Shown here piece after piece: positions 1 through 36,636 of a DNA stretch of 36,636 nucleotides. The stretch's first letter is position 1, and each line of letters opens with the position of its first letter. This DNA is from Sneathiella sp. GTDB lineage: Bacteria > Pseudomonadota > Alphaproteobacteria > Sneathiellales > Sneathiellaceae. The notes beneath the pieces were generated by a model. It worked only from the letters and a program-made list of their open reading frames with translations. It was not told the origin of the DNA and ran no database searches. The DNA is taken from contig NZ_NZMB01000004.1 in the NCBI RefSeq assembly GCF_002694385.1, positions 1 to 36,636 of the forward strand, written 5' to 3'. A program made the translations under genes and the position numbers.

Positions 1-25
1 CAAACAACATCTCTGCTTTTTGCCG

Positions 26-141
26 GCCTGGTGGTCATGGCGGGAGGTCTGCACCCGATCCCATTCCGAACTCGGTCGTGAAAACTCCCAGCGCCGATGG
101 TACTTTGTCTTAAGACACGGAAGAGTAGGTCGCCGCCAGGC
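26..141 (+). rRNA. rrf: 5S ribosomal RNA
   Basis: This is a complete 5S rRNA of about 116 nt. The ends pair (GCCTGG at 26-31 with CCAGGC at 136-141), and the core CCCGATCCCATTCCGAACTC typical of bacterial 5S is present. It would follow a 23S gene lying before the window, and tRNA-fMet follows it, the usual end of alphaproteobacterial rRNA operons. Confidence 0.95.
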
Positions 142-175
142 CCGCAAAAAACAGAAACATCCTCTTTACGCTATC

Positions 176-211
176 AAGGTAAAAAGCACCCAACAGGGTG
201 CTTTTTACCTT
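176..211 (+). terminator. Perfect hairpin between 5S rRNA and tRNA-fMet
   Basis: A perfect 16-bp inverted repeat (176-191 with 196-211) has an AACA loop, and the 3' arm contains TTTTT. It is shaped like an intrinsic terminator or processing hairpin after the 5S gene. If it terminates fully, the tRNA downstream would need its own promoter or read-through. Confidence 0.75.
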
Positions 212-240
212 AACAGAATTACCGCGGGGTGGAGCAGCCC
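212..240 (+). repeat. 29-bp duplicate of the tRNA-fMet 5' end
   Basis: This 29-bp stretch is identical to 322-350. It contains 11 nt of tRNA upstream sequence and the first 18 nt of tRNA-fMet, and stops in the D-loop. It looks like a broken earlier tRNA copy, because the sequence after it no longer continues a tRNA. The two copies start 110 bp apart. Confidence 0.85.
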
Positions 241-332
241 AGGCCTGTAGGCGAAAGCCGGAAGCCAACATACAAACCGGGCCACACCGCAATCGGAAGG
301 ACAAACAATCCCTTCCACAAAAACAGAATTAC

Positions 333-410
<78 letters not shown>

Positions 411-418
411 ATTGAAAT

Positions 419-449
419 CCCTCTAAGTCACTGACTTAGAGGGGTTTTT
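419..449 (+). terminator. Terminator after tRNA-fMet (element-derived)
   Basis: A 12-bp perfect stem (419-430 with 432-443) is followed by GTTTTT. It terminates the tRNA transcript. It lies inside the element, so integration replaced the host terminator (still visible at 34217-34248) with this one. Confidence 0.88.
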
Positions 450-516
450 CTTATGTCTGAAACCTTCCGATTCTTTCCGGAATCGCCCTGTGATATAATA
501 AAAATGGGTCGCACAG

Positions 517-535
517 GACTCACACAAAATCACAC
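517..535 (+). repeat. Left copy of an end-specific repeat (possible integrase arm site)
   Basis: The 19-mer GACTCACACAAAATCACAC matches 34084-34102 at 17 of 19 positions in direct orientation. The copies lie about 107 bp inside the left tRNA repeat and about 65 bp inside the right one. Arm-type binding sites of tyrosine integrases occupy such positions; that role is inferred. Confidence 0.5.
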
Positions 536-548
536 CAATGGGCGTACC

Positions 549-1882
549 ATGGAGATACACCGAACCCTAGGCGACAAAGTCCGCATTTACCGCCGCGCAG
601 ACGGCGGTGCATGGCACTGCTCCACCTACATGAAAGGCAAGGAGTGGCGTAAGAGCACCAAGGAACGCAGCCTCGCCCGTGCCAAGGACGTGGCCGAGGA
701 CTGGTATCTCGAACTGTGCGCCAAGGACCGGTTCGGCGAGCTGCACACCGGCAAGACCTTTGCCGAGGCAGCGAAGAAGTTCGAGGAGGAATACGAAGCC
801 ATCACCCGAGGCCGTCGTTCCCCGAAATGGGTGCAAGGCCACAAGGACCGTATCCGTCTCCACTTAGTGCCCTTCTTCGGCAAGAAGACCGTCAACCAGA
901 TCACCTCCGGTCTGGTGCAGGAATATCGTGTTCACCGGATGACGGAGCCCAAGCGCGACGATCCGACCGATCAGCAAGCCGACAAAGACGTGGGCCGCAA
1001 GGGCAAGGCCAAGGCCAAGGCCAAGAAGCAGGCCGAGCCGAAGCCCTGGAAGCCGCCCGCAATACCATCCATAACGAAGTTGTCACTCTGAGCATGGTGC
1101 TCAAGACAGCCCAGCGTCATGGCTGGCTGGAGAACCTGCCCGACCTGTCGGACCCATACCGGCGGCAGAGCAAGGTCGAGCATCGGCCATGGTTCACGCC
1201 CAACGAATATAAGCAGCTATATCAGGCGACGCGCGCGAACGCCGATAACCCCAAAACCAAACGCTTCAAGTGGCATGCCGAGCAGCTGCATGACTTTGTG
1301 CTCTTCATGGCAAACACTGGACTCCGGCCCGACGAGGTAAGGCATCTTGAGTTCCGCGATATTGAGATCGTCGAGGACGAATACTCCGGTCAGCAAATTC
1401 TTGAGATCGAGGTGCGTGGCAAGCGCGGCGTCGGCTACTGTAAAAGCATGCCCGGCGCGGTGCGCCCGTTCGAGCGGCTGCGTGACCGAGAGCGGCCAGT
1501 TGCTGATCGGGAAAGCGATGACAGCTCGGATGTGGTCCAGACAGCGCCCCCGAAGCTGACCGACCCGCTTTTCCCGGGCGAGTTCAAGAAGATGTTCAAC
1601 CGCATCCTCACGGATGCGAAGTTGAAGTTTGACCGCAACGGCAAAGCCCGCACGGCCTATAGCCTGCGACACAGCTATATATGCTTCCGCCTTCTCGAAG
1701 GCGCTGACATCTATCAGGTCGCTAAAAACTGCCGCACCAGCGTCGAGATGATCGAGAAGCACTATGCGGCCCATCTTAAGGACATGATCGACACATCACT
1801 GGTCAATGTCCGGCGCGAGAGACCGAAGCGCAAAGAGCAATCCACCAAGGACGACGACTCCGGCAAGAGGCCGGAGGCATGA
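549..1882 (+). pseudogene. int: Tyrosine recombinase/integrase, frameshifted
   Basis: This is a P4-type tRNA-targeting integrase. The first part (start 549, with in-frame upstream ATGs at 504 and 453) carries the SAM-like arm and core-binding region. The catalytic part lies in the -1 frame up to 1882. It has TGLRPDEVRHLE (first Arg), YSLRHSY (second Arg, with Tyr where HxxR has His) and IEKHYAAHL (Tyr nucleophile). The frames join smoothly at about 1053-1060, where KPWKPP must continue as RNTIHNE. This is what losing one C from a C-run would produce. As written, the product ends at 1091 without catalytic residues. It may be an inactivating mutation that froze the element, or a sequencing error in a C homopolymer; no classic slippery heptamer is visible. 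I prefer start 549 because the upstream part overlaps the end repeat. Confidence 0.85.
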
Positions 1883-2183
1883 TCTAAACCCGTCAGGCTC
1901 GGAAGGCAGCTTCAGGAGCCGTCAGGTCCAGCCCGATGGGCATCAATGGACCTGGACGGGTAAAGGCCGCCGCTTATAGATCGTCCAGCAGCGAGCGATT
2001 GCGGTGCGCCGCCTGTCAGGCTGAGAGGGAAGCCGTTCAGCCGTCCGAGCCAGCCCGTGGGGCATCAAGGCGAGGGATAGCCCAAGGCCTTAAGAAAAAT
2101 GCCGTAAATGCAGTTGTTGCTGTCTTTGATTTTCACAACTTTGAGCTACAAAAACGTGTATCCATTGGTTACACTCTAGCGCC
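1883..2183. other. Intergenic region with a 19-nt direct repeat, upstream of the defence operon
   Basis: No convincing gene is seen here. A 19-nt sequence of the form CCAGCCCG-NN-GGGCATCAA occurs at 1928-1946 and 2050-2068 (17 of 19 identical). The last 80 bp turn AT-rich (from about 2100) and should hold the promoter for the downstream operon. A possible -10, TACACT, lies at 2170-2175, but no good -35 was found at the right distance. Confidence 0.4.
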
Positions 2184-2363
2184 ATGAAGGATGTCGGCCT
2201 CCGCATTCGCGTCCAGAGGGAGCTGCGTGAGCAGTTTCTGGAAGCTTGCCGTAAGCAGGATAAACCTGCGGCTCAGGTGCTGAGGGAGTTTATGCGGGCC
2301 TATATTCAAGAGTGTTCAGTCGCAAATCAAGCCATAGTGCCCAAGAAAAATCAGGTCAAATGA
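2184..2363 (+). CDS. Ribbon-helix-helix (CopG/RelB-like) protein
   Basis: A 59-aa protein. The N-terminus VGLRIRVQRELREQFLEA followed by a helix with KPAAQVLREFMRAYI is a typical beta-strand/helix/helix ribbon-helix-helix fold, as in ParD, RelB and CopG regulators. Such proteins bind operators as dimers. No toxin gene is paired with it. It sits 55 bp before the 36-aa ORF that leads the defence operon, so it is a candidate regulator of that operon, although it could be the remnant of a toxin-antitoxin pair. The fold is clear; the target is inference. Confidence 0.75.
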   Translation: MKDVGLRIRVQRELREQFLEACRKQDKPAAQVLREFMRAYIQECSVANQAIVPKKNQVK

Positions 2364-2418
2364 CGCTTTTTATTTGGACACAGTGGAGGAAAAGTTCTTT
2401 GAGTGAGGAAAAATAATT

Positions 2419-2529
2419 ATGAGGAAACTCACGCTGCAAGAACTGGAAAGCGGTTTTCTTGAAAACTCTAAAAAAGTGCGCGGAGTTCAGGGCAACGATT
2501 TCATGTTTGAGGGGCAGGACGAGAGATGA
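2419..2529 (+). CDS. 36-aa leader peptide/microprotein coupled to the helicase gene
   Basis: A 36-aa ORF starting ATG at 2419, with a GAGG-containing ribosome site about 8 nt before it. It ends TGA at 2527-2529, overlapping the helicase start codon at 2526 (ATGA). The product begins MRKLTLQELESGFLENSKK and is hydrophilic and helical, with no recognised domain. The overlap means translation of the 1724-aa helicase is probably coupled to it. It could be a small subunit of the system or simply a translational leader. No homologue can be named from sequence alone. Confidence 0.6.
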   Translation: MRKLTLQELESGFLENSKKVRGVQGNDFMFEGQDER

Positions 2530-5500
2530 AGGCCTTTCAATTCGATCACCATCTCATTGAGAGCTACGACAATTTTTCTCGGTCTTTCACTAAGATCGGG
2601 GCGCCGGATCTGAATGAGACGATTGCGCGTGCGTATGATGATGGCCGTTTCTGGCCCGACGCGCTTCTTTCTTTAAACCCGCGCTACGAAGCTGGGCCAA
2701 CCGTCGACGACCTTGTCAACTCGGGCGATCTTGATTCAGCTACCGCCCAGGTCTTTCGGTTCGGACCAACGCCGATCAGGTTTCACAGGCACCAGGGACA
2801 GGCGATCGCGAAGGCCAATGCTGGCAATAGTTTTGTTGTAACCACAGGGACTGGTTCTGGTAAGTCCCTCTGTTTTTTTGTTCCTATCGTTGATGCCATT
2901 ATTCGGGCTCGAAAGGCTGGGGGCTCGCCGAGAACGCGAGCTATCATCATTTATCCGATGAACGCTCTGGCCAATAGTCAGATCAAGGAGATCGATAAGT
3001 TTATCTCCCAATCGGGCTTGCCGAACGACCTTAAACCCGTCGTAAAAAGATACACTGGTCAGGAAAGCAAGGAAGAGCGCCAGCGGATTGCGGCAAACCC
3101 GCCCGACATCCTGCTTACGAACTTCATGATGGCTGAGCTCCTTTTGACCCGTCAAGACAGCCTTGATACTCAGGTCATAGAGAATGCCCGTGGCCTCGAA
3201 TTCATCGTTCTTGATGAGCTTCATACTTATCGGGGGCGGCAAGGTGCTGATGTGGCCATTCTTGTGCGGCGCCTAAGGGATCGCTGCACTCCCGACAAAG
3301 CTCCGCTTTGCATTGGTACATCGGCGACCATGGCCAGTGAAGGATCCGAAGAGGGCCGAGCAGTGGCTGTGGCGGAGGTGGCTTCACGCATTTTTGGCGC
3401 CTCAATCGGACCGGATGCCGTCATCGATGAATCCCTGCAGCGCGCGACTGATGACACGCTGAATTTGACAGATGTTCTCCCTGAACTTCCAGAGTTGGTT
3501 CGGAGCGAACTCCCAACCAACATGACCGATGAGACTTTGACGACACATCCGCTCGCAGTGTGGACTGAGCTGATGCTTGGTCTTCAAGACGGTCTGGAAC
3601 TCAAGCGCAGAAAGCCCATTCCCTTTGAAGATGCTGTAGAAAAGCTGTCAGCCGACAGCGGCGTCGACGCCGCAACATGTCAGCAAACCTTAGAGACTTT
3701 TCTGACATGTATCAGTCTGCCTGAAACCGAACGCGGTGGGGCCGGGAGTGGCGCGTTTTTGGCTTTCAAGCTTCATCGGTTCATCTCAGGGGCCGGGGAT
3801 ATTTTCACGACGCTAACTGACCAGCCCCGTCGTGTCTTGTTTGAAGGCCAGCTCGAAGATCCGGAGGCCCCAGGTAATCGTCTCTACCCCACCCGGTTTT
3901 GTCGGGAATGCGGGCATGAATTTCACGTGGTTACGAAGATTGAAGACGAAGGCGGTTTTCGATTCCTACCACGCAATATTGATGACACCCCAATTGAGGA
4001 TGATGAGGATGGGGACGTTGCTGGTTATCTGACTCCTACAGGTGAAGGCGTTCCGGACTACGCGTTCACTGGTGAGATCGAAACCTACCCCGAAGACTGG
4101 CGGGAGGACCGCAACGGCGTTGAGCGTCTGAGGGCACATCGCAAGAAACGCATACCTGAGATGGTGCGCCTTTCACCTGATGGTCGCTATCACGCATCTG
4201 GCAGCCAGTTTTGGTTCATACCCGGCAAGTTCGGTTTCTGCCCCTGTTGCTTAGACGAACCTCACCCTAGCATGCGGGAACGTAGCAAGCTTGCAGGGCT
4301 GTCTGGTGAAGGACGAAGTTCCGCGACCACGCTCCTCGTTTCGAGCACCCTCCAATGGATGAACGAGTCTGAGAGCGGCGTTTCGGAAGAGAAGCGGAAG
4401 ATTCTAGGCTTCACCGATAACCGCCAGGACGCTGCCCTCCAGGCTGGCCATTTCAACGATTTCCTTTTCGTAAGCCTGCTCCGCGGCGCGATACTGCGTG
4501 CTGTTCTCGATGCTGGCGAGGACGGCCTGACTGAAGATGAATTTGGTCTTCGAGTCGTAAAAGCCCTGGGATTTACGGCTGCCAATAAGGGAGCACGGAT
4601 CCACTGGATGCTGGATCCGATTGCTGGCGCAGTTATCCGTGAGGATGCTCAGCGCTCTTTGGCCAAGGTTCTGGCCCATCGGGTCTGGACTGACTTACGA
4701 CGAGGCTGGCGTTACACGAATCCGAGCCTGTCTGTCCTTCAGCTTATTGATGTCGAGTTCATTGGGCTCGACGAGATCGCGGAAGACAAAGGTCGACTAT
4801 TGGCCATCCTGCCAGATCTTGGGGCTTTGGATGATGACGCTCGAAAGCAGTTACTGAAGAGGCTTCTCGGAGCGATGCTTGAAGGCCTGGCGGTCGGCAC
4901 GGAGGCGCTGGAACTGGCCGTCCTCGACGGCGTGGCGCAGAAGTCTCGTTCCTTGCTACGCGTGCCTTGGTCGATCGATCTCAAGGAAAGTCCGCGAAGC
5001 CGGACAACGCTATTTCTCCAAGCCCCGGGCAAGAATCGCTTTGGGCTGCGAGAGGAGCAGACAATTCTGCGGGCTGGCCACAATTCACGGATCGCCAGAT
5101 TGATAAATCGAAAGAGCGTCATTGGCACTAAGCTAGGAAAGGAAGATTACCTAAACTTTGTGAACGGCCTTCTGGAGTTTCTCGCCGAGGAAGGTCTCGT
5201 TTCCTCTGTCGAAATTGAAGAGGATCTTCGTGGTTGGCGCCTAACGCCCTCGGCCATTCGCCTGGTGCCAGGCAAAGCCATTAGCGCGGGAGAGCCGCAG
5301 GGCAACCGCTATTTCAACGATCTCTACTGCTCGATCGCGGAAGACCTGAAGAGGGGTCAAAGTTCATTCTCGGGCTTGGAGGGGCGTGAGCATACTGCCC
5401 AGGTTTCTCAGAAGCAACGCGAGTGGCGGGAATGGCGTTTCCGTTTTGAGGAGGATGACCTCGCCGAGCTCAAGGAGCATGCTGGCGAGATTAAGGCGGC

Positions 5501-7700
5501 TGGAGAGTCTGACCAGTTCCTCCCGGCGCTCTTCTGTTCTCCCACGATGGAACTTGGCGTCGATATCTCGGCACTTAATGCGGTTTATCTCCGAAATGTC
5601 CCCCCAACGCCCGCGAACTATGCCCAGAGAGCAGGCCGTGCCGGGCGATCGGGACAGGCGGCTGTGATCATGACCTATTGCGCTGCGCAGTCGCCGCACG
5701 ATCAGTATTTCTTCGAGCGGCGTAATGACATGGTCGCTGGGGTCGTCAGGCCGCCTGCTCTCGACATTACCAACGAAGAGTTGGTGCGCTGCCATCTCCA
5801 TGCGGTTTGGCTTGCTGAGACGAAGCTCTCCCTCTCGCCCGACATCCCGGAGATTCTTGATCTCAAGCAGGATGAATACCCGCTGAAAGAGGAAATCCGC
5901 GAAGTCATCCTTAACTCTGGCCTGGTCACCAGCGCCAGAGCACCAATGAAGCGCGTGCTAGATCAGATCCTGACCTCGGTCGACAACAAGCCGCCGATTT
6001 GGATGGGTGATCCTGACGACTTCGTGCTCGAGGTTGCCATGAAGGCGCCGCAGGAGTTTGGTCGTGCATTCGATCGCTGGCGCGAGCTCTATAATTCAGC
6101 TCGGACGCAGCTCTCTGAAGCCAATGCACGCTCAGAGATTCCTGGGTTATCTGGCGCCGATCGCCGGAAGATCAAGGCCGCACAGATGCAGGCCAGTGAT
6201 CAGATCGCCATTCTTGAACAGGGCAATGCGTCAAACGGATCTGACTTCTATTCCTATCGCTACCTTGCAACAGAAGGATTCTTGCCGGGATACAACTTTC
6301 CACGCCTGCCTCTCTATGCCTTTGTGCCTGGCGAGGGCAAAACCAGCTCCTTCCTTCAGCGTGCTCGATTCCTTGCGATTTCGGAGTTTGGACCTCGCAG
6401 CCTCATCTATCACGAGGGACGAGCCTATCGTGTCATGAAAGCGAAGCTTCCGCCCGAGGTTCGAACGGGCGATGGCTCAGAACTAGCGACCAAAGACATT
6501 TACATTTGCCCTAATTGTGGAGCTTGCCACGAAGGTGAAGCGGAAAGGTGTCACGCTTGCGACGGACACATGGCAGGTGAGGTTCCGGTCAAACGGACTT
6601 TGCGAATCGACAACGTCGAAACGGCGCCCGTAGAACGGATTACTGCAAATGACGAAGAGCGGGTCCGACAAGGCTTTGACATTCAGACTGTGTTCGCCTG
6701 GCCAAAAAAGGATGAGCGTCTTCAGATCACACAGGTCGAGTTCAAATGCGAGGAGACATCGCTCCTTGTTCTGCAATATGCGAACAGCGCCGAGATTAGC
6801 CGGATCAACAAGGGCCTCAAGCGCCGCAAGGAAAAAACCGTTTATGGATTCATGATTGATCCGCGTAGCGGCTATTGGGCTAAGTCCGAAGACGAGAATC
6901 CAGACGAGGATGTTCCGCCGGACGTGGTCAGGCCGGTTCGTATCGTGCCGATAGTCCGTGATCGGAAGAATGCGCTGCTCTTGCGTTTTAAAGAGCCTCA
7001 AGCCTACTCCCTGGAAACCATCCCAACCGTTCAACATGCCTTGATGCGGGGCATTGAAGTTGCTTTCCAACTGGAGGAGGGGGAGATACTCGGCGAGCCT
7101 CTCCCGTCTCGCGACAACCGCCGAGCAATTCTAGCCTATGAAGCTACCGAAGGCGGCGCAGGCGTTCTTAACCGGCTTGTCGAAGACCCAAAGGCTCTGA
7201 GTAAGGTGGCCCGTCAGGCGCTCTACCTTATGCATTTTGACAATGTCGATGAGGCAATCGCTGGTGGGACGGCCGATCTGCTGGAGGATCGAGATGATGA
7301 GGCCTGCGTTCGCGGCTGCTATCGCTGTCTGCTGTCCTACTTCAATCAGCCGGATCACGAAATGATCGACCGGACGAGCGAAGAGGCTAGGCAGTTGCTG
7401 ATCGACCTGGCGCGGGGGGAGGTCATCGTGGCGGCGGCTCCAGAGAGATCCGGTGCTGAGAAAAGCTGGGAGGGAGCATTTGCAGAGTGCGGTCTCCCAC
7501 CGGCGGATACCTCCGGAATTACTTTGGCTGATGTGGAGGTCAGTTTTGCGTGGCGGAGCCATTTCGTTGCTGCCGCCACTACGACTCTGACCGAAGCGGC
7601 ACGGGAAACCGCGAAGGCCAAGGGATGGACTGTATTCGAGCTTCTGGATAACCCTTCGGCGGGTGTGCCGGAGGAAATGATTTCGCTGGTGAAGGGCTGA
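2526..7700 (+). CDS. Giant DEAD/H helicase with C-terminal DUF1998 (DruE/MrfA-like; DrmA+DrmB fusion-like)
   Basis: A 1724-aa superfamily 2 helicase. The first RecA domain has the Walker A motif GTGSGKS (about 108-114), DELH (230-233) and TSAT (about 265). The second RecA domain has ELGVDIS and QRAGRAGR (about 1034-1041). About 750 residues separate them, including cysteine clusters CRECGH (about 458) and CPCC (about 571). A zinc-ribbon-like CPNCGACH...CHAC lies at about 1325-1345. The C-terminus is DUF1998-type: EATEGGAGVLNRL followed by CVRGCYRCLLSYFNQPDH (about 1594-1611). In DISARM, helicase (DrmA) and DUF1998 (DrmB) are separate; Druantia DruE and the repair helicase MrfA join them. As the first large gene of the operon it probably supplies the DNA-translocating core. 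Start 2526 overlaps the upstream stop. The family is secure; the role in defence is inferred from context. Confidence 0.92.
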   Translation: MKAFQFDHHLIESYDNFSRSFTKIGAPDLNETIARAYDDGRFWPDALLSLNPRYEAGPTVDDLVNSGDLDSATAQVFRFGPTPIRFHRHQGQAIAKANAGNSFVVTTGTGSGKSLCFFVPIVDAIIRARKAGGSPRTRAIIIYPMNALANSQIKEIDKFISQSGLPNDLKPVVKRYTGQESKEERQRIAANPPDILLTNFMMAELLLTRQDSLDTQVIENARGLEFIVLDELHTYRGRQGADVAILVRRLRDRCTPDKAPLCIGTSATMASEGSEEGRAVAVAEVASRIFGASIGPDAVIDESLQRATDDTLNLTDVLPELPELVRSELPTNMTDETLTTHPLAVWTELMLGLQDGLELKRRKPIPFEDAVEKLSADSGVDAATCQQTLETFLTCISLPETERGGAGSGAFLAFKLHRFISGAGDIFTTLTDQPRRVLFEGQLEDPEAPGNRLYPTRFCRECGHEFHVVTKIEDEGGFRFLPRNIDDTPIEDDEDGDVAGYLTPTGEGVPDYAFTGEIETYPEDWREDRNGVERLRAHRKKRIPEMVRLSPDGRYHASGSQFWFIPGKFGFCPCCLDEPHPSMRERSKLAGLSGEGRSSATTLLVSSTLQWMNESESGVSEEKRKILGFTDNRQDAALQAGHFNDFLFVSLLRGAILRAVLDAGEDGLTEDEFGLRVVKALGFTAANKGARIHWMLDPIAGAVIREDAQRSLAKVLAHRVWTDLRRGWRYTNPSLSVLQLIDVEFIGLDEIAEDKGRLLAILPDLGALDDDARKQLLKRLLGAMLEGLAVGTEALELAVLDGVAQKSRSLLRVPWSIDLKESPRSRTTLFLQAPGKNRFGLREEQTILRAGHNSRIARLINRKSVIGTKLGKEDYLNFVNGLLEFLAEEGLVSSVEIEEDLRGWRLTPSAIRLVPGKAISAGEPQGNRYFNDLYCSIAEDLKRGQSSFSGLEGREHTAQVSQKQREWREWRFRFEEDDLAELKEHAGEIKAAGESDQFLPALFCSPTMELGVDISALNAVYLRNVPPTPANYAQRAGRAGRSGQAAVIMTYCAAQSPHDQYFFERRNDMVAGVVRPPALDITNEELVRCHLHAVWLAETKLSLSPDIPEILDLKQDEYPLKEEIREVILNSGLVTSARAPMKRVLDQILTSVDNKPPIWMGDPDDFVLEVAMKAPQEFGRAFDRWRELYNSARTQLSEANARSEIPGLSGADRRKIKAAQMQASDQIAILEQGNASNGSDFYSYRYLATEGFLPGYNFPRLPLYAFVPGEGKTSSFLQRARFLAISEFGPRSLIYHEGRAYRVMKAKLPPEVRTGDGSELATKDIYICPNCGACHEGEAERCHACDGHMAGEVPVKRTLRIDNVETAPVERITANDEERVRQGFDIQTVFAWPKKDERLQITQVEFKCEETSLLVLQYANSAEISRINKGLKRRKEKTVYGFMIDPRSGYWAKSEDENPDEDVPPDVVRPVRIVPIVRDRKNALLLRFKEPQAYSLETIPTVQHALMRGIEVAFQLEEGEILGEPLPSRDNRRAILAYEATEGGAGVLNRLVEDPKALSKVARQALYLMHFDNVDEAIAGGTADLLEDRDDEACVRGCYRCLLSYFNQPDHEMIDRTSEEARQLLIDLARGEVIVAAAPERSGAEKSWEGAFAECGLPPADTSGITLADVEVSFAWRSHFVAAATTTLTEAARETAKAKGWTVFELLDNPSAGVPEEMISLVKG

Positions 7701-7704
7701 TGCA

Positions 7705-10473
7705 ATGACTGTGAACTTTGCACCAGGTGATCTGGTCCGGGCACGGGGGCGAGAATGGGTCGCGCTTCCTGCTCCGCGCGAGGACATTCTTGCCCTTCGC
7801 CCGCTTTCAGGCAGCGAGAACGATACGGTTATTCTTGACCCATCGCTCGAAATAATGCCGGTCGAACCGGCGCGCTTTGAATTGCCGGAGAATGCTGTAT
7901 CCACGGTACAGTCGAAGGCTGCCCTGCTGGCCGATGCGCTGCGACTGACATTGCGTCGTGGCGCGGGCCCCTTTCGCTCCGCAGCTCAGCTTGCGTTTGA
8001 GCCACGAATATACCAGTTGGTCCCGCTGCTTATGGCGCTCCGCCTTCAGATACCGCGGCTGCTTATTGCAGATGATGTCGGGATCGGAAAAACCATTGAG
8101 GCTGGCCTCATCCTTCGGGAACTGATGGACCGAGGCGAGGTCGATGCTTTCTCCGTCCTCTGTCCACCGCATCTTGTCGATCAGTGGCTCGTAGAATTGA
8201 AGTCTCGCTTCGGCATCGACGCAGTCGCGGTCACTTCAGGGACGGCGGTGCGACTGGAGCGTGGCCTTCCTCTCGCGCAGACGCTGTTTGACGCTTACCC
8301 TTTCACAGTCGTCAGTCTCGATTACATCAAGGCCGAAAAACGCCGGGAAAGCTTTGCTCGCGCTTGCCCCGACTTTGTAGTCGTCGACGAGGCTCATGCC
8401 TGCGTTGGCACACATAAAGGCCGGCAACAGCGCTTTGAGCTCCTGTCGGGCCTCGCCAGAGATCCGGATCGGCGCATGATAATGCTCACTGCAACTCCAC
8501 ATTCCGGGGATGAAGAAGCTTTCGCGCGTCTACTCTCGCTGACCGATCCTTCCTTCGCCTCTATGAACTTTGAAGACAGCAGATACAGAGAACGTCTCGC
8601 GCGGCACTTTGTGCAGCGTCGACGGATCGATCTTGTCTCTGGGGACTGGGGTGAAAATCGGGCCTTTCCCGAACATGAAACCACCGAATTCCCATATCGT
8701 CTGTCACAGGCCCATCTGGATTTTCAGGAAGAGGCTATCGACTACTGTATGGGGGTCGTCTCGAAAGCCGGAGCAGGCCAACGTGAGCGCCGACTGGCTT
8801 TCTGGGGCACTCTTGCCCTCATGCGCTGTGCCGGCTCATCTCCTGCTTCGGCGCTGAGCGCCCTGCGCAATCGCGCCGCTAATGAGGCGGATCGTCTCGA
8901 GCCACAAATCTACGACGAGGACGGAGATGATGAGGACGCCGTCGATATCGAACCAAACACCATTTTCGAAACCGATCCGGCGCTCCTAGCGCTCATCGAG
9001 CGGGCGGAAGTCCTCCTCCAAAATGTCGATCCAAAGCTCGAAGCCTTGGTTGAGGCGTTGACGCCTCTTATCAAGCAGGGAGCTAACCCGGTCGTCTTCT
9101 GCCGCTACCTAGCAACAGCGGAACATGTCCGCGATCGTCTCAGAAAGTCTTTTCCAAAGCTCGCCATTGAAGCTGTCACCGGCGTTCTGACGCCGGATGA
9201 GCGGCGGGATCGTGTTGCTGAAATGGCGTCCGCCGAGGGGGAGAAAGAGGTTCAGCGAATTCTTGTCGCTACCGATTGTCTGTCCGAAGGGATCAACCTG
9301 CAACAGCTGTTCGATGCGGTTGTACATTACGATCTGTCCTGGAATCCGACACGGCATCAGCAGCGGGAGGGGCGGGTCGACCGCTTTGGACAGCCTGCAG
9401 AGCTGGTTCGCTCGATCATGATGTTCTCGCCGGACAGCGCGATCGACGGGGCCGTTCTGGATGTGATCCTGCGCAAGGCCGAAGAAATCCGCAAGGCAAC
9501 GGGCGTAATCGTTCCGCTGCCTGATGAACGCGGGCCGGTGACCGATGCGCTGATGGCATCGATGATGTTGCGGCGAGGAAGCTCCGGCCAGCAGATGGTG
9601 CTTGATCTGCGTCTCGGCGACGGCACGAAAGTGATGGAGACGCGCTGGCGTGATGCGTCCGACAAGGAAAAGAAATCGCGGGCGATATTCGCGCAAAATG
9701 CCATGAAGCCACAGGAAGTTGCCCCCGAATGGGAGAAGGTGCGGAATCTCCTCGGATCGCCAGAGGAAGCAAGGGGCTTTGTCGAACGGGCAATGGCGCG
9801 CTTCGGGGTGCCACTTGAGCAGCGCAAGTCTGTATTGCTTGCGCATGTCCACGCCCTGAACACAGGCCTCAAAGAACGCTTGGCACAGAGGGGCATGGAG
9901 AAGTCTGTGCACCTCGCCATGGCTGAACCTGCACCGTCCGGGACAGCGCTTCTGACCCGGACACATCCGCTAACGGCAACATTGGCGGAGTCGTTGGTCG
10001 AAGCCTCGCTTGATCCGGAGACGCTCTCGGAGCTTGGAATTGGTCGTGTCGGGGCATGGCCGACGCCGGCCGTCCAGCAGATGACGCGCCTCGCACTTCT
10101 GCGTATCCGTTTCAAGCTGACGGTTCACGCCCGGAAGGAGCGCCTGCTACTGGCAGAGGAAGCCGCCCTCGTCGCTCTTCAGGGTACAGAGGTGCTGGCG
10201 GTTGGAGACGCGGCGCGGGATCTCCTCGCCACACCCGCTGTCGCTGATCTCGCGCCGGTCGCGCGTGACCGCTTTATTGCCGGGGCAAAGCAAGACCTGC
10301 CTTTGTTGATCGAAGGGCCTCTCGCGGATTTCGTCAGGGCGCGGGCTGATGAGCTTGTGCAAGACCACGCGCGCCTCAGGGCTGCGGCGGGATCGGCCTC
10401 ACGCGTCAGCGTGGAACCCGTTCTGCCGCCCGATGTGATCGGCCTCTTTGTCCTGATGCCGAGCGAGGAATAA
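7705..10473 (+). CDS. SNF2/RapA-like helicase (DrmD-like)
   Basis: A 922-aa SNF2-family ATPase. Motifs are DDVGIGKT (about 124-131, a variant of DEVGLGKT), DEAH (about 228-231), LTATPHSG, and in the second lobe SEGINLQQ and QQREGRVDR (about 552-560). The length and architecture match RapA/HepA-like helicases, including DrmD of class 1 DISARM. It starts 4 nt after the upstream helicase stop and ends 3 nt before the methylase start, so it is clearly co-transcribed. It is expected to move along double-stranded DNA and remodel bound protein rather than unwind it. DrmD equivalence is a judgement from fold and neighbours. Confidence 0.9.
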   Translation: MTVNFAPGDLVRARGREWVALPAPREDILALRPLSGSENDTVILDPSLEIMPVEPARFELPENAVSTVQSKAALLADALRLTLRRGAGPFRSAAQLAFEPRIYQLVPLLMALRLQIPRLLIADDVGIGKTIEAGLILRELMDRGEVDAFSVLCPPHLVDQWLVELKSRFGIDAVAVTSGTAVRLERGLPLAQTLFDAYPFTVVSLDYIKAEKRRESFARACPDFVVVDEAHACVGTHKGRQQRFELLSGLARDPDRRMIMLTATPHSGDEEAFARLLSLTDPSFASMNFEDSRYRERLARHFVQRRRIDLVSGDWGENRAFPEHETTEFPYRLSQAHLDFQEEAIDYCMGVVSKAGAGQRERRLAFWGTLALMRCAGSSPASALSALRNRAANEADRLEPQIYDEDGDDEDAVDIEPNTIFETDPALLALIERAEVLLQNVDPKLEALVEALTPLIKQGANPVVFCRYLATAEHVRDRLRKSFPKLAIEAVTGVLTPDERRDRVAEMASAEGEKEVQRILVATDCLSEGINLQQLFDAVVHYDLSWNPTRHQQREGRVDRFGQPAELVRSIMMFSPDSAIDGAVLDVILRKAEEIRKATGVIVPLPDERGPVTDALMASMMLRRGSSGQQMVLDLRLGDGTKVMETRWRDASDKEKKSRAIFAQNAMKPQEVAPEWEKVRNLLGSPEEARGFVERAMARFGVPLEQRKSVLLAHVHALNTGLKERLAQRGMEKSVHLAMAEPAPSGTALLTRTHPLTATLAESLVEASLDPETLSELGIGRVGAWPTPAVQQMTRLALLRIRFKLTVHARKERLLLAEEAALVALQGTEVLAVGDAARDLLATPAVADLAPVARDRFIAGAKQDLPLLIEGPLADFVRARADELVQDHARLRAAAGSASRVSVEPVLPPDVIGLFVLMPSEE

Positions 10474-10476
10474 GCC

Positions 10477-13400
10477 ATGGCCCGTAAACCCGTCACAGAT
10501 ATGTCGGCATGGCCCTCTCTCACGCTTGAGGGCAATCTCATTGCGCCTGCAATGGTCGCTAAAATTGACCGAAGGGAAGCGCCTGAACAATCTGAGGAAT
10601 CCTACGGTGTTCGCAAGGGACTGACGGCACGCGAGGAAATCTCGACCGCTTTTCGTGTTGGGCAATCGCATTACGATGCCTTTGCGGCGCTTGAAAACCC
10701 TTCCGTTGATGCCACGCGCCGGTTTGTCCGGAATTTTCTCAAAGAAACTTTCGGTTTCGACGATCTTGTCGCTGAAGGCGATATCATTTCGTTCATCGCG
10801 GGGACCCGCATACCAGTTGTCGTGGTTCCGCCGGAGGAATCGCTGGACAAACGAAGCCCAACGCTCTCCGTTGATCGCTCGCGATCTCCGGCCTTCGCCC
10901 TTCAGGATTATCTCAATGACAGGGAGGAGGCGCTGTGGGGCCTTGTGATCAACGGCACCCATCTTCGCCTCATGCGGGACAATGCCTCGCTGACGCGGCC
11001 CGCATACATTGAAGCCGACCTGGCCCAAATCTTTGCCAATGAGGATGCAGCATCCTTCGCCGCCCTCTTACTGATAATCCATCGCTCCCGCTTCGGAGCC
11101 GAAGGTGCACCCGCCACAGATTGCGCCCTCGAACGGTGGCGAGAAACCGGCTCCAAAGAAGGCGAAGCGGCCCGCGACCGTCTGGCCGATCAGGTCCAGA
11201 TCGCACTTAAGGTGCTCGGCTCCGGCTTCCTCGAGGCTAACCCCGACCTAGCCGCCAAACTGAAATCCGGCGAAGCGAACCTCACCGAATGGTTCAACGA
11301 GCTCCTGCGCCTCGTCTACCGTTTGATCTTCCTCATGGTGGCTGAAGACCGGAACCTCTTGCACCCGGAAAAGGCCAAGGCCGACGCCCGCAAGCTGTAC
11401 GCCGAAGGCTACAGTCTCGCTGCGCTTCGTACACAATGCTTCCGCGCTGCTACATGGGATAAGCACTTCGACCGCTTTGAAGGCATCAAGGTCGTTTTCC
11501 GCGCCCTCGCACATGGAGAGGAGCGGCTTGCCCTGCCGGCCCTCGGCGGCCTTTTTTCCGAGGACAAGCTGCCCCACCTCGAAACCGCGCGCTTGCGGAA
11601 CAAAGGCTTCATGGAGGCGCTCTACCGCCTGTCCTGGCTCTCCGACAAATCTGGCATGGTCCCCGTCAACTGGCGCGCGATGGAAACCGAGGAACTGGGC
11701 TCGGTCTACGAATCCCTCCTCGAACTCCAGCCGCAGCTGGGCGATGACGGCAAGACGCTGCTCTTCGCCTCCGAGGCCGCCGAGCAGAAGGGCAACCAGC
11801 GCAAGACCACCGGCTCCTACTATACGCCCGACAGTCTGGTTCAGGCGCTGCTCGACACCGCGCTCGACCCCGTGCTCGACAAGACCGAGGCCGAGGCGGC
11901 CGATCCCGCCAAGGCGCTGCTGAAGCTCGCGGTCATCGACCCCGCCTGCGGCTCGGGCCACTTCCTGCTGGCCGCCGCCCGCCGCATCGCCACGCGCCTC
12001 GCCCGCATCCGCGCCGAGGGCACGCCCTCGCTCGCCGATTTCCGACATGCGCTGCGCGATGTCGCGCGCTGCTGCATCCACGGGGTGGACCGCAACCCGA
12101 TGGCGGTGGAGCTGACCAAGGTCGCGCTCTGGATCGAGACGGTGGACCCCGGCCTTCCGCTGGGCTTCTTCGACGCGCAGATCCTCTGCGGCGATGCGCT
12201 GCTGGGGGTGTTCGACCTGAAGGTGCTGCAGGACGGCATCCCCGATGCCGCCTATAAGCCGCTGACCGGCGACGACAAGGACACGGCGAAATACTACCTG
12301 CAGGCCAACCGCGCTGCGACGTCGGGTCAGGGCGGGTTCGATTTCGGCACCGGCCAGGTTGCCATGCCCGAGATGAAGCCGCTGGCGGTGGATTTTTCGG
12401 GCTTCCGCGAACTGCCCGAGGATACGGTCGAACAGATCGGGGCCAAGGCTGCGCGGTTCATGGAACTGCGCAAGGGGCAGGCCTTTGTGTGGGCGAGGGC
12501 GGCGGCGAACCTTTATGTCGCGGCCTTCCTGCTGCCCAAGGTGGGCGGCGCACCGGCGGGGGCCTCGGCCCGCACAGTGCCGACGACCGAGGAGCTGTGG
12601 ATGGCCCTCAATCAGGGCAAAATCAGGCAGGCGATGATGGACGCGCCCATGGCCGCCCGCCGCGCCCGCGCCTTTCACTGGCCGCTGGAATTCCCTGATG
12701 TGATGCAGCGCGGCGGGTTCGACGTGGTGCTGGGCAACCCGCCGTGGGAAAAATACACTATTCTCGAGAGGGAATTTTTCGTCGGCATTCCTGAAATCGC
12801 CGCTGAGGCCAACGCTACAAAACGCAAAAAGGCGATCGAGGCAGAACTGAGGCGGTCGCCAGCACTCGCTCAGGCTTGGAACGACGCGCAAAGAGAGGCT
12901 TCGGCGAGGGGGGCGTTTGTTCGCGGTTCCGGCAGATTCCCTCAATCCGCTGTCGGCGAATTGAATCTTTATCCCCTTTTTGGGGAACTATCGACACACT
13001 TGATCAAAAAGTCAGGTTGGTCAGGTTTGATACTAAAATCATTGATGTTTACAGGATCAACATGGAAGGCATTCACAGATAAGCTGATCGTTAGCGGACA
13101 GTTGCATGCCGTGTTTGATTTCAAGAACTGGGAGATGCTCTTTTCGTCGGTTGGATTTCATGAGCGCTACTCTCTGGCGACAATGGGACCAGCCCAACCC
13201 GATGCGAGTATTCAACTTGCAGTCGGCCTTACGAACCCAGCTCAGCTATCTGATGGCAAGTCGGTCATTGATGTTGATAGGGCCTTTCCTCGTCGCGTGA
13301 ATCCAGAGACTGGAACGCTCCCGCAATGCGAGACTCCTGATGACCTCCGGATTCTCACGCGTGTTTCTAATTCCTTGCCTACCTTAGGGCAGTCGGATTG

Positions 13401-14841
13401 GAGCGCTCGCTATTCCAGCGGCCTCCATATGACAGGTGACGCGGCGGAACTGCGGAGCAGAGAGAGCCTAGAAGGAGATGGATTCGAACTCAGGGGCTCT
13501 TGGTTTGTGCGGGGTGTTGAGGAGTTTGCGCCTGTCTATGAGGGCAAATTCATCCACCAGTACGATCATCGCTTTGCAACCTTTGATGGAATTCCTGTCG
13601 AAAAGAGGTTTGGCATCAAGGCAGCGACGATTAACCCAACGGAAGAGCAAAAGGCTGATCGAGGTTTTGAAATTGTGCCGCGATATTGGGTGAGGCGTAA
13701 ATTCTATGAAGAGAATACTCTTTCCAGGCGGATTAATTACGATTGGAACATCGCGTTCAGAGACACGACGAATGTCATCAGCAATTTTAGAACAGCGGTG
13801 GGTTGCATTGTTGGTCCGACCGCATTCAACTACAAGTGCCCGAATGTCGTGATAGCCGAGAGTGATCCGACCGCCTCTGCTCTTTTTCTTTCCATGTTTA
13901 ACTCAGTCCCATACGACTATTTGCTACGACAAAAATTTTATGGGGCTAATTTCACTAAGTCGATGCTACTTCAAACATTTGTAGTTTCACGCGATAATCT
14001 TGCTCGCCATGAAGAGGCCTTACTCAATGCAGTGGCGTCCCTGACTAACACATCGGGTAGCGTCGCAAGATTTTGTGATGAGCTTGATCGTGTTGATCTT
14101 AGCGTAATTGATTTGGAGCAACGTATCGAACTCCGCGCTTGGGTCGATGCGCTATATTTCCACCTCTTCGGTTTTGAAGCCGATGAGATTGGCTATGTCT
14201 TCGACACATTTCCGATTTGGAAGGATAAATCGACCGAGATTTGGGGTCGGTTCCTCGAAAAAGAACGGACGAGGGCAATTTTTTCCGAACTCGGCCTGGC
14301 CGACGTTGTCGCTACGCCCGTCCCGTCACCCATTCAACTCCCGCCACTTGAGCAAATTGCCGCTGGCGTCTGGGCATGGCCGCAAGGTGTCGATGAGCGC
14401 GACCGCGTCCGTACCCAGCTTCGGGCGGTGGTAGGCATTTTGCCGAAGTCCTCCGACCTCCGCCGCGTGCGTCTCGCGACGCTGGCCTGCTTGCAACCGA
14501 GCCTGCTCGACGGCTTCCTTTCTGATACAGATCGCCAGGAGTGGCGGCGAATCGTGGGGCATCCGTCCGGCGTGACGCAATTGGTGCCGCCAACCAACGC
14601 GGCGTGGGGCGCGGCCTTCAATGAGCTTGTGTCGTCGGCCGTTCTGACTGTATCGCCGGATGGCGACGCATGGAGCGCGGGCCCAACTCTCGACCGATCA
14701 ACCCTAAGCGTTGACGACCCGGCAGTCGGACGGGCACTTTTCGCATGGTCAAGGCTTCAGGCCGTCGATCTGGAACAGGGATTGACGCGGGTGTCTGCTG
14801 ACATCCTCCCTTTCATTCAGGAGGGTCGCCTTGCAGCCTGA
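10477..14841 (+). CDS. Large N6-adenine DNA methyltransferase (Eco57I/PglX/DrmMI-like)
   Basis: A 1454-aa gamma-type class I methylase. The SAM site is DPACGSGHF (about 488-496) and the catalytic motif is NPPW (754-757), which indicates adenine-N6 methylation. The first 480 residues contain WGLVINGTHLRLMRD, similar to the element following nuclease-like domains in type IIG enzymes, but no ExK pair is visible, so cleavage is probably done by another subunit. Residues after about 757 should include the target-recognition domain. Base composition changes sharply there: line 11941-12000 counts 49 of 60 G+C, and 13921-13980 counts 20 of 60. It probably protects host DNA and gives the system its specificity. 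The next gene overlaps its last 11 nt. Confidence 0.92.
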   Translation: MARKPVTDMSAWPSLTLEGNLIAPAMVAKIDRREAPEQSEESYGVRKGLTAREEISTAFRVGQSHYDAFAALENPSVDATRRFVRNFLKETFGFDDLVAEGDIISFIAGTRIPVVVVPPEESLDKRSPTLSVDRSRSPAFALQDYLNDREEALWGLVINGTHLRLMRDNASLTRPAYIEADLAQIFANEDAASFAALLLIIHRSRFGAEGAPATDCALERWRETGSKEGEAARDRLADQVQIALKVLGSGFLEANPDLAAKLKSGEANLTEWFNELLRLVYRLIFLMVAEDRNLLHPEKAKADARKLYAEGYSLAALRTQCFRAATWDKHFDRFEGIKVVFRALAHGEERLALPALGGLFSEDKLPHLETARLRNKGFMEALYRLSWLSDKSGMVPVNWRAMETEELGSVYESLLELQPQLGDDGKTLLFASEAAEQKGNQRKTTGSYYTPDSLVQALLDTALDPVLDKTEAEAADPAKALLKLAVIDPACGSGHFLLAAARRIATRLARIRAEGTPSLADFRHALRDVARCCIHGVDRNPMAVELTKVALWIETVDPGLPLGFFDAQILCGDALLGVFDLKVLQDGIPDAAYKPLTGDDKDTAKYYLQANRAATSGQGGFDFGTGQVAMPEMKPLAVDFSGFRELPEDTVEQIGAKAARFMELRKGQAFVWARAAANLYVAAFLLPKVGGAPAGASARTVPTTEELWMALNQGKIRQAMMDAPMAARRARAFHWPLEFPDVMQRGGFDVVLGNPPWEKYTILEREFFVGIPEIAAEANATKRKKAIEAELRRSPALAQAWNDAQREASARGAFVRGSGRFPQSAVGELNLYPLFGELSTHLIKKSGWSGLILKSLMFTGSTWKAFTDKLIVSGQLHAVFDFKNWEMLFSSVGFHERYSLATMGPAQPDASIQLAVGLTNPAQLSDGKSVIDVDRAFPRRVNPETGTLPQCETPDDLRILTRVSNSLPTLGQSDWSARYSSGLHMTGDAAELRSRESLEGDGFELRGSWFVRGVEEFAPVYEGKFIHQYDHRFATFDGIPVEKRFGIKAATINPTEEQKADRGFEIVPRYWVRRKFYEENTLSRRINYDWNIAFRDTTNVISNFRTAVGCIVGPTAFNYKCPNVVIAESDPTASALFLSMFNSVPYDYLLRQKFYGANFTKSMLLQTFVVSRDNLARHEEALLNAVASLTNTSGSVARFCDELDRVDLSVIDLEQRIELRAWVDALYFHLFGFEADEIGYVFDTFPIWKDKSTEIWGRFLEKERTRAIFSELGLADVVATPVPSPIQLPPLEQIAAGVWAWPQGVDERDRVRTQLRAVVGILPKSSDLRRVRLATLACLQPSLLDGFLSDTDRQEWRRIVGHPSGVTQLVPPTNAAWGAAFNELVSSAVLTVSPDGDAWSAGPTLDRSTLSVDDPAVGRALFAWSRLQAVDLEQGLTRVSADILPFIQEGRLAA

Positions 14842-16792
14842 TTTCTTCCAACCAGAAGAGATCGAGTTCACCTTGCCGGAAGGCCAGCAGGGGCCACGGC
14901 TTTGGGTCAGGCGCGTTGCACTCTGGCAGGATGCCTCAACACTCCTGCGTGACATTTCGCTTCGCCCGGGCGTCAACATCATCTGGTCGCCCGATCTTTC
15001 GACCAATGGCAGGGGCGCCACACCGCACGGGAGCGGGAAGTCGACGTTCTGCCGCCTGATCCGTTATTGCCTCGGGGAACGGCATTTTTCCAACGAAGAC
15101 CAGCGCCCGCTGATGCAACACAAACTGCCCGACGGGTTTGTCGGCGCAGAGATCATGGTCGACGGTGAATGTTGGGTTGTGACCCGTCCGATCGGTATGA
15201 ACCTGCCGTCGCGCGCGGTGCAAGCTAATCGTATCGAGGACACGTTCGACCAACTGCTGGTCGGCACCAATCCCCAAACGATCGCACCCGTGATTTCTGA
15301 CCGGTTCTGCTCCGGCTATCGCGATCAGGTGCCTGATAATCTCAAATCAGACCAGGTCTGGGACGTGCTGCTCGGATGGCTTGCTCGCGACCAGGAGTGC
15401 CGACTGGATGATGTGTTCGACTGGCGATCAAAACGGTCTGGGTCCGGATCACCCGCGCAGGAACTGTCTCTTGAAACAAAGCTGACCGTCGTTCGCCTCG
15501 CAATTGGCGCTCTGTCGGCAGCGGAAGTTTCAGCGTCTGCTCAGGCAAGGACGTTCTCAAACGAGCGCGATAGACTTCGCCAGAAGTTGGGTCACCTCGA
15601 TTGGTTTCAGCGACAGAGGTTTGATGAACTCTGCGAAAGCCTTTCATACCCGAAGGATCGCGATCCGTCCGACGAGATCGTACGGAAAGAGCTCATCGAT
15701 CGCGCCAATGAGGAACTGGCAAAAGTCGCGGGCACGGATCATACGAAGGGCCGTACGCGGAGCGCGGATCAGCAAAAAAAGCGTCAAGCGCTTCAGGCTG
15801 AGCGAAACAAAATTGTTGAGGAAAGGGCTGACTTAAAGGCTCTACTGAAAGGCATTCCGAACGAAATTGCCGCTGCACGTACCGAGCAGGGCACGGAACA
15901 AGCCCGGCTGGAGACGGGCGTGATCGTCCGATGCACAATTTGCCACGTGAACATCGACGAAGTGAAAGCCAACGGCTGCGGGATCTCGCTGCAGCGCTGC
16001 AATCTCGACGAGGTTCGAACCCGGATTGATCGCGCGGAGAAGCGGATTGCGGATATGGAGCAGCAAAGGTCAACGCTCCCCGGTGAGATCTCCAGGTTAG
16101 ATGCAGAGATAGCCAGCCTGGATCGGGAGATCGCCGCAATTGATGAGGCGTTCGTGAAAGTCGAGAAACAGCTGTCTGACGAAGACAAGAAACACATAAG
16201 CGCGCGGGAACTTGTGCGGGAAGCAAATTGGTTTGACCGCCAATTGAGTGAACGAGCTGCGGTCAGCGCACGCGTGGAATCTATCGAGAGTCAAATAGAT
16301 GGACTGCGTGAATCTATGCGATTGGAACGGGAGCGCGCTGCTGCCGCTATCGGCAACCTCGAAACCATATTCCAGCAACTTGTCGCGAGTCTCATGCCCC
16401 GAGGATGCTCCGGCAAAATGTGGCTGGACGGGAACGGTTTGCATCCGGAGATACTTCTTGACCGCGGCATCGGGCTTTCTACGGCCGCTGTGGAGTCATT
16501 CAAGATCGTGGCGTTCGATCTGGCTGCGATGATCCTTTCCGCGAACGGCAACGCGAGCATACCGTCATTCCTCATCCATGACAGTCCACGCGAAGCTGAT
16601 CTGGACGCTGATATATACTCGAATCTATTTGATTTCGTTTTGAGCCTCGAAGAAAAGTCAAGCCCTCCGCCCTTCCAGTATATCGTCACCACAACAACAG
16701 CCCCTTCGCAGCAGGCGCTTGCTCACGAAGCGATGCGTTTGCAGCTCTCATCCACACCGCCTGAGGCGCGGTTGTTTGCGATGGACTTCTGA
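14831..16792 (+). CDS. Rad50/SMC-like ATPase with central CxxC
   Basis: A 653-aa ABC-type ATPase. Walker A GSGKST is at 67-72. A long hydrophilic coiled-coil middle surrounds CTIC (368-371) with two more cysteines about 10 and 18 residues later. The C-terminal lobe contains FLIHDSPREADLD, with Walker B and D-loop character. This is the plan of Rad50, SbcC and DUF2326-type proteins, in which the CxxC forms a zinc hook. Start is TTG at 14831, chosen because CAGGAGGG lies 5 nt upstream and no nearby ATG fits; it overlaps the methylase end by 11 nt. Its stop overlaps the HNH gene start (TGATG). It may act as sensor or clamp for the nuclease next to it; that part is inference. Confidence 0.85.
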   Translation: MQPDFFQPEEIEFTLPEGQQGPRLWVRRVALWQDASTLLRDISLRPGVNIIWSPDLSTNGRGATPHGSGKSTFCRLIRYCLGERHFSNEDQRPLMQHKLPDGFVGAEIMVDGECWVVTRPIGMNLPSRAVQANRIEDTFDQLLVGTNPQTIAPVISDRFCSGYRDQVPDNLKSDQVWDVLLGWLARDQECRLDDVFDWRSKRSGSGSPAQELSLETKLTVVRLAIGALSAAEVSASAQARTFSNERDRLRQKLGHLDWFQRQRFDELCESLSYPKDRDPSDEIVRKELIDRANEELAKVAGTDHTKGRTRSADQQKKRQALQAERNKIVEERADLKALLKGIPNEIAAARTEQGTEQARLETGVIVRCTICHVNIDEVKANGCGISLQRCNLDEVRTRIDRAEKRIADMEQQRSTLPGEISRLDAEIASLDREIAAIDEAFVKVEKQLSDEDKKHISARELVREANWFDRQLSERAAVSARVESIESQIDGLRESMRLERERAAAAIGNLETIFQQLVASLMPRGCSGKMWLDGNGLHPEILLDRGIGLSTAAVESFKIVAFDLAAMILSANGNASIPSFLIHDSPREADLDADIYSNLFDFVLSLEEKSSPPPFQYIVTTTTAPSQQALAHEAMRLQLSSTPPEARLFAMDF

Positions 16793-17544
16793 TGATTGAA
16801 AGCCCTCAGAGTTTCATCGTCTCAACCGAGTGCAGCAAGGCCGCTGAACAGCATGGCTTTCGGCGTCGGCTTGGTGAGACCGATGGGTGGGCGGCGTTCC
16901 AGTCGACGACGGCGCAGGGAACGATCTGGCTGGCTGCCGAAGGTCCGGCTGGCCCATGGTTCCTCGCGCTCGACCATGGAGGCGTGATCACGGAAGCGGG
17001 CCTGGCGGCCGACCCGCTGCAGGGCCCTGGCTTATCACGCTTCCGGTTCGGGACAATGCGGGAACTCTATTTAATCCTGCCTCGGATTTACCGGCTCGCT
17101 GCAAGCCTTCCGGATGCGCCCCTTCGCACGTTCCAGGCGAAGGTACAGGGGCTCCCCAGAACAACCGAGACCGAGCGTCTTGTCGTGCAGCGTATTGGAC
17201 AGGACATTTTTCGCACCAGCCTCCTGGAATACTGGAACGGTCAATGCCCGCTCACTGGCATCACCGATACCGCTCTAGTCCGTGCCTCGCACATCATCCC
17301 CTGGAAGGATTGCGCGAGCGACGCCGAACGTCTGGACATTCACAACGGTCTTCTGCTCTCGGCGCTATGGGACGCGGCCTTCGACCGGGGCCTGGTGACC
17401 TTTGACGATGAAGGCCGACCACAATTCTCGCCGGCCCTGAGCGAGACGGCCCGCGCCGAGTTACGCTGGGACGTGCCAATCCAGTTGACCGACAAGCACA
17501 GGGAAAAACTCGCTTGGCACAGGGCGCACCATTTCCTGAACTAA
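16792..17544 (+). CDS. HNH endonuclease (HNH_2 type)
   Basis: A 250-aa protein with an HNH_2 domain at about 145-215: CPLTG, then ASHIIPW (His167), then DIHNGLLLSALWDAAFDRG (Asn185). Many HNH_2 proteins have His where Trp193 stands, so the third ligand is changed or supplied elsewhere. The N-terminal 130 residues are an unrecognised domain that could bind DNA or a partner. The start ATG overlaps the ATPase stop by one base. As the only clear nuclease of the operon it probably does the DNA cutting. It ends the operon and is followed by a hairpin and T-tract terminator region. Confidence 0.88.
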   Translation: MIESPQSFIVSTECSKAAEQHGFRRRLGETDGWAAFQSTTAQGTIWLAAEGPAGPWFLALDHGGVITEAGLAADPLQGPGLSRFRFGTMRELYLILPRIYRLAASLPDAPLRTFQAKVQGLPRTTETERLVVQRIGQDIFRTSLLEYWNGQCPLTGITDTALVRASHIIPWKDCASDAERLDIHNGLLLSALWDAAFDRGLVTFDDEGRPQFSPALSETARAELRWDVPIQLTDKHREKLAWHRAHHFLN

Positions 17545-17558
17545 CAATCAATAAGCGC

Positions 17559-17717
17559 GTCCGGCATTGCCGGACCGGGCTGTCGTGAACCAAGCCCCGG
17601 CTATGCCGGGTCTTGGCCATTCGGCGTCCATCCCTCGCGCATTTAGGCGGCTCTGCCGCCCCGGATGAGCGGCCTTTGGCCGTTTCTTTTTTGTCTTTTT
17701 TTGGGGCCTGCGGCCCC
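17559..17717 (+). terminator. Array of five triloop hairpins, including a terminator
   Basis: Five GC-rich hairpins, each with a 3-nt loop, follow the defence operon: 17559-17575 (loop ATT), 17590-17616 (TAT), 17646-17660 (TCT), 17670-17682 (TTT) and 17703-17717 (TGC). The fourth is followed by TTTCTTTTTTGTCTTTTTTT and is a good intrinsic terminator. The rest of 17545-17921 holds no convincing gene; an open frame at 17613-17903 is probably a by-product of high GC. Confidence 0.65.
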
Positions 17718-17921
17718 TTGGCCGTCAAGGCCAGGCCCTTCGTTTCTCTGCGGGCGTCCGCCGGGGTTTCCCCAACCTTCCGTCCACTTCGTTGCCGTGC
17801 AGGTCGGGTGATCCCCCTCCCACGGCGGACGGCCTGTGACGGCCTCACCCCGCTCATTGCCGCGTGGCTAGTTCGGTTGCAGCAGCAGCGCAACCGCGAC
17901 TAACCAAAAGGAGCAAAGGCA

Positions 17922-18824
17922 ATGAAAGCTGATGTCTATACCCGTATCACTGACAAGATCGTCTCTGACCTTGAGCAAGGCGTTCGTACATGGCTCAAGC
18001 CATGGAACGCCGAGCACGCAGCCGGGCGGATTACACGACCGCTACGCCATAACGGTCAGCCCTATAACGGCATCAATATCCTGATGCTCTGGGCAACCGC
18101 CGTTGAGCGTGGTTTTGCCGCGCCGATCTGGATGACTTTCAAACAGGCTAAGGAGCTTGGCGCGCATGTGCGCAAGGGCGAGAAGGGCTCACTTGTTGTC
18201 TATGCCAATACCATCACCCGCACCGAGCTTGACGTAGATACCGGCAAGGAAGAGGAGCGGGATATTCCCTTCATGAAGGGCTATTCCGTCTTTAACGTCG
18301 AGCAGGTCGAGGGTTTGCCCGCGCATTTCTATGCCGTGGCCGAGCCGCAGCTTGATCCGGTCCAGCGTATCGATCATGCGGAGAAGTTCTTTGCCGCGAC
18401 CTCTGCCGATATCCGGCATGGTGGCAATCAGGCTTATTACGCTGTCAGTTCCGACTATGTACAAATGCCGCCCTTTGAGGCCTTCCGCGATGCCGAGAGC
18501 TATTACGCCACCCTGGCCCACGAAACCACCCACTGGACGCGCCACCCCAAGCGCCTTGACCGCGACTTTGGCCGCAAGCGCTTTGGCGATGAAGGTTACG
18601 CCATGGAAGAGCTTGTTGCCGAGCTTGGTTCAGCCTTCCTTGCCGCTGACCTTGGCCTTACCCCCGAGGTTCGCGAGGATCACGCCGCCTATATCGGCTC
18701 ATGGCTCAAGGTGCTGAAGAACGACAAGCGCGCGATCTTCACCGCCGCCGCTCATGCCCAGCGCGCCGCAGACTTTCTGCAGGGTTTGCAGACAAAAAAA
18801 GAAGATGATCGGGCCGCCGCTTAG
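17922..18824 (+). CDS. ardC: ArdC-type antirestriction / ssDNA-binding zincin protein
   Basis: A 300-aa protein with the ArdC architecture. The N-terminal ssDNA-binding domain has NGQPYNGINILMLW (about residues 45-58) and KGEKGSLVVY. The C-terminal zincin-like metallopeptidase domain has HETTH (200-204). ArdC proteins protect incoming single-stranded DNA of mobile elements from host restriction during transfer. It sits between a restriction-like cargo operon and mobilization genes. AAAGGAG lies 8 nt before the ATG. The stop codon lies in a hairpin at 18811-18831. Confidence 0.92.
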   Translation: MKADVYTRITDKIVSDLEQGVRTWLKPWNAEHAAGRITRPLRHNGQPYNGINILMLWATAVERGFAAPIWMTFKQAKELGAHVRKGEKGSLVVYANTITRTELDVDTGKEEERDIPFMKGYSVFNVEQVEGLPAHFYAVAEPQLDPVQRIDHAEKFFAATSADIRHGGNQAYYAVSSDYVQMPPFEAFRDAESYYATLAHETTHWTRHPKRLDRDFGRKRFGDEGYAMEELVAELGSAFLAADLGLTPEVREDHAAYIGSWLKVLKNDKRAIFTAAAHAQRAADFLQGLQTKKEDDRAAA

Positions 18825-18837
18825 GCGGCCCTTCTTT
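18811..18837 (+). terminator. Hairpin overlapping the ardC stop codon
   Basis: GGGCCGCC (18811-18818) pairs with GGCGGCCC (18824-18831) and is followed by TTCTTT. The TAG stop occupies 18822-18824, at the loop edge. Two other backbone genes end in the same way (30255-30277 and 30689-30710). Confidence 0.8.
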
Positions 18838-18864
18838 CCCGCCCGACCCAACCCCTAAATTTTC

Positions 18865-18915
18865 GGGCCGGGATATGCCCGGCCCGATGGCATTTTGCCA
18901 ATACTCGCAAAATGC
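18865..18915. terminator. Two inverted repeats between convergent genes
   Basis: GGGCCGGG at 18865-18872 pairs with CCCGGCCC at 18878-18885, and GCATTTTG at 18890-18897 pairs with CAAAATGC at 18908-18915. They lie between ardC and the convergent leftward operon and probably terminate that operon. There is no long T-tract, so the role is inferred. Confidence 0.45.
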
Positions 18916-18926
18916 AAATCCGCCGC

Positions 18927-19406
18927 TTACGGTTTCGCGGCGTAGGCTCCGGCGCTTGCTCTGCGCCTGCGCCATGGTGCGCCGGTTGCCACCGGCGGCA
19001 CCGTTCTTGTCGGTGACGGTTGCGTCATTGGCTTCGTTGCCGGTGTCTGTGCAGCCTGCATTGTTTTACGCTGCGCCTCGGGTAGGGAATCGAGCACCGA
19101 TGCCCGTGCCTTTTCATCCGACCACGCCAGACGCTCGGTGTCCTCGTGGCTGACCGTCCGCCGTGCGCGGCGGAGCAACTCATCCGGCTTGAAAGGGTTC
19201 GTGCCTTCGCTCGCCAATACCTGTAGCTCCAGCAGCTCGTTCTGGTCCGTCGGATCAAACAGCACCTGGGCTGTGATGCTGCGTTCGCCGACCTTCACCC
19301 GGTGTTTTCGGTCGTAGCGGCTCGACTGAAACACGCCCTCATGCCAGCGGATCACATCGCCTTCGATAAACTCCGCCCCGCAGACCACCCATGTCTGCCC
19401 GGTCAT
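18927..19406 (-). CDS. Conserved-type hypothetical protein of the mob region
   Basis: A 159-aa protein of no recognised family. The first 90 residues look like a compact beta-rich domain (start MTGQTWVVCGAEFIEGDVIRW). The last 50 are low-complexity, rich in Pro, Thr and Arg. Its ATG overlaps the stop of the upstream pentapeptide-repeat gene (ATGA), so the two are translationally coupled. Its place beside the coupling protein suggests a role in transfer or establishment, but the sequence does not show which. Confidence 0.7.
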   Translation of the reverse strand: MTGQTWVVCGAEFIEGDVIRWHEGVFQSSRYDRKHRVKVGERSITAQVLFDPTDQNELLELQVLASEGTNPFKPDELLRRARRTVSHEDTERLAWSDEKARASVLDSLPEAQRKTMQAAQTPATKPMTQPSPTRTVPPVATGAPWRRRRASAGAYAAKP

Positions 19407-20164
19407 GAGACACTCTGCTCGACCTGTTCCGCCGTGACCGGCGGTGCAACAGCAGGCGTGCCCACGGTTCCGCGCATCTGCTCCGAGACGACGTGGACGC
19501 CGCGCAGATCGGCATCATCGACCCGCATTCCTTCTATATAGGCCGTGCGGAAATCTACCCCGTCGAGGCAGGCCCCCGAGACATCCGCCCCGCGTAAATC
19601 CGCTCGCCGGAAATACGCCGCCCGCACATAGGCTTTGCGCAGGCTGGCCCCTTCGAGATTGGCGGCCTCGAAATCCACCCATGCCAGCGCACCAGCGCCG
19701 AGATCGGCACCGGCAAGGTTTGCACCCTCGACGCCCGCGCCGTTGAGGTTAACGTGCCGGAGGTCCGCGCCCTCAAGGTTTGCGCCTTCAAGATCGGCCC
19801 ACCACATGCCTGCCGCGACCAGTTTGGCCCCCTTCAAACTAGCGCCGCGCAGCGATGCGCCTTTGAGCGATGCGCCGTTGAGATTTGCGCCGTCGAGGAT
19901 TGCCCCGGCGAGGTTTGCGCCGCTCAGGCAAACCCCTTCGAGATTGCAGTTGGTCAAGTTCGCACCGGTCAGTCTGGCTTGCCGCAAATAGCCGCCGCTC
20001 AGGTCCAGACCCGCCAAACAAAAAACCTGCCCATCGGGCAGGTTGTTGTGGCGGAGGTGCTTGCAGAGCTCTTTGACGGAGGCGAACTCCAGAACCCCGA
20101 GAAATGTTCCGTCGGCTGAAATGATTTTAATATCAAACGGATTTTGTTGTTTGAATATCTCCAT
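19403..20164 (-). CDS. Pentapeptide-repeat protein
   Basis: A 253-aa protein. Residues of about 60-225 are continuous A(D/N)LXX-type pentapeptide repeats (for example GANLEGADLRHVNLNGAG), which fold into a right-handed quadrilateral beta-helix. The N-terminus (about 50 residues) is a small non-repeat domain. Members such as Qnr and MfpA mimic DNA and bind gyrase; others have unknown roles. Start at 20164 is chosen because GGGAG lies 6 nt upstream; a longer frame to 20200 lacks a ribosome site. On a mobile element next to ardC a DNA-mimic antirestriction role is possible, but that is inference. Confidence 0.88.
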   Translation of the reverse strand: MEIFKQQNPFDIKIISADGTFLGVLEFASVKELCKHLRHNNLPDGQVFCLAGLDLSGGYLRQARLTGANLTNCNLEGVCLSGANLAGAILDGANLNGASLKGASLRGASLKGAKLVAAGMWWADLEGANLEGADLRHVNLNGAGVEGANLAGADLGAGALAWVDFEAANLEGASLRKAYVRAAYFRRADLRGADVSGACLDGVDFRTAYIEGMRVDDADLRGVHVVSEQMRGTVGTPAVAPPVTAEQVEQSVS

Positions 20165-20260
20165 GATTATCTCCCGTATAGTATAGGAGATATTATACAC
20201 GCCGAAGTAGAATCTAATATTAACGGCGCAATTAATTGTTAAATATCCGGTGTTTAATGA

Positions 20261-22108
20261 TTAGCTTCCGGCCTGATTAAAATGCTCTTCCGCCATTGGG
20301 TTCGGATCGGCGTGGTCCTTCAGGCTGGATAGGAAGTAGGGCAGCTTCTGCGCCTTGATCGGTCGCAGGCCACCCCGGAAGAACAGCAGTTCCTCATCCG
20401 GCCCCATGTTCATCACTTCATCCGGCGTCATCAACGGGCGACCTGCCTCGCTCGTGCTTTCCCTGTCTCCGCTCGATCCGCTCGCCCACACCGTGGTCTT
20501 GCCGAGCATGTCCGAGGCGTATTTCGCCGTGAACAAATCCGCCGTGCCGAAGAACTGGATGATGCGGGCGTTGCCTATGAAGGTTTGCCAACCGTCCCGG
20601 TAATTGTCCTTGAGCTGATTCAGGTCCTGCAAGATCGGCCACATCTTCACGCCGTAAGCGCGCCCTTCGGCCATGCCGCGTTCGGCCATGCGCAGATGCC
20701 CGAGCGCGGCAAACTCATCGAGCAGGAACAGCACGCCGGGGCGAGATGGTCCTTTGGTGCGGGAAAGCGCCGTCAGGCTCAGCGTAATCATCAACCGAAG
20801 CCAGCGGGCAAACTGCCCGCTGACATGTTCGAACGGCAGGCAGAGGTAGATGGTCATGGGCTTGCGCTTGAGGTCCGCCAGGTCGAAGTCCGACGACCCA
20901 AGCACCAGCCGCATCCGGTTGCTGTCGAGAAAATTGGTGTGGCGTTGCGCGGTCGAGAGCACCGCCGGGCCTTCACGATCCGACTTCGAGAGGAAGCGGT
21001 TGGCGGCACGGGCAATCAGCCCGTCCGCTTGCACCAGCTTCGACATCTTGCGCAGCAGATCGGTCCAGTCTTCCGGGGCTTGGGTAATCAGCTCGCGCAC
21101 CGTGAGCAGGTTGCGCCGATCCGGTTCTTCCATGAAGGCGACATAGAGGATCAGGCCGGTCAGCAGGGATTCCGCCTCATCGGCAAAATGACCCTCCACA
21201 CCCGACGTGCCCTTGTCGCGGAGCACGAGGGCGTTCGCCATCATGGCGGCATCGTCGCCCACATCGTCGCTATTGATGTCGAGCCAGTCGAGCGGATTGA
21301 AGGCCGAACAGGGCAAGTCCCATGGCGGGCCTGCATGCAGGCCCCATGGGTTCAGGACATGGACTTCCTGCCCCATCTCGCGCCGTCGTTTCGCGGTGAC
21401 TGCGGCATTCTCGCCCTTTGGATCGTTACAGATGACCGATCCTTCCCAAGTGAGGAGGTTCGGGATAACCGAGCAGACACCCTTACCGGCACCGGACGCG
21501 GCCACGGTAATCAAATGCCCGTCGCCATCGAACCACAGCCCATCATTGCTGAGGTTCGGATACTGGCCGAGATAGACGCCCGCATTGGCGAGTAGTCCGG
21601 CCTTTTTGATTTCCTTGTCCGTGGCGAACCGGGCCGAGCCGTGGGTGGTCGGTTGCAGCTCTTCTTCCTCGCCGCCGAAGAATGCCACGAGGGCGCGCCA
21701 GACGATTCTGGCCGCGAGATAGCCGAGCGCGGCAATCCCCGGCCAGAAGGCGAGGCTGTCCGACATGCGGTTGAAGTTGCCGGTATCGCCGGTAACGGCG
21801 TCGGCATAGAGCAGGAAGGGAATGCCGAGCCCGGCGCAGAGTTGCCACAGACGGACATGTTTCCATCTGGGGCGCGCTTCATCGTCGTCCTCTTCCTCGT
21901 CTTCTTGGGCGGTGTCTTCGGGTGATTTCGGGATACCGAACATCGAGAGAACGGCAAGCGCCGTGAAGAGCATTCCGGCTGCCAGCGATGCCATGGCGAG
22001 GGGCTCCCACCACAGCTCGTGATCGCCCTTGAGCAACAGCAGTGCCGCGAACGGAATCCCGACGAAGATTCCGGCAATCGTGACCAGTTCGCGGGTCTGC
22101 GTTTTCAT
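20261..22108 (-). CDS. traG: TraG/VirD4-type coupling protein (T4CP)
   Basis: A 615-aa membrane ATPase that brings the relaxosome to a type IV secretion channel. Hydrophobic segments lie at about 8-26, 38-57 and 88-140, separated by an acidic stretch (about 63-78). Walker A is GAGKG (206-210), followed by NDPKGEN. Walker B is LFLLDEF (about 461-467). Length is normal for the family. No VirB genes are present in the window, so it would have to serve a helper channel. The start has GGGAG 6 nt upstream. It is transcribed away from the mob genes, with a 580-bp structured region between. Confidence 0.94.
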   Translation of the reverse strand: MKTQTRELVTIAGIFVGIPFAALLLLKGDHELWWEPLAMASLAAGMLFTALAVLSMFGIPKSPEDTAQEDEEEDDDEARPRWKHVRLWQLCAGLGIPFLLYADAVTGDTGNFNRMSDSLAFWPGIAALGYLAARIVWRALVAFFGGEEEELQPTTHGSARFATDKEIKKAGLLANAGVYLGQYPNLSNDGLWFDGDGHLITVAASGAGKGVCSVIPNLLTWEGSVICNDPKGENAAVTAKRRREMGQEVHVLNPWGLHAGPPWDLPCSAFNPLDWLDINSDDVGDDAAMMANALVLRDKGTSGVEGHFADEAESLLTGLILYVAFMEEPDRRNLLTVRELITQAPEDWTDLLRKMSKLVQADGLIARAANRFLSKSDREGPAVLSTAQRHTNFLDSNRMRLVLGSSDFDLADLKRKPMTIYLCLPFEHVSGQFARWLRLMITLSLTALSRTKGPSRPGVLFLLDEFAALGHLRMAERGMAEGRAYGVKMWPILQDLNQLKDNYRDGWQTFIGNARIIQFFGTADLFTAKYASDMLGKTTVWASGSSGDRESTSEAGRPLMTPDEVMNMGPDEELLFFRGGLRPIKAQKLPYFLSSLKDHADPNPMAEEHFNQAGS

Positions 22109-22688
22109 CGCGGCTCCCGTGATGAGCGGGCCGTGTCATGGCTTCTCAGGCCATGCCAACGGACCGCGATATGCGCGGTGCAGGCCCCGGTGTCAGGGCG
22201 TTCGCGCGTTGTTCCGGCGGCCAAAATCGGCTACAAAAGCGAGCGGCAAGTGTCGCACATTTTCCATATATGTGATAGCCTGAAATATACCATAAGGTGA
22301 AGGGCAAGCCATGTGCGGTATAACCGCACGACCGGCCCGGCCCCGAATCGACGGTGTCGTTTCGGCACGCGTGCCTGGCTTGGCAAGGGGGTCTCCGGCC
22401 CCGTTGCATCCCCGGTCAGGACGCTTCGCCCCTGAACCCAGACCGCTGTTTCGACAGCGGCATCGACCAGCAACCGTGCTGGACCGGCCAACCCCTTCGG
22501 TTGGATGCGGCGTCGGGTTTCGCCCCGACATGACGACCAAGGCGCGCCGCCCTTGGAACCTGGCGAGGGGATAGCGCACCCCCTCAACCCGCGTCAGGGG
22601 TATGCCCCCTGAACCCGCACCAGCAACCGTGCTGGACTCTGCCAAGGAGGGCGTCCTTGGATGCGCACTTGGCGTGACGGAGGCGCGT
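22109..22688. other. Structured divergent intergenic region, candidate oriT
   Basis: This 580-bp region between traG and the mob genes contains many hairpins. Examples are GTGCGGT-ATA-ACCGCAC at 22313-22329, CCGCTGT-TTCG-ACAGCGG near 22443-22460, and a duplicated hairpin ACCAGCAACCGTGCTGGA at 22466-22483 and 22619-22636. Each copy of the last is preceded by a GTCAGG...CCCCTGAACCC block. An AT-rich stretch at 22255-22295 may hold promoters. Its position fits an origin of transfer, but I cannot point to a nic site. Confidence 0.5.
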
Positions 22689-22898
22689 ATGGACAACCTG
22701 CCTGAGCTTCTTAGCGAGTTGCTGGATGAGGCGCCTTATCTGCGCAACGACATCGCCTTGATGATGGGATTGTCCTGTCAGGAGCGTCACTTTCTCCGCC
22801 GTTGCGCCAATTCGTGCGGAGTCCCGCTTGGGACATATATCCAGCTTATGATCCGCTCAGGTGGCGACCCCTTGCTCCCGCCACGAGGGGAAGGCTGA
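22689..22898 (+). CDS. Small protein upstream of mobC
   Basis: A 69-aa protein of unknown family, starting ATG at 22689 with GGAGG 5 nt upstream. The middle (LSCQERHFLRRCANSCGVPL) resembles the helix-rich part of small mobilization accessory proteins and is followed by GTYIQLMIRSGG, reminiscent of MobC-type RHH ends. It is 4 nt before mobC and is probably part of the relaxosome operon. A longer in-frame start at 22602 overlaps the structured region and is less likely. Confidence 0.6.
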   Translation: MDNLPELLSELLDEAPYLRNDIALMMGLSCQERHFLRRCANSCGVPLGTYIQLMIRSGGDPLLPPRGEG

Positions 22899-22902
22899 CC
22901 GG

Positions 22903-23262
22903 ATGGCGGGCAGCGAGAAGCGCAGACGACAGAAGCTCGCGCATGTCCGCCTGAGCGACGAGGAGCACGCGCTCCTCAAATCCGCTGCCGATAAAACCGG
23001 CCTTGCCCTTGGCGCATATTTGCGCGCTGCCGCCCTTGATAGTCCCGGCCCCCGCGCCGCCCGCAAGCCACCCATCCGGCGGCAGGAGCTTGTCCGCCTG
23101 CTGGGGCAGATCGGCAAGCTGGGCAGCAACGTCAACCAGATCGCCCGCGCCCTGAATACCGGCGATGACCCTTACGGCCTTGTCGATGACATGAAGGCCG
23201 CCTCGGTCGAAATCGCCGAGATGCGCGCCGCCATCCTGCAAGCTCTCGGGAGGACGCCGTGA
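22903..23262 (+). CDS. mobC: MobC-like mobilization protein
   Basis: A 119-aa relaxosome accessory protein. It has a basic N-terminus, RLSDEEHALLKSAADKTGL and GAYLRAAAL, which form an RHH-like DNA-binding region, and then the MobC signature LGQIGKLGSNVNQIARALN. MobC proteins bind oriT and help strand opening for the relaxase. The stop overlaps the relaxase GTG start (GTGA). An upstream in-frame ATG at 22861 overlaps the previous gene and is less likely. Confidence 0.88.
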   Translation: MAGSEKRRRQKLAHVRLSDEEHALLKSAADKTGLALGAYLRAAALDSPGPRAARKPPIRRQELVRLLGQIGKLGSNVNQIARALNTGDDPYGLVDDMKAASVEIAEMRAAILQALGRTP

Positions 23263-24680
23263 TTATCAAGGGCGGCAGCCGGGCAGCACCACGGAGCCTC
23301 GCCAAGCACCTGATGCGCGGCGACACGAACGAGCGTGTCCTCGTCCTCGGCTACGACGGCGTCGCCATCGAAGACCTCAATGCGGCGCTTGCTGACATGC
23401 AGGCGCTGGCATCGGGCACGCGGGGCAAGAAGGGGCTCTACCACGCCAATATCGATCCCCACACCGACTACAAGATGACGCCGGAGCAATGGGACCGTTG
23501 CGTGTCCGTGCTGGAAAAAGAGCTTGGCCTTGAAGGCCAGCCCCGCGTGGTGGTGCTGCACGAGAAGAAGGGCCGCGAGCATATTCACGTCGTATGGGCG
23601 CGCACCGACATCGACACGATGACCCTGCGATCCGACAGCAACAACTATCTCGCCCATGAACGCGCATCCCACCAGCTTGAACAGGAGTTCGGGCACGAAC
23701 ACGTGCCCGGCGCGCATTACAAGCGCGACAAGTCGCAGGACCGGCCCGTCGCCAAGATGAACCGGATGGAGTGGCAACAGTCCGAGCGCAGCGGGCTCGA
23801 CCCCATCGCGCGCAAGGCCGAGATCACCGCCCTCTATGAACAGTCCGACAACGGCCAGGCATTCCAAAACGCGCTGGAGGATCACGGCTACGTTCTCGCC
23901 AATGGCGACAAGCGCGTGTTCGTCTTGGTCGATATCGCTGGCGATGTTCACAGCCTCAACCGGCAGGTCACATCCGCCAAGGCAAAAGCCATCCGTGAGA
24001 AGATCGAGGATATCGACCCGGCCAACCTGCCGAGCGTTGCCGAGGCGCAAGAGCTACAGGAGCAGCGCCGTGATGCCCGCCGCAGCGCCTCGGGCCGAGA
24101 GGAAGCAGAGGAAGGCCGGGGAACGGCAGAGGCTTCGGCAAAGTCACAAGAGGCATTGCCGATCCTTGCGCCCGACGATCCGGCCCTTGCAGAGGCCCGC
24201 ACCGAGCTAAACCAGAACCACGACCGTCGCCGCGAAATCTTCGAGGCGGATTGGGATAAGCGGATCGCGCGCGAGATGGATCTGGTCAAGCGCCAGATTC
24301 AGGAACAGCGCGATATCGAGCGCAAGGTGGACTGGAAACAGATGGAACCGGGCAAAGGTATTGAACGGTTCGAGCACAAGCTCAAAGACCGTCTCGACCC
24401 GAAGCGGATCAGTGACCGCTATGACGAACGGCAAAGCCGTGAGAAAGATCGGGATGTCCGCGATGCTGAACGTCGCGAAGCCCGCATGGAAGAATTGCTG
24501 CGCGACCGCGAGCAGGCCCGCAACAAAATGGAGACGACCTTCGAGCGCGAGCATCGCCAGCTTGAAGATATGCACCGCCGCGATCAGGAACGCGCCCGGC
24601 AGCAAGAGCTGGACCGCGCCCGAGACCCGCAACCGCCCGATAGCAAGCCCCCTGACCGTGGCGGTGGCTACGACCGATAA
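23259..24680 (+). CDS. Relaxase/mobilization nuclease
   Basis: A 473-aa relaxase that nicks oriT and leads the strand into the recipient. The catalytic N-terminal 180 residues include LYHANIDP (His62) and the metal-binding motif EHIHVVWAR (His108, His110), as in PF03432-type relaxases. The rest is a highly charged, Arg/Glu-rich coiled coil without a helicase or primase domain. Start is GTG, overlapping the mobC stop. Length fits IME relaxases. The exact MOB class is not decided here. Confidence 0.9.
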   Translation: MIIKGGSRAAPRSLAKHLMRGDTNERVLVLGYDGVAIEDLNAALADMQALASGTRGKKGLYHANIDPHTDYKMTPEQWDRCVSVLEKELGLEGQPRVVVLHEKKGREHIHVVWARTDIDTMTLRSDSNNYLAHERASHQLEQEFGHEHVPGAHYKRDKSQDRPVAKMNRMEWQQSERSGLDPIARKAEITALYEQSDNGQAFQNALEDHGYVLANGDKRVFVLVDIAGDVHSLNRQVTSAKAKAIREKIEDIDPANLPSVAEAQELQEQRRDARRSASGREEAEEGRGTAEASAKSQEALPILAPDDPALAEARTELNQNHDRRREIFEADWDKRIAREMDLVKRQIQEQRDIERKVDWKQMEPGKGIERFEHKLKDRLDPKRISDRYDERQSREKDRDVRDAERREARMEELLRDREQARNKMETTFEREHRQLEDMHRRDQERARQQELDRARDPQPPDSKPPDRGGGYDR

Positions 24681-24772
24681 GCGGTCCTTCCCGACGGGAG
24701 GAGCAGGACCGCAGGAGCGGACAACCCGTCACGCGGTTCAGCCTCAAAGGGCTGTTCAACAAGCTGACCGGC

Positions 24773-25291
24773 TTGCTTGGTGTCCGTGCGTTGTTCAACT
24801 GGTTCGCCCGGCCACGCGGCCCGAGGCCGGAGCCGATCAAGATTGATCCGGCATGGTTTCCTGTACCACAACCCGCAGCGCCGCCTGACGAATCCGAATG
24901 GACCCCGCCATGGGTGGCCGCGCAGCAGGCCCTGCCACCATGGGAGCCGCCTTGGGCGCAGGCATTTGCCCCGCCGCCTGAGGATGCGCCGGAGACACCG
25001 CACGATGACGACTACGTCGATGAGTACGCCTTCGCCGAGGACAATCCCGGCTGGGACGAGGAACCGCCGGAGCCGGAAGAAGACACGATCACCGTCAAGC
25101 CCGGGGAGCGGGTGCCAACAGACGCGGGCGAGCTGCTAAGAACCTTTTACGCCCCCGGCATCGGCGATATGCGGGTTTATGCGCGGCTCGACCCGAACGA
25201 GATGGACATTGATCCGGGGCAAGTGCTTGGGCCGGATAATTTGGAGCCGGATGGGCCTGAGCCTGAGAAGAGGCCGAAATCGCCCAAATAG
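24773..25291 (+). CDS. Acidic, proline-rich protein downstream of the relaxase
   Basis: A 172-aa protein of no recognised domain, strongly acidic and rich in Pro, Asp and Glu (for example DDDYVDEYAFAEDNPGWDEE). The start is uncertain: the TTG at 24773 has no ribosome site, and the same frame stays open back into the end of the relaxase gene with no ATG, so translation may start further upstream or by coupling. The conserved-looking stretch LKGLFNKLTGLLGVRALFNWF spans this start, which suggests the true protein begins earlier. Confidence 0.6.
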   Translation: MLGVRALFNWFARPRGPRPEPIKIDPAWFPVPQPAAPPDESEWTPPWVAAQQALPPWEPPWAQAFAPPPEDAPETPHDDDYVDEYAFAEDNPGWDEEPPEPEEDTITVKPGERVPTDAGELLRTFYAPGIGDMRVYARLDPNEMDIDPGQVLGPDNLEPDGPEPEKRPKSPK

Positions 25292-25455
25292 ACGTGTTTT
25301 GCCTTCTTCACGAGCCGATGGCGGGATTTGTTAAGAATCCCCTATTAAATTGATAAATATGATATATTTTGTATTGTTAGGAGTGGTGAAGGCGGTCTCC
25401 AATGTCATTTTTCACCAAAAATACCCCTTTCAACAACTGCTGAAAAGGGCTTTTT

Positions 25456-25513
25456 CAGTGAAGTCCGGTTGACAATTTTCACTGGTTCGAGTATTTTCAG
25501 CGAATGTTGAAAA
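25456..25513 (+). promoter_or_regulatory. Promoter and operator of the abi operon
   Basis: TTGACA (25469-25474), a 17-nt spacer and TATTTT (25492-25497) form a strong sigma-70-like promoter. CAGTGAA (25456-25462) is inverted to TTCACTG (25478-25484) around the -35. TTTTCA (25494-25499) is inverted to TGAAAA (25508-25513) around the -10 and start codon. AbiEi antitoxins repress their own promoters through inverted repeats, so these are good operator candidates. Transcription would begin close to the ATG at 25504. Confidence 0.7.
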
Positions 25514-26586
25514 TGCCAGAATCAATGAAAGAGATAGAGATCCAAGCCGCCGAAAAGCTTAAAGAGCTTTTGGGCGAAATACCGCCTGTGATCCTAGAGG
25601 ATGTCGAACTCGAAGCATTTCATGGTGACCGAGGGATCGATATACGCGTGCGTCTTCGTGCGTTTAATCATCCGCACACGCTTGTCTGCGAAGTGAAGGC
25701 CAACGGTCAGCCGCGACATGTCAGGTCTGCGGTGCTTCAGCTGCGCAATTACGTTGCTCACGTAGAGGGTAACGCAACTCCCATCTTTGTAGCGCCGTAC
25801 TTATCACCTGACTCGCAGGAGCTATGTCGCGAGCATGGCGTTGGTTTTATGGACCTTCAGGGCAATGCTTACATCACCTTTGAGGGGGTCTTTATTGAGC
25901 GTCTTGTCGGGAGAGCCCCTCCGGCCGAGAAGCGGGAGTTGAAGTCTCTCTTCAAGCCTAAAGCTGCTCAGGTCTTGCTCGTGATGCTTCGTGATCCTGA
26001 GCGTGCATGGCGCGTAGCCGAACTGGCCGAGGCGGCTGAGGTTAGCCTCGGCCATGTCAGCAACGTGAGAGCTGCTTTGTTGGATCGTGAATGGGCGCAG
26101 GCTGATTCCGACGGGATGTTTCTCGCGGAGCCGGATTCTCTGCTAGACGCATGGCAAGAAGACTATGAACCGCCTGCTGGCAAGAAGCTCCGTTTCTACA
26201 CACCGTTACATGGCAGCTCGTTTGATGAAGCTGTTCGGCGAGTGCTTCGTGTGGGAGCCGACAAAGCACACGCTGTATTGGCCTCATTCTCTGCCGCGCA
26301 TTGGTTGGCGCCCTACGCCAGAACCGGGTCAAATTTCTTCTACGCTGATGACATTGGGCTAGAGCGACTAAAGGAAGAACTTAGATTGTCTTCAACATCT
26401 AAGGGCGAGAACGTAGTCATTACTCTTCCGAAGGATAGTTGGCTTCTCACCGACACGACCGAGCCAGCCCCAGGAATCTTCTGCACGAGTCCTGCACGGA
26501 CTTATCTTGACCTCGCTTCAGCAGGCGAGCGAGGCCGGGAGGCAGCGGATCATCTTCGTCGGGAGGAATTGAAATGGCAGAAGTAA
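25504..26586 (+). CDS. AbiEi-family antitoxin/regulator of a type IV TA system
   Basis: A 360-aa protein. The N-terminal half (about 20-130) resembles a restriction-endonuclease-like fold (DIRVRLRAF, LVCEVKANGQPRH). A winged helix follows (about 155-195: RVAELAEAAEVSLGHVSNVRAAL), then a C-terminal AbiEi-like domain ending in SPARTYLDL. AbiEi proteins repress their own operon and neutralise AbiEii. The promoter places the transcript start near the ATG, so either the mRNA is leaderless or translation starts at the ATGs at 25513 or 25525. It overlaps the next gene by 13 nt. Confidence 0.85.
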   Translation: MLKMPESMKEIEIQAAEKLKELLGEIPPVILEDVELEAFHGDRGIDIRVRLRAFNHPHTLVCEVKANGQPRHVRSAVLQLRNYVAHVEGNATPIFVAPYLSPDSQELCREHGVGFMDLQGNAYITFEGVFIERLVGRAPPAEKRELKSLFKPKAAQVLLVMLRDPERAWRVAELAEAAEVSLGHVSNVRAALLDREWAQADSDGMFLAEPDSLLDAWQEDYEPPAGKKLRFYTPLHGSSFDEAVRRVLRVGADKAHAVLASFSAAHWLAPYARTGSNFFYADDIGLERLKEELRLSSTSKGENVVITLPKDSWLLTDTTEPAPGIFCTSPARTYLDLASAGERGREAADHLRREELKWQK

Positions 26587-27452
26587 ACCCGCCGGAACCG
26601 CAATCCGCAGCCAATTATGATGACCGAACCACCGCTGCTGTAAGGGCGGTGCTGGTGGAGATCGGCCAAATCCTGGGAAGTTTTCGCGGCAAGTTCGCCG
26701 TTGTCGGCGGTGCTGTACCTTGGCTGCTCCTCGGGGATGCCGACATGGCACATGTCGGCACAATCGATGTCGATCTTAGCCTGGATGCGGAAGCTCTAGG
26801 AGATGGCGAATACGCCAATCTGATCGACGCGCTGAAAGAACAAGGTTATGAGCAGCGAGAAGAATTGCGTCGTTTCCAACTCGTTCGCCAAGTGCCCGGC
26901 GAAGGTGGACCTATCGACATTATTGTCGATTTCCTGATGCCACGAGACGCCGACATTGTGAAAAATGTTCCGCCTCTAATCAGTAATTTTGCTGTGCAGA
27001 GAGCCGATGGTGCTGATCTCGCTCTGCATTTTTATCAAATGGTTGCGATCACAGGACCAATGCCTGCTGGAGGCAAGAACTCCGTCGAGGTGGCTGTTTG
27101 TTCGATACCGGCATTGCTGGCGATGAAGGGGCATGCCATCAATGGCCGTCACAAGCAAAAGGATGCTTATGACATCTACTACTGCGTCCGCAACTACCCT
27201 GACGGCATTGATGCACTAGCAGAAGCCTGTCGTCCTCTCCTCGACCACGAAAACGGGAGGCTTGGATTTGAACGTATTGCCGCCAAGTTTGATGAGGTGG
27301 ACGGCTATGGCCCCACGTGTGTCAAACAGTTTGTCGAGGACACGGATATTTTGGAGGGGCGCACGCCAGATCAGTGGCAACAAGACGCCTTTGGGCAGGT
27401 CGATGCGTGGCTGCGCGCGTTGGGGCTTAGAGGCGAGGGGCAATCCTCTTGA
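26574..27452 (+). CDS. AbiEii/AbiGii-family nucleotidyltransferase toxin
   Basis: A 292-aa protein of the DUF1814-like nucleotidyltransferase superfamily: VVGGAVPWLL (Gly45, Gly46) followed by TIDVDLSLD (Asp65, Asp67), the GG...DxD core. Later KDAYDIYYCVR matches the conserved KD.YDI element of the family. AbiEii toxins add nucleotides to substrates such as tRNA acceptor ends and block growth in infected cells. A GGGAGG ribosome site lies inside the antitoxin gene. Its stop overlaps the next start (TTGA). Confidence 0.88.
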   Translation: MAEVNPPEPQSAANYDDRTTAAVRAVLVEIGQILGSFRGKFAVVGGAVPWLLLGDADMAHVGTIDVDLSLDAEALGDGEYANLIDALKEQGYEQREELRRFQLVRQVPGEGGPIDIIVDFLMPRDADIVKNVPPLISNFAVQRADGADLALHFYQMVAITGPMPAGGKNSVEVAVCSIPALLAMKGHAINGRHKQKDAYDIYYCVRNYPDGIDALAEACRPLLDHENGRLGFERIAAKFDEVDGYGPTCVKQFVEDTDILEGRTPDQWQQDAFGQVDAWLRALGLRGEGQSS

Positions 27453-28702
27453 AGAGTTTAGCAGAAGACCCGGAGAGTTATCTGGCGACTGTTTCGGAAA
27501 TGCTTACAGCAGAAGGCATGACCGATGCAGCGGAAATATTACGCACTTCCACACCTAGGGTCGAAGAGACCGGCTATGACAACTGGAATGGGGGCACAAC
27601 GATATGGACGATTTATCTGCTCGTTGATCCAACCTTTTACGCCCAGCTTGGTGCTAGCCGCGAAGCGATTGAGGAACAGATCGATAATCGACTGAAGCCT
27701 GTCCTCGAACGCCACACGAGCGACTGGTACGGTGTAAAAATCACCCCTAAGGTCGATCCTCGTCCTGAGTGGCGGCACGCCAAGGGAGATGTGTCGCGTC
27801 CTACGCGCCAAAACATCATCGATGGCCTGAAAATCGACCAGATCGCTTGGAGCGGCCGTCTCGAAGACGTTGAGTTCCTGCAACGTCTCTACGATCTTGA
27901 ATCTCTTCCATCCTACGACAGCCGTTTCAAAAATGCATCCGGAGACATTTGGCAACATCGGGTGAACAACCCTGAAGATTGGCCTGACGACTGGATTTAT
28001 GATGACTCACGCTTTGACCTCTTGAAGGGGCCGACAGAGACCTTTCTTCGTTTTTTATGTGAGATGGTTCACCCGGTTGTTCGCCCGGATCGCAATGAGG
28101 CCCTCAAGCTGGTTCAGCATTTCAATGACCAGCTCCGGCCCGAAGGGTGGCACCTCGTCGAGGAAGAGAAGATTGCAGGCCGGCCTCGCTTTGTCGCCAA
28201 GCCAGTGCAGGTCACTGGAGGACGTTCGGTTTCTCGGGCGCGCTCGGTGGCTGATGCGCTCGATGCAGGCTGGATGCAGAAGGAGATCGAACGGCTTGAA
28301 AACGCAGTTGAACGCGATCCAGCGCTGGCTATCGGAACTGCCAAGGAGCTTGTCGAGACATGCTGCAAAAGCATTTTGTCGAAGAGGGGGGTGGATTTTT
28401 CGCGTAAGGCTGATTTGCCCGAACTTACCAAGCTCTTGGCTAAGGAACTAAAACTAGTTCCCGAGGGAATTTCTGACGAGGCAAAGGGCGCTGAGACTAT
28501 TCGACTAATCCTACGGAATCTTTCGGCCCTGACGCGGTACCTTGCGGAGTTGCGTGGTCTTTATGGTTCCGGTCATGGCCGAGATGGCAAGCACCGGGGA
28601 TTGGAACCGAGACATGCGCGCCTTGCTGTAGGCGCGGCGGTTGCCTTCATCGATTTCGTCACAGACACGCACCATCAGCGCGGCCCTTCACAGAAGGACT
28701 AA
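27449..28702 (+). CDS. Abortive-infection protein with C-terminal Abi_C domain
   Basis: A 417-aa protein. The C-terminal about 120 residues fit Abi_C: AIGTAKELVETCCKSIL, then LYGSGHGRDG (about 371-380), then HARLAVGAAVAFIDFV. The N-terminal 280 residues are not recognised (start KSLAEDPESYLATVSEMLTAEG). Start is TTG at 27449, overlapping the toxin stop, with GAGGGG about 10 nt upstream. The coupling to an AbiEi/AbiEii pair suggests one regulated three-gene abortive-infection unit. Whether it is a second effector or a modifier of the toxin is unknown. Confidence 0.82.
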   Translation: MKSLAEDPESYLATVSEMLTAEGMTDAAEILRTSTPRVEETGYDNWNGGTTIWTIYLLVDPTFYAQLGASREAIEEQIDNRLKPVLERHTSDWYGVKITPKVDPRPEWRHAKGDVSRPTRQNIIDGLKIDQIAWSGRLEDVEFLQRLYDLESLPSYDSRFKNASGDIWQHRVNNPEDWPDDWIYDDSRFDLLKGPTETFLRFLCEMVHPVVRPDRNEALKLVQHFNDQLRPEGWHLVEEEKIAGRPRFVAKPVQVTGGRSVSRARSVADALDAGWMQKEIERLENAVERDPALAIGTAKELVETCCKSILSKRGVDFSRKADLPELTKLLAKELKLVPEGISDEAKGAETIRLILRNLSALTRYLAELRGLYGSGHGRDGKHRGLEPRHARLAVGAAVAFIDFVTDTHHQRGPSQKD

Positions 28703-28736
28703 GCTAGCTCTTCGCCTTCAAGGAAGGAATAGCGCG

Positions 28737-29084
28737 TCACTTTCGGCTCCGCTGGACCTTCAGTCCCTTGACGTACTGAGCGTGCGCCAGACTGCGTTTT
28801 TCACGGATCAAATTCGAGATAGCTTCACTGCGCCCGGTCTCGGCTAGCTCCAGCGCTGTCCGCTGTTGCCAATCCTTCGCGTCGAGGTCCGTTCCCCGTT
28901 CGACCAAGAAATTTGCTGCATCTACTGCATTATGCTGAGCAGCGTGGTGTAGTGCAGTCCTTCCGAGAATATCTGTCCGATTTACATCCACGCCCAAGCA
29001 CAGCAGCCATTGGCAAAGCACCATCCAGTTTCGGCGGGCTGCGATATGCAGGATTGTCTCGCCATGCCGGAATGGGATTCTCAC
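28737..29084 (-). CDS. Ankyrin-repeat protein (short)
   Basis: A 115-aa protein with about three ankyrin repeats (GETILHIAARRN, GRTALHHAAQHNAVDAANFL, RTALELAETGR). Start is GTG at 29084, overlapping the stop of the preceding gene (GTGA). Ankyrin repeats bind proteins, so a partner inside the operon or in the host or phage is expected. It is the last gene of a three-gene leftward operon and convergent with the abi operon, with 34 bp between. Confidence 0.82.
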   Translation of the reverse strand: MRIPFRHGETILHIAARRNWMVLCQWLLCLGVDVNRTDILGRTALHHAAQHNAVDAANFLVERGTDLDAKDWQQRTALELAETGRSEAISNLIREKRSLAHAQYVKGLKVQRSRK

Positions 29085-29248
29085 GTCTTGCCCATGTCCC
29101 GGCGAAGCGCCTCTACCTCTGGCGGAAGGCGGCCCCTGCGGGAGTAGCTTTCGATGTAACGCCGCATCAGCTCCGCATCGGAGGGCTGTTCCTCGGAGAT
29201 CGGCACGCCGCCATAGCGGCGGATCAACTCGTCCCGTTCTTTACCCAT
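29081..29248 (-). CDS. Small protein between two ankyrin genes
   Basis: A 55-aa charged protein starting MGKERDELIRRYGGVPISEE, with no recognised domain. Start ATG at 29248 is chosen because it overlaps the upstream ankyrin gene by 8 nt, as expected in a coupled operon. It overlaps the downstream gene by 4 nt. Its fixed place between two ankyrin proteins suggests it is their binding partner, but this is inference. Confidence 0.65.
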   Translation of the reverse strand: MGKERDELIRRYGGVPISEEQPSDAELMRRYIESYSRRGRLPPEVEALRRDMGKT

Positions 29249-29792
29249 CCTTGTCGCGTTCCGATTGACCCTCGATCCAGCCGCTCCGCAGTCCCGCTTC
29301 AAGCGCCATGATCTGGACCTCGACGCCGGGGTGATCCTTGTGGCGCGCCAGCTCCGCAGCCGTCCGGCCTTTTTCGGTTTTCGCCTCCGGGTCCGCGCCG
29401 TGCTGCATCAGCACCGACGTTGCAGCCCCCAGCCGGTTGTACCAGGCCGCCACATGCAGCGGCGTGAAGTCCGCGCTTGCCTTTGCGTTGACATCGGCCC
29501 CGCCATCCAGCAGCGCCTTTGCCGTCTCCGCATGGCCGTTCGCTGCGGCCACATGGAGCGGAGTCCAGCCGCCCTTTTTGATGCGCGCGCCGACCGGCAC
29601 GCCTGATTCCAGCAGCAGCCGCGTGATCGCCGGGTGTTCCACCGTGGCGGCCACGTGCAGCACCGTCCAGCCTTCGTCATTGGTTACGGCGAGATCGGCC
29701 CCGGCCAGGACGAGCGCACGGCACCTTTGAAGGTCGCCTTCCTTTATCGCCTTCCACAATCTTGCACCGAGCTGAGCCGCGTTTTCAGTCAC
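29241..29792 (-). CDS. Ankyrin-repeat protein
   Basis: A 183-aa protein with about four ankyrin repeats (GWTVLHVAATVEHPAITRLL, GWTPLHVAAANGHAETAKAL, DFTPLHVAAWYNRLGAATSV) and no signal peptide, so probably cytosolic. Start is GTG at 29792. The repeats at DNA level are GC-rich, like the backbone and unlike the neighbouring abi genes. It heads the three-gene leftward operon. Confidence 0.85.
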   Translation of the reverse strand: MTENAAQLGARLWKAIKEGDLQRCRALVLAGADLAVTNDEGWTVLHVAATVEHPAITRLLLESGVPVGARIKKGGWTPLHVAAANGHAETAKALLDGGADVNAKASADFTPLHVAAWYNRLGAATSVLMQHGADPEAKTEKGRTAAELARHKDHPGVEVQIMALEAGLRSGWIEGQSERDKDG

Positions 29793-30062
29793 CCGTCTGG
29801 CCTTTCACACCCTGCCTCGCGGCGGCTGGTGTGGGCTCTCGCACGTAGCCCGTCCACCGCCGGGTTTCGTCCTCCTGAAACGGCCTGTTCTAGCCGTCTG
29901 GGACTGTCCGCAAGGCTCCCCGCCAGCATAGCAGGCGGCGCGCTTCACCGCGACCGTGTTGCCCGCACCAACTCGCGCGCGCGGCCTTGCCGTCCAGTCC
30001 TCCAACGACGGCTTCCTCTGAGCCCTATTCGGACTTCAACCCCAACGATGGAGGACATCGAC

Positions 30063-30269
30063 ATGAGCGAGAACACCAACAACACCAGCGCCCCCAGCCA
30101 CATCGTGTGGTTCGCGCCAGACAGGGAAAACGCGCCCTGGACCCGCATCGGGGCGCAGTGGCCGACCAAGAACGGCAAGAGCTTCCGTCAGGTGCTCACC
30201 GTCGTTCCCAGCGCACCGGGCCGCATCTTCGTCTGCCGCAATCAACCGAAAGCAGGGGCCGCCGCATAA
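30063..30269 (+). CDS. Small conserved-type backbone protein
   Basis: A 68-aa protein with no recognised domain. It starts MSENTNNTSAPSHIVWFAPD at 30063, with GGAGG 8 nt upstream; an upstream ATG at 30048 contains that ribosome site and is unlikely. The core IGAQWPTKNGKSFRQVL looks like a small beta fold. It ends with Ala-Ala-Ala, encoded by the hairpin at 30255-30277. It is followed by two similar small genes on the same strand. Confidence 0.72.
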   Translation: MSENTNNTSAPSHIVWFAPDRENAPWTRIGAQWPTKNGKSFRQVLTVVPSAPGRIFVCRNQPKAGAAA

Positions 30270-30277
30270 GCGGCCCC
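30255..30277 (+). terminator. Hairpin containing a stop codon in the loop
   Basis: GGGGCCGC (30255-30262) pairs with GCGGCCCC (30270-30277), and the TAA stop of the preceding gene (30267-30269) lies in the loop. There is no T-tract, so it may be a 3' stability hairpin rather than a terminator. Confidence 0.7.
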
Positions 30278-30299
30278 CAACAACAAGGAGGAAACACCA

Positions 30300-30701
30300 A
30301 TGCTTTACGAGACCATTTACAGGAAGCTGGACCGGCTGGGCGCAATCGCCGCCATCCAATCCGGCAAGGGCTACGACAAAAGCCATATCGGCGAACCGTT
30401 CATGGACCTGAACATGGACGTGCTGGAACGCCGGGCCGACACCATCGTCATCGCGCTCTCGCACTATTTCCAGCAGAACGGCGACCTTTGCGCCGACCCG
30501 GACATGGAAATCCGCATCTATCCCGAGCGGGCCATGGCCGAGGCGCTGACCTTCCAGCAGGCGATCCCGCCGATCTACAGGGAAGTCTATCCCGCGCCCG
30601 GCAAGGTCGTGCCGCAGCTCAAGCGCGAGCTGAACGATTTTCTGAATCTGTGGCTGAACAACTGCCTCCGGCAGGGCCACCGCTTCACGGGGGCCGCTTA
30701 G
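30300..30701 (+). CDS. DUF6908-like mobile-element protein
   Basis: A 133-aa protein. The pattern of EPFMDLNMDVLERR, IALSHYF and DPDMEIRIYPERAMAEAL is one I associate with the DUF6908 family of plasmids and integrative elements; function unknown. A strong AAGGAGG lies 7 nt upstream of the ATG. The stop codon is in the loop of a 9-bp hairpin. It is probably co-transcribed with its neighbours. Confidence 0.8.
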   Translation: MLYETIYRKLDRLGAIAAIQSGKGYDKSHIGEPFMDLNMDVLERRADTIVIALSHYFQQNGDLCADPDMEIRIYPERAMAEALTFQQAIPPIYREVYPAPGKVVPQLKRELNDFLNLWLNNCLRQGHRFTGAA

Positions 30702-30710
30702 GCGGCCCCC
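30689..30710 (+). terminator. Hairpin containing a stop codon in the loop
   Basis: GGGGGCCGC (30689-30697) pairs perfectly with GCGGCCCCC (30702-30710), with a TTAG loop that holds the TAG stop (30699-30701). It is followed by TTCATTTT, so it could act as a weak terminator. Confidence 0.75.
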
Positions 30711-30736
30711 TTCATTTTCACGAATGGAGATTTGTT

Positions 30737-31096
30737 ATGACCGTTAAGGAACCCCGCGAGCTGTCGCACGAGGACAAGCTCTATGCCTTCAAGAAAGCCA
30801 CGAATGGTTTTTCCCAGTCCGAGGGCCGCTGGAAAGAGCGCGCCGAACGCGGAATGACCGACGAAGAACTGAAGGCCGCACTCGAATACGAACTCGGTAT
30901 CTATGGTGGCAGCGGCGGCCCCGGCGATATGTCCCTGACCTTCCAGGCTGCTGGCCTCAAAATCTGGGCGGACTGGAACACGGTTGTTCCCGACCGCTAC
31001 TGCAAGCCGATCTTTCAGGGCACAGCCACCATCCGCATGGCCCGAGAGGTCTATGGCATCAAAGACCCGACCAACATCCAAATGGCGCTGTTGTGA
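30737..31096 (+). CDS. Small backbone protein of unknown function
   Basis: A 119-aa soluble protein starting MTVKEPRELSHEDKLYAFKK, with GGAG 8 nt before the ATG. It has a Glu/Lys-rich helical first half and a C-terminal half with GGPGDMSLTFQAAGLKIW. No domain is recognised. It belongs to the run of small same-strand genes at 30063-31096. Confidence 0.7.
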   Translation: MTVKEPRELSHEDKLYAFKKATNGFSQSEGRWKERAERGMTDEELKAALEYELGIYGGSGGPGDMSLTFQAAGLKIWADWNTVVPDRYCKPIFQGTATIRMAREVYGIKDPTNIQMALL

Positions 31097-31116
31097 CAGC
31101 GCCATAAGGCGGGGGC

Positions 31117-31350
31117 TTAGAGCCCCGGCTTCGGTGCCTTGATCCGGCGGGGTGCCGGGATGAAGGCGCGCATCTGCGCATCCTTGTATGCGATGACTTT
31201 GGCGATCCGGCGCATCGCCGCGACGGCTTCGGCGTGTTCGGCGGTGCAGGGCCGTGTCGAGATCACTGCCTTACGTGCCATTTTGAACATTGCGCTCAGT
31301 TCCCTGATCGACAGGCCGTGGAGTTGTTCGCAGCTCATCCGATAGGTCAT
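31117..31350 (-). CDS. Small helical protein of unknown function
   Basis: A 77-aa protein starting MTYRMSCEQLHGLSIRELSA, with AAGGAG 7 nt upstream. It is predicted all-helical and basic, with a Lys/Pro-rich end. It is convergent with the 119-aa gene. A GGGGCT-TAG-AGCCCC hairpin covers its stop codon region (31113-31127) and can serve both strands. No function can be assigned. Confidence 0.68.
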   Translation of the reverse strand: MTYRMSCEQLHGLSIRELSAMFKMARKAVISTRPCTAEHAEAVAAMRRIAKVIAYKDAQMRAFIPAPRRIKAPKPGL

Positions 31351-31803
31351 TGGTCTTCTCCTTCTCGTCTCTCCAGCCGCGACCGTCGCGGCCTTGATGA
31401 CGCCCGGAAGAAGCGCTCCGCCCAGAGCCGCATCCGTCAGGACCGGAACGAAAGAGAAGGACTGGCCTATGCCGCTTACGCGGCAGCCAGTTGCGGCGCA
31501 CGCAGGGCGGTGCGCCAGAACGAAGGAAAAAGGCCCGCGCGGAACGCGAGCCTGAGATAAAAGGGAAGAATGATCAGCGAAGTAAGAGGGCAGCGGCTAA
31601 CTCATGAAGCCTGGTCGGGGACATTCTGAGTGGACAGATTGCCGTTTTCTGCCTGTTTTGGCACTTTGTTAAGTATATGATATTAAATGTGAAAAGATGA
31701 TTTCGTCGACTTGTCGAAAAAAAGAGGCCGGACTAAAGAGAAGATTTTATAAATAGAGCAGTGTGACATATGCTGGAGACAAGCCATCGACTCAGTTGAA
31801 TAC
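31351..31803. other. Intergenic region with a leftward terminator
   Basis: No convincing gene is seen. On the minus strand, GGCTCGCG and CGCGGGCC (31552-31532) form a hairpin followed by TTTTT (31531-31527), a good intrinsic terminator. Yet no leftward gene lies directly upstream of it. The second half (from about 31600) becomes AT-rich and should hold the promoter of the nuclease-like gene. Confidence 0.5.
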
Positions 31804-33324
31804 TTGCTAAAGGCCAACGGGCCAAGTCTCACCTCTGATGTTATCGCCCGCATGGTATCGGATGGTGCGTCAGAGAGTGCAGCAAGAAAAAGGGTGCAAA
31901 GATCACTGGGAGACGTTGAGCGCTTGGCCGGTGTTCGCTTCGAGAAAAATGCGCGTTTCATCTATCTGCCGGACCAGTATGGTACCGACGCTTTTTGGCG
32001 CGGGCTGGAAGGAGCATTTCACCAGGCTGGCAAGACCTATTGGGCAACCGTCGTTAATCTGCTTGCTAGAGGCGGCAGATGTCCGAAGGGGCTTTTTGCC
32101 AGAGTGACAGGTGCCCCCGCAGCGAGAACAAGACAGCTTTCTCCCGATCGAATCTTTGAACGGCTAAGCGCGATCAATCTGCTTGAAGAGGTCGAGGTTG
32201 GAGACGGTGATGGCACCTACGTCCAGTTTCGCCCTCTCTCCTATGTCCGCGAGGCAATCCCAACAGTAAGGGCCCGCCTACTCGCAGAAAATATTGCACT
32301 ACACGGAGTGAAGGAGTGGGCCCGCCGTATTGGCTTCGGCAGCTACGGCCGTTTCGCCATGCGGCTTGAGGAGCCTGCCCCGGTAGTATCTGGCATCTCG
32401 TGGGACTTGACTGCGCCTTCGTATTTTCGACCGCTGATTTCGGTGAAAGACGGCAAGGCAAAGCCGGGTTTCCTTGTATGTGATATCAATCTGACGGACA
32501 CCATAAACGAAGCGGAAGCAGAGGCCTTTGTCCGCAAGTGCGATATGGCTTCAGCTCCATCGAATGTCGGCCCGATTATGCCTCTCCTCATTGGCCATGT
32601 TTTTTCAGCGGCGGCATTCGATCTTGCAAAGCGAAAGGGCATTCTGGCGATCACGTTGCAAAACCTGTTTGGTGACGAGATAGCTGAGGCGTTGAAAAAC
32701 CTCGTCGCTGTTCTGACAGACGCAGGAGCAACAGCATCAGTCAATCCGGGTCATCTCGATTCCATTCTCCAGAGCCTTACAAAGGTCCAGGGCGCAGCGG
32801 ATAATTTGCGCGGCACGCTCTTCGAGTTGGTCATCGGAAGTTTGGTGAAAGACGTTGACGGCGGGTTCCTAACGTGTGGCGAGAGGTGTACCGATCTTCA
32901 AACTGGTCGCGAAGCGGAGATAGACGTCCAACTAAATCGAGATGACAAAAGCCTTCTCGTGCTTGAATGCAAAGCCAAACTGCCAGGATCACGCGTGAGC
33001 GAGACGGAGGTCAGAAAATGGTACTCGGATCGGATTCCGCTAATTCAAAAAATTCTCACACGCGATGGCCTTACAGAGAAGACTATCCGTTTTGAAATCT
33101 GGTCGAATGGAGAATTTACGGACAGCGCCCTAAAGTGGCTCAAAAAACAACAGCTAGATTTTGAAAGTTATTCGTTAGGTTGGCTCGATGGAAAGGGGCT
33201 GAAGGCATATGCTGATAAAGCCAAGCAGGCATCGCTGCGAAAGATTTTGAATGAGCATTATTTCAGGCACCCAATGGCGGAAGCTGCACGAAAGGCGAGC
33301 CGTGAGCTTGAGGCCGTGAAATAG
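31804..33324 (+). CDS. Winged-helix plus PD-(D/E)XK nuclease-like protein
   Basis: A protein of about 506 aa. The N-terminus (LTSDVIARMVSDGASESAARKRVQRSL) is a helix-turn-helix-like domain. The C-terminal region carries EIDV (Asp374) followed by VLECKAK (Glu388, Lys390), the D...ExK pattern of restriction-type nucleases. The middle 200 residues are not recognised. The start is unclear: TTG at 31804 has no good ribosome site, and the frame stays open to about 31753 with a helix-like IDSVEYLLKANG across it but no ATG. An ATG at 31770 is out of frame by one. A lone effector nuclease or a degraded restriction enzyme are both possible. Confidence 0.72.
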   Translation: MLKANGPSLTSDVIARMVSDGASESAARKRVQRSLGDVERLAGVRFEKNARFIYLPDQYGTDAFWRGLEGAFHQAGKTYWATVVNLLARGGRCPKGLFARVTGAPAARTRQLSPDRIFERLSAINLLEEVEVGDGDGTYVQFRPLSYVREAIPTVRARLLAENIALHGVKEWARRIGFGSYGRFAMRLEEPAPVVSGISWDLTAPSYFRPLISVKDGKAKPGFLVCDINLTDTINEAEAEAFVRKCDMASAPSNVGPIMPLLIGHVFSAAAFDLAKRKGILAITLQNLFGDEIAEALKNLVAVLTDAGATASVNPGHLDSILQSLTKVQGAADNLRGTLFELVIGSLVKDVDGGFLTCGERCTDLQTGREAEIDVQLNRDDKSLLVLECKAKLPGSRVSETEVRKWYSDRIPLIQKILTRDGLTEKTIRFEIWSNGEFTDSALKWLKKQQLDFESYSLGWLDGKGLKAYADKAKQASLRKILNEHYFRHPMAEAARKASRELEAVK

Positions 33325-33394
33325 TGGGTTTGGGTTGAAGCGCCTAGCTGCACTTCTGTCGCTGGGCTCAGGTGGGGGTGGATTGTGGAATTGG

Positions 33395-33420
33395 AAAGGG
33401 CCGCGCGTACGCGGCCCTTT
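33395..33420. terminator. Bidirectional terminator
   Basis: AAAGGGCCGCG (33395-33405) pairs with CGCGGCCCTTT (33410-33420) around CGTA. With A and T tracts on both sides it can end both the nuclease-like gene and the convergent membrane-peptide gene. Confidence 0.8.
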
Positions 33421-33587
33421 CAATGGATCAGGAGCGGAGATGCCATCACCGCCACCACGCTAGCGCCAATCGCCCATACGATATCGAAGATATAGGCTAG
33501 TGGTTTTGCCAGAGTCGTTAAACGATGCTTCACTGTGCAGGTCTTAGACCTCGATTTCTTAGACTTTTTGCGCTGATTTTCTCTCAT
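33420..33587 (-). CDS. 55-aa single-span membrane peptide
   Basis: A 55-aa protein. Residues 2-25 are very basic (starting MRENQRKKSKKSRSK). One transmembrane segment lies at about 31-54 (AYIFDIVWAIGASVVAVMAS). Start at 33587 is chosen because AAGGAGG lies 5 nt upstream; a longer frame to 33722 runs through a tRNA-like structure. The size, charge and single span resemble small membrane toxins and holin-like peptides. The function is unproved. Confidence 0.68.
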   Translation of the reverse strand: MRENQRKKSKKSRSKTCTVKHRLTTLAKPLAYIFDIVWAIGASVVAVMASPLLIH

Positions 33588-33648
33588 GTGCGCCTCCTTA
33601 AGTTTGTCGCCGCATCTTCCGATGAGGCTGAGGGTTACAATTGAGGCG

Positions 33649-33720
33649 GTCAGCACTAGTACAGTGGCGGGAGTCGAACCCGCCCCGACCCCCGAAGCTC
33701 GGATTTCGGTATGTGCTAAC
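33649..33720 (-). ncRNA. tRNA-like folded element with a canonical T-arm
   Basis: Read on the minus strand, the ends pair over 8 bp (GTTAGCAC with GTGCTGAC, one G-U). Inside are a hairpin CCGAA/TTCGG and a perfect T-arm, GGCGGG-TTCGACT-CCCGCC, whose loop fits the tRNA TTCRANY rule. Total length is 72 nt. There is no recognisable anticodon arm, D-arm or CCA, and the T-arm does not abut the closing stem as in tRNA. It lies 62 nt upstream of the membrane-peptide start, so it could be in its leader. It may also be a relic of a tRNA or tmRNA attachment site. Confidence 0.5.
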
Positions 33721-34166
33721 ATATCACAAATCTTATTGCCGGTTCCTTTCTAAGCCTGAGAGGGCTCAGGCTCTCCACCAAAGTAGGCAGCATCTTGCTT
33801 CTCCTTGAGACGCCGCCACCCCGGCATGGGTGAGGGCGACGGCGGCTCCATCGGAAGCGGGCATTTTGGGCCGATTCACGCCCAAAGAGGCGGGTTTCCG
33901 CGTAGGGATGAGCTGACTGTCTCAGGCGTGTAATAGGCTCAAAATTGGCCAAAATCGGCGAAATTCGCACAAAAAGGCGATTCAGAGCAGTCATATAGGC
34001 GAAGCGAAACGAAAAACTTGTGCAGATTCAATAAGTTATGTAGGATAAAAAAATGAATCAGGTGGTTTGAAAAATGTGTGAGTGACTCGCACAAAATCTC
34101 ACACAGGAATTATTGAAAGTGTTTTTTATTAAATAAAAACAATAACTTGAATCGTGGCGCATCCGT
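33721..34166. other. Non-coding right end of the element
   Basis: A perfect hairpin AGCCTGAG-AGGG-CTCAGGCT lies at 33753-33772. A 33-aa minus-strand frame (33750-33851, starting MEPPSPSPMPGWRRLK) has no ribosome site and weak support. From about 34000 the sequence is AT-rich and includes the end-specific repeat at 34084-34102. Nothing else is recognised. Confidence 0.45.
34084..34102 (+). repeat. Right copy of the end-specific repeat (possible integrase arm site)
   Basis: GACTCGCACAAAATCTCACAC matches the left copy (517-535) at 17 of 19 compared positions in the same orientation. The neighbouring GTGTGAG at 34077-34083 gives an inverted partner. Integrase binding is inferred. Confidence 0.5.
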
Positions 34167-34212
34167 CTCATAACCTGAAGGTCAGAGGTTCAAATCCTCT
34201 CCCCGCAACCAA
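34167..34212 (+). repeat. attR: attR: displaced tRNA-fMet 3' half
   Basis: This 46-bp stretch covers anticodon loop to CCA. The T-stem is AGAGG/CCTCT instead of GCAGG/CCTGC on the left; both pair fully. It is the original host tRNA end displaced by integration, and the host terminator still follows it. Confidence 0.88.
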
Positions 34213-34216
34213 TATA

Positions 34217-34248
34217 AACGCCGCCAGGTCAATAACTTGGCGGCGTTT
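34217..34248 (+). terminator. Original host terminator of tRNA-fMet
   Basis: AACGCCGCCA (34217-34226) pairs with TGGCGGCGTT (34238-34247), followed by TTTCT. It sits just after the displaced tRNA end, at the same distance as the element-derived terminator at 419-449. Confidence 0.85.
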
Positions 34249-34393
34249 CTGCGTTAACGGCCCTCTCCAACAAATCAACTCCGGAAGCAGAGCAGATGCA
34301 CGCAAAAAGGGCTCCTTGTCCTCCACACTCAAATAGGCCCGCGCTTCAACAACATGTAGGATGGATAAAGCGCCCCTCACACTTATTGAATGT

Positions 34394-34822
34394 TCATTGG
34401 TGTCGCAGCACGAGAACGGAACAGTCCGCGTGCTGTGCAACGAAGGATGCATTTGGCCCTATGAGATAATCTCGCATTTCCGGTCGATGCGATGCCATCA
34501 AGATCAGATCAATCGTTCGATCCTTCGCCACGGACAGGATTTCACGGCCAATGCTTCCTATGCGCACTTCCGAGGTTATCTTTACGCCATCTTTGGCTTG
34601 CTCAGAAATAATAGCGGACAGCTTGCTTTGTGCACCCTCCAACATCTGTTCCACTTGAAAAGTGAAGTATACCCCTTCGAACATGATCTTCATGTCGCGA
34701 ATGACAGTCATAATTGTGACTGTCCCCTTTGCTGCTGCGGCAAGCTCGAGCGCCTGCGGCAGTGCATGCTCCCAACTGCTGCGATGCGCAACGTCAACAG
34801 GAACAAGAATTGATTTGAACAC
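34394..34822 (-). CDS. Universal stress protein (UspA family)
   Basis: A 142-aa protein, the full Usp length. It has ILVPVDVA at the start, IDLILMASHRPEMRDYLIG and GPNASFVAQHADCSVLVLR at the end. The usual ATP-binding G-2x-G-9x-G(S/T) motif is altered (SHRPEM in place of SHG.GG), so nucleotide binding is uncertain. Start is GTG at 34822, with GAGG about 6 nt upstream. It is host chromosome, outside the element. An FNR/FixK-type box lies 80 bp upstream, so induction at low oxygen is likely. Confidence 0.92.
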   Translation of the reverse strand: MFKSILVPVDVAHRSSWEHALPQALELAAAAKGTVTIMTVIRDMKIMFEGVYFTFQVEQMLEGAQSKLSAIISEQAKDGVKITSEVRIGSIGREILSVAKDRTIDLILMASHRPEMRDYLIGPNASFVAQHADCSVLVLRHQ

Positions 34823-35634
34823 CTGCGCCTCTTTTGCTGTTAAAAGTCTACAAAGACAACAATATTTCCTAATATTCTATAGACTTTCTCGCATAACGCA
34901 CTTGATCCAAATCAATGTTCGCAAGCGGCTTTCCGTCCATAAAGATAAAAAATGCTTTCGCAGGGGCGATAATGGGAACGAACACCGATATAATGTGTAT
35001 GTCTGGGATCACACTCGTTAGAGTGTGCCATTGAACTCTTGCTATTGCATTTGTCGTCGCCTTGATTATCGAGGACAATGCACGAGTGATGCATGTTTGT
35101 TAGGTTATGTTGTCGGCTCACTCATTGGACTGCGTATGATGTGAGAGCTTATTGCTCTGTCGGTGCGTAAGATTTGGCGTTTTTGTTTGCCGACCGAGTG
35201 CGATCATCGGCTTTGTATTTGATTTACTGCTATTCGGGGTTAGGCGTTACGTCGATCATAATCCAGATGACGGAGCTATGATATTCCTTGAGCTGTTTAG
35301 CTGCGCGATGACGGTTGTAATAGGGCTGATCGTCTATGACGTGGGGAAAAGGCCGGATCTCTTGTTGCTCTATTCGCGTTGTTAGCCTCCGAGGCGACTC
35401 TCGAGGCTCCCGTTTGATCGGCGAAACATTTAACGACGACGGAAGTGGCGAAAGATCGCGTGCTAGCCCATCCCAGTCTGAAAGCGGACACGCTGAAACG
35501 ATGGAAGGGTCCATCGGGGTACAAGCACCGCTCGGCTGACCCTGACCTGTGGTGCGGCGTTGCCTAACCTTTTGCGTGGTACATAGAACGCCTACAAATG
35601 CTGCTATTCCCACCAAAATTGAAAGGATGCTGAT
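34823..35634. other. Intergenic region of the right flank, with a possible gene remnant
   Basis: It contains the FNR/FixK box at 34902-34915. A hydrophobic frame at 35152-35385 (77 aa, GFVFDLLLFGVRRYVDHNPD, then MTVVIGLIVYDVG) could be a small two-span membrane protein or a remnant; it lacks an ATG start and a clear ribosome site. No other gene is convincing. Confidence 0.4.
34902..34915. promoter_or_regulatory. FNR/FixK-type binding site
   Basis: TTGATCCAAATCAA is a perfect match to the TTGAT-N4-ATCAA box of FNR/FixK regulators. It lies 80 bp upstream of the usp start, the right range for activation. Usp and cation ATPase genes are often in oxygen-limitation regulons of alphaproteobacteria. 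Confidence 0.75.
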
Positions 35635-36636
35635 ATGCGCCGGCTGGTGCCTTTAGATCGCATCGAAAGATTGACGGACGGCGCTTGTGGACTGACGGCT
35701 ACAGAGTTCAATGAACGGCGCGTCCGTTACGGTTCCAACGTCATCATCGAGTCGCCGAGGACGGGATGGGCCGATCTCGTGCGCGATACGATTCGTGACC
35801 CAATGATCTGGTTCCTCGCCGGAACGTCGGCGCTCTTCACGTGGCTCGGTGATTATACGGAAGCCATTATTCTTGCCATCGCCCTTCTGCCCATCGCAGG
35901 GATGGATGCCTATCTGCACAGACGTACCCAGGCGTCGATCGAGGGGTTGGCAGCCCGACTTGCGACGGTCGCAGCCGTTATACGTGACGGCGCCGTGATG
36001 TATGTCCCGGCCGTTGACCTGGTGCCGGGCGATTTGATCGTAGTTGGAGAAGGCCAGCCTATCCCGGCGGATGGTGTGATCGTGGCAGGGAATGGCCTGC
36101 AAATCGATGAATCGGCTCTGACGGGGGAAGCGATGCCCGTGAGAAAATCACCTTTCGTCGACCAACTTATCGGAGCTGGAGACATTGCCGTTGATAGCCT
36201 CCATTGGGGCCTTGCAGGAACACGTTTGCTTACGAGCGAAGCGCGATTGCGCGTGATCTTCACCGGTGGGGACACATTATATGGTGAAATCGTTCGGTCT
36301 GCCCAGATTGGTCGACATGAACGGACTCCACTGCAGCAGGCAATCGGATCGCTTGTTAAGGTTCTTGTCGTCGCGGCCAGCGTTGTTTGTTTAGCACTTG
36401 CTGCGACACGCTTCTATCAGGGGCATGGACTCATCGATGCCATTGTGACCGCCGTGACACTGGCGGTGGCTGCTCTTCCAGAGGAATTTCCGGTTGTTTT
36501 CGCATTCTTTTTGGGTGTTGGGGTTTATCGACTGGCCAGGCGCCAGGCGTTGGTCAGGCGCGCTGTAGTAGTTGAGAATATCGGGCGCGTTACCTGTATC
36601 TGCACCGATAAGACAGGAACGCTTACCGATGGACGG
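35635..36636 (+). CDS. P-type cation-transporting ATPase (N-terminal part)
   Basis: An open frame of 334 codons running off the window end. It shows the N-terminal cytosolic segment, two membrane spans (about 56-92), the actuator domain with VPGDLI and LTGEAMPV, two more spans with PEEFPVVF (in the fourth helix), and the phosphorylation motif DKTGTLT (Asp325). The fourth-helix motif differs from the PEGLP of calcium pumps, so the ion is uncertain. Start ATG at 35635 has AAAGGA about 8 nt upstream. The N-terminus is complete and the C-terminal half is missing. Confidence 0.93.
   Translation, partial: MRRLVPLDRIERLTDGACGLTATEFNERRVRYGSNVIIESPRTGWADLVRDTIRDPMIWFLAGTSALFTWLGDYTEAIILAIALLPIAGMDAYLHRRTQASIEGLAARLATVAAVIRDGAVMYVPAVDLVPGDLIVVGEGQPIPADGVIVAGNGLQIDESALTGEAMPVRKSPFVDQLIGAGDIAVDSLHWGLAGTRLLTSEARLRVIFTGGDTLYGEIVRSAQIGRHERTPLQQAIGSLVKVLVVAASVVCLALAATRFYQGHGLIDAIVTAVTLAVAALPEEFPVVFAFFLGVGVYRLARRQALVRRAVVVENIGRVTCICTDKTGTLTDGR

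Follow-up and report, generated by a model that had tools for sequence, protein, structure and literature searches.

The window, a 36,636-nt stretch of DNA from Sneathiella sp., carries five ORFs that all lie on the + strand, separated by intergenic gaps of 4 and 3 nt and then by overlaps of 11 and 1 nt (Table 1). This arrangement bears out the five large, tightly packed genes described in the first-pass annotation. The start that it gave, position 2184, needed correction: the first gene of the operon begins at 2526, and positions 2184-2363 hold a 59-aa ORF, and a tblastn search for its relatives ahead of the helicases at other loci found none. Gene 1 combines DEAD, Helicase_C and MZB (the DUF1998 domain) in a single ORF whose top PADLOC model is DruE (1.8e-81), confirming the suggestion that DrmA and DrmB functions are fused here. 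Gene 2 belongs to the SNF2 family and matches the PADLOC 'DpdE' model PDLC02853 across almost its full length (1.5e-192), with DrmD next, while gene 3 is of the Eco57I/N6_Mtase family and matches DrmMI (3e-73). The family and PADLOC profiles (DruE, DrmD, DrmMI) likewise agree with a restriction-type operon mixing DISARM- and Druantia-like parts. Gene 4 contains DUF2326 and matches LmuB (2.6e-23), and gene 5 matches HNH_2 (3.6e-11), placing an ATPase and HNH pair where a nuclease was expected. The proposed location on an IME also held, given the integrase, relaxase, NikA-like and TraG-like genes and the tRNA-Met repeats.

Table 1. Coordinates of the operon and associated features in the window
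Feature	Position	Strand	Basis
Left attachment repeat, 3' end of tRNA-Met, 25 bp	385..409	+	sequence repeat
Gene 1, YprA/DruE-like SF2 helicase with fused MZB/DUF1998 domain, 1724 aa	2526..7700	+	ORF, family and PADLOC profiles, translation
Degenerate Vsr-like C-terminal domain of helicase, no DGxxH motif	7413..7697	+	tail comparison, profile alignment
Gene 2, BrxHII/DpdE/DrmD-like SNF2 helicase, 922 aa	7705..10473	+	ORF, family and PADLOC profiles
Gene 3, PglX/DrmMI-like N6-adenine methylase, 1454 aa	10477..14841	+	ORF, family and PADLOC profiles
NPPW catalytic motif of methylase	12736..12747	+	sequence; DNA comparison
Swapped methylase segment, probably target recognition	12750..14286	+	L020 DNA matches both flanks but not the segment
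Methylase C-terminal extension, tentatively LmuC-like fold, accompanies ATPase	14380..14811	+	length counts, profile, structure comparison
Gene 4, DUF2326/LmuB-like coiled-coil ABC ATPase, 653 aa, TTG start	14831..16792	+	ORF, family and PADLOC profiles
CxxC zinc-hook-like motif (CTIC) of ATPase	15932..15943	+	sequence
Walker B stretch HDSPRE of ATPase	16577..16594	+	H, D, P, R and E unchanged across 25 aligned rows
Gene 5, HNH nuclease, 250 aa	16792..17544	+	ORF, family profile
Right attachment repeat, 25 bp, 2 mismatches to left	34187..34211	+	sequence repeat

The same gene order was found again in related loci. We therefore rejected the view that these genes are unrelated neighbours, and regard the five-gene linkage as beyond chance. 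The survey set comprised 121 related loci. Since the 80 loci from genome contigs were those most similar to the window among 543, and the plasmid loci were picked by hand, the sample is biased toward the window's kin. The following were left out of the counts: L001-L005, L055 (a copy of L007), L009, L125 and L133 (without a complete SNF2 core); L100-L110, which are short and represented by the window or longer versions; L111-L114 (partial SNF2 matches); L134-L141 (repeat matches); L142-L153 (short, with longer versions used); and L167 (without SNF2). L165, L166 and L168 served solely to lengthen L119, L120 and L118 downstream. L094 and L019 were scored as HNH-present, and L023 and L024, whose SNF2 rows and gene coordinates are identical, were each counted.

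The helicase tail and the HNH nuclease

The C-terminal Vsr domain of the helicase is degenerate in the window and in 91 other loci of the 121, this class of 92 rows being defined by the missing DGxxH motif. Degenerate and intact tails are homologous (profile alignment 96.8%, E 2e-10), and in this operon the fused Vsr nuclease looks decayed, as judged from its sequence. Elsewhere in the helicase, the CxxC pairs CREC, CPCC and CPNC, CHAC, identified by eye in the translation as motifs rather than as a fold, fit the ARMADA I zinc modules between RecA1/RecA2 and in the OB region.

HNH was present in 78/79 testable degenerate-Vsr loci versus 5/17 testable intact-Vsr loci, one of the latter five carrying it as a 143-aa piece 7.7 kb distant. 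The trees show only about two instances of Vsr decay, so this pattern reflects few events rather than many independent ones, and an independent-pairs test of Vsr against HNH had no power. A Fisher test, which takes relatives to be independent, was not relied on. HNH state changed 3 times over a branch length of 1.72 in the adjoining intact clade but just once over 22.05 in the clade of 92 degenerate rows, a contrast tested post hoc (binomial p 0.0014). HNH distances follow SNF2 distances (rho 0.76; 0/300 permutations; n=80). The HNH-bearing loci form one clade in one tree, whereas in another the HNH-less L088-L123 group joins the HNH-having intact clade (support 99); with the trees in conflict over this clade, HNH may have been gained once or several times.

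The HNH domain spans approximately residues 121-250 and has a VcaM4I-like fold (Z 15.9 over 128 residues). A short HNH motif pattern fitted just 32/79 and was discarded as too narrow; the alignment shows H167, N185 and D198 to be invariant. The N-terminal domain (about 1-121) gave weak frataxin/YdhG-like and ygaC matches (Z 5.8-5.9). All 3 PADLOC models that match the protein are HNH/REase models. In phage records, no place covered 80% of the HNH or the SNF2 protein.

The methylase, its extension and the ATPase

DNA homology of the window to L089 and L020 stops 2-3 nt past the NPPW motif of the methylase. By DNA comparison the segment that follows is swapped, and it is probably the target-recognition part; the swap zone as a whole starts just past this motif and ends at the HNH gene. 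At its far end the methylase carries a C-terminal extension that tracks the ATPase. A long methylase was found in 41/41 ATPase-positive loci versus 5/52 ATPase-negative loci, and 17/21 independent pairs changed in the same direction, with 0 opposite (p 1.5e-5). On held-out loci, an extension profile matched 37/46 ATPase-positive loci (missing 9/46) and 0/59 ATPase-negative loci. LmuC occupied Foldseek ranks 1, 2 and 8 for the extension, with weak E values at ranks 1-2 (0.11-0.18), and comparison with LmuC in VIA gave Z 6.8/6.4/6.1 over 123-131 residues, short of the Z of 8 from which such matches are usually trusted. Sequence profiles recovered LmuC neither by PADLOC (0/45 extension members) nor among PDB sequences. 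The fold of the extension is thus only tentatively LmuC-like.

The PADLOC LmuB model PDLC03859 matches 24/25 aligned ATPases, and the window's own ATPase also gave one weak DruC match (5e-4). When PDB sequences were searched with the ATPase profile, most matches were coiled coils; the LmuB chain 9ny5_D (E 0.0034; query 217-547, largely coiled coil) was not taken as proof. No ATPase match was found in viral contigs, and among 289 class genomes 5 had a match at E<=0.001, with full length only in the window's own. On the tree the ATPase underwent 24-26 gains or losses, in step with the methylase extension. The neighbourhood survey envisaged in the first-pass annotation therefore divides the pair, HNH being near-constant in the degenerate loci and the ATPase optional.

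Relation to known systems and proposed mode of action

Genes 1-3 match the content and order of ARMADA type I, namely a YprA-like helicase (fused to DUF1998), a BrxHII-like SNF2 and a PglX-like methylase (Bell et al. 2025 preprint, PMC12458937), so the core of the operon has already been described. ARMADA helicases end in a fused Vsr, predicted to be an active nuclease in type I, and ARMADA II islands occupy tRNA-targeting mobile elements, as does the window operon (PMC12458937). The window differs from type I in its degenerate Vsr, its extra HNH gene and its LmuB-like ATPase with methylase extension. Since the helicase lacks the predicted active Vsr of type I, we class the operon as a derived ARMADA I variant. 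In the helicase tree, the window is nested among intact-Vsr ARMADA-I-like loci, the root being an ARMADA-II-ordered locus plus a DruE-like protein on long outgroup branches. The earlier impression that no named system has such a composition consequently fails for the core. HNH with a decayed Vsr and the LmuB-like ATPase with methylase extension were not found in the preprint's main text, where the terms HNH, DUF2326, SMC, Lamassu and Rad50 are never applied to ARMADA (PMC12458937).

Class 1 DISARM shares the DrmD-like SNF2 and DrmMI-like methylase, but has separate DrmA and DrmB, one fused ORF in the window, and the PLD nuclease DrmC; as the first-pass annotation had noted for DrmC, a family profile search found no PLD family among the five proteins. 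Druantia models, through DruE, are closest to the helicase in PADLOC; the window differs in possessing a methylase and SNF2, and DruA/B/D/H were not among the PADLOC matches listed for the five proteins (for genes 2 and 3, the best 25 of 41). With Lamassu / ABC-3C the window shares an ATPase of ~650 aa that matches LmuB models and has a zinc-hook-like CxxC and an altered Walker B, and, weakly, an LmuC-like fold. In contrast to those systems, this LmuC-like part is fused to the methylase, HNH is not tied to the ATPase, and the LmuA model is not among the three PADLOC matches of the HNH protein. Such neighbourhoods may, reportedly, already be listed by Krishnan et al. (2020). In a BREX survey, HNH alone and HNH + OLD-ABC dyads are treated as auxiliary effectors, and systems that lack a helicase-nuclease fusion are said to have 'compensatory' nucleases (PMC12839542). 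As with these dyads of BREX and BREX-related systems, a methylase-helicase defence system is supplemented in the window by HNH plus an ABC ATPase, and the compensatory nuclease idea is shared, but the ATPase is of another family; the main text of the survey leaves DUF1998, YprA, Vsr, ARMADA and Lamassu unmentioned (PMC12839542).

We consider it likely, based on these comparisons, that the operon represents a derived branch of ARMADA type I in which HNH cuts in trans and an optional Lamassu-type sensor is docked on the methylase. Were HNH and the ATPase instead backup effectors, with HNH not the main nuclease, ARMADA here would block or unwind DNA rather than cut it, and HNH would act only if this first layer failed. 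The auxiliary effectors proposed for BREX (PMC12839542) and the intact-Vsr loci that carry HNH fit such an arrangement, yet a backup should occasionally be lost, whereas HNH has been retained in the degenerate loci almost without change and co-diverges with SNF2; we view this explanation as unlikely. Very improbable, in our judgement, is that the helicase C-terminal domain still works as a nuclease with a rearranged active site, so that none was replaced. The listed degenerate tails do keep a similar length, and many share motifs of their own such as WR(S/N)H, but all 92 rows lack DGxxH (this being how the class was defined), non-acidic residues occupy its place in the profile alignment, and no new conserved acidic set was seen by eye among the listed tails.

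The ATPase and HNH might also constitute a separate two-gene defence system that merely adjoins ARMADA in a defence island. The repeated gain and loss of the ATPase is compatible with this idea, as is the Paracoccus versutus locus L009, which has the pair and in which no ARMADA gene was found; however, L009 is a single case and a TraG-like gene adjoins the pair. Moreover, HNH directly follows the methylase without the ATPase in 23/78 degenerate loci bearing HNH, which is common enough to indicate that HNH does not need the ATPase, while 27/37 of the listed ATPase ORFs overlap that of the methylase, and the ATPase is coupled to the methylase domain. We give this arrangement hardly any credence.

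Under the preferred interpretation, a derived ARMADA I branch with HNH cutting in trans, the methylase would mark host DNA via its exchangeable target-recognition part, and the two helicases would engage unmarked phage DNA and translocate on it. Cutting, presumably carried out by the fused Vsr in ancestral ARMADA, would here fall to HNH. LmuB in Lamassu is a proposed sensor of DNA ends or branched DNA. By analogy, the ATPase may bind the methylase by way of the LmuC-like extension and provide an extra checkpoint that senses such structures and licenses cutting. A more specific proposal, which we advance tentatively and hold to be somewhat less than an even prospect, is that a Lamassu-type sensor here has the methylase itself as its middle component: the LmuC-like domain fused to the methylase would dock the LmuB-like ATPase, wiring DNA-end/structure sensing to self/non-self recognition. 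The target-recognition part and sensor would then lie together in a single exchangeable zone, with a constant helicase-methylase core on one side and, on the other, the constant HNH that replaced the decayed Vsr, making the operon a plug-in chassis that joins ARMADA and Lamassu.

These loci offer a natural experiment on ARMADA cutting, with fused Vsr in basal loci, both nucleases in part of the adjoining clade, and HNH without Vsr in a large branch, and the question of the ARMADA effector becomes directly testable. From the tight coupling of ATPase and extension we would expect a Lamassu-type sensor to be physically linked to a DNA methylase, which, if true, would connect two families so far kept apart.

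The window operon and its host element

In composition and gene order, the window operon consists of five co-directional open reading frames separated by successive gaps of 4 and 3 nt, followed by overlaps of 11 and 1 nt. It is flanked by 25-bp repeats derived from tRNA-Met, between which its neighbours include integrase, relaxase and coupling-protein genes. The TraG-like coupling protein, the NikA-like protein and the MobA/VirD2-type relaxase argue for a mobilisable element. The integrase is divided between two overlapping frames, which may reflect an immobile element or an assembly error. The tRNA-Met 3'-end repeat recurs, either perfectly or with 2 mismatches, on contigs C10, C20, C21 and C25 of the same genome, and these additional copies represent either other tRNA copies or other islands with the same target. 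An ArdC-like anti-restriction gene directly follows the operon, and an AbiE pair, also present in the window, lies just upstream of the ARMADA genes in the surveyed locus L013.

Features of the window (ORFs 1-5 assigned with Pfam and PADLOC)
Feature	Position	Assignment
Repeat	385-409	25 bp, tRNA-Met-derived
Integrase	453-1882	two ORFs, 453-1091 and 716-1882, that overlap out of frame
ORF 1	2526-7700	DruE-like helicase with MZB/DUF1998
ORF 2	7705-10473	SNF2 helicase; best model 'DpdE', nearly full-length; DrmD next
ORF 3	10477-14841	DrmMI/Eco57I methylase
ORF 4	14831-16792	DUF2326/LmuB-like ATPase
ORF 5	16792-17544	HNH_2 nuclease
ArdC-like gene	17922-18824	PF08401, PF18818; PHROG anti-restriction
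Mobilisation region	19403-24680	pentapeptide-repeat protein (-), TraG-like coupling protein (-), NikA-like protein, MobA/VirD2-type relaxase
Abi-like genes	25504-28702	AbiEi/AbiEii-like pair, then AbiJ-like protein
506-aa ORF	31804-33324	no match in Pfam, NCBIfam or PHROG
Repeat	34187-34211	25 bp, tRNA-Met-derived

Decay of the helicase Vsr motif and co-occurrence with HNH

Related loci were collected around the SNF2 gene, which anchored the survey. The sources were genome contigs (best 80 of 543 loci), plasmids (22 regions picked from tblastn lists) and genomes of the phylum (398, of which 13 passed the match cut-off), the order (300, 12 matching) and another class (48, 8 matching, none new); with duplicates and remnants taken out, the final set held 121 loci. 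The helicase tails fell into two classes: intact, with a DF.Y....[VI]DGPHH-like pattern, and degenerate, without the DGxxH motif, the window helicase belonging to the latter. Profile alignment linked degenerate to intact tails (96.8%, E 2e-10), and the same held for another degenerate group (98.8%, E 6e-17).

An HNH gene was present in 78 of the 79 degenerate loci in which its presence could be judged, while 13 further degenerate loci end before that point. The sole exception, L017, carries an IS21 element 80-90 nt past its methylase. The corresponding figure for intact loci was 5 of 17 (9 more not judgeable), namely L063, L071, L082, L159 and L157, the HNH of L157 being a 143-aa piece 7.7 kb away; all five fall in a single 11-row clade of the SNF2 tree. 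HNH distances tracked SNF2 distances (Spearman 0.76, 0/300 permutations, n=80). Among the 77 degenerate, HNH-bearing records tallied, those that are named come from Pseudomonadota, Myxococcota, Nitrospirota, Acidobacteriota and Verrucomicrobiota, and include many MAGs, some of which may be misbinned. L023 and L024 have identical SNF2 rows and gene coordinates, though their MAGs are named Hyphomonas and Thauera, respectively, reflecting recent transfer or misbinning. The modelled HNH protein (pLDDT 96.8) has an N-terminal domain without an assignment and matches VcaM4I over residues 121-250 (Z 15.9; profile E 3e-37), and H167, N185 and D198, invariant across 57 aligned sequences, are likely its catalytic columns.

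The helicase tree (28 rows) was rooted on L171, an ARMADA-II-ordered locus of Allomeiothermus with an intact Vsr motif in its tail, and L170, a 2114-aa E. coli helicase taken for DruE by its size; both outgroup branches are long, a condition against which the tree program cautions. The 8 basal rows were all intact, HNH was absent from all six that were testable, and YprA came first in seven and last in L130. HNH was found inside one 18-row clade (support 100) mixing intact and degenerate rows. On a second tree, of helicase body plus SNF2 (54 rows), the HNH-less L088-L123 rows grouped with the HNH-bearing intact clade (support 99), indicating either repeated gains of HNH or a single gain followed by loss in those rows. 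Vsr state changed twice on this tree and twice on the SNF2 tree. The intact clade of 11 rows, 8 of them testable, showed 3 HNH changes over a branch length of 1.72, compared to 1 over 22.05 in the 92-row degenerate clade (79 testable; 91 degenerate rows plus L050, whose helicase tail lies outside the locus sequence), a difference in rate (binomial p 0.0014) that is post hoc and based on Fitch counts from one tree. We favour a sequence, with few events behind it, in which HNH was gained, Vsr was then lost and HNH was thereafter kept.

Exchange in the slot and coupling of ATPase to methylase

We compared the swap zone at the DNA level in 12 pairs of relatives. In 8 pairs (window/L089, window/L020, L032/L033, L032/L115, L035/L089, L041/L042, L051/L057 and L095/L161), homology stopped no more than 60 nt past the NPPW codons. 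It stopped ~480-590 nt upstream of the motif in L027/L039 and L097/L124 and ~700 nt downstream in L061/L077, and was continuous in L094/L095. L032 and L033 are 95.3% identical before the break, unlike after it save for a 301-nt stretch (92%), and 93% identical again from HNH. The window and L020 share the ATPase and differ only in the middle stretch of the methylase, so this stretch and the ATPase are exchangeable separately. GC content in the window is 0.64 at 11-13 kb and drops across the same place to 0.54 at 13-15 kb. At the SNF2-methylase junction, L126 carries a Phd/VapC toxin-antitoxin pair (14800-15434) and L161 ~1.4 kb of additional DNA.

The slot between methylase and HNH genes in the 78 degenerate, HNH-bearing loci held a DUF2326 ATPase in 32, was empty in 23 and held other genes in 23. 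Families among the slot proteins scanned (25 of 52 listed, plus that of L132, from degenerate and intact loci) include AAA_15/21, HD, UvrD-like, GmrSD, RNA ligase and M78; 6 of 20 in one scanned subset had no family match. The HD-domain and RNA-ligase proteins (L036, L041, L042, L083, L160) are unexpected beside a DNA restriction operon.

ATPase state changed 24-26 times on the trees, and ATPase distances followed SNF2 distances with a Spearman coefficient of 0.48 (0/300 permutations, n=44). The methylase reached at least 1400 aa in 41/41 ATPase-bearing loci with a single-ORF methylase, compared to 5/52 loci lacking the ATPase (L063, L072, L154, L159, L162). Across 21 independent pairs on starred branches, 17 were concordant and 0 opposite (p 1.5e-5). 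A five-fold held-out profile of the last 165 methylase residues, the extension, matched in 37/46 ATPase-bearing and 0/59 other loci, with ~19 of 24 independent pairs concordant and 0 opposite (median p 3.8e-6); built from ATPase-bearing rows without hold-out, it matched in 45/46 and 0/59. In the 9 rows missed, the extension is diverged or different, and these may pair with an ATPase kind that lacks CxxC. That motif, zinc-hook-like and in the mid coiled coil, is present in 30/44 ATPases and absent from 14/44, a split noted at L074, L080, L097, L120, L121, L123, L124 and other loci. LmuB was the best model for 24/25 rows, and the CxxC, together with a Walker B of HDSPR form in at least 35/44 rows, agrees with a review (available text of PMC10586767) in which LmuB is about 650 aa and often has an altered Walker B and a zinc hook. 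L009 (Paracoccus versutus) carries ATPase and HNH genes (14992-17746) downstream of a TraG-like gene, the ARMADA core being absent.

A Foldseek search of the AlphaFold2 model of the extension (23 rows; pLDDT 85.6, pTM 0.75) against 350,542 PDB chains gave no match at E 0.001; LmuC chains ranked 1, 2 and 8 (E 0.11, 0.18 and 0.62). The structural aligner, for which Z below 8 may mean a common arrangement alone, gave Z 6.8, 6.4 and 6.1 over 123-131 residues of LmuC, and up to 6.5 over 67-97 residues for the other matches listed (cullin, ORC, MukE/F, other winged helices). An LmuC-like fold is the leading, unproven reading of this model, preferred since the adjoining ATPase, judged separately, is best matched by LmuB, the partner of LmuC.

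Putative mechanism and relation to known systems

The sequences themselves establish the gene content and order, the co-occurrence and the decay of the Vsr motif. In the mechanism we propose, the methylase would mark self DNA, the two helicases would engage DNA, HNH would cleave in trans and the ATPase would sense via the methylase extension. ARMADA II is reported, in the available text, to protect without cell death and to need all four of its genes (Bell et al. 2025, PMC12458937). In the main text of that paper, supplements aside, HNH occurs once, in a reference title, and DUF2326, SMC, Lamassu and Rad50 are absent. The addition of HNH and ATPase in the window resembles a theme in BREX, where HNH accompanies OLD-ABC (available text of PMC12839542). 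The core of the operon is of a known kind, that of ARMADA, and neither the proposed nuclease replacement nor the ATPase-methylase coupling was found described in the literature searched (Krishnan 2020 lies outside that scope). Taken together with the BREX parallel, these findings indicate that the operon is a variant of a known system rather than a new kind.
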